46,120 bases of DNA from the NCBI GenBank assembly GCA_030426475.1, contig JAUHYR010000012.1, positions 1-46,120 of the forward strand, in the 5' to 3' direction. The position numbers were made by a program, and so were the translations under genes. Shown piece after piece: positions 1 through 46,120 of this stretch; the stretch's first letter is position 1; every line of letters begins with the position of its first letter. The notes beneath the pieces are model-generated. The model worked only from the letters and a program-made list of their open reading frames with translations, made no database searches and had not been told where the DNA came from. The DNA comes from Bacteroidia bacterium (GTDB lineage Bacteria > Bacteroidota > Bacteroidia > Flavobacteriales_E > Vicingaceae).

Positions 1-860
1 TGTTTTACATCACCTTCTTTCATCTCTACGGCAATTGTTTTAGCAGGTATATCTGTATTTTCCAATGGCTTCACTTCTATGTTGTACTTTCCGGGAGGCA
101 GATATACCCAAGCAGTATCTCTGTAAGTTCTGGAGCCATGAAGTTCTTTTTGAGTAGCTGAATTTTTAGGTTTTACCCAGGCATCTACCGGCTTTCCGTT
201 TTTCAACGCATATACTGAAAAATTTCCGTTCGGTTTATCCACAGTTTCAGAAGTAGCTTCGGTAAGTACTTCTCCCAAACCTCCGGCATTATCGGCATCA
301 TAATATTTACCGTTACCGGATTTTGCGGCACATTTTAATTGTTCCTTTTCTCCGTCTTTAAGCCCAAAACCCACAATGTGTAATTTAAAATCAATGCCTG
401 CCTCTTTGGCATCTGCCACTACTTTACAGATATCTCCATCGCAAGACTCTATACCATCGGTAATTAAAATAATGGTTGCTTTAGTGTTGTTCTCTTTTAA
501 TGAGTTTATTGCCATGCTTGCACTTCTGGCTAAAGGTGTTTTACCAATGGGGTTGAAATTCTTAACGGCATTGGTAACATTTGCTTTTGAAGCATTAGAT
601 AGTTTTACAATGTATTCTATATCGTTACAGTCACCTTTTTCACGATGTCCGTACACAATTAAACCTATGTTCTGATTGTCAGGCAAATTGCCAACGGTTG
701 ACGCTAACACTTCTGAGGCAATTTCTTTTTTAGTCTTGTTTTCTATTTTCCCCCACATCGAACCACTGGCATCATAAATAAAAAGAATGGGAGACGGTTG
801 TTCTTGTGCTTTTGTGACAATTGAAATACACAGTATTATAAGAAGTGAAAATAACCTCAT
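1..860 (-). CDS. Secreted vWA-domain protein (3' end outside window)
   Basis: Reading the minus strand from an ATG at 858-860 gives a signal peptide (start MRLFSLLIILCISIVTKAQ) followed at once by a von Willebrand factor A domain. The metal-binding DxSxS motif is visible as DASGSMWG, and a later ITDGIESCDGD segment fits the family's second loop. The reading frame stays open to base 1, so the C-terminus is missing. After the vWA domain (about residues 25-210) the visible part continues as a beta-rich region. vWA proteins of this kind bind proteins through a divalent metal; the partner is unknown. A good Bacteroidota promoter lies just upstream. It is not obviously in an operon with the neighbouring flavodoxin gene, since 87 bases and a hairpin separate them. 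Confidence 0.8.
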   Translation of the reverse strand, partial: MRLFSLLIILCISIVTKAQEQPSPILFIYDASGSMWGKIENKTKKEIASEVLASTVGNLPDNQNIGLIVYGHREKGDCNDIEYIVKLSNASKANVTNAVKNFNPIGKTPLARSASMAINSLKENNTKATIILITDGIESCDGDICKVVADAKEAGIDFKLHIVGFGLKDGEKEQLKCAAKSGNGKYYDADNAGGLGEVLTEATSETVDKPNGNFSVYALKNGKPVDAWVKPKNSATQKELHGSRTYRDTAWVYLPPGKYNIEVKPLENTDIPAKTIAVEMKEGDVK

Positions 861-889
861 GGTAATAGTAGTTTAATCATTAGTTGTCG

Positions 890-920
890 CAAATGTATGA
901 GGCTAGGGTATTTATGACAA
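890..920 (-). promoter_or_regulatory. Promoter of the vWA gene
   Basis: On the minus strand TTG (918-920) is followed after 20 bases by TACATTTG (890-897), matching the Bacteroidota -33 TTG / -7 TAnnTTTG pattern. The expected transcription start leaves a leader of about 26 bases before the ATG at 860. Confidence 0.6.
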
Positions 921-940
921 GTCATGTTGAAAAGTAATGA

Positions 941-958
941 AAGGAAATTATTTTCCTT
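941..958 (-). terminator. Possible weak terminator of the egt-type operon
   Basis: A 7-bp perfect stem (AAGGAAA / TTTCCTT, 4-base loop) straddles the stop codon of the flavodoxin-fold gene, the last gene of the operon. The following T-tract is poor, so this may only be an mRNA 3'-end hairpin. Confidence 0.3.
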
Positions 959-1667
959 CTCGATACTCCGGGTTTTGAAAACTCCATCTTGAGCCTTTAT
1001 CCCATTCTCTTCTTGAATTTCCGTAAGTTGGATAACCCATAGCTGCTTTTAATATTTTGGCTAAATGCATGACATTATACGTCATAAAAGTGGTGTTTCT
1101 ATTGGTAAAGTCGTTTTCCTGCGCATTTGATTCTTTGTCTAAATAGCTAGGACCCGGACCCACTTCTCCTATCCAGCCACAATCTGCTTGTGGAGGAATA
1201 GAATACCCGACATGTTGCAAAGCATACAATATTCCCATGGCACAATGTTTTACTCCGTCTTCGTTTCCTGTAATAATACAACCGCCCACTTTACCATAGA
1301 ATAGATATTGCCCTTTATCATTTTGTTTGCCACTCATGCTATACAAGCGTTCTATTAACTTTTGTGCTTCAGAGGATTTTTCTCCCAACCAAATGGGCGT
1401 TCCTATGATAAGAATATCTGCTTCAAAAATTCTATCGAAAAGTGTTGGCCATTCATCTTTTTCCCAGCCATATTCTGTCATATCAGGATAAACACCGGGA
1501 GCTACCTGATGGTCCACCAAACGAATTTCATCTACTTGCACTCCTTCTTTAAGCATAATATTTTTGGAAACTTCTATCAATCCATGTGTATGACTCAGCC
1601 TGGGACTCTTTTTTAACGTACAGTTTACATAAATCGCTTTCAGTTCTGAAAAGTCTATATCAATCAT
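948..1667 (-). CDS. Flavodoxin-fold NAD(P)H-dependent FMN oxidoreductase family protein
   Basis: This 239-residue protein has the FMN-reductase/flavodoxin-like layout. An early beta strand leads to a phosphate-binding loop (LKAIYVNCTLKKSPRLSHTH), then ADILIIGTPIWLGEKSS (around residues 84-100), the usual FMN-contacting segment, and KVGGCIITGNEDG. The last 50 residues are an extension rich in Asn, Arg and Trp. It is the last gene of the egt-type operon, and its start overlaps the end of the MFS gene by 8 bases, so the two are translationally coupled. An electron-transfer or quinone/disulfide-reducing role in the operon's pathway is an inference only. Family assignment is solid; substrate is unknown. 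Confidence 0.8.
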   Translation of the reverse strand: MIDIDFSELKAIYVNCTLKKSPRLSHTHGLIEVSKNIMLKEGVQVDEIRLVDHQVAPGVYPDMTEYGWEKDEWPTLFDRIFEADILIIGTPIWLGEKSSEAQKLIERLYSMSGKQNDKGQYLFYGKVGGCIITGNEDGVKHCAMGILYALQHVGYSIPPQADCGWIGEVGPGPSYLDKESNAQENDFTNRNTTFMTYNVMHLAKILKAAMGYPTYGNSRREWDKGSRWSFQNPEYREGK

Positions 1668-2934
1668 GGGGTTTGGTTTTAGTTATTTTATAAAAAATTA
1701 TTGAGGCCACTAAACCCAATATAGCAAAAAATGACAACATTAAAAATACTTGCTGAAAGCCTTTAATTCCGGAAGAATTATCCAACAAATAACCCATTAA
1801 CGGGCTGGCAAAAATATCAGGAGTATAACCAATGATAGAAACTAAACCAACAGCTGTGCCTGTTAAAGCAAGAGGAATAAACCCTTCTTTTAATGCAGCA
1901 AAATAAAGTGTACGCAAGGCATAAGTAACAATAGCCAAAGCAATAATTGAAATAAAAAACACCACTACTTCACCTGATGTAATCACTCCAAATGAACAGA
2001 GCAAAGCGGATAATAACATTAACAAAAAGCTAACTATCATAAATATTGATGAACGTGAACGATCGACTAGCAAGCCGATTCCCACTCCAACCACAGGTCT
2101 TAAGTAAAGTAAAAGTGTTCCTATTTTTGCCGATTCTACTTCATCAAAAAGCATTACCTCTTTAGCATAAAGTGAAAAAATATCGGTGGTTTTGTATGCC
2201 ACATACGCACAAAGTATAATTATCATCAGCCACCATACGGTAGGAATTTTGAGTACGGTTATAAAATCTGACCATGTTACTTTCAAATTCTCGTTTTCAG
2301 TAACGGCAGGTGACTTCGGTTTTAAAAACAGCAACACTAAAAATCCGATACATGCCACCATAGCAGAAGCAAATAGAATAACATATTTAAATGCTTGCTT
2401 TTTTTCTTGTAATGAAACTACATCCAAATCAACACCTATGAAAAAAGAAAAAATAATTACGCCTACAGAGCCCATTCCTGCTGCCACCAAACCTCTTCCT
2501 CCGTCTAAAAATCCAAATGCTTTTCCCTGATTATTTGAACCACCCCAAATTCTTGTTGCTTTAATCATTGCTGCCCAAAACAAGAAAATAGTAGTAAAGC
2601 CCCAATACCCAAACAACACTTGTAACATGAGATAAGAAGGATATGTTGCCATATACACTCCGCCTATAGCCGTTAAAAACAATGCAAAGGCAATTAAAAT
2701 TCTTGGTTTAAAGCGGTCAGCTAATGGACCACCGAATAAATAAGAAAAAAACGCTACTATGCCGTAAATGGAAAAGCAGGTGCCTAATTCTAAATTATTT
2801 ATCTGAAAAACATCTAAAAAAGTCGGACGAAAAATTCGGGCTAAAACAAACGGTAAAATAAATATGATTTCACCTGAAAGAATAAGTAATAATACAATGT
2901 AAAATGGTGATTGTATTTTTTTCTCATCACTCAT
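1660..2934 (-). CDS. MFS transporter in the egt-type operon
   Basis: The 424-residue protein is strongly hydrophobic with about 12 predicted membrane segments. An MFS motif-A-like loop lies between segments 2 and 3 (GGPLADRFKPR, about residues 68-78), and a longer charged central loop near residue 215 separates the two six-helix halves. It sits in the inner membrane. Its start codon overlaps the stop of the racemase-like gene (TAATG) and its 3' end overlaps the flavodoxin gene, so it is an integral part of the operon. The substrate cannot be read from sequence. In context it may import a precursor such as hercynine or ergothioneine, or export the product. Confidence 0.85.
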   Translation of the reverse strand: MSDEKKIQSPFYIVLLLILSGEIIFILPFVLARIFRPTFLDVFQINNLELGTCFSIYGIVAFFSYLFGGPLADRFKPRILIAFALFLTAIGGVYMATYPSYLMLQVLFGYWGFTTIFLFWAAMIKATRIWGGSNNQGKAFGFLDGGRGLVAAGMGSVGVIIFSFFIGVDLDVVSLQEKKQAFKYVILFASAMVACIGFLVLLFLKPKSPAVTENENLKVTWSDFITVLKIPTVWWLMIIILCAYVAYKTTDIFSLYAKEVMLFDEVESAKIGTLLLYLRPVVGVGIGLLVDRSRSSIFMIVSFLLMLLSALLCSFGVITSGEVVVFFISIIALAIVTYALRTLYFAALKEGFIPLALTGTAVGLVSIIGYTPDIFASPLMGYLLDNSSGIKGFQQVFLMLSFFAILGLVASIIFYKITKTKPHD

Positions 2935-3608
2935 TAATCATTTAATAAGTCAAAAGCTTCTTTGATTTGTATGCGAGCCATATCATAGACATTATCTTCC
3001 ATATAAAGGGGAATTGACAATTCGGTACAGGCAATAACAATTGCATTTTTTTCTGAATACTTGCGAATGATATCATGAAAAAGCTCAATATCTTTTTGAG
3101 TTTCTTTCCCATCATACATTAACTTTCTAAAGTTATCCATAAATAGCTGTTCTTCTTTCTCAGGTTTGAAAAGCTTTATACCACTTGCAGAAAAAGCACT
3201 TTCCATCACTGGTGAGTTCATAGTATATCCTGAACCTACTATCATTGCTTCACTTTTTCCATTCAACTTTAGTTGTTGTATTGTGCTTTGGACAGGATGA
3301 ATAAATTCAACATTCCCTTCAATTTTAGATTTTATCCTATCGAATGTTTCGTGCAGTGTAATGTTAGGAATTAAAATGGTATTCACCTCTTTAGTAATAA
3401 GCTTATTCAAGTAATTTTCTAAAACACTTTCAAGAACTTTATAATCATTGGGTAAATATGGGTTAATCTCATTAAAATTTACATTTAAAAGTATAAACGG
3501 ACAAGTAGAATATCCTCCATATTTTTCATTAATTTTTTGATTAAGCTGTTGGATATAAAATTGTGTAGTTCTATTGCCAAGTCCTAATATTCCTAATTTT
3601 TTCGTCAT
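2934..3608 (-). CDS. Aspartate/glutamate racemase-superfamily protein with a single catalytic Cys
   Basis: The 224-residue protein has the Asp/Glu/hydantoin racemase fold pattern. It starts LGILGLGNRTT, and the C-terminal catalytic cysteine is in VIACTELS (around residue 190). The position of the first catalytic cysteine, normally P-C-N-T-A-H, reads IPNITLHE, so Cys is replaced by Asn while Thr and His remain. Two-cysteine racemases need both residues. Single-cysteine members such as arylmalonate decarboxylase use only the C-terminal one, so racemization is doubtful here. The gene lies 6 bases after egtD and is fused by TAATG to the MFS gene. Its role in the operon is unknown. Confidence 0.8.
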   Translation of the reverse strand: MTKKLGILGLGNRTTQFYIQQLNQKINEKYGGYSTCPFILLNVNFNEINPYLPNDYKVLESVLENYLNKLITKEVNTILIPNITLHETFDRIKSKIEGNVEFIHPVQSTIQQLKLNGKSEAMIVGSGYTMNSPVMESAFSASGIKLFKPEKEEQLFMDNFRKLMYDGKETQKDIELFHDIIRKYSEKNAIVIACTELSIPLYMEDNVYDMARIQIKEAFDLLND

Positions 3609-3614
3609 CTAACC

Positions 3615-4562
3615 TTACTTCTTTTTAAAGATATAATCAGCAAAATAATTTTTACTGTCCGTTAGTTTATGAATGACCTCAAAATCAGTTGCCGAAAAAA
3701 TTTCTTTTATAATCTTGTCATTATACTTTCTTGAAATTTCGGTGTGAATTTTTTCTCCCTTTTTAAAATGATACGTTTTACCTATCTCGGAAATAGTGAC
3801 ATCTTGGTCAATCACACTTTGAATATAACTCTTGGCAACCCCACCCTCTTCAATATATTCCGGCAGATGAATAAAGTAGTTGACATCAAAATTTCCGTCC
3901 AATTCTCTATTTATTCTTCTTAGCAAGTTTAAATTAAACTCTCGGGTTAAGCCCTCTTTATCATTGTATGCGGGTAGTACTATTTCAGCAGATTTAATTA
4001 AATCTACACCTAGTAAAAGCTTATCACCTGCATTTAAATTTTCTCCCAGCTTGTAAATAAACTTAGTAGCCATAGTATCCGATAAATTCCCAATGTTTGA
4101 GCCTAAAAAAAGTACCGCTTTAGTATGATTGCTATCTTTTAAAGATTCTAAAACCTGAAAATAATCACCCTGTTGTTTTTCTACTGTAACCTCAGGAAAT
4201 GTCTCAGATAAATCTTGCTCTAAATTTTTAAGTGCATCTTTTGAAATGTCTATTGGAAAATAACCAAATTGATAGTTTTTTTCATCCAATACTTTTATCA
4301 GTTCTTTTGTTTTTGTTCCGTCTCCTGCTCCTAGTTCTATTAGCTCAAAGTATTTGTCAGGCTTTAGTTCTAGAAACTCAATAATCTTTTTCGTTTGCTT
4401 TTCAAAAATTTCAAATTCAGACCTTGTAAGATAATATTCGGGAGAATGCATGATTTTCACAAAAAGCTCATCTCCTACTTTATCATAAAAATATTTTGAA
4501 GGAAGTGATTTTGGCTCACTGCTTAAACCTGCATCCACATCTTTTTTAAATTGTTCTTTCAT
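3615..4562 (-). CDS. egtD: L-histidine N-alpha-methyltransferase (EgtD family)
   Basis: EgtD trimethylates histidine to hercynine using S-adenosylmethionine, the first step of ergothioneine synthesis. The 315-residue length fits the family. Characteristic segments are LPSKYFYDKVGDELF near the N-terminus, PEYYLTRSE, the SAM loop ELGAGDGTKT (about residue 76), FLGSNIGNL and LLLGVDLIK. The start ATG overlaps the egtB stop as ATGA, so the two are translationally coupled. The substrate (histidine rather than another alpha-amino acid) is inferred from family similarity and from the adjacent egtB. Confidence 0.9.
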   Translation of the reverse strand: MKEQFKKDVDAGLSSEPKSLPSKYFYDKVGDELFVKIMHSPEYYLTRSEFEIFEKQTKKIIEFLELKPDKYFELIELGAGDGTKTKELIKVLDEKNYQFGYFPIDISKDALKNLEQDLSETFPEVTVEKQQGDYFQVLESLKDSNHTKAVLFLGSNIGNLSDTMATKFIYKLGENLNAGDKLLLGVDLIKSAEIVLPAYNDKEGLTREFNLNLLRRINRELDGNFDVNYFIHLPEYIEEGGVAKSYIQSVIDQDVTISEIGKTYHFKKGEKIHTEISRKYNDKIIKEIFSATDFEVIHKLTDSKNYFADYIFKKK

Positions 4563-5731
4563 TTACTTTTTGCTAATCGAATTCCTGAAAATTGCCATTG
4601 GTAATGCGGGTGAAAAAAATTACGATAGGTTTTTCTGCTGTGTCTTTCTGCCGTAGCTACGGAAGCACCTCTCAACACCATTTGATTAACCATAAACTTT
4701 CCATTGTATTCTCCTACCGCTCCTTCTTTTATTTCAAATCTTGGGTAAGGCAAATAAGCAGAATTAGTCCACTCCCAGCGTTTTCCCCAGTCAAGCAATT
4801 CAGAAGCTTGCTCCCATTCAAACTCTGTCGGTAAACGACAATTTTTCCAACTGGCATAAGCATTTGCCTCATAGTAAGAAACATGCGACAAAATAGCTTT
4901 AGGATTGACAGGCTTTAAACCGGATAGTGTATAATTATACCATTGATTGTCTTTTTTATGCCAATACAATGGAGATTCAATTTGATTTTCTTGCACCCAG
5001 CTCCAGCCTTCGTCCAGCCAATATTTAAAGTTTTCGTATCCGCCTGCCTCAATAAACTCAATATATTGTTCATTGGTGACCAATCCCTTAGCAATCTCAT
5101 ATTCTTCAAGATAAACTTTGTGTCGTCCTAATTCATTATCAAAACAGAAACCATTTCCATCATGGCCAATTTCATAAACTCCCTCAGGAATTGTAAGCCA
5201 ACCATCTTCATTATTTATATCATCCACCAAATTAAATCCATTATCATAAACAGGAAATATAGGATTGTGCCCTAACGAATATTTTAAATCAGTAATTAGC
5301 AACTCTTGATGTTGTTGCTCATGGTTTATGCCCAATGTTAGTAGTTCCAAAACTTCTTCTTTAACCATTTCATCTGACAATAATTTCTCCATGTTAGCAT
5401 CTACGTATTCTCGATATTCATAGATTTCTTTAACACCCGGACGAGTTATATTTCCTCTATTGGAGCGAAGTATCCTGTCTCCTATTCCTTGGTAGTAGCT
5501 ATTAAATAAATAGTTGTACTTATCATCAAACACTTTATACCCATGCAAATACTTGGTTAAAATCATTTGCTCAAAAAACCATGTAGTATGAGCTAAATGC
5601 CATTTGGGAGGACTGGCAAACTCAACAGGTTGAGGAACATAATCTTCCGTTTGTAATGGCTTACAAAAATTAACTGTAGCATTTCTAACTTTTCTGTATT
5701 CAGCTAAAACATTTGACATATCTAAAACCAT
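4559..5731 (-). CDS. egtB: Ergothioneine biosynthesis sulfoxide synthase EgtB family protein
   Basis: EgtB is a non-haem iron enzyme that joins hercynine to a thiol donor with oxygen, forming the C-S bond of ergothioneine. The N-terminal DinB-like half carries the iron ligands, H48 in WHLAHTTWFFE and H137/H141 in HEQQHQE. The C-terminal half (about 160-388) is a formylglycine-generating-enzyme-type domain with WEWTNSAYLPYPRF and RNFFHPHYQWQFSGIRLA. The start is ATG at 5731, immediately after the DUF427 stop; a second ATG four codons downstream is equally possible. No egtA, egtC or egtE lies nearby. The thiol donor (cysteine or gamma-glutamylcysteine) cannot be decided from what I can see. Confidence 0.9.
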   Translation of the reverse strand: MVLDMSNVLAEYRKVRNATVNFCKPLQTEDYVPQPVEFASPPKWHLAHTTWFFEQMILTKYLHGYKVFDDKYNYLFNSYYQGIGDRILRSNRGNITRPGVKEIYEYREYVDANMEKLLSDEMVKEEVLELLTLGINHEQQHQELLITDLKYSLGHNPIFPVYDNGFNLVDDINNEDGWLTIPEGVYEIGHDGNGFCFDNELGRHKVYLEEYEIAKGLVTNEQYIEFIEAGGYENFKYWLDEGWSWVQENQIESPLYWHKKDNQWYNYTLSGLKPVNPKAILSHVSYYEANAYASWKNCRLPTEFEWEQASELLDWGKRWEWTNSAYLPYPRFEIKEGAVGEYNGKFMVNQMVLRGASVATAERHSRKTYRNFFHPHYQWQFSGIRLAKSK

Positions 5732-6013
5732 TTATTCTTCTACATCAACTCCTTTCCAAAAAGCCACTCTATTTTTTATACCCTTTGCAAGAGGTGAAGG
5801 GTCAGCATAATACCACACCGCATCTTTATTTACTTTACCATCTACATTTAGATTATAATAGTTGGCTGTTCCTTTCCATGGGCAAACCGATGTTGTATCA
5901 GAATCCTCTAAAAATTCTTTTTTTACTGAATCAATAGGAAAGTAATGATTTCCCTCTATGACAAGCGTATCATCACTTTCCGCTATTACTTTATTATTCC
6001 AAATTGCTTTCAT
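5732..6013 (-). CDS. DUF427 domain protein, first gene of the egt-type operon
   Basis: The 93-residue protein is a single DUF427 domain. Signature elements are the start MKAIWNNKVIAES, EGNHYFP, the core VCPWKGTANYYNL and AVWYYADPSPLAKGI. The domain is small, soluble and widespread, with no established biochemical function. The stop TAA directly abuts the egtB start, so it leads the operon. Co-transcription suggests a part in the same pathway or its regulation, but that is inference. A conserved Cys in CPWKG could be functional. Confidence 0.88.
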   Translation of the reverse strand: MKAIWNNKVIAESDDTLVIEGNHYFPIDSVKKEFLEDSDTTSVCPWKGTANYYNLNVDGKVNKDAVWYYADPSPLAKGIKNRVAFWKGVDVEE

Positions 6014-6171
6014 AAAATTGACTTTTAAAATTATTTATTGCGTTCAATTTAAAAAATATTTAATAAAAATGAAGAATGAAAAGAGGCTACTTAAACAATA
6101 ATGAATGTTTGTATGAATACAATTTATACTAAAGGGTTGAAATTCAAGTAGTGATATATTTCTCTGAAAGC

Positions 6172-6210
6172 AGCCCCCATTTTTGTTAATAAATTGTGAA
6201 AAGGTGGGCT
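6172..6210 (+). other. Imperfect hairpin in the egt operon-dnaN intergenic region
   Basis: The arms AGCCCCCATTTT and AAAAGGTGGGCT pair with two mismatches around an AT-rich loop. It lies in the 265-base noncoding space between the divergent DUF427 and dnaN genes, which otherwise shows only the dnaN -7 box. It could be part of a small RNA or leader, or be accidental. Confidence 0.25.
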
Positions 6211-6241
6211 AGCGGATATGAGGTAAAGTAGTGTAAAAACC

Positions 6242-6249
6242 TAATTTTG
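6242..6249 (+). promoter_or_regulatory. -7 box of the dnaN promoter
   Basis: TAATTTTG matches the Bacteroidota TAnnTTTG -7 element, about 30 bases before the dnaN ATG, giving a leader of roughly 26 bases. No TTG at the ideal -33 distance was seen. Confidence 0.5.
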
Positions 6250-6278
6250 TGTACCAATTTACTTAAACCTAAAAACAA

Positions 6279-7400
6279 ATGAAATTTATAGTATCTAGTC
6301 AGGCTTTATTAAAGCAATTACAGTTAGCAGGAGGCGTACTTACCAACAATAGCACTTTACCTATACTAGACAACTTTTTGTTTGAAATAGCAAAAAATGA
6401 ACTTTCAATTACTGCATCCGATTTAGAGACTACTATTACCACAAAACTTAAAATAGAATCGAAAGAAAATGGAAGCATTGCAGTTCCTGCAAAACTATTA
6501 ATGGATACGCTAAAATCATTTGCTGACCAACCCTTAACCTTTACCATTGATGATAAATTAGGTATTGAAATATCTACTGAAAACGGAAGATATAAACTAG
6601 TAGGGGAAGATGCCAAGGACTTTCCTAAAGTTCCTGAATTAGACGATACTGCTTCAGTAACCGTAAACTCAATTATTTTATCCAATGCCATAGACAAAAC
6701 TATTTTTGCTACTGCAAGTGATGAATTAAGACCGGTAATGAACGGTGTGTTTTTTGAATTAGGTAAAGACAGTTTAAGCTACGTTGCTACTGACGGCCAC
6801 AGATTAGTTAAATACACAAGAAAAGATGTAAAAGGAAGTAAAAATGCATCTTTTATTATACCTAAGAAGCCATTAACTTTATTAAAAAATAACTTAGGGA
6901 ATATAGATACAGATGTAGTAGTTGAGTTTAATCAAACCAATGCTAAATTTACCTTTGAAGATACTACTGTTATCTGCCGATTGATTGACGGAAAATATCC
7001 TAATTATGATGCTGTAATTCCTAAAAAGAATCCAAACAAATTGTTGATAGACAAAATTGCTTTTAGCGGTTCATTAAAAAGAGCATCTATCTTCTCAAAT
7101 AAAACCACTAATCAAGTAAGGTTAAAATTGGCGGGAAGCGAATTAAATGTATCAGCGGAAGATGTTGATTATTCAAATGAAGCAAACGAAAGGCTAACTT
7201 GTCAGTATGACGGTGGTGATTTAGAAATTGGCTTTAACTCTAAATTTTTAATTGAGATGTTAAACCACATGGACACCAAAGACATTGTGTTGGAAATGAG
7301 TGAGCCTAACAAAGCCGGTATAATTGTTCCATCTGAAAAAATAGATGAGGATGAAGATATTTTGATGCTGGTAATGCCAATTATGATCTCTAAAAACTAA
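6279..7400 (+). CDS. dnaN: DNA polymerase III subunit beta (sliding clamp)
   Basis: The 373-residue protein is a full-length beta clamp with the three repeated clamp folds. Typical segments are TNNSTLPILDNFLFEI near the N-terminus, LVGEDAKDFPKVPE, ELRPVMNGVFFEL, YVATDGHRLVKYTRK, CRLIDGKYPNYDAVIPKKN, and the acidic tail region before the C-terminal LVMPIMI. It encircles DNA and tethers the replicative polymerase and repair factors. dnaA is not adjacent in this window. The next gene begins 63 bases downstream across a weak AU-rich hairpin. Confidence 0.97.
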   Translation: MKFIVSSQALLKQLQLAGGVLTNNSTLPILDNFLFEIAKNELSITASDLETTITTKLKIESKENGSIAVPAKLLMDTLKSFADQPLTFTIDDKLGIEISTENGRYKLVGEDAKDFPKVPELDDTASVTVNSIILSNAIDKTIFATASDELRPVMNGVFFELGKDSLSYVATDGHRLVKYTRKDVKGSKNASFIIPKKPLTLLKNNLGNIDTDVVVEFNQTNAKFTFEDTTVICRLIDGKYPNYDAVIPKKNPNKLLIDKIAFSGSLKRASIFSNKTTNQVRLKLAGSELNVSAEDVDYSNEANERLTCQYDGGDLEIGFNSKFLIEMLNHMDTKDIVLEMSEPNKAGIIVPSEKIDEDEDILMLVMPIMISKN

Positions 7401-7420
7401 CATCACAGTATAAAATAAGG

Positions 7421-7456
7421 AAGTTGAAAAGTTAAAAGACACTTTCTTTTCAGCTT
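7421..7456 (+). terminator. Possible AU-rich terminator after dnaN
   Basis: The arms AAGUUGAAAAG and CUUUUCAGCUU (one G-U pair, 14-base loop) are followed by a short T-rich run. It lies between dnaN and the peptidase gene. The AU-rich stem makes strong termination uncertain. Confidence 0.35.
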
Positions 7457-7463
7457 TTATTTC

Positions 7464-8393
7464 ATGGAATTCAAATTACTAAAAAAACTAACCGAAATTC
7501 CTGCTCCTAGTGGCAGCGAATATGTTATTGCTGAATTCTTATTAAAGTACATCAAAAAAGAATCCAAAAACTGGGCAGTAAAACCCACTATTTATGCAGG
7601 TGACGGCTTTGCAGATACGATTGTGTTAAGCTTTGGAAAACCCAAAGCAGCCATTTTTATGCACACCGATACTGTAGGTTATAGTGTTGGATATGACAAT
7701 AACTTAATTGACATTGGAGGACCTGCTGCCAAAAAAGGAACCTTACTGGTTGGAGAAGACAGCAAAGGAAAAATTGTTGGAGAGCTTGAGCAAAATGAAG
7801 ATGAATATCAATACGTTTCTAATCACATTCAATTTAAACGAAAAATAGATAGAGGTACTACCTTGACTTACTATCCTCTTTTTAAAGAGACAAAAACTAG
7901 CATTCAATCCTGCTACTTAGATAACAGACTAGGCGTTTTTAAGGCTCTGGAATTGGCTAAAACAATAAAAAATGGTGTTATCTGTTTTTCTACCAAAGAA
8001 GAACATGGTGGTGGAAGCGTTGGTTTTTTATCGCGTTTTATTTATGAAACATTAGGAATTTCAAAAGCAATCATTGCCGATATTACCTGGGTAACGGAAG
8101 GCATTCACCATGATAAGGGAACGGTAATCTCCATAAGAGACTCAGGAATTCCCAGAAGAAAATTTGTAAACGAAGTAATTGAAATTGCTGAAAAAGCAAA
8201 AGTAAAACACCAACTGGAAGTAGAAAGTGCAGGCGGAAGTGACGGACAACACATTATGCGTAGCCCCTACCCGATTGACTGGGTTTTTATTGGCACGCCC
8301 ATAAAAGACACTCACACTCCGCATGAGTTCGTTTACAAATCAGATATTAAAAACTCCATCAAACTGTATCAAGTTTTAATGGAAAAACTTTAA
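7464..8393 (+). CDS. M42-type metallo-aminopeptidase
   Basis: The 309-residue protein matches the M42/M20-like co-catalytic zinc peptidases. An early IPAPSGSE segment is followed by zinc ligands in IFMHTDTVG (about residue 70), LDNRLG, the catalytic glutamates in TKEEHGGG, a zinc-ligand Asp in ADITWVTEG, and the final His in DTHTPHEFV. Such enzymes trim peptides from the N-terminus in the cytoplasm; no signal peptide is visible. The 3' end overlaps the convergent lipoprotein gene by 4 bases. Family is clear; peptide specificity is unknown. Confidence 0.87.
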   Translation: MEFKLLKKLTEIPAPSGSEYVIAEFLLKYIKKESKNWAVKPTIYAGDGFADTIVLSFGKPKAAIFMHTDTVGYSVGYDNNLIDIGGPAAKKGTLLVGEDSKGKIVGELEQNEDEYQYVSNHIQFKRKIDRGTTLTYYPLFKETKTSIQSCYLDNRLGVFKALELAKTIKNGVICFSTKEEHGGGSVGFLSRFIYETLGISKAIIADITWVTEGIHHDKGTVISIRDSGIPRRKFVNEVIEIAEKAKVKHQLEVESAGGSDGQHIMRSPYPIDWVFIGTPIKDTHTPHEFVYKSDIKNSIKLYQVLMEKL

Positions 8394-8851
8394 TACCAAT
8401 TGGTATTGGAAGATTTCTTAGCTGGCTCTTGCTCCTTTCTTTTATAGTGTTGAGGGAGATAATTATCTAAGAAAGGATCATCAAAAAAATGCCTCATCCA
8501 ATCATCCATTTGCTTATGCATATCATTGAAGTAACTTCTATAATTAAAAAAAGAATCATTTGGTAAAGGAAAAGTATGATTCCAGCTTGGTGTGTAAAAG
8601 TTTTGTCTTGGATTAAAACCGTATTCCCTCATTAAACTATCCATATTTACACTTCCTCCGCTGCTACTATAACTCCAAGTATAAGTAGAATCATAGCGAA
8701 TAATGTTTCCATTTTCGTCCACTTGTTTATCTACTTTCCATGAAATATCGGGTTGCGGTTTTGATTTATTTATCGACTCTTGTTTTTGGGATTGTGCCGT
8801 ACACGCAACATTAAATAAAACTAATAGAACAATTACTATATTTTTCATCAC
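8390..8851 (-). CDS. Small Trp/Tyr-rich putative lipoprotein
   Basis: No known family recognised. The 153-residue protein starts MMKNIVIVLLVLFNVACTAQ, a lipoprotein-like signal with Cys17 after N-V-A. The mature part is polar, rich in Ser, Tyr, Trp and Asn. It has a run of aromatic residues in its second half (FYTPSWNHTFPLPNDSFFNY) and a basic tail. It lies downstream of hsp20 across a terminator hairpin and may respond to the same conditions, but nothing in the sequence proves that. Confidence 0.7.
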   Translation of the reverse strand: MMKNIVIVLLVLFNVACTAQSQKQESINKSKPQPDISWKVDKQVDENGNIIRYDSTYTWSYSSSGGSVNMDSLMREYGFNPRQNFYTPSWNHTFPLPNDSFFNYRSYFNDMHKQMDDWMRHFFDDPFLDNYLPQHYKRKEQEPAKKSSNTNWY

Positions 8852-8877
8852 TCAAAAGTTTTAAAAGTTAAATAAAA

Positions 8878-8901
8878 AGGCAGAGCAAAAATGCCCTGCC
8901 T
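8878..8901 (-). terminator. Rho-independent terminator of hsp20
   Basis: On the minus strand AGGCAGGGC / GCTCTGCCT forms a 9-bp stem with one mismatch and a T-rich loop, followed by TTTTTATTT. It begins 6 bases after the hsp20 stop codon. Confidence 0.7.
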
Positions 8902-8907
8902 AATTGT

Positions 8908-9345
8908 TTAAGAAATTTTAATTAATCGAGCCGGTTTTTGTTTAGCTTCTTCTTTTTTAGGAATAGTAATGGTTAGTAAACCATCTTTGTAAGAAGCATC
9001 TATTTTATCTGACTCTACAGTATTTGGAAGTGAAAAAGATCTTCTGAAAGAAGAGTAGTTAAACTCTTTTCTAGTGTAACCCTTTTCGTTTTCTTCCTGT
9101 TCATTTTTCTTTTCAGCTGAGATAATTAATGTGTCGTTATCCAGCTCAATTTTGAAATCACTTTTTTTCATACCGGGAACAGCAAGTTCCATAATGTGCA
9201 TATCTTCGGTTTCTCGGACATTTACTGCCGGCATTGAAAAATCTTCTAATTTAGGGGTTGGAAAAAATTCCCTTTCAAATAGATCGTTCCAAATAGAAGG
9301 AACAAAGCTATTTGTGTTTCCATTTTTTTTAGCTAGTGTTAACAT
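8908..9345 (-). CDS. Small heat shock protein, Hsp20/alpha-crystallin family
   Basis: The 145-residue protein has a short N-terminal arm (SIWNDLFEREFFP), then an alpha-crystallin domain at about 40-140 with VNVRETEDMHIMELAVPG, FRRSFSLPNTV and the signature ASYKDGLLTITIPKKE. The C-terminal end ARLIKIS carries the I-x-I-type anchor. It is an ATP-independent holdase chaperone forming oligomers in the cytoplasm. Unusually for this genome, the gene has a perfect GGAGG 4 bases before its ATG. It is followed by a terminator, so it is probably monocistronic. No CIRCE element was found upstream. Confidence 0.95.
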   Translation of the reverse strand: MLTLAKKNGNTNSFVPSIWNDLFEREFFPTPKLEDFSMPAVNVRETEDMHIMELAVPGMKKSDFKIELDNDTLIISAEKKNEQEENEKGYTRKEFNYSSFRRSFSLPNTVESDKIDASYKDGLLTITIPKKEEAKQKPARLIKIS

Positions 9346-9349
9346 AATT

Positions 9350-9354
9350 CCTCC
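9350..9354 (-). promoter_or_regulatory. Consensus Shine-Dalgarno of hsp20
   Basis: GGAGG-AATT-ATG on the minus strand. Most genes in this window have no recognisable Shine-Dalgarno, so this strong site decides the start and may support high translation under stress. Confidence 0.7.
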
Positions 9355-9495
9355 ATTTTTATTGGTTAAACTTAAATTTATTTACCTTAATTACAACAAA
9401 CTAAACACCAATACATTAAAAATGAAAAAATGACATTTTTGGTGTTAAAAAATGTAAAAAAACTGACAAAAATTCAGAAAGAGTCTGAAAAAATT

Positions 9496-10089
9496 TCAGG
9501 ATTTAGATTTTGTCCAAGTTGAATAGTCAATATGAATTTCAGGGCGGTCTTTTTCGGCCTCTCTAAGCGGCTCGCATCTTTTTAATTCTTTATGACAATC
9601 TATGGCTAATTGCTGATATATTTCCGTTCCTTTAGTTTTCCAAGCAATCATTTCGTCAGAAACATCTTTAATAATTTTGGCGGGGTTTCCTACAATTACC
9701 TTTCTATTGGGAATAATCATTTCTGCTGGCACAAAACACAAGGCTCCTATAATACATTCATCTCCAACCTCTACATCATCCATTATTACGGTATTCATGC
9801 CCACTAAACAGTTTTTACCAATCGTTCCACCATGAATAATAGCTCCATGCCCAATATGAGCATTCTCTTTTAACAAAACTGTTTTTCCGGGAAACATGTG
9901 AATGGTACAATTTTCTTGAACATTACAACCATCTTCAATAATGATTTTTCCAAAATCTCCTCTTATGGCAGCCGAAGGACCGATATAAACATCTTTGCCA
10001 ATAAAAACATTACCCGTTACGGTTGCTTGAGGGTGAATAAACGCTGATGGATGTATTACCGGCTTTAGACCTTTATATTCGAATATCAT
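9496..10089 (-). CDS. PaaY-like hexapeptide-repeat (gamma carbonic anhydrase-like) protein
   Basis: The 197-residue protein is a left-handed beta-helix with isoleucine-patch repeats (HPQATVTGNVFIGKDVYIGP, GCNVQENCTIHMFPG). It has the metal-site histidines of the gamma carbonic anhydrase family (ENAHIGHGAIIHG). The C-terminal segment SDEMIAWKTKGTEIYQQL and the ending CEPLREAEKDRP match PaaY, a thioesterase linked to phenylacetate degradation. The thiolase gene next to it, 59 bases upstream on the same strand, supports this. A general gamma-CA-like role remains possible. Confidence 0.85.
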   Translation of the reverse strand: MIFEYKGLKPVIHPSAFIHPQATVTGNVFIGKDVYIGPSAAIRGDFGKIIIEDGCNVQENCTIHMFPGKTVLLKENAHIGHGAIIHGGTIGKNCLVGMNTVIMDDVEVGDECIIGALCFVPAEMIIPNRKVIVGNPAKIIKDVSDEMIAWKTKGTEIYQQLAIDCHKELKRCEPLREAEKDRPEIHIDYSTWTKSKS

Positions 10090-10148
10090 GGTTTAGATTT
10101 TAGATTGTTAGACATCAGACAAAAGACCAAGATTAACTTTCAACTTAA

Positions 10149-11354
10149 TTAAACTCTTTCTAAAATGGTTGCATAACCTTGACCTACTCCAACACACATG
10201 GTTACTAAAGCGTATTTTTTATTTTGTTTATGTAACTCAATGGCAGCGGTTTGTAATATTCTGGTTCCACTCATACCTAGCGGGTGTCCTAGAGCTATTG
10301 CTCCACCATTAGGATTAATTCGTTCATCTTTAAAATCAACTCCCCACTCTTGTAAGCAAGCTAAAACCTGTGCTGAAAAGGCTTCGTTCAATTCTAAAAT
10401 ATCCATATCAGCCAAAGTTAATCCTGCTCTTTTAAGTGCCAAATTGGAAGCATAAACAGGGCCAATACCCATTATTCTTGGCTCAACACCTGCAACAGCA
10501 GCTGAAACAATTCTAGTTAATGGTTTTAAGTTATGGTCTTTTACGCCTTGCTCTGATGCTATCATAATAGCTGCTGCACCATCATTTAAGCCAGATGAAT
10601 TTCCGGCAGTAACCGAACCATCTTTTTTAAATGCAGGTCGTGAACCTGAAAGCACTTCAACTGTTGTTCCTTTTCTAATAAACTCATCTTGATTAAAAAC
10701 AATAGGGTCTTTTTTTCGTTGTGGTATTTCCACAGCTACAATTTCTTCCGAAAGCCTTCCGCTTTCTTGTGCTTTGGAAGCCTTTTCTTGACTCCATGCC
10801 GCAAACTCATCTTGGTCCTTTCTGGATATATTGTACTTCTCTACCAAATTTTCAGCGGTATTTCCCATACCGTCAGTTCCGTAAAGCTCTTGCATTTTTG
10901 GGTTAATAAATCGCCAACCAAAACTAGTATCATGCATTTCTGAATCTCTACCAAATGGCTTGGATGCTTTACTTATCACCCAAGGACCTCTTGTCATGTT
11001 TTCCACTCCTCCGCCAATATAAAAGTGTCCGTTTCCTGTTTGTATAGCTCTTGCTCCATGAATAACTGCCGCCATTCCGGAAGAACATAATCTATTCACC
11101 GTTTCTCCCGGAACAGAAAAAGGCAAACCTGCTAATAACAAACTCATTCGAGCTACATTTCTATTGTCTTCACCTGCCTGATTGGCACAGCCCATATACA
11201 CATCTTCAATTAGTTTTGGGTCAATTTGAGGATTGCGTTTTACAATTTCTTTTAAAACTATTGCTCCTAAATCATCCGTTCTAACAGGAGCTAAACTTCC
11301 TCTAAAGTTTCCGATTGCTGTTCTTATTCCGTCTACAATATATGCTTGATTCAT
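10149..11354 (-). CDS. Thiolase of the PaaJ/PcaF type (3-oxoadipyl-CoA thiolase)
   Basis: The 401-residue protein is a degradative-type thiolase. Nucleophile Cys90 lies in [11 protein letters not shown], and the catalytic His and Cys are in [14 protein letters not shown] and [10 protein letters not shown] near the C-terminus. [17 protein letters not shown] is typical of 3-oxoadipyl-CoA/3-oxo-5,6-dehydrosuberyl-CoA thiolases, which cleave the last intermediates of aromatic degradation to acetyl-CoA and succinyl-CoA. With the neighbouring PaaY-like gene it points to phenylacetyl-CoA catabolism. The other paa genes are not in this window, so a broader thiolase role is possible. Confidence 0.88.
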
Positions 11355-11391
11355 TGAATATAAATTTGGTTAAAGGTAAAAATTATTATGG

Positions 11392-11399
11392 TATTTTTG
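11392..11399 (+). promoter_or_regulatory. -7 box of the cupin operon promoter
   Basis: TATTTTTG matches TAnnTTTG. A TTG at 11366-11368 gives a slightly long 23-base spacer. The predicted leader before the cupin ATG is about 14 bases. Confidence 0.5.
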
Positions 11400-11416
11400 G
11401 TTTCTGAAAAACCAAG

Positions 11417-11776
11417 ATGAGTAAAGTCAACATACAAGAGAAACTACAAACATTTAACGATTACTGGATCCCGAGAATTGTGGGTGAGTTAAACCGACAA
11501 CAGGTAAAACTAGTTAAGTTTAAAGGAGAGTTTGTATGGCATCATCACGAACGTGAAGATGAATTGTTTTTAGTGATTGAAGGCAGTTTTGAAATGCATT
11601 ATCGAGATAAAGTTATCACGCTTTACAAAGGTGAATTTATTATAGTTCCAAGAGGAGTTGAGCATAAACCGGTTGCTAAAGAAGAAGTTTCTGTATTATT
11701 ATTTGAACCGAAGAATACGTTAAATACCGGAAACGTAGTTAATGAGTTGACTAAAAAAACAATTAACAAAATATGA
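11417..11776 (+). CDS. Small cupin-domain protein
   Basis: The 119-residue protein is a single cupin barrel with both motifs. The first is FVWHHHEREDELFLVIEG (metal-binding His residues and Glu). The second is KGEFIIVPRGVEHKPVA (final His). Such small cupins bind a divalent metal; substrate is unknown. It begins a four-gene run, and its stop overlaps the thioesterase start as ATGA. Confidence 0.85.
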   Translation: MSKVNIQEKLQTFNDYWIPRIVGELNRQQVKLVKFKGEFVWHHHEREDELFLVIEGSFEMHYRDKVITLYKGEFIIVPRGVEHKPVAKEEVSVLLFEPKNTLNTGNVVNELTKKTINKI

Positions 11777-12171
11777 CAGAAATAGGATATAAAGTGGATT
11801 GGAGTGATTTAGATTTATTCGGTCATGTAAATAACGTTTCCTTTTTTAAGTTTATCCAGTCTGCACGAGTAAATTTTTGTGAAAAAATAGGTTTAAGTAC
11901 CATAAATGAAAAAGATAAGCCGGGATTTATAGTAGCTTCCACTTCCTGTGATTTTTTGAATCCTTTAAATTATCAAGAAACTATTTTAGTTAAAACTAAA
12001 GTAAAACGAATTAGCAACTCGAGTTTTGAATTGGAACATTCCATCCAAACAAAAGACAAAAAAGAAATAGCTACGGGAAAAGATATACTTGTGGTGTTTG
12101 ACTACAGCAAAAATCAAAAAGTTGTTATTGATAGCGACTTAAAAGAGAAAATAGAGAGATTTGGAGAGTAA
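11773..12171 (+). CDS. Hotdog-fold acyl-CoA thioesterase (4HBT type)
   Basis: The 132-residue protein starts with the 4HBT/YbgC motif VDWSDLDLFGHVNNVSFFKF. Its Asp before GHVNN is the catalytic residue in the family. The rest fits a single hotdog domain. It hydrolyses acyl- or aroyl-CoA thioesters; the acyl group is unknown. It overlaps the cupin gene by 4 bases and the haemoglobin gene by 11, so all are translated from one mRNA. Confidence 0.85.
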   Translation: MTEIGYKVDWSDLDLFGHVNNVSFFKFIQSARVNFCEKIGLSTINEKDKPGFIVASTSCDFLNPLNYQETILVKTKVKRISNSSFELEHSIQTKDKKEIATGKDILVVFDYSKNQKVVIDSDLKEKIERFGE

Positions 12172-12541
12172 AAGAGATATACAAGACAGAACGGACATTC
12201 AACTTTTAGTTGATACTTTTTACAAAAAAGTGTTACAAGACAAGATAATAGGCCATTTCTTCACAAAAGTGATTGAGCTTGATTTGGAAAAGCACATGCC
12301 AAAAATGTATGACTTTTGGGAAACAACACTTTTTCATACCGCTAATTACAAAGGTAATCCATTGCAAGTTCATTTAGATTTAAATCATAAATCAGCTTTA
12401 GAAAAAAAGCATTTTGACAGATGGCTTGAATTATTTAATGAAACCGTTGATGAGCTTTTTAATGGAGAAATAGCCAATCAGGCAAAAACAAGAGTGCTAT
12501 CGATAGCTACTGTAATGCAACTTAAAATCAACCATGTATAA
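12161..12541 (+). CDS. Group III truncated haemoglobin (TTG start)
   Basis: The 126-residue protein matches group III truncated haemoglobins: DIQLLVDTFYKKVLQDKIIG, then HMPKMYDFWETTLF, then HFDRWLELFNETVDELF. The likely proximal haem ligand is H71 in NPLQVH. These haemoproteins bind oxygen or NO and are linked to nitrosative stress. No in-frame ATG precedes conserved sequence, so the start is taken as TTG at 12161, inside the end of the thioesterase gene. It overlaps the following membrane-protein gene by 8 bases. Confidence 0.88.
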   Translation: MESKRDIQDRTDIQLLVDTFYKKVLQDKIIGHFFTKVIELDLEKHMPKMYDFWETTLFHTANYKGNPLQVHLDLNHKSALEKKHFDRWLELFNETVDELFNGEIANQAKTRVLSIATVMQLKINHV

Positions 12542-12746
12542 AGAAGATAAACAGAAAATAATTGTTGCCTCCATAATAGCTTCTGTGTTGTTTGGCTATT
12601 ACTTTATCTTCGGGAAAGATAAAATACTTAATATACTTGCTGTAGTTGGGTTGCTTGCTTGGGTGGGAACAATGTTTCTGTTAAATAAATCTAGGAAGAA
12701 AAGATTAAATTCAGACGAAAGTCAAGAACATCCAAATCAGAAATGA
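12534..12746 (+). CDS. Small two-helix membrane protein
   Basis: No named family recognised. The 70-residue protein has two hydrophobic segments (about residues 9-26 and 32-49), then a charged tail (KSRKKRLNSDESQEH). It lies in the inner membrane. It is the last gene of the cupin-thioesterase-haemoglobin run, starting 8 bases before the haemoglobin stop. Its final 56 bases run antisense to the 3' end of bshC. Confidence 0.65.
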   Translation: MYKEDKQKIIVASIIASVLFGYYFIFGKDKILNILAVVGLLAWVGTMFLLNKSRKKRLNSDESQEHPNQK

Positions 12747-14262
12747 TAACATCAATTAATTCTTTTCCCAACCAATTAGTATCATCCAGTACATTCATTT
12801 TTCGTTCTTGAAATGTAGCATTTGGAAAAACAAATTGATGGATAAATCGAATACGTTCAATATTTACTTCTTCTTGGTTTTTAATTGTCTTTAGTATCTT
12901 TTTGTCAATATTTTCTAATTGTTTTTCTGAGGCAGCTTTCTGAGACAAGATAAAACTTTTAAGCCCTTCATCTATGCTACTAGCTTTAGTAAGAACTGAT
13001 TCAAAAAGTTGATTCAATTTTTTCTTTTCTTCTTCTATACCCTTATAACTTTGATGTTTTTCTAAAAACACTTTGATTAACTCTTGCTCTGATTTAAATA
13101 AATCGCCTGATTTTAAATCAAGCTGCTCCATTTTCCTCTGCACAGATGCATTTAGTAATAAAGAGCTATTTCTTAAAATTAAAGCTGGATAAAATTGCTG
13201 ATGATATTCAAACACTTTCTGAAGTTGAAACCAATAGGCAATTTCTGAAGGACCACCAACATAAGCCAAATTAGGCAAAATAGTTTCCTGATAAAGAGGT
13301 CGAAGCACCACATTTGGACTAAAGTTTTGAGGAGATTCGTTTATCTCTTCTAACAACTCTTTTTCACTCCAGTTAAATTTACCATTAATGGTTTGGTAAG
13401 CGTTATTTATTTTCTCAATTCTTTCTCTACTATTTCCTCCTAGGTAAAATAAGTTAATGGCTCTAGGGTTAATTTGCGTCTTATATTTTTCTGAAAGCAT
13501 TTTTGATTGTTCTTCAACCAATTTAGCAGAAGTTTCTTTTAAGATTTCATCTTTTATTACTTCTGAAAAACTTTGTTTTAACGCTTTATGATTTCCGTCT
13601 ATCACCACTAAACCGTAACTTCCAAACAAATCATTTACAATTTGCCTGGTGGCATTGGCTAAATTTTCTTGCTCTTTGTAAGCCTTTTTTAAAAGAGTAA
13701 ATAACTCTTGGTTGACTTTTACTTTCTCTTCCACTTCATCAATAAAATTGGAAAGCATTGTTGTTAGCAATTCTCCCGCAATTCCACTATAAGAAATTTC
13801 ACTATCTAATTGCTCTCCGTTAATATATAAGTCCTGAATTTCATCAATATCATGGTCTTCAGATGCCATCCAGTAAAGCGGCACGAAATTATATTCAGGA
13901 TATGCTTTTTTAAGTTGATTAGCTAAATTAATCGTAGTTGCGATTTTGTAAATAAAATAGATAGGTCCTGTAAATAAACAAAGTTGGTGTCCGGTAGTAA
14001 CCGTAAAAGTTTTTTCGTCCAACAAAACATCTAACTCAGGTTTTGCAGAAATGCTTTTATATTGTTCTTTAAGGGTTTCTACCAAAGCTTTACGATTAAC
14101 AGGATGCTTTTTTCTATCCTCAATAATCTGCTTAAAAGAATTGATATTGGGAGTATATTGATAAAATGGTTTTAGAAACTCAACCCCATTTAAATAATCT
14201 ACTACTAGCTCTGGTAAGTGATTACTAATTTCGGGTGATATTTTTTCAATTTTATAACTCAT
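12691..14262 (-). CDS. bshC: Putative cysteine ligase BshC (bacillithiol biosynthesis)
   Basis: The 523-residue length fits BshC. Hallmarks are TTGHQLCLFTGPIYFIYKIA (about residues 90-109), YWMASEDHDIDEI, VRPLYQE-like VLRPLYQETILPNLAYVGGP, and a long coiled-coil region at about 380-470. BshC adds cysteine to glucosaminyl malate to finish bacillithiol. The gene follows tgt with a TAATG overlap, so the two are coupled. Its presence indicates bacillithiol production if bshA and bshB exist elsewhere; they are not in this window. Confidence 0.93.
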   Translation of the reverse strand: MSYKIEKISPEISNHLPELVVDYLNGVEFLKPFYQYTPNINSFKQIIEDRKKHPVNRKALVETLKEQYKSISAKPELDVLLDEKTFTVTTGHQLCLFTGPIYFIYKIATTINLANQLKKAYPEYNFVPLYWMASEDHDIDEIQDLYINGEQLDSEISYSGIAGELLTTMLSNFIDEVEEKVKVNQELFTLLKKAYKEQENLANATRQIVNDLFGSYGLVVIDGNHKALKQSFSEVIKDEILKETSAKLVEEQSKMLSEKYKTQINPRAINLFYLGGNSRERIEKINNAYQTINGKFNWSEKELLEEINESPQNFSPNVVLRPLYQETILPNLAYVGGPSEIAYWFQLQKVFEYHQQFYPALILRNSSLLLNASVQRKMEQLDLKSGDLFKSEQELIKVFLEKHQSYKGIEEEKKKLNQLFESVLTKASSIDEGLKSFILSQKAASEKQLENIDKKILKTIKNQEEVNIERIRFIHQFVFPNATFQERKMNVLDDTNWLGKELIDVIISDLDVLDFRLNLIFSS

Positions 14263-15392
14263 TAAAGTCTTTCGTTCAATTGTTTTACCATTTTATTTTT
14301 CCAATCGTAAAATGTTCCCTCAATGATTTTTTCCCGAGCCACTCTTACTAAGTCCAGATAAAATGCTAAGTTATGAATACTGCATATTTGAAGAGCCAGC
14401 AACTCCTTTGAATGCATTAAATGCCTAATATAAGCTTTAGAATAAAAGCTATCCACATAACTAGTTCCCGATTCATCTAATGGTGAAAAATCGTCTTCCC
14501 ACTTCTTATTTCGGATATTTATTATTCCATTCCAGGTAAATAATTGTCCGTTTCTGCCATTTCTAGTTGGCATCACACAATCAAACATATCAATACCCAG
14601 CGCAATATTCTCCAGTAGATTCACAGGCGTACCCACCCCCATTAAATACCTTGGCTTATCAGAAGGCAAAATATCACATACCAACTCACACATGGCATAC
14701 ATATCTTCATCTGGTTCACCCACAGATAAACCACCTATTGCATTTCCTTCCTGTTCTTTGGAAGCAATAAATTCAGCAGATTGCTTTCGTAAATCTGGAT
14801 AAACACTTCCTTGAACAATAGGGAAAAGTGTTTGAGAGTAGTTGTATTTCGGCTCACTTTCATGAAAAGCTTTTACACATCTATCCAGCCATCTGTGAGT
14901 TAAATGCATAGAATCTTCTGCATATTTTTTTTCGCAAGGATATGGCGTGCATTCATCAAAAGCCATAATTATATCTGCGCCTATTGTTCGCTGCACATCC
15001 ATTACATTTTCGGGTGTAAACAGATGTTTAGAGCCATCAATATGAGAAGAAAAAGTTGCTCCTTCTTCTGTTATTTTTCGTCTTTCGGAAAGTGAAAAAA
15101 CCTGATAACCGCCACTATCCGTTAAAATAGGTTTTTTCCAATTCATGAACTGATGCAATCCTCCGGCTTTTTGCATAATATCCATACCAGGTCGCAAGTA
15201 TAGATGATAAGTATTCCCTAAAATAATTTGTGCTTTAATATCATTCTCTACTTCATGTTGATGAACCCCTTTAACGCTAGCTGCTGTTCCCACAGGCATA
15301 AAAATTGGAGTTTGAATTTCACCATGATCAGTAGTAATTACCCCTGCCCTTGCTTTTGAATCCTTATCTTTTGCTAACAATTTAAACTCCAT
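14262..15392 (-). CDS. tgt: tRNA-guanine transglycosylase (Tgt)
   Basis: Tgt exchanges guanine-34 of GUN-anticodon tRNAs for preQ1 in queuosine synthesis. The 376-residue protein has catalytic-region motifs PILTDSGGYQVFSLS, MAFDECTPYP, GGLSVGEPDE and FDCVMPTRNGRNG. The usual C-terminal zinc motif CxCxxC is absent: the equivalent segment reads DESGTSYVDSFYSKAYIRH, with Gly, Ser and Asp at the ligand positions. Only the later His (IHNL) is kept. I recall similar loss in other Bacteroidota Tgt proteins, so this is probably a lineage trait and not decay. Confidence 0.94.
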   Translation of the reverse strand: MEFKLLAKDKDSKARAGVITTDHGEIQTPIFMPVGTAASVKGVHQHEVENDIKAQIILGNTYHLYLRPGMDIMQKAGGLHQFMNWKKPILTDSGGYQVFSLSERRKITEEGATFSSHIDGSKHLFTPENVMDVQRTIGADIIMAFDECTPYPCEKKYAEDSMHLTHRWLDRCVKAFHESEPKYNYSQTLFPIVQGSVYPDLRKQSAEFIASKEQEGNAIGGLSVGEPDEDMYAMCELVCDILPSDKPRYLMGVGTPVNLLENIALGIDMFDCVMPTRNGRNGQLFTWNGIINIRNKKWEDDFSPLDESGTSYVDSFYSKAYIRHLMHSKELLALQICSIHNLAFYLDLVRVAREKIIEGTFYDWKNKMVKQLNERL

Positions 15393-15454
15393 ACTTGTTG
15401 AAAAATGAGTGTAAAGATAGCTAAATGACTAACATTCGTTTCTATTTTTGCTCA

Positions 15455-16567
15455 ATGACTTCGGAATACCTCATTTACATTTGTTATGTCATAATCATAG
15501 TTTTCGGACTTTTTAATCTTTATTTCTACGCCCGCATATTTTTCTGGAAAAAACCAAAAGAAGCAACAGAGTACCCACCGGTAAGTGTTTTAATTGCCGC
15601 TAGGTATGAAGAAGAAAACTTAAAAAAAAATCTACCAACCATATTAGAGCAGGACTATCCTAATTATGAAGTTATTGTCATTAATGACCGTTCTGAGGAT
15701 GATACTGAAAATGTATTGCTTAGAATTCAAAAGAAATACAAGCATTTAAGAATAGTAAATATTCCGGAAAACAAATTTCCATTTCCAGGTAAAAAGTATG
15801 CATTGTCCACCGGAATTAAAGTAGCTACTCACGACCATCTCTTATTTACAGATGCTGATTGTCAACCTCAATCCAAACAATGGATAAAATCAATGATGGA
15901 TAGCTTTCAATATCCAAATAATATTGTTTTAGGAATTGGTTTATTTACACCAAAAAACACACTATTAAACTTTATTCACAGATTTGACGGATTTAGAATA
16001 GCACACCAGTATTCCGCTTTTACTTTAGCAGGTTTTCCTTACATGGCTGTAGGAAGAAATCTTGCATACCATAAAGATGTCTTTTTTAAGCATAAGGGGT
16101 TTTCTTCGCATATTAATCTTCCTTCCGGTGATGATGATATTTTTATTAATCAAGCTGCTAAACCTTCTTCTACAACAGTTAATTTCTCACCCAATTCAAT
16201 TACTTTTTCTAACTCGCCAAATAGTTTTTTTAATTGGATAAAACAGAAAAGAAGACACTTATCTAGCAGTAGTAGATATAATAAAAGAAATAAAAGCATT
16301 TTAGCCATTCATCAACTTTTAAATATATCTGCCTTAGTAGTTTTTTTAGTAGGCATATATGTAAAGCAACCAATCGTTTTTTACTCAATTCTAGGAGTTT
16401 ACATTCTTAAAATTATATCAGGACTAGTATTTTCTAATAAATTAGGTCAAATTAAATATTACTGGTATTATATTTTATTGTGGCCTCTACTTGAAATATT
16501 TTTGGAGGTATTTATCGGTTTTTTATTTATTTTAAATAAATTTACCAAACAAGCGGGATGGAAATAA
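15455..16567 (+). CDS. Membrane-associated family 2 glycosyltransferase
   Basis: The start at 15455 gives 370 residues with one N-terminal membrane helix, then a GT2 catalytic domain: PPVSVLIAARYEEENL, VIVINDRSEDDT, the metal-binding LFTDADC, and later GDDDIF and the QxxRW-like KQKRRHLS. Two or three hydrophobic helices close the protein. An upstream ATG at 15425 would add 10 residues. A TATTTTTG box at 15443-15450 would remove that upstream start and leave an almost leaderless mRNA. The sugar and acceptor are unknown. The end overlaps the sigma-factor gene by 10 bases. Confidence 0.85.
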   Translation: MTSEYLIYICYVIIIVFGLFNLYFYARIFFWKKPKEATEYPPVSVLIAARYEEENLKKNLPTILEQDYPNYEVIVINDRSEDDTENVLLRIQKKYKHLRIVNIPENKFPFPGKKYALSTGIKVATHDHLLFTDADCQPQSKQWIKSMMDSFQYPNNIVLGIGLFTPKNTLLNFIHRFDGFRIAHQYSAFTLAGFPYMAVGRNLAYHKDVFFKHKGFSSHINLPSGDDDIFINQAAKPSSTTVNFSPNSITFSNSPNSFFNWIKQKRRHLSSSSRYNKRNKSILAIHQLLNISALVVFLVGIYVKQPIVFYSILGVYILKIISGLVFSNKLGQIKYYWYYILLWPLLEIFLEVFIGFLFILNKFTKQAGWK

Positions 16568-17163
16568 ACGAAAACTTATCAGACAAAGCGAAGGAAGATT
16601 TGGTATTAATCAACGCTGCTGTTGAAGGTGACCAAGTAGCTTACGCAAAGCTCATGAAGAAATATCGTGACTCCATTTATTTTATGATGGTAAAAATGGT
16701 AAGAAATGCTGATGATGCTGATGATTTAACCATTGAAGCATTTGGTAAAGCTTTTAACAGGTTACACCAATATTCACCCAATTACGCATTTAGCACCTGG
16801 TTATTTAAAATTGCTTCTAATAACTGTATTGATTTTATTAGAAAAAAGAGAATGCAAACTTTTTCTTTAGATCAAAACATTAATGGTGATGATGAAAGCA
16901 GTCCGACTTTTGATGTTAAGACTGACACCATGGACCCTGAAGAAAAGCTCATCAATAAACAGAAAATAAAATTAATGCGCTATGTGGTAAAACAGCTTAA
17001 ACCAAGATATAAGAATTTGGTTGTTTTACGCTACTTTAAAGAATATTCCTACGAAGAAATTGCAGATGAATTAAAGCTACCACTTGGAACTGTTAAAGCT
17101 CAACTTTACAGAGCCAGAGAAGCGTTGTATGATTTAATGAAAAATACCAAAGGAAGAATTTAA
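16558..17163 (+). CDS. ECF-type RNA polymerase sigma factor
   Basis: The 201-residue protein has sigma region 2 (AYAKLMKKYRDSIYFMMVKM, then DADDLTIEAFGKAF and FSTWLFKIASNNCIDFIRKK) and region 4 (LKPRYKNLVVLRYFKEYSYE, then LPLGTVKAQLYRAREAL). The linker between them is acidic. No anti-sigma factor gene is adjacent, unlike many ECF loci. It is embedded between GT2 and rsmG with overlapping ends, so it is co-transcribed with them. Its regulon is unknown. Confidence 0.92.
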   Translation: MEINENLSDKAKEDLVLINAAVEGDQVAYAKLMKKYRDSIYFMMVKMVRNADDADDLTIEAFGKAFNRLHQYSPNYAFSTWLFKIASNNCIDFIRKKRMQTFSLDQNINGDDESSPTFDVKTDTMDPEEKLINKQKIKLMRYVVKQLKPRYKNLVVLRYFKEYSYEEIADELKLPLGTVKAQLYRAREALYDLMKNTKGRI

Positions 17164-17801
17164 TGCAAGCCTCTCCCCAACTCATTTTTAACCACTTTCC
17201 AAATTTAACAAGCACCCAAAAGCAACATTTCGAAAAGCTGTTTGGGATTTATGCTGAAATCAATCAAAGAGTAAATTTAATTTCTAGAAAAGACATTGAT
17301 TCTTTTTATGAAAAGCATGTATTACACTCTTTAGGAATTGCCAAAATAATTTCGTTTGTTTCGGGCACAAAAATACTTGATATCGGTACAGGAGGTGGTT
17401 TTCCAGGAATTCCTTTAGCCATTATGTTTCCTGAATGTACATTTCATTTAATGGACTCCATCAACAAAAAGATTCTAGCGGTAAAAGAAGTAATTGAAGC
17501 ATTAGATTTAAAAAACTGCACTGCAGAAACTAATAGATGTGAAAATCACCAAAAAAAATATGATTTTGTGACCTGCAGAGCTGTTGCGCCTGCTGAAAAA
17601 ATTATCGGGTGGACCAAAAATAATATACATACTAATAATAACAATTCACTTAAAAACGGATGGTTACTTATAAAAGGAGGTGATTTGACTGAAGAGTTAA
17701 AAGAAACCAAAAGAAACTATACTGAGTATAGCTTGTATGATTTATTTAAAACTGATTTTTTTGAAACTAAAAAACTCATTCATATTCCTTTTAAATCCTA
17801 G
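17163..17801 (+). CDS. rsmG: 16S rRNA (guanine-527-N7)-methyltransferase
   Basis: The 212-residue protein matches RsmG. VNLISRKDIDSFYEKHVLHS is the family's N-terminal signature. ILDIGTGGGFPGIPLAIMFP is the SAM-binding loop, followed by MDSINKKI and CRAVAP. It methylates G527 of 16S rRNA. Its ATG overlaps the sigma-factor stop (TAATG). Confidence 0.95.
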   Translation: MQASPQLIFNHFPNLTSTQKQHFEKLFGIYAEINQRVNLISRKDIDSFYEKHVLHSLGIAKIISFVSGTKILDIGTGGGFPGIPLAIMFPECTFHLMDSINKKILAVKEVIEALDLKNCTAETNRCENHQKKYDFVTCRAVAPAEKIIGWTKNNIHTNNNNSLKNGWLLIKGGDLTEELKETKRNYTEYSLYDLFKTDFFETKKLIHIPFKS

Positions 17802-17812
17802 ATTTGCCTGTA

Positions 17813-18841
17813 ATGAGTAATAAAAAATTGATATTAGTTACAGGAGGTGCCGGATACATTGGCTCTCATACTATTATTGACTTAATCGAAAACTCTGATT
17901 TTGAAATTATTTCGGCAGACAACTTTTGCAATTCTTCACTAAACACTTTTGATAGAATTGAAAAAATAACAGGAAAGAAAATAAAAAACTACAATGTTGA
18001 TTTAACTGATATCACTTCTACCGAATCTATTTTTTCAGAAAATAAAATAGACGGCATTATACATTTTGCAGCATTAAAATCAGTGCCGGAATCAGTTGAA
18101 AAGCCTGAGGTTTATCATTTCAACAATCTCAAATCATTAGAAAATCTACTTGAATTATCAGTAAAGTATGGCGTTAAAAATTTCATTTTTTCTTCTTCTT
18201 GCTCCGTCTATGGCAATATAAAAGAGTTACCTGTGAGCGAAACCACTCCACTTAATCCTGTTGCATCTCCTTATGCAGAAACAAAGCTTCTGGGTGAAGA
18301 AATGATTGAAAAATATACCCGTTCACAATCTATTAAAGCAATCTCGCTTCGCTACTTTAACCCTGTTGGTGCTCACATGAGTGGCTTGAATGGCGAAGAC
18401 TGTAAAAAACTAACCAATCTTGTACCTATTATTTGCAAAACAGCTATTGGAAAAAATGATGTTTTAACTATATATGGTAATGACTATGACACCAGAGATG
18501 GGACTTGTATTAGAGATTATATCCATGTTTCAGACATAGCTCATGCTCATATTTTAGCTTTAAAGGTATTGTTTAAAAAAGAAGATAACAGCTTTTATGA
18601 TGTCATCAATTTGGGTTCGGGAGAAGGAGTTTCCGTTTTAGAGTTGGTTGACGCATTTGAAAAAAGCACCGGAATAAAGGTGAATAAACAAATTGGCCCT
18701 AAACGTCCCGGAGATGTTGAAGCTATTTATTCTGATTGCACTAAATCAAAAAAAGTATTGGACTGGGAAGCGAAACACAGTATTGAAGATATGATGACCA
18801 GTGCCTGGAAATGGGAGAATTATTTAGCCAATAATCAATGA
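17813..18841 (+). CDS. galE: UDP-glucose 4-epimerase
   Basis: GalE interconverts UDP-glucose and UDP-galactose with NAD. The NAD-binding LVTGGAGYIGSH begins the protein. Catalytic Ser lies in FSSSCSVYG and Tyr/Lys in YAETK. SLRYFNPVGAH and GNDYDTRDGTCIRDYIHV are specific to GalE. The start is the ATG at 17813 (342 residues); an in-frame TTG three codons upstream is unlikely. It provides nucleotide sugar for surface glycans. The 3' end overlaps rlmH by 7 bases. Confidence 0.94.
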   Translation: MSNKKLILVTGGAGYIGSHTIIDLIENSDFEIISADNFCNSSLNTFDRIEKITGKKIKNYNVDLTDITSTESIFSENKIDGIIHFAALKSVPESVEKPEVYHFNNLKSLENLLELSVKYGVKNFIFSSSCSVYGNIKELPVSETTPLNPVASPYAETKLLGEEMIEKYTRSQSIKAISLRYFNPVGAHMSGLNGEDCKKLTNLVPIICKTAIGKNDVLTIYGNDYDTRDGTCIRDYIHVSDIAHAHILALKVLFKKEDNSFYDVINLGSGEGVSVLELVDAFEKSTGIKVNKQIGPKRPGDVEAIYSDCTKSKKVLDWEAKHSIEDMMTSAWKWENYLANNQ

Positions 18842-19299
18842 TGATACTTCTCTCCCTTTAAAATAGTAAATGCTCTATACAGCTGTTCAGTAAAAAATAA
18901 CCGTACCATTTGATGTGAAAATGTCATTTTAGAAAGGGCAATTTTTTCATTAGCTCTTTCATACATCTGAGCATCAAAACCATAAGCACCGCCAATTACA
19001 AACACTATACGCTGCATACCCGTATTCATTTTCTTTTGCAGCCAATCTGAAAAGCCTATTGAAGAAAACTCTTTCCCATTTTCATCCAGTAAAATAACAT
19101 AATCAGCCGGAGTAATTTGAGACAACAATAATTTTCCTTCTTCTAATTTTTGTGCATCTACATCACCCTTAAATTTCTTTAAATCAAATGTTTCTAACTC
19201 GAAATTACAGTAATGCTTTAGTCGTTGAACATAATCATTCACACCTGTTTGAATATAAGTTTCTGAAGTTTTTGCTATTTGAAAAAGCACAATTTTCAT
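18835..19299 (-). CDS. rlmH: 23S rRNA (pseudouridine1915-N3)-methyltransferase
   Basis: The 154-residue SPOUT methyltransferase has the trefoil-knot SAM site VIGGAYGFD and the C-terminal signature SHQMVRLFFTEQLYRA ending in YHH. It methylates pseudouridine 1915 in helix 69 of the large ribosomal subunit. It lies convergent with galE and divergent from the GNAT gene. Confidence 0.96.
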   Translation of the reverse strand: MKIVLFQIAKTSETYIQTGVNDYVQRLKHYCNFELETFDLKKFKGDVDAQKLEEGKLLLSQITPADYVILLDENGKEFSSIGFSDWLQKKMNTGMQRIVFVIGGAYGFDAQMYERANEKIALSKMTFSHQMVRLFFTEQLYRAFTILKGEKYHH

Positions 19300-19346
19300 T
19301 TGGTAAAGATAATATTCAAGCTTATTTTTTAGTTTTAGACTTCTTT

Positions 19347-20273
19347 ATGGAAATAATTAAAGACAAAAAATACTATCAAAAGGAGCTTTCAAGCAATGCC
19401 CCTATTTATCATCAACCTTGGTGGCTAGATAGTGTCTGTAACAAATGGGATATACTAATTCTAAAAGACAAAGAAGATGTTATACTAACTTGCCCTATAT
19501 CATATAATGGAAAAACAATTATTCCACCTCCCTACACTCAATTTTTAGGACCACATTTTCATCAAGAAGAATATTTAACCAATGCCAGCAAATACTATCA
19601 GAGTATTGAAAAGCTTATTGAAGCCTATCCCGATTTTGATTTTTTTAACCAAAAAACTTCTACCAAAATAACCAACTGGCTTCCTTGGTATTGGAAAGGT
19701 TTTTCTCAAACTACCCGATACACTTACAAAATTCAACATCTATTCAACTTTAGCCAAGTGGAATCAAACTTTAAAGACACTTTAAAGAGAAATATAAAAA
19801 GCGCTGAAAAAGAATATAAAATATCAGGTAGCCATAATGCTGAACTATTTTATGAAATTTTTTCAGAGAAATTTATTGCGGAGAAAAACATTGATGTTAT
19901 CCCTAAAAAACCGTTGACAGAGCTAATTAATCAGTCCATTCAAAATAAGCAAGGAAAACTTTATTTCTCAGAAAAAGATGGTAACACCGATGCAACTATT
20001 TTTGTTTGTCATGATAAAGACACCGCCTATTATATTGCTGGAGGAACAAGGACTACATGTAATCATAATGGTGCGTTAAGCCTACTTTTTTATCAGGCGC
20101 TCAAGGATTACTCAAAAACACATGAAATTTTTGATTTTGAAGGCTCTATGATAAAAGGCGTAGAAAGATATTTTAGAAGTTTTGGGGCTGAAATACATCC
20201 TTATTTTGAAATCAGCAAAAACCAATCACTCGGTTCAAAGACGAAATCTGCTATTAAAACCCTTTTAAAATAG
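19347..20273 (+). CDS. FemAB-like GNAT-family acetyltransferase
   Basis: The start at ATG 19347 (308 residues) was chosen because an upstream reading frame would run antisense into rlmH and has no family similarity. The protein begins EIIKDKKYYQKELSS, shows PWWLDSVC, then a GNAT domain in the second half with LKRNIKSAEK, YYIAGGTRTT and FDFEGSMIKGVERYFRSFGA. This last motif is typical of FemAB/GNAT_6 proteins in Bacteroidota. The acceptor, perhaps a cell-wall or glycan amino group, is unknown. A terminator-like hairpin spans its stop. Confidence 0.8.
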   Translation: MEIIKDKKYYQKELSSNAPIYHQPWWLDSVCNKWDILILKDKEDVILTCPISYNGKTIIPPPYTQFLGPHFHQEEYLTNASKYYQSIEKLIEAYPDFDFFNQKTSTKITNWLPWYWKGFSQTTRYTYKIQHLFNFSQVESNFKDTLKRNIKSAEKEYKISGSHNAELFYEIFSEKFIAEKNIDVIPKKPLTELINQSIQNKQGKLYFSEKDGNTDATIFVCHDKDTAYYIAGGTRTTCNHNGALSLLFYQALKDYSKTHEIFDFEGSMIKGVERYFRSFGAEIHPYFEISKNQSLGSKTKSAIKTLLK

Positions 20274-20279
20274 GGTTTT
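20256..20279 (+). terminator. Terminator-like hairpin after the GNAT gene
   Basis: AAAACCCT / AGGGTTTT forms an 8-bp perfect stem with an 8-base loop spanning the stop codon and ending in TTTT. It is rather AT-rich, so efficiency is uncertain. Confidence 0.45.
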
Positions 20280-20382
20280 GATAACTTTTGGAAATATCCC
20301 ACAAATGCTGCTTTATTATTTTGTAATATTGTAAATACATTTTGGTTCGATTCTTGTTTAATCCAGTAAAAAAATAAAAAAG

Positions 20383-20766
20383 ATGAACTCTACAATTTTT
20401 GCATTATTTGTTTTTGTTGCCTCACTATTTCAAACTACAGGCTTACCAAAAGAAATCGAAACAGCTCTTGCTACCGGAAACACTCAGGTATTAGCCACTT
20501 ATTTTAATTCTGAAGTTGATTTAGACATACCCGGAAGTGAAGATATTTATAGCAAACAGCAAGCAGAAATCATCTTAAAGAAGTTTTATCAGTCGGGCAC
20601 ACCTAAAAGCTATAAAACCCTACATAGCGGTCAGTCTAAAAATGGCAGCAATTATGCTATTGGTAATTTAATTATAGATACCACTAAATACAGAACTTAC
20701 ATTCTTTACAAAATGGGTTCTAAAGTTACTATCCATGAGATTCGCATAGAAAAGGATAGTGAGTAG
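20383..20766 (+). CDS. DUF4783 secreted protein
   Basis: The 127-residue protein has an N-terminal signal (MNSTIFALFVFVASLFQ) and a compact DUF4783-type domain with LATYFNSEVDLDIPG, KKFYQSG and TYILYKMGSK. DUF4783 proteins have an NTF2-like appearance and usually lie just before nadC in Bacteroidota, as here. Function is unknown. nadC has its own promoter 20 bases downstream of the stop, so the two need not share an mRNA. Confidence 0.8.
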   Translation: MNSTIFALFVFVASLFQTTGLPKEIETALATGNTQVLATYFNSEVDLDIPGSEDIYSKQQAEIILKKFYQSGTPKSYKTLHSGQSKNGSNYAIGNLIIDTTKYRTYILYKMGSKVTIHEIRIEKDSE

Positions 20767-20771
20767 CTAAG

Positions 20772-20801
20772 TTGATTTAATTACAATTTAAAATACCTTT
20801 G
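20772..20801 (+). promoter_or_regulatory. Promoter of nadC
   Basis: TTG (20772-20774), 19 bases, then TACCTTTG (20794-20801): a textbook Bacteroidota promoter. The predicted leader before the nadC ATG is about 13 bases. Confidence 0.7.
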
Positions 20802-20817
20802 TAGCCAAATTAAATAA

Positions 20818-21654
20818 ATGACTCCTGAAGAATTTATTGATTGGGCTATAAAAGAAGACATTGGAGATGGTGACCATACATCGCTCTCTACTATTCCTGT
20901 TAACACCCAAAAAAAAGCCCGTTTATTAGTTAAAGAAAATGGAATACTGGCAGGTGTTGACATTGCAAAAACAGTATTTCTTAAAATTGACCCGTCTATT
21001 CATTTTTCTGAATTTATAAAAGATGGAGCTTCAATCAAAAAAGGAGATATTGCTTTTACCGTAGAAGGAAATGCCCAAAAAATATTAATGGCAGAACGCT
21101 TGGCTCTAAATTTTTTACAAAGAATGAGCGGCATTGCCACACATACTAACTACCTGGCTTCTTTAATTAAAGACTATAAAACAAAGGTTTTAGACACTAG
21201 AAAAACAACTCCCGGTATTCGCTATTTCGAAAAACTAGCAGTTAAAATTGGCGGAGGAGAAAATCATAGGTTTGGACTATATGATATGATTTTAATTAAA
21301 GACAATCATATCGATTATGCCGGAAGCATTAAAAATGCGATTGAAAATACGATAGACTATTTGCAATCCAAACAACTTAATTTAAAAATTGAAATAGAGG
21401 CAAGAGATTTAGAAGAGGTAAAACAGATATTAGAAGTAGGTAAAATAAACAGAATAATGCTGGATAATTTTTCTTATGAAAATTTAATAACTGCCATAAA
21501 ATTAATAGATGGCAAGTATGAAACAGAAGCATCAGGAAATATTAATGCCTCTACAATTGTAGAATACGCAAAATGTGGAGTAGATTATGTTTCGGTTGGC
21601 GCACTTACACATCAAATTAAAAGCTTAGACATGAGTCTAAAAGCCTTTGAATGA
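20818..21654 (+). CDS. nadC: Nicotinate-nucleotide diphosphorylase (carboxylating)
   Basis: NadC converts quinolinate and PRPP to nicotinate mononucleotide in de novo NAD synthesis. The 278-residue protein has EDIGDGDHTS, LNFLQRMSGIAT, the active-site DTRKTTPG, GGGENHRFGLYDMILIKDNH and VDYVSVGALTH. It overlaps the YihY gene by 4 bases (ATGA). Confidence 0.96.
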   Translation: MTPEEFIDWAIKEDIGDGDHTSLSTIPVNTQKKARLLVKENGILAGVDIAKTVFLKIDPSIHFSEFIKDGASIKKGDIAFTVEGNAQKILMAERLALNFLQRMSGIATHTNYLASLIKDYKTKVLDTRKTTPGIRYFEKLAVKIGGGENHRFGLYDMILIKDNHIDYAGSIKNAIENTIDYLQSKQLNLKIEIEARDLEEVKQILEVGKINRIMLDNFSYENLITAIKLIDGKYETEASGNINASTIVEYAKCGVDYVSVGALTHQIKSLDMSLKAFE

Positions 21655-22610
21655 AAAAAATAATTGCTAAAATAAAGAACAGTAAACTTGTAAAAGCCTT
21701 TCAAAAAAAGCTAGACAAAATCGTTCTGCCGGGCTTTGAAGGCTTATCATCATTGCAAGTTGGCTCATTTTTTATAGCAGGGTTAAAAAAAGGCTCTCTC
21801 ACTACACGAGCATATTCTCTAGCCTTCCGATTTTTTTTAGCCTTATTCCCCTCTATTATTTTCTTATTTTCATTAATCCCGTTTATTCCCATCGATAATT
21901 TTCAAGCAGAAGTAATGCTAATGATGGAATTTGGATTGCCGTCTGATGCTTATAGCTTGCTTGAAGAAACAATATATGGTATATTATCTAAGTCAAGCGG
22001 AGGATTAGTTTCCTTTGGTTTTATTTTTGCCTTTTATCTGGCTACAAATGGCATTAATGCAATGCTTATGTCGTTTAACTCTTCTTATTTTAATCAAAGT
22101 AAGAGAAAGCCCTTGATTTTATGGCTTCGTTCTATTTTATTGTTGTTTGTTTTATCATTTTTAATGGTTTTAGCAATTACGGTAATCGTTTTTGGGGAAA
22201 GCATCATCCATTATTTAATTGACGAAGAAATAATAAAAGGTGGATTTACTGCATTTTTACTTCAACTTATAGAAATATTAGTATTTATGCTTCTCTGCTT
22301 TTTTGGATTTTCATTAACCTACTACATTGGCAGCCCAAAAGGAGAAAAATTTAAGATGATTTCGGCAGGCTCAACTTTAGCAACAGTATTAACCATCATT
22401 ATATCTTTTGGTTTTGCTTTTTATGTAAACAACTTTTCTAACTACAATAAATTTTATGGTTCTATAGGAGCACTAATTGTTATAATGCTGTGGCTGTACT
22501 ACAATTCACTTTCAATATTAATTGGATATGAGTTAAATGCTAGTATTAAGTACGCAAAAAGAGTAAATTTGAAAAAGCTTAAATTTGTTAATGATGAAAA
22601 AGTGGATTAG
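21651..22610 (+). CDS. YihY/BrkB family integral membrane protein
   Basis: The 319-residue protein has about six hydrophobic helices. RAYSLAFRFFLALFPSIIFLF opens the family pattern, followed by FYLATNGINAMLMSFN, and the C-terminal NFSNYNKFYGSIGALIVIML, YNSLSILIGYELNA is the family signature. The YihY family was once called RNase BN; its true function is unsettled. A positively charged N-terminal tail precedes the first helix. It is translationally coupled to nadC and overlaps the start of the TPR gene. Confidence 0.9.
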   Translation: MKKIIAKIKNSKLVKAFQKKLDKIVLPGFEGLSSLQVGSFFIAGLKKGSLTTRAYSLAFRFFLALFPSIIFLFSLIPFIPIDNFQAEVMLMMEFGLPSDAYSLLEETIYGILSKSSGGLVSFGFIFAFYLATNGINAMLMSFNSSYFNQSKRKPLILWLRSILLLFVLSFLMVLAITVIVFGESIIHYLIDEEIIKGGFTAFLLQLIEILVFMLLCFFGFSLTYYIGSPKGEKFKMISAGSTLATVLTIIISFGFAFYVNNFSNYNKFYGSIGALIVIMLWLYYNSLSILIGYELNASIKYAKRVNLKKLKFVNDEKVD

Positions 22611-23346
22611 TATTTTATTTCTAGGAGCATCAGTTTTTGGGTTTTCACAAAGCGAAACCGAGCTTTACAAAAAAGGTATTGAACTAATGGATACTTATCA
22701 GAGTAAAGACGCCTACGAAGTTTTTACTAAACTATATGATATTGATCCTAATAATGCTGATTATGCTGCAAGGCTTAGCTCTAGTTGCTCTAGATATGGA
22801 GTAAGCATGCCAACTGAATCAGAAAGAATAAAATATTACGAAAAAGCCGAAGACCTTGCAAAAAAAGCAATCGCCCTAGACAATAAAAATGCAGAAGCAC
22901 ACTTTGCTTATGCTCTTGCTCTTGGAAGAATAAATGAAAATGCAAGTAGCAAACAAAAAATTGCCAATGCCAAATTAATTAAAACAGAGGCAGAAAAAAC
23001 AATAGCTCTCAACCCGAGACATGCCGGAGCATATCATGTTTTGGGAAGATACCACAAAACAATTGCCGGGTTTAATGCTATGGAAAAAGCAATGATTAAT
23101 GCCTTTTTTGGTGGTGTTCCTGAAGGTGGCACTTATGAAGATGCAGAAAATGCATTTATCATGTGTTGCAAATTAGAGCCCGATTATATTCTACATTTTT
23201 ACGAATTGGCCGACACCTATCGTTTAAATAAAAAAGTGGAGTTAGCTAAAGCTGTGTTAAAAAAAGCACTACAAATAAAAGTAACTACAGAAGAAGACAA
23301 AAAGCGATACAAAAACTGTCAGGAGTTACTTGAAGATCTTTCTTAA
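22594..23346 (+). CDS. Secreted TPR-repeat protein
   Basis: The start is ATG 22594 (or the ATG just before it at 22591), inside the end of the YihY gene; an in-frame TTG further up is unlikely. The signal peptide is MKKWISILFLGASVFGFSQ. The rest is helical with TPR-type units (KDAYEVFTKLYDIDPNNADYA, KYYEKAEDLAKKAIALD, NAEAHFAYALALG). The arrangement recalls regulator-of-microtubule-dynamics-like TPR proteins common in Bacteroidota. It probably scaffolds protein contacts in the periplasm. It overlaps the convergent flippase gene by 21 bases. Confidence 0.8.
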   Translation: MKKWISILFLGASVFGFSQSETELYKKGIELMDTYQSKDAYEVFTKLYDIDPNNADYAARLSSSCSRYGVSMPTESERIKYYEKAEDLAKKAIALDNKNAEAHFAYALALGRINENASSKQKIANAKLIKTEAEKTIALNPRHAGAYHVLGRYHKTIAGFNAMEKAMINAFFGGVPEGGTYEDAENAFIMCCKLEPDYILHFYELADTYRLNKKVELAKAVLKKALQIKVTTEEDKKRYKNCQELLEDLS

Positions 23347-24816
23347 TTTATTAATCCCCATATCAACGTACTCATTAATGTCTTCAGAAAGTTTAGTGAA
23401 GTAAACAATTACAATGTAGAGTATGCTTATTACAGAGCATCGTATCAATAAATCAATAAGGGAATTTCCTATTTTAGGGCTGTACATACTCACAATTACA
23501 AATAAAGCTATAATCAGTGCTGACAGGAAATGTTTGCCTCCAAAAGGCTGCATTTTCAGTTTAATCCAAACAAATATAAACTTAGCCAAGTTGAATATCA
23601 CCAGAGATAAAAAAGTTGCAAAAGCCGCTCCGGTTATTCCGTAAAGTGGTATAAAAACAATATTAAAACCAATAGTAGCTACCATAAGTATCATAATCAC
23701 AATGATATTGTATCTATAATACTTTGATGTCATAATAATTTCACCATTTACCCCTGAAGCTAAATTCACTAATTTTCCTAAAGCAATAAATAATACTACA
23801 TACTTCCCTTCTTGGTATTCCGTTTTTAGAAATATATCAATAATGTCATCTATTCCACACCATATCACTAAAAATATTAAACCGGTAATAATTAACTGAT
23901 TTAAGGCCGTTCTACTATACATATCGGCAATTTTAGGCAAATCATTATTTTTCCAGGCATCCGCAATAACAGGCATAGATATTTGCGACAATGAACGCCC
24001 GGGAATTTCAATTACCGAACCAATATAGCTGGCAATACCATAAATTCCTGTTTCTGCCAATCCTAACAAAGGCGCTATCATTAAAACATCTATTCTCCAA
24101 ACTAAAGTAGATGAAGCTGTTCCAAGCAATGAAAAACCCGCAAAACTTGAAATACTTTTCTTTAACTCTTTGGTAAAAAAACTAAAATTGATTCCCAACA
24201 ACCAATGCCCTAATCGCTTTATATAATAAGCCAGTGCAATAACCGGAATAACAAATGAAAGAGCATATAAGCTAATCATCCAGCTAAAATCAATTAGTTT
24301 GAAGTAAAAAACAACAACGACTGCTGCTACCAGCACTCTTGAAAAAACATCTCTTAAAATGGATGGAACGGTTATTCTCATTAGCGAACGAGAGTATGCA
24401 TCCAGAATATTAAAGAAAGTAAAATAGAAAAGTAATGGAATTACCAAATGATAATAATCGATAAATTCTTCCGAACGCTCTTCGTATATTTTTACAAATA
24501 CTCCCTTAAAAACAAAAAGAACGATAACAACCAAAGCAAACCCAATAAGCCCTGTTAGTATGGAAAAGCTTAAAATATTATTATGCTTTTTGTCTCTATC
24601 CTTGAAAAATGGAAAATATTTTAAAATAACACTTGGTATTCCCAGCAAAGTAACTTGACTAGCAACCGTAGCAAAATCAACTATAAGACGAATTAAACCA
24701 ATTTGAGCAGGCGCAAGAAATTGTACAAATAGTACAACTTGATTAAAATAACCTAAAAATGCTCCTACATAGGATACAATAGTTGCTTTAACGGCTTGTC
24801 GTTTAACTATACCCAA
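23326..24816 (-). CDS. Wzx-type polysaccharide flippase (MATE/MOP superfamily), TTG start
   Basis: The 496-residue protein has about 14 hydrophobic helices and the polysaccharide-export family pattern. The conserved start MGIVKRQAVKATIVSYVGAF begins at a TTG (24814-24816), since no ATG is available in frame and homologues, from memory, begin this way. It should move lipid-linked glycan units across the inner membrane. The nearby cluster of nucleotide-sugar and transferase genes (29387-36139) is a plausible source of substrate. It is divergent from the T9SS cargo pair. Confidence 0.88.
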   Translation of the reverse strand: MGIVKRQAVKATIVSYVGAFLGYFNQVVLFVQFLAPAQIGLIRLIVDFATVASQVTLLGIPSVILKYFPFFKDRDKKHNNILSFSILTGLIGFALVVIVLFVFKGVFVKIYEERSEEFIDYYHLVIPLLFYFTFFNILDAYSRSLMRITVPSILRDVFSRVLVAAVVVVFYFKLIDFSWMISLYALSFVIPVIALAYYIKRLGHWLLGINFSFFTKELKKSISSFAGFSLLGTASSTLVWRIDVLMIAPLLGLAETGIYGIASYIGSVIEIPGRSLSQISMPVIADAWKNNDLPKIADMYSRTALNQLIITGLIFLVIWCGIDDIIDIFLKTEYQEGKYVVLFIALGKLVNLASGVNGEIIMTSKYYRYNIIVIMILMVATIGFNIVFIPLYGITGAAFATFLSLVIFNLAKFIFVWIKLKMQPFGGKHFLSALIIALFVIVSMYSPKIGNSLIDLLIRCSVISILYIVIVYFTKLSEDINEYVDMGINKLRKIFK

Positions 24817-24836
24817 AATTATTTTTAAATAAGTGG

Positions 24837-24844
24837 CAAAAGTA
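24837..24844 (-). promoter_or_regulatory. Possible -7 box of the flippase promoter
   Basis: TACTTTTG on the minus strand, 20 bases before the TTG start. A second match, TAGCTTTG, lies further upstream in the same 61-base divergent intergenic space. Confidence 0.4.
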
Positions 24845-24847
24845 TGT

Positions 24848-24855
24848 TAAATTTG
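24848..24855 (+). promoter_or_regulatory. -7 box of the T9SS cargo pair promoter
   Basis: TAAATTTG matches TAnnTTTG. The predicted leader before the ATG at 24878 is about 19 bases. It lies 3 bases from the flippase's opposing -7 box, so the two promoters may compete. Confidence 0.5.
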
Positions 24856-24877
24856 CTACTTAACTTAACAAAGCTAT

Positions 24878-26629
24878 ATGAAGTTACTTAAACTTTTTTT
24901 GAGTGCTATTATTGTGAGCCTTATGTATGTTCCTTTGAAAGCACAAAATAACACATGGTATTTTGGAAATAATGCGGGAATGCATTTTTCAAATGGTTCT
25001 GTTATAGCTCTTACAAATGGAGCTGCTTTTGCATACGATTGTTCTGCCTCTATTTCTGATGGCTCTGGCAATTTAATTATATATACAGATGGCACTACCA
25101 TATACAACAAAAACCATGTTGCTATGGCGAATGGCACCGGAATATTAGGCAATATTAATGGTGGACAGGTTGCAATAATAGTCCCTCAACCAAGCTCAAC
25201 AAACATTTATTATGTTTTTACTGTAGACGCCTTTGCTGGTTCAAATGGATTTAGGTATCATGTAGTAGACATTAGCTTAAATTCAGGATTAGGAGCAGTT
25301 ACAAGTAAAAACAATTTGCTTTTCTCACCCTCTACTGAAAAACTTGATGCTATATATAATAGCTGCGATAATAGTTATTGGATATTAACTCATAGATGGA
25401 ATTCAAATACTTTTTCTGCATACAAACTAACCTCTACAGGATTAAACACTACTCCAGTAAATACAAATATTGGGGCAAATCTTTCCGGGAATACCAATAA
25501 CGGAATTGGTCAGCTAACTTTTTCCGATAATGGAAAAAGAGTTGCTAATGCTCTTTATGATATTGGAGCCTTTGAGGTTTATGATTTTAATATGAACACA
25601 GGAACTTTAACCAATTTAATTACTATTCCAAATTATACAAAAGCATGGGGTACTGCTTTTTCACCGGACAATTCATTATTATATATTACTCAGTGGTATG
25701 GACAAAATATTACACAATTTAACTTAAATGCAGGCTCTGTTTCAAACATAATTAATAGCGCTGTATCCGTAGGAAATGCTTCGGGTCCTGGAACTAGCGG
25801 CTACCATATAGGCTATATTGAACTTGCTCCTGATGACAAAATTTATGCGGCAGTATATGACGATACATATCTAGCTGTTATCAACTCTCCTAATAAAATA
25901 GGAATAAATTGTAATATGGTAGATAATGGATTCTATTTAGCCGGGAAGAAATCAAATGCAGGCTTATGTAGAACAGTTCAATATCCTAGACATCTTGATG
26001 AAATATCTATTTGTGAAGGGGATAGTGTTTTAATTTTTGGAAACTACGAATCAAATTCTGGAAAATATACTGATACAATTAAAACATCTTTAAATTGTGA
26101 CAGTATTGTCGTAATAAGTTTGGTAGCTAATCAAGCACCAAGTGTCACCATAAATAACTTTTCAAACGATACTGTATGTACTAAAACTCCACCGATACTA
26201 CTACCACAAGGGACTCCTTCCGGAGGATACTATACAGGATCTACAGGGATTACCGGAAATTATTTTGACCCTTCTCTAAGTGGCGTAGGGAATTTTTATG
26301 TAACATATAACTATATGGATAATAACGGTTGTAAAAACTCAGACTCCACTTTAATCACTGTTACTTATTGTTTAGGGATAAATGAACTCTTAAATAGTAA
26401 TATTTCTGTTTACCCTAACCCCAATGACGGAAACTTTATAATTGACTTAGGAGATTATGATGAATTTATTGAATATGAGGTAACATCTATTGATGGAAGA
26501 ATAATTGAGAGAGGAAGCAATACAAATAAATTAATTTTCGTCAATATAAGTAATCAGTCAAAAGGGGTTTACATAGTAAAAGTATCTGATAAATTAAGCT
26601 CTAAATTCTTTAGAATAAATAAGCTATAA
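24878..26629 (+). CDS. T9SS cargo protein 1: propeller-like domain plus type A sorting domain
   Basis: The 583-residue protein has a signal peptide (MKLLKLFLSAIIVSLMYVPLKAQ) and a repetitive beta-rich domain of about 350 residues beginning NTWYFGNNAGMHFS, with propeller-like blades (LTFSDNGKRVANALYD, AFSPDNSLLYITQWYG). A single ICEGDS...NCDS two-cysteine unit follows at about residues 378-407. The end is a type A T9SS sorting domain (NISVYPNPNDGNFII ... GVYIVKV). The protein should be secreted through the outer membrane and anchored or released. Ligand or enzyme activity is unknown. It is the upstream paralog of the next gene, 10 bases away. Confidence 0.88.
   Translation: MKLLKLFLSAIIVSLMYVPLKAQNNTWYFGNNAGMHFSNGSVIALTNGAAFAYDCSASISDGSGNLIIYTDGTTIYNKNHVAMANGTGILGNINGGQVAIIVPQPSSTNIYYVFTVDAFAGSNGFRYHVVDISLNSGLGAVTSKNNLLFSPSTEKLDAIYNSCDNSYWILTHRWNSNTFSAYKLTSTGLNTTPVNTNIGANLSGNTNNGIGQLTFSDNGKRVANALYDIGAFEVYDFNMNTGTLTNLITIPNYTKAWGTAFSPDNSLLYITQWYGQNITQFNLNAGSVSNIINSAVSVGNASGPGTSGYHIGYIELAPDDKIYAAVYDDTYLAVINSPNKIGINCNMVDNGFYLAGKKSNAGLCRTVQYPRHLDEISICEGDSVLIFGNYESNSGKYTDTIKTSLNCDSIVVISLVANQAPSVTINNFSNDTVCTKTPPILLPQGTPSGGYYTGSTGITGNYFDPSLSGVGNFYVTYNYMDNNGCKNSDSTLITVTYCLGINELLNSNISVYPNPNDGNFIIDLGDYDEFIEYEVTSIDGRIIERGSNTNKLIFVNISNQSKGVYIVKVSDKLSSKFFRINKL
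25661..25738 (+). repeat. Near-identical patch shared with 27420-27497 (copy 1)
   Basis: These 78 bases differ from the second copy at only three positions, while flanking codons in the paralogs carry many synonymous differences. This suggests local gene conversion. Confidence 0.7.
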
Positions 26630-26639
26630 GTTCAATTTC

Positions 26640-29411
26640 ATGAATTTTCTTAAATCCTTATTTATTCTAACGCTATTTTTCTCAACCTCATTATTTTTTG
26701 GTCAAAATAATACTTGGTATTTTGGGAATAATGCAGGAATGGACTTTTCAAGTGGACCTCCGGTACCACTTACAAATGGAGCATTATTTGCCTATGATTG
26801 TTCTTCATCAATATCTGACAGCCTAGGGAATCTACTATTTTACACTAATGGAGTAACTGTTTATAATAAAAATCATGTAGCAATGGCTAATGGTACGGGA
26901 CTACTTGGCAATAATAATGCAGGTCAGGTTGCTATTATAGTACCACAACCAAGTTCACCAAACATCTATTATATATTCACGGTTGATGTTTTTATAGGAG
27001 CAAATGGCTTCAGATATCATATTGTAGATATAAGTTTAAATAGTGGATTAGGTGGTGTTACTAGCAAAAATAATTTATTATTCTCACCTTCTACGGAGAG
27101 AATTGATGCTATTTATAATAGCTGTGACAATAGTTATTGGATTGTAACTCACAGATGGAATTCAAACACTTTTTCTTCCTATAAACTAACTTCAACTGGT
27201 CTAAATACAACTCCAACAAATAGTAATATTGGTTCAGTTCATTCCGGAATCACCAATAATGCTTTAGGTCAAATGACAATTTCTGACAATGGTAAAAAAA
27301 TTGTATGTGCCACATATGGGGCTGACAGGTTTGAGTTGTTTGATTATAATATGAATACCGGAGTTGTTTCAAATCCAATTACTATTAGTGGCTATACTAG
27401 AGCTTGGGGTGCTGCATTTTCACCGGACAATTCATTATTATATGTTACTCAGTGGTATGGACAAAACATTACACAATTTAACTTAAATGCAGGTTCTCCT
27501 ACAAACATCATAAATAGTGCAACAATTGTTGGTTCAGCATCAGGACCTGGTACAAATGGTTACCATATTGGTTATTTAGAGTTAGCACCGGATGATAAAA
27601 TTTATGCAGCTGTATATAATGATAGTTTCTTGGCTGTAATTAATTCGCCCAATAGTTTGGGTACGGCATGTAATCTTGTTGATAATGGTTTTCATTTAGG
27701 TGGCAAACTATCTCACGCTGGCTTATGCAGAACAGTTCAGAATCAAAGGCATTATTATAGCCAAAACATATGTCAAGGAGACAGCGCTTTAATTTTTGGA
27801 AACTATGAAAATACTGCCGGAAAATATAGGGACACCATAAAGACGTCTCTTGGGTGTGATAGTCTTGTTATTATTGATTTAACAATAGACCCTAATTTTC
27901 AAATAGTAAATAGTATCTCTATTTGTCAAGGAGATAGTGTCTTACTCCAAGGAGGTTATCAAAATTCTGCCGGAAGTTACTTTGATACTCTACAAACAAT
28001 TAATGGATGTGATAGTACAATCCAAACCAACTTAACATTAAACCCTGTTTTTTCATCTTCAACAAATACTTCTATATGTCAAGGAGATAGTATGTTTTTA
28101 CAAGGAAATTATCAAAAGACTCCAGGAATGTACTTCGATACTCTTCAAAGTATATTAAGTTGTGATAGTATAATACAAATAAATTTATCTATTAATCCAA
28201 CATATACATTTTCAACAAATACATCAATTTGCCAAGGAGACAGCATACTTTTTCAAAATAGCTATTATAAAAATACGGGAGTATATACTGTTAGTATGAA
28301 TACCAGTTTTGGATGTGATAGTGCTTTCACCCTTAATTTAACAACAAATCCCATCTACTCTATTTCAATTTTAGATACTATTTGTTTAGGAGATAGCTTA
28401 TTGTTTGAAAATAATTATTTTTCTTCTAGTGGTAATTATCCCGTAACCATCAGCTCTTCAAAAGGGTGTGATAGTATTAGAACTCTTTTACTTACAGTCA
28501 AACCAACTACTTCTTCATCAACAAACCTATCTATTTGTCAAGGAGATAGCATTTTCCTTCAAGGTAATTATCAATTTACTTCAGGAATTTATTTTGATAC
28601 TCTACAAGCAATTAATGGATGTGATAGCATTATCCAAAGTAGTTTATCTATAATTCCAAATATTACAACTATTAATAATCTTTCTATCTGCCAAGGAGAT
28701 AGTATTTTCATTCAAGGAGGCTATCAAGTCAAGTCAGGTATATACTATGATACTCTTCAAGCTCAATCAACATGTGACAGTATCATTCAGTCAAATCTTA
28801 CAGTAAACCCAACATATAGCTCTGTAAGCTATGACACTATTTGTAATGGTGACAGTTCCTTGTTTCAGGGGACATATTATTATTCAACAGGTAACTTTCA
28901 AACAAACTATACAAGTTCATTGGGTTGTGATAGCACCTTTTACTTAAATCTAACTGTTAACTCTGCAAACTCAATCAGTCTATATGACACTATTTGTAAC
29001 GGTGACAGCATTCTTTTATTTGAAAATTGGTATGATGAAGAAGGAGTATATATTGATACTATAAAATCTAATGACGGTTGCGACAGTTCTTATTACATGA
29101 TTAATGTTTATGAAGTTTACTGTGGAAAGCTAATTATACCCAATGTATTTAGTCCAAATGGTGATGGAAAAAATGATCTCTTTTTAGTAGATGGAAACAT
29201 ACAAGAGTTAGAAATTAGCATTTATAACAGATGGGGAGAATTACTACATAATTCAAAAGGAAAAAATGCTTATTGGGATGGTTACACTTATACAGGAAAA
29301 AAAGCCTCTGACGGAACTTATTATTATGTTTTAAATATTCAATATACAGATGAAACGGGAACTCAAAAAAGTGAAGTATTTACCGGTCACTTAACGCTTA
29401 CAAGAGATTGA
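26640..29411 (+). CDS. T9SS cargo protein 2: propeller-like domain, nine Cys repeats, type B sorting domain
   Basis: The 923-residue protein starts with a signal peptide (MNFLKSLFILTLFFSTSLFFG) and a domain of about 350 residues clearly paralogous to that of the preceding gene. Residues 377-829 hold nine 51-residue repeats of the form ICQGDS ... GCDS, each with two cysteines 28 residues apart. The end (about 830-923) is a gliding-motility-associated 'type B' sorting domain: PNVFSPNGDGKNDLF, YNRWGELL and ASDGTYYYVL. It is probably a long surface adhesin-like stalk. The last 25 bases overlap the convergent glycosyltransferase gene. Ligand is unknown. Confidence 0.9.
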   Translation: MNFLKSLFILTLFFSTSLFFGQNNTWYFGNNAGMDFSSGPPVPLTNGALFAYDCSSSISDSLGNLLFYTNGVTVYNKNHVAMANGTGLLGNNNAGQVAIIVPQPSSPNIYYIFTVDVFIGANGFRYHIVDISLNSGLGGVTSKNNLLFSPSTERIDAIYNSCDNSYWIVTHRWNSNTFSSYKLTSTGLNTTPTNSNIGSVHSGITNNALGQMTISDNGKKIVCATYGADRFELFDYNMNTGVVSNPITISGYTRAWGAAFSPDNSLLYVTQWYGQNITQFNLNAGSPTNIINSATIVGSASGPGTNGYHIGYLELAPDDKIYAAVYNDSFLAVINSPNSLGTACNLVDNGFHLGGKLSHAGLCRTVQNQRHYYSQNICQGDSALIFGNYENTAGKYRDTIKTSLGCDSLVIIDLTIDPNFQIVNSISICQGDSVLLQGGYQNSAGSYFDTLQTINGCDSTIQTNLTLNPVFSSSTNTSICQGDSMFLQGNYQKTPGMYFDTLQSILSCDSIIQINLSINPTYTFSTNTSICQGDSILFQNSYYKNTGVYTVSMNTSFGCDSAFTLNLTTNPIYSISILDTICLGDSLLFENNYFSSSGNYPVTISSSKGCDSIRTLLLTVKPTTSSSTNLSICQGDSIFLQGNYQFTSGIYFDTLQAINGCDSIIQSSLSIIPNITTINNLSICQGDSIFIQGGYQVKSGIYYDTLQAQSTCDSIIQSNLTVNPTYSSVSYDTICNGDSSLFQGTYYYSTGNFQTNYTSSLGCDSTFYLNLTVNSANSISLYDTICNGDSILLFENWYDEEGVYIDTIKSNDGCDSSYYMINVYEVYCGKLIIPNVFSPNGDGKNDLFLVDGNIQELEISIYNRWGELLHNSKGKNAYWDGYTYTGKKASDGTYYYVLNIQYTDETGTQKSEVFTGHLTLTRD
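27420..27497 (+). repeat. Near-identical patch shared with 25661-25738 (copy 2)
   Basis: Second copy of the 78-base patch with three substitutions relative to the first. It encodes the SPDNSLLY...QWYG blade of the propeller-like domain. Confidence 0.7.
27768..29126 (+). repeat. Nine in-frame tandem repeats, 153-nt period
   Basis: The codon for the first Cys of each repeat starts at 27771, 27924, 28077, 28230, 28383, 28536, 28689, 28842 and 28995, exactly 153 nt apart each time. The second Cys codon lies 84 nt after the first, as checked in the first and last units. Repeats 2, 3, 6 and 7 are most alike (CQGDS ... YFDTLQ or YYDTLQ). Repeats 5, 8 and 9 are more diverged (CLGDS, CNGDS). No insertion or deletion has broken the frame. 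Confidence 0.9.
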
Positions 29412-30538
29412 TATAATTGAACCATATTATTCACTATTTCATTTTTATCATAATACTTCTGAATAAAGCTTATTCCTTTTTGCCCTAGTTTTACTCTTAA
29501 TTCTCTGCTTTTAATCAACTCTTTTAATTTTTCATAGAGATTATCAATATTGCAATTGTAAATAGCTAATTCGCCATTAAAATCAGCTTCAATTTCATCC
29601 ATTAAATAACAAATAACCGGCTTTCCAAAACTCATAGCTTCAATAGACAATGAAGCGAAACTACCTAAAAGCATTTGGTCAATTACAATATCGGCTTTAT
29701 GTTTTAGAATATCCATTACCTCTTCATGAGGCATTCGATAAATCTGTATATACTCAAAATCAATTCCCTCAGACTTTAACTTATCTAATACACATTCCAC
29801 AAACTTAGTTCCTTTAACCAACTGATTTGTTGGTGCATGGACAATAACTACTTTTTCATTTTGCTGGGGTTCTTCAAATTTCAACTCATCTGATGAGGCT
29901 ATACCTATATTATTTATAAATACATCTTTTATTACTTTTTCTTTAGGGATAACCGTTAATGCACTTGCATACAAATCTCTATAAGCAAGGAACTTGTGGA
30001 CAAATAAATTCTGCCACCACATCATTATTTGCTTGCGGGTATCGTATTTGGGTATATCGTATTGAAACAGAAAAATCCACTTAATCCATTGTATCAGAAA
30101 AAAATTACTTGACCATATTTTTTTGGTAGTAGAGGATGTAGAAAACTGTATATGTTTTACATAAGGATTTCGTTTGCTTTCTACTTTCCCCACTAATCTT
30201 ACCTCAGAACCACAATACGTCATAATAATTTTCTTACCAAATAGTCGGAGAATTGGCAAGTCCAGATTGAACATCAACAAACTTTTACCAAAGTAAAAAT
30301 GAAAAACATCAAAACTGAAAAGACACTTCCAAAAGAAATAAAAAGGTACATAAATAAACCTTTTAAAAAGATGGTTCTTTGTAAAGTCTATATTCTCATC
30401 ATGATTATGTATAAGTTTATTTGCTTTGTAAACGATAAATTTAGACACGTACCCTCTCTCCCGTTCTGCTTCAGCAAGATGCCCGCCTATTCCGGCAACA
30501 TTGTAAGGACCATGAAATATTCTAAGTTGAGATTTCAA
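29387..30538 (-). CDS. GT4-like glycosyltransferase (TTG start)
   Basis: The 383-residue protein resembles GT-B glycosyltransferases: an N-terminal RIFHGPYNVAGIGGHLAEAE, a central KKIIMTYCGSEVR, then a Rossmann half with VVIVHAPTNQLVKGTKFVEC and the donor-site SLSIEAMSFGKPVICYLMDE. The start is a TTG at 30536-30538, as no ATG is available between it and the upstream stop. It is the last gene of the glycan cluster, 6 bases after the methyltransferase gene. Donor and acceptor are unknown. Confidence 0.83.
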   Translation of the reverse strand: MKSQLRIFHGPYNVAGIGGHLAEAERERGYVSKFIVYKANKLIHNHDENIDFTKNHLFKRFIYVPFYFFWKCLFSFDVFHFYFGKSLLMFNLDLPILRLFGKKIIMTYCGSEVRLVGKVESKRNPYVKHIQFSTSSTTKKIWSSNFFLIQWIKWIFLFQYDIPKYDTRKQIMMWWQNLFVHKFLAYRDLYASALTVIPKEKVIKDVFINNIGIASSDELKFEEPQQNEKVVIVHAPTNQLVKGTKFVECVLDKLKSEGIDFEYIQIYRMPHEEVMDILKHKADIVIDQMLLGSFASLSIEAMSFGKPVICYLMDEIEADFNGELAIYNCNIDNLYEKLKELIKSRELRVKLGQKGISFIQKYYDKNEIVNNMVQLYQSLVSVK

Positions 30539-30544
30539 GTAAAC

Positions 30545-31510
30545 TTATTTAACGTAAATTTTCTTTAGCGAACCTAAGTCTCTTTGAAACCAAAATGGTG
30601 CTTGAGGCTCAGGAAGAAAATGATTTATTACATCGGATTTTTTAGACTTTACAGCTCTGATAAACAATTCAGGATGTTTTTTATTACGCTCCACTAATTC
30701 AAAACCTCTTTTTTCTAAAAATTCCTTTACATAGTTATAATCTAACCTTCTATTAATTAAAGGGGAATAATAATCATGCAGCATATTTAACTTTTTTCTA
30801 TCTCCCTTAGCTTTTTTCATTAGAAATTTCAGTTTATCTGTTTCTGTGTCTAGTAAATTGTAGGCTATTCTTTCTTTAAAAAGCTCAATATCATCGGTCA
30901 TGTTAAGTCTTTCTCTACCATATAAATAAAGAAATAACACCCCATCATCTTTCACCAAACTGCAAAGTTGATTCAGTGATTTATTAAAGCTTTGGCAATG
31001 GTGAACCACACCCCAAGAATAAACTAAATCAAATTTTTGTCCGCTTAATTTTTCCGCAACAGTTTCTAATGGTGATAATGTAAACTGCTTTTCCACATCA
31101 CATTCTTTCAGCGCTTCTTTGGTAGCGTCTATAGCTGATTGATTAATATCAACACAAGTCATATCACCACCAAGTTGGGCTAAACCGTAGCTCCATCTCC
31201 CGTTACCACATCCAGCATCCAGCACTTTTTTACCTTTTATCCAATCTCTTGAAATTTGCAATTCCTCTTTTTCAATAATATCTGCCACATTAGATTTAAA
31301 CCATGGGTCACTTAATAAAAAATCTCCGTCCGGAAATTTTTTCCATTGGTCGGAAAATGAAACAGCAGTTTGAGCAGCTGTTAGGTTAACAGATTCTTCC
31401 AAATCATGAACCATATTATAAAGCAACTTGTATAGATTGTCTGTTTGCTTTCGTTGCGACTTTAGTCTTCTTTTAATGTCTCGGTATATTCTAACTAATT
31501 TCTTAAGCAT
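30545..31510 (-). CDS. SAM-dependent class I methyltransferase of the glycan cluster
   Basis: The 321-residue protein has the class I SAM motif KKVLDAGCGNGRWSYGLAQL at about residue 93, motif II-like VDINQSAI, and FDLVYSWGVVHHC. A basic, helical N-terminal 60 residues precedes the catalytic domain. Within this operon it probably methylates a sugar or lipid-linked glycan. It lies 3 bases after the sulfotransferase gene. Confidence 0.85.
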   Translation of the reverse strand: MLKKLVRIYRDIKRRLKSQRKQTDNLYKLLYNMVHDLEESVNLTAAQTAVSFSDQWKKFPDGDFLLSDPWFKSNVADIIEKEELQISRDWIKGKKVLDAGCGNGRWSYGLAQLGGDMTCVDINQSAIDATKEALKECDVEKQFTLSPLETVAEKLSGQKFDLVYSWGVVHHCQSFNKSLNQLCSLVKDDGVLFLYLYGRERLNMTDDIELFKERIAYNLLDTETDKLKFLMKKAKGDRKKLNMLHDYYSPLINRRLDYNYVKEFLEKRGFELVERNKKHPELFIRAVKSKKSDVINHFLPEPQAPFWFQRDLGSLKKIYVK

Positions 31511-31513
31511 ATT

Positions 31514-32422
31514 TTATCGTTTCCAATGAGATAAATCTCTGTTTAATATTTTTTCAGCCTTTTCTATATCCTTCATAAAAAAGTCTACTAACTCTTTTCT
31601 AAATTCTACAGAAAGAGGTTTTCGCTTTTCAAATTTAGTATTTGCATTTTTAACCATGTTTAAGAGGCTATAATTTGCAGGAATTCCTATTTTTCTTTTA
31701 ACTCTTGTAAGCTTTTTGCTACTTAATTTTCTACTAATTTTAAGCAATAAAGGAGACTTAACTCTTTTATTGGCATTTACCTTTGAAAAATCTTTAAAGC
31801 CATAATATTTTACACCTAAAAACTTAAGTGTAGACTTATATGTTTCTAGTGGTCTCTTATTTAAATCTGTATTTAAAATAACTTTTACATTTTCGGGAGA
31901 AACTTGCGAATAAAGTCGCTCTAATTGTTCACCAAAACTTGCTACTCTCCCATACCACAACACCTTGGGGTCAACACATTCATCAGGCACTCTTTTATCT
32001 TCCCATCTTAGCTTTCTTAAACTCCATGCTTCCTGAAAGGTTTTAGCATCTTCAACACCCTGATATACTAATTCAGAATACAAAGAATAAATCATATCTA
32101 CAGGATTTCTTAGAATAACTATAAACTTAGCATTGGGAAATCTTTTAAGAATATTGCTAACCGCCACTTCAGAAAATAAGTACCAAATAGAGGCTTCTCC
32201 TGCCATTTTTATTTTATGATTGTTTCTGAAACAAGTCTTTAAATAATCTTCATAAGAGTTAAATAGTCCAAAGTCATCTGAAAAATCAGTATTAAAAAAA
32301 TTAGGTTCTTTTGGCTCTGATATCAATATGTCTCGGTTAGAGTTAAGATAGGTTGCCAGCGCAGTTGTTCCACACTTAGGTGCTCCAATAATAAAAAAAT
32401 CCGGTTCTCTTAGCTTCTCCAT
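31514..32422 (-). CDS. PAPS-dependent sulfotransferase
   Basis: The 302-residue protein shows the 5'-phosphosulfate loop IIGAPKCGTTAL (about residues 11-22). The 3'-phosphate site is in FIVILRNPVDMIYSLYSE. The ending DIEKAEKILNRDLSHW is typical of carbohydrate sulfotransferases of the sulfotransfer_1 type. It should transfer sulfate from PAPS to a sugar hydroxyl. Sulfation of surface glycan is inferred from the neighbouring epimerases and transferases. It follows the epimerase gene by 8 bases. Confidence 0.9.
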   Translation of the reverse strand: MEKLREPDFFIIGAPKCGTTALATYLNSNRDILISEPKEPNFFNTDFSDDFGLFNSYEDYLKTCFRNNHKIKMAGEASIWYLFSEVAVSNILKRFPNAKFIVILRNPVDMIYSLYSELVYQGVEDAKTFQEAWSLRKLRWEDKRVPDECVDPKVLWYGRVASFGEQLERLYSQVSPENVKVILNTDLNKRPLETYKSTLKFLGVKYYGFKDFSKVNANKRVKSPLLLKISRKLSSKKLTRVKRKIGIPANYSLLNMVKNANTKFEKRKPLSVEFRKELVDFFMKDIEKAEKILNRDLSHWKR

Positions 32423-32430
32423 TTCAAGCT

Positions 32431-33285
32431 CTAAATATAGTGACTTGTATCTAGAATGCTTTTATATTTAATATCCAAATTAAACGGATTATAGTTTAAT
32501 CCACAAAGGCTTCCTGCAATACCATCCTTTTCAACAATGTTTGGTTCAATTGATAAAGCTTCAGCTATTTTATGTACCACTTGTTTTAAGGAAACTTTTT
32601 CTTCCCCTGAAATATTTATTATTAACGGGTTACTGGAACTTATATGTGTTAAAAAACCAATTAATAAATCACAAATATTATCCACATGTATAGGCGTCAT
32701 CCAAAGTCCATTGCCACCGCTTAGTGTAATTTGCTTTTTTTCTTTTATCGAACTAATGATGTTTGGAATCAACATATTTTCTTGCCCTTTACCAAACACC
32801 GTAAATACTCTACCAATAAATACTTCAAAAGAATTAGCATATTGTTTCACCAATTGCTCTGCAGAAAGTTTAGAAGCTGCGTAATATGAATTTGCATTCA
32901 ATTTATCATCAACAGAAAGTATTTTATCAGAAGGCTGATAAACATTGCCTGTAGATGCGTAAAAAAACTTTTTTACTCCATTTAATCTAACCCATTCCAA
33001 TAAAAGTTGCGTACTTTTTATATTCACATTAAACATGTCATTAGCTCCATCAGGAAAATTCCTATATTGTTTAGATTGTGCTAAATGATAAACCACTTCT
33101 ATATCAGAAGGAAGTTGCTGAATAAAATCATCTTTAGATAAATCGGCTACTATTACATGAAGATTTTCAGCTACAGACACTGAAGCATTTCTTTGTAAAG
33201 CACACACATAGTGTCCTTCATTTACTAAGCGATTAATTAAGCTTTTCGCTACAAAACCACTAGAACCTGTTACTAAAATCTTCAT
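32431..33285 (-). CDS. NAD-dependent epimerase/dehydratase (extended SDR)
   Basis: The 284-residue protein begins ILVTGSSGFVAKSLI (NAD-binding GxxGxxx pattern). Its catalytic region has FFYASTGNVYQPS and YYAASK (Tyr-x-x-x-Lys). FTVFGKGQENMLIPNII and WMTPIHVDNICDL fit extended SDRs acting on nucleotide sugars. The product is unknown. Its start overlaps the asnB stop as ATGA. Confidence 0.87.
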   Translation of the reverse strand: MKILVTGSSGFVAKSLINRLVNEGHYVCALQRNASVSVAENLHVIVADLSKDDFIQQLPSDIEVVYHLAQSKQYRNFPDGANDMFNVNIKSTQLLLEWVRLNGVKKFFYASTGNVYQPSDKILSVDDKLNANSYYAASKLSAEQLVKQYANSFEVFIGRVFTVFGKGQENMLIPNIISSIKEKKQITLSGGNGLWMTPIHVDNICDLLIGFLTHISSSNPLIINISGEEKVSLKQVVHKIAEALSIEPNIVEKDGIAGSLCGLNYNPFNLDIKYKSILDTSHYI

Positions 33286-35156
33286 TGATAATTCTCTTTT
33301 AGCCAGTTTTCAAAATATAATAAAGACCAAATAAACAAACGTCTGTTTTGCTTGCCTTCCATGTGTTCATCTACCAACTTTTTCACGGCATTAAAATCCA
33401 TAAACTCATATATAAGCGCTTTGGAGTGCCCAATAAGTGCCTTTACATACTCTATACTTTCTCCCTTAAACCAACTAGCGTCAGGTGCTGAGAAGCCCTG
33501 TTTAGCATTACCGGTAACCTCTGTTGGAATATATTTTTCCATTGCTTTTCGCATCAAAAGTTTACCATCTTTTGTTTTGTTAAAATACTGCTCTAGTTTA
33601 TGGCCGGGTTCATTTTCATTCAGCCTAACAACTTCTTTTAAATTCCCTAGTTTATATTTAACCGGAACTTTTAAAGCAAAATCAACTAAATCATTATCTA
33701 AAAAGGGAACTCTAGATTCAAGGCTATGAGCCATACTTAATTTGTCTTCTACAATTAAAAGTCCATGCAAAAACGTCTTAGTTTCTAAATACATGGATAG
33801 GTTGACATACTGCTCAGGACTGGAAATTTCCGAAATATCTAATCCTTTAAAAACATCCCTAAAAATATCTCTTGTCCAAACATGAGAAACTTCATTCCAA
33901 ATTGGCGCAAATACTTCATGTATGGTTTTGTTAGGAATTAATCGTTGCCAAAAGAGATAGTATTTGTCAATATAATTTTCAAAATCATCGTTTACCACTG
34001 CCCGGTAATATCGCCAAGGGTAACCCCCAAACAATTCATCACCACCTGTGCCTCCCAATACAACCTTCACAAATTTACCCGCTAATTTTGCCGCATAATA
34101 GTTTGGGTAGGATTGTCCCACTCTGGGTTCTTCCAGATGATAGGCCATAGCCGGCATAACTCTTTCCATATCACCGGACTTTAAAACCATTTCATAATGC
34201 TCGGTTTTAAAAAGATAGGACATGTATTCTGCTCGTTGGCGCTCATCATAATTAATCTCAATCCCGGAAGCAGAATTTAAGTCAAATCCACAGGTAAAAG
34301 ACTTGATATATGGGTTTTCCATTGCGGAAATCGCTGTTATTGAACCTGAATCCATTCCTCCGCTTAAATAGGTTCCAATCTCCACATCACTCAACAATTG
34401 GCGTTTTACTGCTCTAGAAAAATGATGGTCAAAAGCTTCTAAGTATTCATTATGAGAACTATATTCTTCTTGTTCTGAAAAATTATAATCCCAAAATTGA
34501 TTTAGATTAATTTCTCCCGTTGAATTAACATACATATAATGTCCGGCCGGGAAAAGCTTTACATTTTTAAAAAAAGTTTTATCAGTAAATAAATTCTGAA
34601 AGGTAAAATACTCTAAAACAGCTTCTTTGTCTATTTCCGGTTTGAAATTAAGGTAAGAGGTAATTCCTTTTATTTCACTTGAAAAAACAAATCTTTCGGA
34701 TTCATTAAAATAGTAAAGGGGTTTTATACCATATCTATCTCGAGCTAAAAAGAACTGCTTAGTTGTCTTATCATAAATAGAAAAGGCAAACATTCCATTT
34801 AGCTTATCTAAAAGCTTTTGTTTCCATTCTTGGTAACCCACTAAAACAACTTCGGTATCAGAGTTTGATTTAAACGAATATCCTTTTGCTTCAAGCTCTG
34901 CTTTTAACTCTTTGAAATTGTAAATCTCTCCATTAAAGGTAATTACATAATTTTCATCAGAAGAGAGCATTGGTTGAGAAGCATTATCTGATAAATCAAT
35001 AATAGAAAGTCGGTTATGAGTAAAAGCAATATTATTATCTAGATAAAAGCCATTTCCATCAGGACCTCTGTGATGAAGAGTTTTTATTACTCTGCTCAGG
35101 TCTGCTTTATTAATAGTGCTTCCTGAAAAATGATATGCTCCGGCAATTCCACACAT
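33282..35156 (-). CDS. asnB: Glutamine-hydrolysing asparagine synthase family protein
   Basis: The 624-residue protein starts MCGIAGAY with the catalytic Cys2 of class II glutamine amidotransferases, followed by TLHHRGPDGNGFY and FNGEIYNFKEL. The C-terminal ATP-pyrophosphatase domain has YLSGGMDSGSI and a later LESRVPFLDNDLVDFAL. In surface-glycan loci such enzymes often amidate a uronic acid or aminosugar and do not make free asparagine, so a glycan role is likely here. It sits 2 bases after the epimerase gene. Confidence 0.9.
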   Translation of the reverse strand: MCGIAGAYHFSGSTINKADLSRVIKTLHHRGPDGNGFYLDNNIAFTHNRLSIIDLSDNASQPMLSSDENYVITFNGEIYNFKELKAELEAKGYSFKSNSDTEVVLVGYQEWKQKLLDKLNGMFAFSIYDKTTKQFFLARDRYGIKPLYYFNESERFVFSSEIKGITSYLNFKPEIDKEAVLEYFTFQNLFTDKTFFKNVKLFPAGHYMYVNSTGEINLNQFWDYNFSEQEEYSSHNEYLEAFDHHFSRAVKRQLLSDVEIGTYLSGGMDSGSITAISAMENPYIKSFTCGFDLNSASGIEINYDERQRAEYMSYLFKTEHYEMVLKSGDMERVMPAMAYHLEEPRVGQSYPNYYAAKLAGKFVKVVLGGTGGDELFGGYPWRYYRAVVNDDFENYIDKYYLFWQRLIPNKTIHEVFAPIWNEVSHVWTRDIFRDVFKGLDISEISSPEQYVNLSMYLETKTFLHGLLIVEDKLSMAHSLESRVPFLDNDLVDFALKVPVKYKLGNLKEVVRLNENEPGHKLEQYFNKTKDGKLLMRKAMEKYIPTEVTGNAKQGFSAPDASWFKGESIEYVKALIGHSKALIYEFMDFNAVKKLVDEHMEGKQNRRLFIWSLLYFENWLKENYQ

Positions 35157-35158
35157 TC

Positions 35159-36139
35159 CTAAGCCTTATCAATTCCTTTAGCAATTCGCCAGTCAATCAA
35201 TTTTTGTAAACCCTGCTCTAATGAATAGCTATATTCAAAATTTATTTCTTGCTTAGCTTTTTGTTTTGAACCAATTCTGTTTTTCACAAACTGTCTTGCA
35301 TCATCTTCTGCGTAAGGTTTATAAATAACTTTTAAATCTGATTCTTTAAGTTCTAAAATGGTATCACAAAGTTGTTTAATGGTAGTTTGCACTTCAGTAC
35401 CTACATTATAAAAACCCAAATTTGTATCACTTTTTAATGCTTCTACATTACATCTTGCTACATCTTCCACATAAATAAAGTCATAGGCTTGACTTCCATC
35501 TCCATTGATGGTTGGAGCCTCATTAGCTTCTATTTTGTTAAGCATAATTGGAACTACACCACTATATACCGCATGTTGGTCTTGTCCAGGTCCATAAACG
35601 TTCATATACCTCAATCCAATTACAGGTAATCCATATCTATCGTTATAAGCTGTACACATGGCTTCTCCGGCTATTTTTGTAGAGCCATAGAAGTTCTTGT
35701 TATTGAAAGGATGTTCTTCTGTCATAGGAACTTGCACTGCATCCCCATAAACTGAAGCTGATGATGAATAAATTAACTTTTTAATCTTATTCTTTACACA
35801 AGCTTCCAATACATTAAATGTACCAGCTATATTTACTTCAAATGCTGTTCTTGGGAAATCTTTACAATGCAATAGCCACATTGCCGCTAAATGAAATACA
35901 TAATCCACATCTTTCATTGCAGCATCAAGTATATCTGTCTCTCTCACATCACCACCTAAAGGAAAAATTGAACATCTAGGGTCTTTTAAGGATTCCTCTA
36001 TATTTTCATGCTTTCCCCTAGCAAAATTGTCATAAATAATGACTTCTTTAACTTCTTCTTTTAGTAATTCACTCACTACAAAGCCACCGATAAATCCAGC
36101 TCCGCCAATTACTAAAACCTTACTACCTTTTAATTCCAT
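35159..36139 (-). CDS. NAD-dependent nucleotide-sugar epimerase, first gene of the glycan cluster
   Basis: The 326-residue extended SDR begins SKVLVIGGAGFIGGFVV and has YSSSASVYGD, then YGSTK for the catalytic Tyr/Lys, and RYMNVYGPGQDQHAVYSG. These fit UDP-sugar 4-epimerases and related enzymes of O-antigen or capsule synthesis. It leads a run of six minus-strand genes with gaps of 8 bases or less. The exact sugar is not decidable by eye. Confidence 0.87.
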   Translation of the reverse strand: MELKGSKVLVIGGAGFIGGFVVSELLKEEVKEVIIYDNFARGKHENIEESLKDPRCSIFPLGGDVRETDILDAAMKDVDYVFHLAAMWLLHCKDFPRTAFEVNIAGTFNVLEACVKNKIKKLIYSSSASVYGDAVQVPMTEEHPFNNKNFYGSTKIAGEAMCTAYNDRYGLPVIGLRYMNVYGPGQDQHAVYSGVVPIMLNKIEANEAPTINGDGSQAYDFIYVEDVARCNVEALKSDTNLGFYNVGTEVQTTIKQLCDTILELKESDLKVIYKPYAEDDARQFVKNRIGSKQKAKQEINFEYSYSLEQGLQKLIDWRIAKGIDKA

Positions 36140-36177
36140 TTTAAAATTTTGCTAAAAGTAATGAAACGCCCATAAAT

Positions 36178-36208
36178 AAAAAAGGCTACTCAGTGAGTAG
36201 CCTTTTTT
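36178..36208 (-). terminator. Strong rho-independent terminator
   Basis: A perfect 15-bp inverted repeat (AAAAAAGGCTACTCA / TGAGTAGCCTTTTTT around one base) gives a GC-rich core and T-tracts on both strands. It ends the lipoprotein gene upstream (minus strand) and separates it from the glycan cluster. Confidence 0.85.
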
Positions 36209-36226
36209 AATATTATTTACTTACTA

Positions 36227-36970
36227 CTATTTAGCAGTTAAAGTAACTTTTCCAGTGTAAGTAGAAGTACTAGAAGAACCACCACCACCATTAGGTGAAG
36301 AAGTCCAAGTATTGTTACCTTCCATTTCAACAATAACTTCTTTAGATTTTAATTGGTCGATATTCCAAATTTCAGAGTTCTCACCATTAGCATAAGTATC
36401 TGTATAAGTATCTTTTTCAGAACCTGTACAATTCCATGCTGGTTGAGTTGAAGTTGAAGAAGTAGTATTTAATACCACTCTTTGTTTGTTTTTGTAATCT
36501 CCATCTTTATCTTTTCCAACAAATGACCAGTTACCTGAAGCCATATCAGAATAAGAGTTACAAGTAGTAACTGCAACACTACTTGAACCAGCTGAACTAG
36601 AATAAGCTACTTGAGTTGTAGTCCAAGCCATAGAAGAAGACCAAGTACCATCTTTCTCGAAAGTATAAGACCAGTCAGAAACTGAATTTGTAGTTGTAGT
36701 TGTAGTAGATGGATTTCCAGAAGTTTGAACTTCAGTTAAAGTTGTACCATCGTAATTTCTGCTCCAAGTTGAAGAAGTTGTAGTACCACCAGAAGTGTTA
36801 GAGTTAGTACCAGACATTTCTGCTGAAGAAACAGTCCACTCACCAGCTAATCTACCTTTTCTTGATTTGAAAGATATAGCAGGATCATTTTCACCTTTTT
36901 TACATGATGTGAAAGTCATAGAGCCAGCAACAAGTGCTAAAGCTGTAATTGATAATAATACTTTTTTCAT
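36227..36970 (-). CDS. Ser/Thr-rich putative lipoprotein
   Basis: No named family recognised, though ISFKSRKGRLAGEWTV resembles the start of lipocalin-like Bacteroidota lipoproteins. The start is ATG 36970 (247 residues). It gives MKKVLLSITALALVAG ... TSCKKG, a lipoprotein signal with the Cys after F-T-S. An ATG 33 bases upstream lies inside the -7 box and cannot be the start. The mature protein is unusually rich in Ser, Thr, Asn, Gly and Trp, with repeated short beta-like stretches. It is flanked by its own promoter and a strong terminator. Confidence 0.75.
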   Translation of the reverse strand: MKKVLLSITALALVAGSMTFTSCKKGENDPAISFKSRKGRLAGEWTVSSAEMSGTNSNTSGGTTTSSTWSRNYDGTTLTEVQTSGNPSTTTTTTNSVSDWSYTFEKDGTWSSSMAWTTTQVAYSSSAGSSSVAVTTCNSYSDMASGNWSFVGKDKDGDYKNKQRVVLNTTSSTSTQPAWNCTGSEKDTYTDTYANGENSEIWNIDQLKSKEVIVEMEGNNTWTSSPNGGGGSSSTSTYTGKVTLTAK

Positions 36971-37000
36971 TTTTTTGGTTTTTAAAATTTTAAAGTGCGG

Positions 37001-37028
37001 CAAATGTATGCCTTTTTTTTTAGAACAA
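37001..37028 (-). promoter_or_regulatory. Promoter of the Ser/Thr-rich lipoprotein
   Basis: On the minus strand TTG (37026-37028), 17 bases including an A-tract of nine, then TACATTTG (37001-37008). The predicted leader before ATG 36970 is about 27 bases. Confidence 0.65.
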
Positions 37029-37060
37029 ACAAATTTTTAACAAAAAATACGTAGTTCTAC

Positions 37061-37579
37061 CTACAATTTAATTAAAATCACTCCATCTGCCAGAAATCTA
37101 ATTTCATCTTTTGGAGTAGTTATTTTATCGATTTCTTCCTGGATTTTTCCGGCATCTTCTGCGTAATGCTTTAATTCATCTACAGGAACCATCTCTTTTT
37201 TAGCCATTCCATGAATGATAACTTCTTTACCTTCAGAATCTAAAGGTACAAAGAACCCATAGTCTTTAAAACGAACCATCATTTCTTCTCCATTTTCCAG
37301 AGAAAGCGTCATCCAACAGCCTTTTTTTTGACAACAACTAGTTATTTTCCCTTTTAAAGTAGTTTCTAAAGAGTCTTGATTGGCAATTTGGGTAACAAAT
37401 TGATTCATAGCAATAATGTTTGTCTCATCAAATTTTTCTCCTAAGTATAAAATTGATGAATCTACTTCTGCTTCAACAGCCAAAGTATCGCTTTCTACTT
37501 CTGTATTTACCTCAGTAGTGTTATTACAAGAAATGAAGCTTATTGCAATTGCACTTACTAGTATTAATTTAGTTTTCAT
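37061..37579 (-). CDS. DUF4920 putative lipoprotein
   Basis: The 172-residue protein has a lipoprotein signal (LVSAIAISFISCNN, Cys after I-S), a short acidic linker, then a DUF4920 domain with TSCCQKKGCWMTLSLENG and VRFKDYGFFVPLD. The CC...GC cysteines may form disulfides or bind metal. DUF4920 has no established function. It lies 16 bases after the OmpA-type gene and is probably co-transcribed. Confidence 0.85.
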   Translation of the reverse strand: MKTKLILVSAIAISFISCNNTTEVNTEVESDTLAVEAEVDSSILYLGEKFDETNIIAMNQFVTQIANQDSLETTLKGKITSCCQKKGCWMTLSLENGEEMMVRFKDYGFFVPLDSEGKEVIIHGMAKKEMVPVDELKHYAEDAGKIQEEIDKITTPKDEIRFLADGVILIKL

Positions 37580-37595
37580 ATTAATGAATTGGTTT

Positions 37596-39596
37596 TTATT
37601 TAGATAAAATTAAAAATTCGGTTCTTCTGTTTTTTGCTCTACCTGCCTCAGTTTCATTACTTGCTATTGGTTGGGTTTCACCAAATCCGTCATAAGAAAG
37701 TCGGTTTGCATTTATTCCCTTGGATATTAAGTAGTTTTGAACTTCACGAGCTCTGTTTTTTGAAAGCACCAGATTATCGTTATTGTCACCCACATTATCG
37801 GTATGTCCGTGTATTGCAATTTTAACTGTTGGATTAATTTCTAAAAACTCTACAAACCCATTTAATATGAACTTGGATTGTTTATTCAACTCATAGGAAT
37901 TGGTTGCAAAGTTGATGTCGTTTATAGTATATTTCTCTTCCGGTTTAATTTCTTTGATTTCCATCTGTTCCTGCTTTACAGGCTTGCCAATTACTTTTTC
38001 GTTAGAAGAAATTAATTGAGAAGTAAAGGCATATCCTTCTTTTTTAGCAGTTAAAAGAACGTCCTCCTCTTCTTCTACCGCTACTACTGCCACATAATTA
38101 CCGGTTTCTTCATTTACCACACCTTTTTGAGTTCGCTCAGAATCAACTGTTTTTAACTCAATTTCAACATTTTCAGGCACTTTTCCTGATTCTGATTTAA
38201 TGCTTCCTTCCACAAAAACTACTTTCTTGGGCCTAGCAGATTCATATAATTCAAAGGAATATATATCTAAACTTGTTCCGTCTAAATTGGAGGCAAAGTA
38301 GCCATATTTTCCGTCTGTACTCACAATAAACCCATGCTCATCTTTATCTGTATTAATAGGATTACCTAAGTTTTTCGGAGAGTAAAAATTTCCTTTATCA
38401 TCCATTTTAGAATAAAAGATATCAAAACCACCCATTCCGATATGACCGTCTGAAGAAAAATAAAGCGTGTAACTATCGGCATGCATAAAAGGAGATTTGT
38501 CGTTACCAGTAGTATTTATTGAGTCACCAAGATTTATTGGGTTGCCCCATTTACCGTTGGGTAGTCTTTCCACCTTATAGATATCCATTCCACCAAAATT
38601 GTCTTGCTCTCTGGCGCTAGTAAAATAAAGTGTTTGATTGTCAGATGAAATACATGGTTGACCTTCCCAAGTTAAACGCCCATTAATATGGTCACCAATG
38701 GACTTTAGTTCACTCCACTGACCTTGTTTTCTTTCCGAGTAATAGATATCGGCATTATCATATAGACGCCCATCTTTCATTGGCTCCAAGTTTACTACAG
38801 TAATGAATAAAAGGCTATTATCAACTGAAATAGAGGTACCGCCCTGATATTGTCCAATATTAAGTCTTTCAGGCATGTCCAAACCAGAAGAAAATGTATT
38901 TGTTCCTACTCTTCTACTTTCTGTAAGCAACTCTACTTTTTGATACCGGTCGAATGTTGCTTTGGTATCAACTTCTTTCTCACGAGTAAAATACAAATAC
39001 CTATTATCAGGAGAAAGCATCGGTAAATATTCATTCCATTTTGTATTAACTCCACCTTTTACCTTAACCGGTTCAAAAGGCACCTTATTACTTATTAAGA
39101 ATTCATATGCACTAATATTGTTTAAATATTTCTTAGCAGCAGCAATCTCTTTCTGGTACGAATCGTTATTCTCTAAAAATTGCTTAAAGTAAATTTTTGC
39201 ATCAGTGTAATTTTTATCCATATAATAATACTCACCAAGTTTAATAGACATAATAGCTCCGGCATACTTAGGACATATCTCGGTAATTTCTTTCATTTTA
39301 GCAATACAAATCCGTTCGTAATTAAGGCTTTTGTTAAAAGTATTGGGATTTTCAGCAGCTATTTCAGCTTGTTTCTTATACAAAGAAGATAGTTCATCCA
39401 AAATTTCAACGTATTCAGGAAAGTCTTTATGAATTTGTTCTAATTGAGCTATTTTATCACCTAAACTAACAGCGTTTACCCTATACTTATCATAAGCTTT
39501 TAAAGCTTTCTTAGATGGTTCCCAGCAACGATTTTCTTGAGAAAACATAGAACTAACAACACCAAAAAATAAGATGTAAACCCAAATTCGTTTCAT
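37596..39596 (-). CDS. PorE-like outer-membrane protein: TPR, PD40 propeller, CRD, OmpA
   Basis: With the start at ATG 39596 (666 residues) the signal peptide is MKRIWVYILFFGVVSSMFSQ. TPR-like helices (about 30-160) are followed by a PD40/WD40-like propeller (about 170-430; LSPDNRYLYFTRE, ISSDNQTLYFTSAR, MGGFDIFYSKMDD). A carboxypeptidase-regulatory beta sandwich follows at about 455-530. An OmpA peptidoglycan-binding domain covers 558-666 (IHGHTDNVG, LSKNRAREVQNYL). This domain order equals that of PorE, a T9SS-associated cell-wall anchor in Porphyromonas. Many paralogs exist in Bacteroidota, so the specific role is not proven. Confidence 0.88.
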   Translation of the reverse strand: MKRIWVYILFFGVVSSMFSQENRCWEPSKKALKAYDKYRVNAVSLGDKIAQLEQIHKDFPEYVEILDELSSLYKKQAEIAAENPNTFNKSLNYERICIAKMKEITEICPKYAGAIMSIKLGEYYYMDKNYTDAKIYFKQFLENNDSYQKEIAAAKKYLNNISAYEFLISNKVPFEPVKVKGGVNTKWNEYLPMLSPDNRYLYFTREKEVDTKATFDRYQKVELLTESRRVGTNTFSSGLDMPERLNIGQYQGGTSISVDNSLLFITVVNLEPMKDGRLYDNADIYYSERKQGQWSELKSIGDHINGRLTWEGQPCISSDNQTLYFTSAREQDNFGGMDIYKVERLPNGKWGNPINLGDSINTTGNDKSPFMHADSYTLYFSSDGHIGMGGFDIFYSKMDDKGNFYSPKNLGNPINTDKDEHGFIVSTDGKYGYFASNLDGTSLDIYSFELYESARPKKVVFVEGSIKSESGKVPENVEIELKTVDSERTQKGVVNEETGNYVAVVAVEEEEDVLLTAKKEGYAFTSQLISSNEKVIGKPVKQEQMEIKEIKPEEKYTINDINFATNSYELNKQSKFILNGFVEFLEINPTVKIAIHGHTDNVGDNNDNLVLSKNRAREVQNYLISKGINANRLSYDGFGETQPIASNETEAGRAKNRRTEFLILSK

Positions 39597-39602
39597 GCAA
39601 TG

Positions 39603-39629
39603 CAAAGGTAAAATAAGTTTAAGCTTCAA
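39603..39629 (-). promoter_or_regulatory. Promoter of the PorE-like gene, nearly leaderless
   Basis: TTG (39627-39629), 16 bases, TACCTTTG (39603-39610) on the minus strand. The expected transcription start is only a few bases before ATG 39596. This rules out the ATG at 39629 and suggests an almost leaderless mRNA. The spacer is at the short end of the known range. Confidence 0.5.
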
Positions 39630-39668
39630 CGTTTAATGTTGATAATTATTCAATTATTCTGCCAAACT

Positions 39669-42473
39669 TTATTTATTCTTTAAAGCATCTGCCCTTGCTT
39701 GTGCATCGGCAACTAATTGGTCTGCTTTTTTATTTGCCTCATCCTCTACCTTCTGTGCTTTTGCATCAGTTTCTTTTCGAAGTTTATCAGCGGCAATTTC
39801 TGCAGCTTTTTTAGCAATAGGATTTTTAGCATCAGCAACTAACTTATCTGCATTGGCATATCCCTCTTTTCTTATGGCATCTGCAGCATTTTTTCCTTCA
39901 GTTCTAATTTTATCAGCTTGCGCTCTCGCATCTGCCATTATCTTATCAATCTCTTTATTTACATCTTCTTTTATTTCTTTTTTAACAGAATCCACTTTCT
40001 CTTTTACCTGCTCTTTCACTTGTTCTTTAACATCTTCTGTTAAATCCTTTTGAGCCTCTTTTAAGTCAGTTGTAATTTTCGGTTCTGTATTGGTTCCTCC
40101 AATATTTACGTTGAATTTAATAACCTCTTTAAGATTAACTTTAACTCCTGTAGCACCGGCCAAAGCATTAGTTGCGTTATTTGCGGCATCATTAAATAAT
40201 TCGCCCAATTCAGACCTTGGAATTTCAACTTTCATTTTGTAATCCATGGTTTGGTCGAAACCATTAGAGCCATCCATAGTAGCTTTACCTTTACCTAGCT
40301 TCATATCAAAAGGATCTAAATAGAATCTACCATCTTTAAATTCATAAGATAGATTTGAATTACCAATAATCATTCTGCTTAATTCATTGTTTTTAAGCAC
40401 TTCTGAAACTTTCACCATTGGTTTAAAGCCTTCCACTATCATATCTTTTGTTTTAAGATCTCCGTCTCCTGTAAGTGAACTCATCACAACTTCCATGTTT
40501 TGGTCTAATTTACTAGAAAAATTCAGTTTAGTAGAGAACATTCCTTTGCAGTATTCTAACATTGGTGCTGCTTCAACCATAGTATTAAAGGTTTGGGCAG
40601 TTTTTTGAAAATCAAAATCAGCCATCCCTATTTTGAAATTTACAGTAGGTTCTGTCGGATTGGTGGTTTCATAATAGCCATCCATTGTAAATTTTCCATC
40701 CAATAAATTCATTCCCACATTTTCCATTACCAACTGTTGGTTTTTTATAATAATTTTTCCACCCATATTGGTAATATCCATATTATCATAAAGAAGCTTA
40801 TCAACTTTAGAGTTCATTGTAAAGTCTATGTATTTTGGAATTTCAACCACAGTTAGAGGTTCTTCCTCAGTTCCCTCAGTTGTTGTAGTTGTTTCCCCTT
40901 CTTCCTCTGTCATAAACTCATTCACATCAATAAAAGAAGAATTAAAGTCTAATTTACCGTAGAGCGTTTCTTCATCTTTTAAGGCATAAGCTATAAAATT
41001 CTCTAATCGACCGCTTGCTTTAAAATCAGATTTTCCAACTTTGGCATCAAACTCATCCATTTGAACAAATTTTGGAGAAAATTCCAGACTCATTTTATTT
41101 AAAGCAACACTATATGGTAAATCTTTTGCTTTATAATCAAGAGCGGTTATGATTAGCTTTCCAGCACAGTTAAATTTCTCATACTCTTCTTTCTCTATAG
41201 AGCTTAATCTACCTGCAATGGTAATATCGGAGTTAATTGTACCATTCATTTCTTCTCCTTCCTCAAGAGGTACCACTTCTTTTACCGTTGCTAAATCAAT
41301 AATTCCTTTAAAGTGAGCATCAATATTAGGGTCAGAAATTGGAGTGGTTAATCTCATTTTCATATCAAATGGATTTCCAGCCATTTCCATGTGCATTTTT
41401 TTCAAATCAATGATGGTTTGATCATCAGTTCCTCCAGGATTTGAAACATTTAAATCTATATTTAGTTTAGCTATAGACTTTGGTAAATCAGGGTAATTAA
41501 TAAGACCGTTTTCAACCAAAAAGTTTAAATTAAAAGCAGGATAAGCTGTTTCGGTATATTTTCCGGAAGCAGTTCCGTTAAAAGCAAAATTCCCTTTTAC
41601 ACTTACACTAGCAAAATCATTAGCATAAATGGCAGGAACCAGAGAAAGGAAATTTTTAAAATCAGATTTTTCAGCGCTAAAAGCCAAATCCATTGCAATA
41701 TCGGTTTCATGAGACATATCTACCCAGCCGTTTAAGCCAAATAACAACTCGTTTAATTTAAACTCATTTTCCTTAAAAGTATATCGGCTATTTGCCAAAT
41801 CAGCATCAAGATTGGCTTTTACGTCTATCATTACCTGATTTAAATATTTTACTTTATCGTACACCATGTTTAGTGTATCTATTTGAAGTAGGTTGTCTAA
41901 TGAGGTAAAATCAGAAGTAAAATCGCCTGATAAAGTATAATCCAGACCAACAGCGTCCATATAAAAAGCCAATGACTGATCATCATAGACTAAATCACAA
42001 TTTTCCAAAGAGAACTCTTGCAGAGCAAGTTTAAAAGAACCTGATTCTGATTCCTCAGTTGCAGTTGAATCGGTGGAAGGTTTTGCAATATCCCAGTTAG
42101 CTCTCCCATCCTCTAAAACATACACTCCAAAGGTAGGGTTGGTTAAGGCAATTCTTTTTATTTTTATTTCATCACCTGAAATCACACTCATTAAATCCAG
42201 TTTTACCCTCAAATCAGGAATGTTTGCAAGTGTTTTTCCTTCAAAGTCCCCAACATTTTTTACACTTACATTTTCTATATGTAAACTAAAATCAGGGAAT
42301 GAGTGAATTAAATCCAGATTGAATTCACCAAAATCAACAACAGCGTTTAAATTATTATTCGCTTCATCCTTTACAAACTGTATGATTTTATCCTTAAAAA
42401 GGAAAGGTAAAATTCCTATTAATAGTAAAAGCGCAATGAAAATTCCAACTACAATTTTGACAACTTTCTTCAT
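39669..42473 (-). CDS. AsmA-family protein with hendecad coiled-coil tail
   Basis: The 934-residue protein has one N-terminal membrane helix (VVKIVVGIFIALLLLIGILPFLF), then a long beta-rich AsmA-type body. Typical pieces are FGEFNLDLIHSFPDFSLHIE at the start and GKGKATMDGSNGF with MKVEIPRSELGEL near the end. AsmA-like proteins bridge inner and outer membranes and are tied to phospholipid transport. The last 134 residues (about 801-934) form an Ala/Lys/Asp/Glu-rich helix with 11-residue units (ADARAQADKIR, TEGKNAADAIR, KEGYANADKLV), not part of the usual family body. It lies 13 bases after the symporter gene. Confidence 0.9.
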   Translation of the reverse strand: MKKVVKIVVGIFIALLLLIGILPFLFKDKIIQFVKDEANNNLNAVVDFGEFNLDLIHSFPDFSLHIENVSVKNVGDFEGKTLANIPDLRVKLDLMSVISGDEIKIKRIALTNPTFGVYVLEDGRANWDIAKPSTDSTATEESESGSFKLALQEFSLENCDLVYDDQSLAFYMDAVGLDYTLSGDFTSDFTSLDNLLQIDTLNMVYDKVKYLNQVMIDVKANLDADLANSRYTFKENEFKLNELLFGLNGWVDMSHETDIAMDLAFSAEKSDFKNFLSLVPAIYANDFASVSVKGNFAFNGTASGKYTETAYPAFNLNFLVENGLINYPDLPKSIAKLNIDLNVSNPGGTDDQTIIDLKKMHMEMAGNPFDMKMRLTTPISDPNIDAHFKGIIDLATVKEVVPLEEGEEMNGTINSDITIAGRLSSIEKEEYEKFNCAGKLIITALDYKAKDLPYSVALNKMSLEFSPKFVQMDEFDAKVGKSDFKASGRLENFIAYALKDEETLYGKLDFNSSFIDVNEFMTEEEGETTTTTEGTEEEPLTVVEIPKYIDFTMNSKVDKLLYDNMDITNMGGKIIIKNQQLVMENVGMNLLDGKFTMDGYYETTNPTEPTVNFKIGMADFDFQKTAQTFNTMVEAAPMLEYCKGMFSTKLNFSSKLDQNMEVVMSSLTGDGDLKTKDMIVEGFKPMVKVSEVLKNNELSRMIIGNSNLSYEFKDGRFYLDPFDMKLGKGKATMDGSNGFDQTMDYKMKVEIPRSELGELFNDAANNATNALAGATGVKVNLKEVIKFNVNIGGTNTEPKITTDLKEAQKDLTEDVKEQVKEQVKEKVDSVKKEIKEDVNKEIDKIMADARAQADKIRTEGKNAADAIRKEGYANADKLVADAKNPIAKKAAEIAADKLRKETDAKAQKVEDEANKKADQLVADAQARADALKNK

Positions 42474-42486
42474 GTGATTTTCTTTT

Positions 42487-43881
42487 TTAAGTTTTGGTTA
42501 ATTTGCCCTCAAATTTAGCAATAATAGTTGATACAGAAGCATCTCCCGTAACATTTACAACTGTACGACACATATCTAAAATTCTATCTACCGGAAAAAT
42601 AATTGCAATCCAAGCGGGATTTAACCCCACAGATTCTAATACTAACATCATCATTATTAATCCGGCACTAGGCACTGCAGCAGAACCTATAGAAGCAAGA
42701 GTTGCAGTGAGCACAATAGTTAGTTGCTGAACAAAAGTTAGGTCAATATAATGAAACTGTGCTAAAAATACAACCGCAACTGCCTGATAAAGACTCGTAC
42801 CATCCATATTTACAGTAGCCCCAATGGGTAAAACAAAACTGCTCACTTCTTTTGAAACTCCCAATCTGTCTTGAACACATTCGATGGTAACAGGCAGTGT
42901 AGCAACGCTTGAACTTGTAGAAAAAGCTAGTAATTGAGCCGGACCAATTCCTCCAAAAAAGTTTTTATACCTCATTCCCGACAGAAGTTTTACCATTAAT
43001 GGATAAAACAAGAATAGCATTAAAGCAAGACCTAAAACAACAGTTAATGAATAAAAGCTCAAACCTTTAAATATTTCAATTATTTTGTGGGGATTGTCTC
43101 CTGCCATTTTTGAAATAACTCCTGCCAACAATGCGAAAACAAAGAATGGTGCTGCCTTCATAATTACATTAACCATTGTAATAAATGCTTCGTTTGCTCC
43201 ATCCACAAATTGAATAACAACTTTTGATTTATCAGGGGAAATAAGCACTAAAGCCATTCCAAAAAACAATGCAAAGAAGATAATTTGAAGCATTAAACCA
43301 TTATCAGACAATGAGAAGATAATATTTTGAGGCACCATATCCACTAGAAATTGTAGTGGTCCCTTTTCTTTTGTTTCTTCTGCTATTGAAATTTTACTTT
43401 TTAAACTTGGGTCGATTTCAGCCTCTCCGTTTTCTAATAGAAGTACATTTTTTTCATCACAAGAGTAACATTGACCGTCAACCGGTTTTGGAACATTTGG
43501 ATTTGATTCTACCCACTTCTCATACTTTACTCTATTTTCAACTCGTTGAGCATCATCAATAAATTTACCCGGCTGAACAATATTTACCACCAACAAACCA
43601 ATACTTACCGCAATAATTGTAGTTACCAGATATATACCCAGTGTTTTAAATCCAATGGAACCAAGACGTTTTATATCTCCTAAATCCGTAATTCCTTTTA
43701 TAATTGAGAACAATACCATAGGAACGGCTATCAACTTGAGTAAACGAATAAAAATTTCACCAAACGGATAAATCCAATCTATGGTAAACTGACTAAATTT
43801 TAAATATCCTGATAAAACAGCCCATACAACTCCTAAAAGTAATCCTATAATAATTTGCCAGTGTAGTGCTATTTTTTTCAT
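42487..43881 (-). CDS. Dicarboxylate/amino acid:cation symporter (DAACS family)
   Basis: The 464-residue membrane protein matches the GltP/DctA family. Core motifs are FSTSSSVATLPVTIECV (serine-rich hairpin), IGATVNMDGTSLY and FPVDRILDMCRTVVNVTGDA. It couples sodium or proton entry to uptake of glutamate, aspartate or C4-dicarboxylates. The loop between helices 3 and 4 (about 105-178), predicted to be periplasmic, is enlarged and holds C138-Y-S-C141. It lies 4 bases after aroC. Confidence 0.93.
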   Translation of the reverse strand: MKKIALHWQIIIGLLLGVVWAVLSGYLKFSQFTIDWIYPFGEIFIRLLKLIAVPMVLFSIIKGITDLGDIKRLGSIGFKTLGIYLVTTIIAVSIGLLVVNIVQPGKFIDDAQRVENRVKYEKWVESNPNVPKPVDGQCYSCDEKNVLLLENGEAEIDPSLKSKISIAEETKEKGPLQFLVDMVPQNIIFSLSDNGLMLQIIFFALFFGMALVLISPDKSKVVIQFVDGANEAFITMVNVIMKAAPFFVFALLAGVISKMAGDNPHKIIEIFKGLSFYSLTVVLGLALMLFLFYPLMVKLLSGMRYKNFFGGIGPAQLLAFSTSSSVATLPVTIECVQDRLGVSKEVSSFVLPIGATVNMDGTSLYQAVAVVFLAQFHYIDLTFVQQLTIVLTATLASIGSAAVPSAGLIMMMLVLESVGLNPAWIAIIFPVDRILDMCRTVVNVTGDASVSTIIAKFEGKLTKT

Positions 43882-43885
43882 CTAC

Positions 43886-44968
43886 TTATATTTTAGAAGT
43901 TTTATTTCGTAATAAATGATCTGCTATAACCAAAGCACTCATCGCCTCAACTATTGGAACAGCTCTTGGCAAAACACAAGGATCATGTCTCCCTTTACCC
44001 TCCAATTCAATTTCATTACCTTCTTTATCAACTGATTTTTGCGATTTCATAATTGTAGCCGTAGGTTTAAAGGCAACATTAAAAAAAATATCTTCTCCAT
44101 TCGAAATTCCTCCTTGCACTCCGCCTGAATTATTGGTTTTAGTAGAGATTTTTCCTGAACTATCTTTATAAAACTCGTCATTATGTTCCGAACCCTTTAA
44201 TTTAGTTCCTTCAAATCCTGAACCTATTTCAAAGCCTTTTACCGCATTTATAGAAATCATAGCCTTCGCCAAATCGGCATGAAGTTTATCAAAAACAGGC
44301 TCACCCAACCCAACAGGAACATTTTGAATAACACAGCTAATAATTCCACCCAAAGAATCTCCTGCTTTTTTTGCGTTTTCAATGGCCTTTATCATCAATT
44401 CAGCAACTTCTTTATCAGGACATCGAACTTCATTTGATTCAATTAGCAAAAAATCAATTTCTTGATAGTTTTTATCCAATGAAATAGATGAAATTGATTT
44501 TACAAAAGCATTAATTTGTATTTTATGATGAGCTAACAGAAGTTTTGCAATTGCTCCACCAACCACTCTGCAAGCAGTTTCCCTGGCAGAAGACCTGCCT
44601 CCGCCTCTATAATCTCTTATTCCAAACTTTTCTGAAAAAGTAAAATCGGCATGAGACGGCCGAAAAGCTTTTTCCAAATGAGAATAATCTTTGGATTTTG
44701 TGTTAGTATTAGGAATAATAAAACCAATTGGAGTTCCTATTGATTTACCTTCAAAGATACCCGATAAAAACTGAACTTCATCAGACTCCTTACGTTGAGT
44801 TGTTAATTTAGATTGACCGGGCTTTCTCCTATCAAGTTCAGCTTGTATAAATTCTAAATCAATTTCTATACCTGCAGGACAACCATCAATTATTCCGCCA
44901 ATAGCTCCACCATGAGATTCTCCAAAAGTTGTGAGTGTAAAAGTTTTACCAAAAGAGTTTCCTGTCAT
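43886..44968 (-). CDS. aroC: Chorismate synthase
   Basis: AroC makes chorismate from EPSP using reduced FMN. The 360-residue protein shows [62 protein letters not shown] and [16 protein letters not shown]. The full length fits the family. It is preceded by a small lipoprotein gene (13-base gap) and followed by the symporter. Confidence 0.97.
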
Positions 44969-44981
44969 AGTTTATGGCAGG

Positions 44982-45488
44982 TTAAATATCGTCTTCAAAC
45001 CCGTCATCCTCTAAGTCTCCTAATGCCTGCATGTGCTCAGTAGTCAATCGCTCTTTGTCTTTAGCAATTTGTTCAATATCAGCTTTTATTTGATCATGTC
45101 TGGTCTTAATATCAGTAAGCATTTTATTCAGTTCATCTCCAGAAATTTCTCCGTTTTGATACTTCAACAGGGCTTCTTCATTCGAAGAAATTAGCTTAGC
45201 ATTTTCAGAAACTTTTTCCTCAATACTCTTCAATACTTCTTGATGTAACTTTTCCATTTCGATATATCTTACATCATCATCAGCTATTTTTTGCCTGTGA
45301 TTGCTTGCCCACTCTTCATGTTGAGATTTTACTTCATCACTTAAAGTAATATACTCTTGCTGAATTTCTTTCATGGCATTATGTTCTTTATTGAACTTCT
45401 CTGCAGCATTATCATTTGAACCGGAATCGCTAGAATTTCCACAAGAAATTAAAAGGAATGACAAAATAATGTAAACTAAATTTTTCAT
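44982..45488 (-). CDS. Coiled-coil putative lipoprotein
   Basis: No named family recognised. The 168-residue protein starts MKNLVYIILSFLLISCGNSS, a lipoprotein signal with Cys after L-I-S. After a Ser/Asn-rich linker the body is almost all helix, rich in Glu, Lys, Gln and Leu (about 40-160), and the tail is acidic (GDLEDDGFEDDI). It is the first gene of the lipoprotein-aroC-symporter-asmA run. A structural or chaperone-like envelope role is possible but unsupported. Confidence 0.7.
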   Translation of the reverse strand: MKNLVYIILSFLLISCGNSSDSGSNDNAAEKFNKEHNAMKEIQQEYITLSDEVKSQHEEWASNHRQKIADDDVRYIEMEKLHQEVLKSIEEKVSENAKLISSNEEALLKYQNGEISGDELNKMLTDIKTRHDQIKADIEQIAKDKERLTTEHMQALGDLEDDGFEDDI

Positions 45489-45507
45489 GATTAAAACTTT
45501 ATAAAAA

Positions 45508-45515
45508 CAAAGATA
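45508..45515 (-). promoter_or_regulatory. -7 box of the coiled-coil lipoprotein operon
   Basis: TATCTTTG on the minus strand with a predicted leader of about 16 bases before ATG 45488. No -33 TTG was seen; the upstream side abuts the terminator of the preceding gene. Confidence 0.5.
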
Positions 45516-45532
45516 TAAATCTTATCATAAAA

Positions 45533-45556
45533 AAGGGGCTAACAATGTAGCCCCTT
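45533..45556 (-). terminator. Rho-independent terminator of the PKD/T9SS cargo gene
   Basis: AAGGGGCT / AGCCCCTT forms a perfect 8-bp GC-rich stem with an 8-base loop. It is followed on the minus strand by a run of T, 24 bases after the gene's stop. Confidence 0.8.
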
Positions 45557-45579
45557 ATAATAAATAGATGTATTAAACT

Positions 45580-46120
45580 TTACTTAACCACTACTCTTTC
45601 AACAGCAGTGCCAAGTTTTGATGTCAGTTTAATGAAGTAAACGCCCTTAGCATTCGCTAAGTTTACATTTACTGTGTTTTGACCTTCTTTACCTGATACG
45701 TTTTCAGTATATACTACTTTGCCGGCTATGTCTATCACTTCCATCTTCACTGACTCATTATCTGCTAGCGTTAAACTAACCGCAAATTGTCCGTTATTTG
45801 GATTTGGTGATACTTTTACTCCATTGGTAAAGTTATGCTCGTCTAATCCTACCGTGTTTGGAGTAACTTGCATGGTAGTCGTATCATTGCCACAGTCTCC
45901 ATAAGCTATTAATGTTGCAGTATAGGTTCCTGCTGAAGAATATACGTGTACAGGATTAGTTAATGTACTTGTTGGTGATCCATCTCCAAAATCCCACAGA
46001 TATGAAGTAGCATTAGTAGAGGTATTGGTAAAGGTATAGGTTAGGAATGAAGAGGCTGCGGTAAATGAAGCGGTAGCACTTGGTAAAGTTCCAATTACTA
46101 TATTGTCATTTCCACTACCA
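45580..46120 (-). CDS. T9SS cargo protein: PKD domain plus type A sorting domain (5' part outside window)
   Basis: The minus-strand frame stays open to the window edge, so only the last 179 residues are visible. They contain a PKD domain (FTNTSTNATSYLWDFGDGSP, SSAGTYTATLIAYG) and then a type A T9SS sorting domain (VKVSPNPNNGQFAVSL ... AKGVYFIKLTSKLG). A short ATG-initiated frame at 45873 is only the tail of this gene. The protein is secreted via T9SS; the missing N-terminal part decides its function. Confidence 0.85.
   Translation of the reverse strand, partial: GSGNDNIVIGTLPSATASFTAASSFLTYTFTNTSTNATSYLWDFGDGSPTSTLTNPVHVYSSAGTYTATLIAYGDCGNDTTTMQVTPNTVGLDEHNFTNGVKVSPNPNNGQFAVSLTLADNESVKMEVIDIAGKVVYTENVSGKEGQNTVNVNLANAKGVYFIKLTSKLGTAVERVVVK

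Follow-up and report, generated by a model that had tools for sequence, protein, structure and literature searches.

Exchanged T9SS sorting tails in a tandem pair of secreted propeller proteins from a Bacteroidia genome

The gene pair and its surroundings

The window considered here is a stretch of 46,120 nucleotides from the genome of a Bacteroidia bacterium. It carries, on the + strand, two genes separated by 10 bp, at the coordinates already given in a preliminary description of this DNA. The first gene (24878..26629) encodes protein A, of 583 amino acids, which is composed from N- to C-terminus of a signal peptide, a propeller, one ICxGDS repeat, an Ig-like stretch and a type A T9SS tail. 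The second gene (26640..29411) encodes protein B, of 923 amino acids, in which a signal peptide and a propeller are followed by nine ICxGDS repeats and a type B tail. In view of the 10-bp gap, the two genes would be co-transcribed. A Bacteroidota-type -7 promoter element, TAnnTTTG, is found at 24848..24855 (+), 22 bp 5′ of the start codon of A. It is the sole such element just upstream of the pair, and is a match to the consensus only, which has 27 matches on the + strand of the window.

The pair is flanked on both sides by genes of a surface polysaccharide cluster lying on the opposite strand. A flippase gene (23326-24816) precedes it. On the other side, from 29387 to 36139, are found genes for a glycosyltransferase, a methyltransferase, a sulfotransferase, two epimerases and an asparagine synthase, the glycosyltransferase being convergent with B and next to it. 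These surroundings point to no direct link with the pair. Another type A tail occurs near the end of the window (45583-45813, -), within a 179-residue open reading frame.

The propeller head

The head corresponds to residues 23-367 of A (24944..25978, +) and 22-366 of B (26703..27737, +), with 77% identity between the two. An AlphaFold2 model of the head, calculated from an alignment with twelve relatives, has a pLDDT of 83.2 and a pTM of 0.83. Its closest solved structure is PDB 1l0q (Z 23.3, rmsd 3.3 over 278 residues), which is also the top profile match (E 2.8e-11); TolB is matched as well (E 1.4e-7). The head is therefore predicted with good confidence to be a YVTN/WD40-like beta-propeller, and what had been guessed from the letters to be a propeller finds support in predicted structure and profile matches. 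1l0q is the YVTN-type propeller of an archaeal surface layer protein. It resembles the head of A and B in fold and profile, but identity in the structural alignment is 13% and 1l0q has no T9SS tail. The predicted common fold would thus say nothing of the function of the head.

Extent and limit of the homology

A and B are 68% identical across 464 aligned residues, far above chance. The mature N-termini, reported earlier to align over about 375 residues, do so without a gap from the first glutamine (Q23 in A, Q22 in B) to about residue 418. The signal peptides that precede them (residues 1-22 of A, 24878..24943, +, with glutamine at mature position +1; residues 1-21 of B, 26640..26702, +) are unalike, with a third-position identity of 0.14. 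At the other end, the last element common to both proteins is the single ICxGDS repeat of A (residues 378-419, 26009..26134, +). These 42 residues pair with the first repeat of B, at 67% identity versus 50-57% for the next best repeats. The likeness stops abruptly after this first "ICxGDS...CDS" repeat, and the proteins are unrelated beyond it. Past the junction, B has eight further repeats, whereas A ends in a module of about 165 residues, tail included.

The nine 51-residue repeats of B (27768..29129, +) probably form a stalk. They are 45-53% identical to repeats of type B proteins encoded on two other contigs of the same genome (C116 and C120). A model of the repeats and tail, built without an alignment, has a pLDDT of 45 and is too poor for use. 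Since the exchange point adjoins a kind of repeat that is also found in other cargo proteins, recombination at the ICxGDS repeat is suggested as the way in which the C-terminal parts were exchanged. Within the propeller, a tract at residues 262-290 of A (25661..25747, +) has 92% of its synonymous codons identical to those of B, versus 53% overall (permutation p 0.0012), which hints at later gene conversion between the two genes.

Sorting tails and secretion machinery

Both Pfam and NCBIfam models recognize the tails above curated cut-offs, so that the original assignment of a type A tail to the first protein and a type B tail to the second holds. The type A sorting domain (residues 511-577 of A, 26408..26608, +) scores 38.1 bits with PF18962 (cut-off 27) and 36.1 with TIGR04183 (cut-off 23). 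The type B domain (CHU_C; residues 832-922 of B, 29133..29405, +) scores 73.6 bits with PF13585 (cut-off 27) and 59.9 with TIGR04131 (cut-off 35). The genome encodes about 106 type A and about 35 type B tails in total, together with the T9SS sortase PorU (NF033707, 1088.6 bits, contig C134) and PorP/SprF proteins, twelve of which pass the cut-off while one falls short of it. Among these, the paralogues on contigs C134 and C133 and the weak match on C81 have no type B gene next to them. GldB, GldH and GldJ also have homologues in the genome; their presence is no proof that B is a client of the gliding machinery.

A cognate PorP/SprF gene directly 3′ of a type B gene is a common arrangement, though not a universal one. 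In this genome it is observed for 10 of the approximately 35 type B genes, whereas B has none beside it, and no PorP/SprF gene was found on its contig (C8). In a tree of the type B tails of the genome, PorP-linked and orphan tails segregate (4 changes versus 8.8 expected, 0 of 500 shuffles), and the tails nearest to that of B are orphans. This position would fit a model where B is served by a shared orphan shuttle. Such a shuttle is known in Flavobacterium johnsoniae, where the orphan type B substrates Fjoh_1123, Fjoh_1720 and Fjoh_4934 have Fjoh_1677 in common (PMC12618676). Like B, these proteins have a type B tail and no neighbouring PorP/SprF gene; they belong, however, to another species, and the likeness is drawn from tail and gene context, not from the passengers.

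Two further observations concern the arrangement of such genes. On contig C72 of the same genome (about 2200-3700), the 3′ ends of a + strand type B gene and a - strand type A gene face each other, with a few hundred bases between them. In the window itself, a protein with PD40 and OmpA domains is encoded at 37596-39629 (-), about 8 kb from B and with no PorP gene alongside. It scores far under the cut-offs of the PorE (236.7 of 600 bits) and CHU_0125 (269.4 of 620) models.

Origin of the tails

The C-terminal module of A (residues 419-583, 26132..26626, +) recurs as a whole in two proteins of the same genome, encoded in arrays on contigs C112 and C79, with 52-53% identity. The tail is 44-53% identical to those of ten own-genome proteins on C79, C112 and C59, which are mostly encoded in tandem arrays and have N-termini without match to the propeller. 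In contrast, it is just 24-35% identical to the tails of propeller relatives. In the tail tree, the tail of A falls inside a clade with the ten array proteins (support 100). An AU test in which it was forced to join the tails of the five A-tailed propeller relatives closest to A rejected its derivation from the propeller kin (p-AU 0.001). Taken together, the tail clade, the rejected alternative and the module common to two array proteins argue that the C-terminal part of A would have been replaced from own-genome cargo, or would share a recent common pool with it. The tail of B shows 52% identity over 69 residues with an own-genome tail and about 41-49% with those of propeller relatives, values with which either source would be compatible. 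Separate phylogenies of propellers and tails, which had been put forward as a check, were calculated and disagree with each other, as tail exchange would predict.

The arrays on C79 (7110-15827) and C112 (3927 onwards) deserve a description of their own. They are tandem arrays of type A cargo, with near-alike tails and differing N-terminal domains (glycine-rich/HYR, and an unnamed cysteine-rich domain). The heads are more varied than the tails, which resemble a shared cassette.

Relatives of the propeller and switching of tail type

Relatives of the head occur in 32 of the 60 genomes searched at the class level, and the head is thus widespread in the class. A and B are mutual closest relatives and form a sister pair (support 99), whereas relatives outside this genome have at most about 51% identity to them. 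An order-level search covered 46 genomes of one family, in which the genome of the window is the sole one of its genus. Among the genomes searched, the A/B pair is seen in this one genome of its genus, and plasmid records contain distant relatives only (at most 36% identity). As far as the searched genomes show, the duplication is confined to this lineage.

A readable tail is present in 92 homologues, 58 of type B and 34 of type A. On the propeller tree of these sequences, tail type changes 18 times, with at least 10 changes forced by well-supported branches; when the rows with the longest branches are left out, 17 changes are counted, at least 7 of them on well-supported branches. Tail type nevertheless clusters on the tree beyond chance (18 changes versus 27.7 after shuffling, 0-1 of 500). 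Both types coexist in 11 of the 19 genomes having two or more typed homologues. The median stalk length is 432 amino acids in B-tailed homologues versus 44 in A-tailed ones, a link that becomes borderline when relatedness is taken into account (median sign-test p 0.07). A PorP gene lies directly 3′ in 4 of the 54 assessable B-tailed homologues.

Two other genomes contain mixed-tail sister pairs. In one (G047), the two genes (L112 and L137; support 97) are not in tandem. In the other (G060), from another genus of the same family, an A-tailed copy is followed by a B-tailed copy, with a 153-aa gene between them. These copies form their own sister pair (support 99), independent of the pair in the window, so that the A-then-B order arose at least twice. 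A PorP gene is located 4 bp 3′ of the B copy and is followed by a PorE-like gene with TPR, PD40 and OmpA domains, which scores 313.5 bits with the PorE model, under the cut-off of 600. This locus (contig C91, 1723-10199) is possibly a complete dual-delivery cassette. The row formed by a type B gene, PorP and a PorE-like gene has been linked with static anchoring (PMC9143113, PMC12618676). It recalls the PG1035-PorP-PorE complex of Porphyromonas gingivalis, where PorP-PorE binds a type B protein, PG1035, that lacks A-LPS modification (PMC9143113). The B gene of the window differs from this system, as it has no PorP and the only PorE-like/OmpA gene is the one 8 kb off on the other strand.

Possible fates of A and B

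In T9SS, type A cargo uses the shuttle PorV and type B cargo PorP/SprF-like shuttles (PMC12618676, PMC9143113). Cargo with a type A tail is either anchored statically or released, whereas cargo with a type B tail either moves by gliding or is anchored statically, according to the particular tail (PMC12618676). In F. johnsoniae, tail swaps among SprB, RemA and AmyB re-route the cargo (PMC12618676). The view that T9SS handles the two tail types differently is thus borne out by published work. The F. johnsoniae chimeras resemble A and B in that one cargo carries either a type A or a type B tail, and their post-export fate is set by the tail. However, they are laboratory constructs in one species, whereas the exchange between A and B is natural, recurrent in the family, and has left both versions side by side. 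Since the published swaps show that tails decide the fate of cargo, it is likely, and by this analogy well founded, that A and B would differ in fate and location.

One may imagine, on the contrary, that the tails are interchangeable export tags, that A and B share one destination and that their exchange reflects neutral drift after duplication. The frequent flips of tail type within the family, and the coexistence of both types in more than half of the multi-copy genomes, are what would be expected if the choice mattered little. Yet tail type is clustered on the tree and associated with stalk length, and engineered swaps in F. johnsoniae do change fate (PMC12618676), which makes this explanation unlikely.

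The preliminary description had gone further than distinct fates, offering as an example that one protein would be attached by an A-LPS-like glycan and the other held or moved with the gliding machinery; in its strong form, A would be fixed by the glycan and B carried by that machinery. The Gld homologues of the genome are compatible with this, and the tails of SprB and Fjoh_4750 direct cargo to gliding tracks (PMC12618676). However, Fjoh_3952 tails are static, as are most Fjoh_1123 foci (PMC12618676), so that a type B tail cannot be equated with gliding. Because the type B copy of G060 stands in the arrangement proposed for static anchoring (PMC9143113), and because B is an orphan without an adjoining SprF, gliding of B would not be favoured. 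By analogy with other type A cargo, release of A into the medium would be just as possible as attachment to a glycan. Hence the idea of different fates for one head is upheld by the two tail families and by published re-routing, the gliding-specific part of it is weakened by the literature and by the G060 context, and the combination of a gliding B with a glycan-bound A appears quite improbable.

Slightly less probable still is that secretion of B is poor, or that B is a dead end, its cognate PorP/SprF having been lost or never present. The lack of an adjacent shuttle gene, which ten other type B genes of the genome do possess, could be read in this way. The gene is nevertheless intact, and the rarity of a 3′ PorP among B-tailed homologues makes its absence unexceptional. 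Moreover, the B tail is closest to other orphan tails, and the F. johnsoniae orphans use one common shuttle (PMC12618676). Finally, an assembly artefact or a chance similarity is unlikely, in view of the 23% divergence between the copies and of the independent pair with the same order.

The model preferred here is that a secreted propeller protein was duplicated in tandem within this lineage to give A and B, that C-terminal parts were exchanged, and that the two proteins probably end in two surface locations. The duplication, the unrelated tails, the disagreement between the trees of propellers and of tails and the repeated exchange in the family can be read directly from the sequences. In this model, at least A would have acquired its tail from type A cargo of an unrelated family encoded in the same genome. 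The two proteins would be made together from one transcript and would cross the outer membrane via the same T9SS translocon before separating. A would be handed to PorV/PorU, lose its tail and be fixed near the surface or released. B would be handed to a PorP/SprF-like shuttle, keep its tail and be held off the surface on its nine-repeat stalk, more likely static than moving with the gliding machinery. One binding or catalytic head would thereby occupy two positions on the surface simultaneously.

Concluding remarks

At the level of sequence comparison, natural tail exchange between tandem paralogues, together with repeated switching in one propeller family, can be considered confirmed and well supported. 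All the parts involved were already known; what is new is the natural recurrence of the exchange, and no mention of natural switching of tail type was found in the open-access literature searched. That T9SS tails carry the address is known from laboratory chimeras. In the natural pairs described here, the same head is combined with a differing tail, stalk and signal peptide. The A/B pair is a natural repeat of the laboratory tail-swap experiment that altered the destination on the cell surface, and with this one gene pair it can be tested whether the tail decides fate in nature, and why both fates are kept. In addition, at least seven to ten well-supported switches are available for a comparative study of what changes along with the tail, such as stalk length and linkage to PorP/PorE. 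It is tempting to imagine, although the odds are put somewhat below even, that evolution may have switched tail type repeatedly to re-route a surface protein, and that co-transcribed A/B pairs, with at least two independent origins, would put one propeller head in two surface locations simultaneously.
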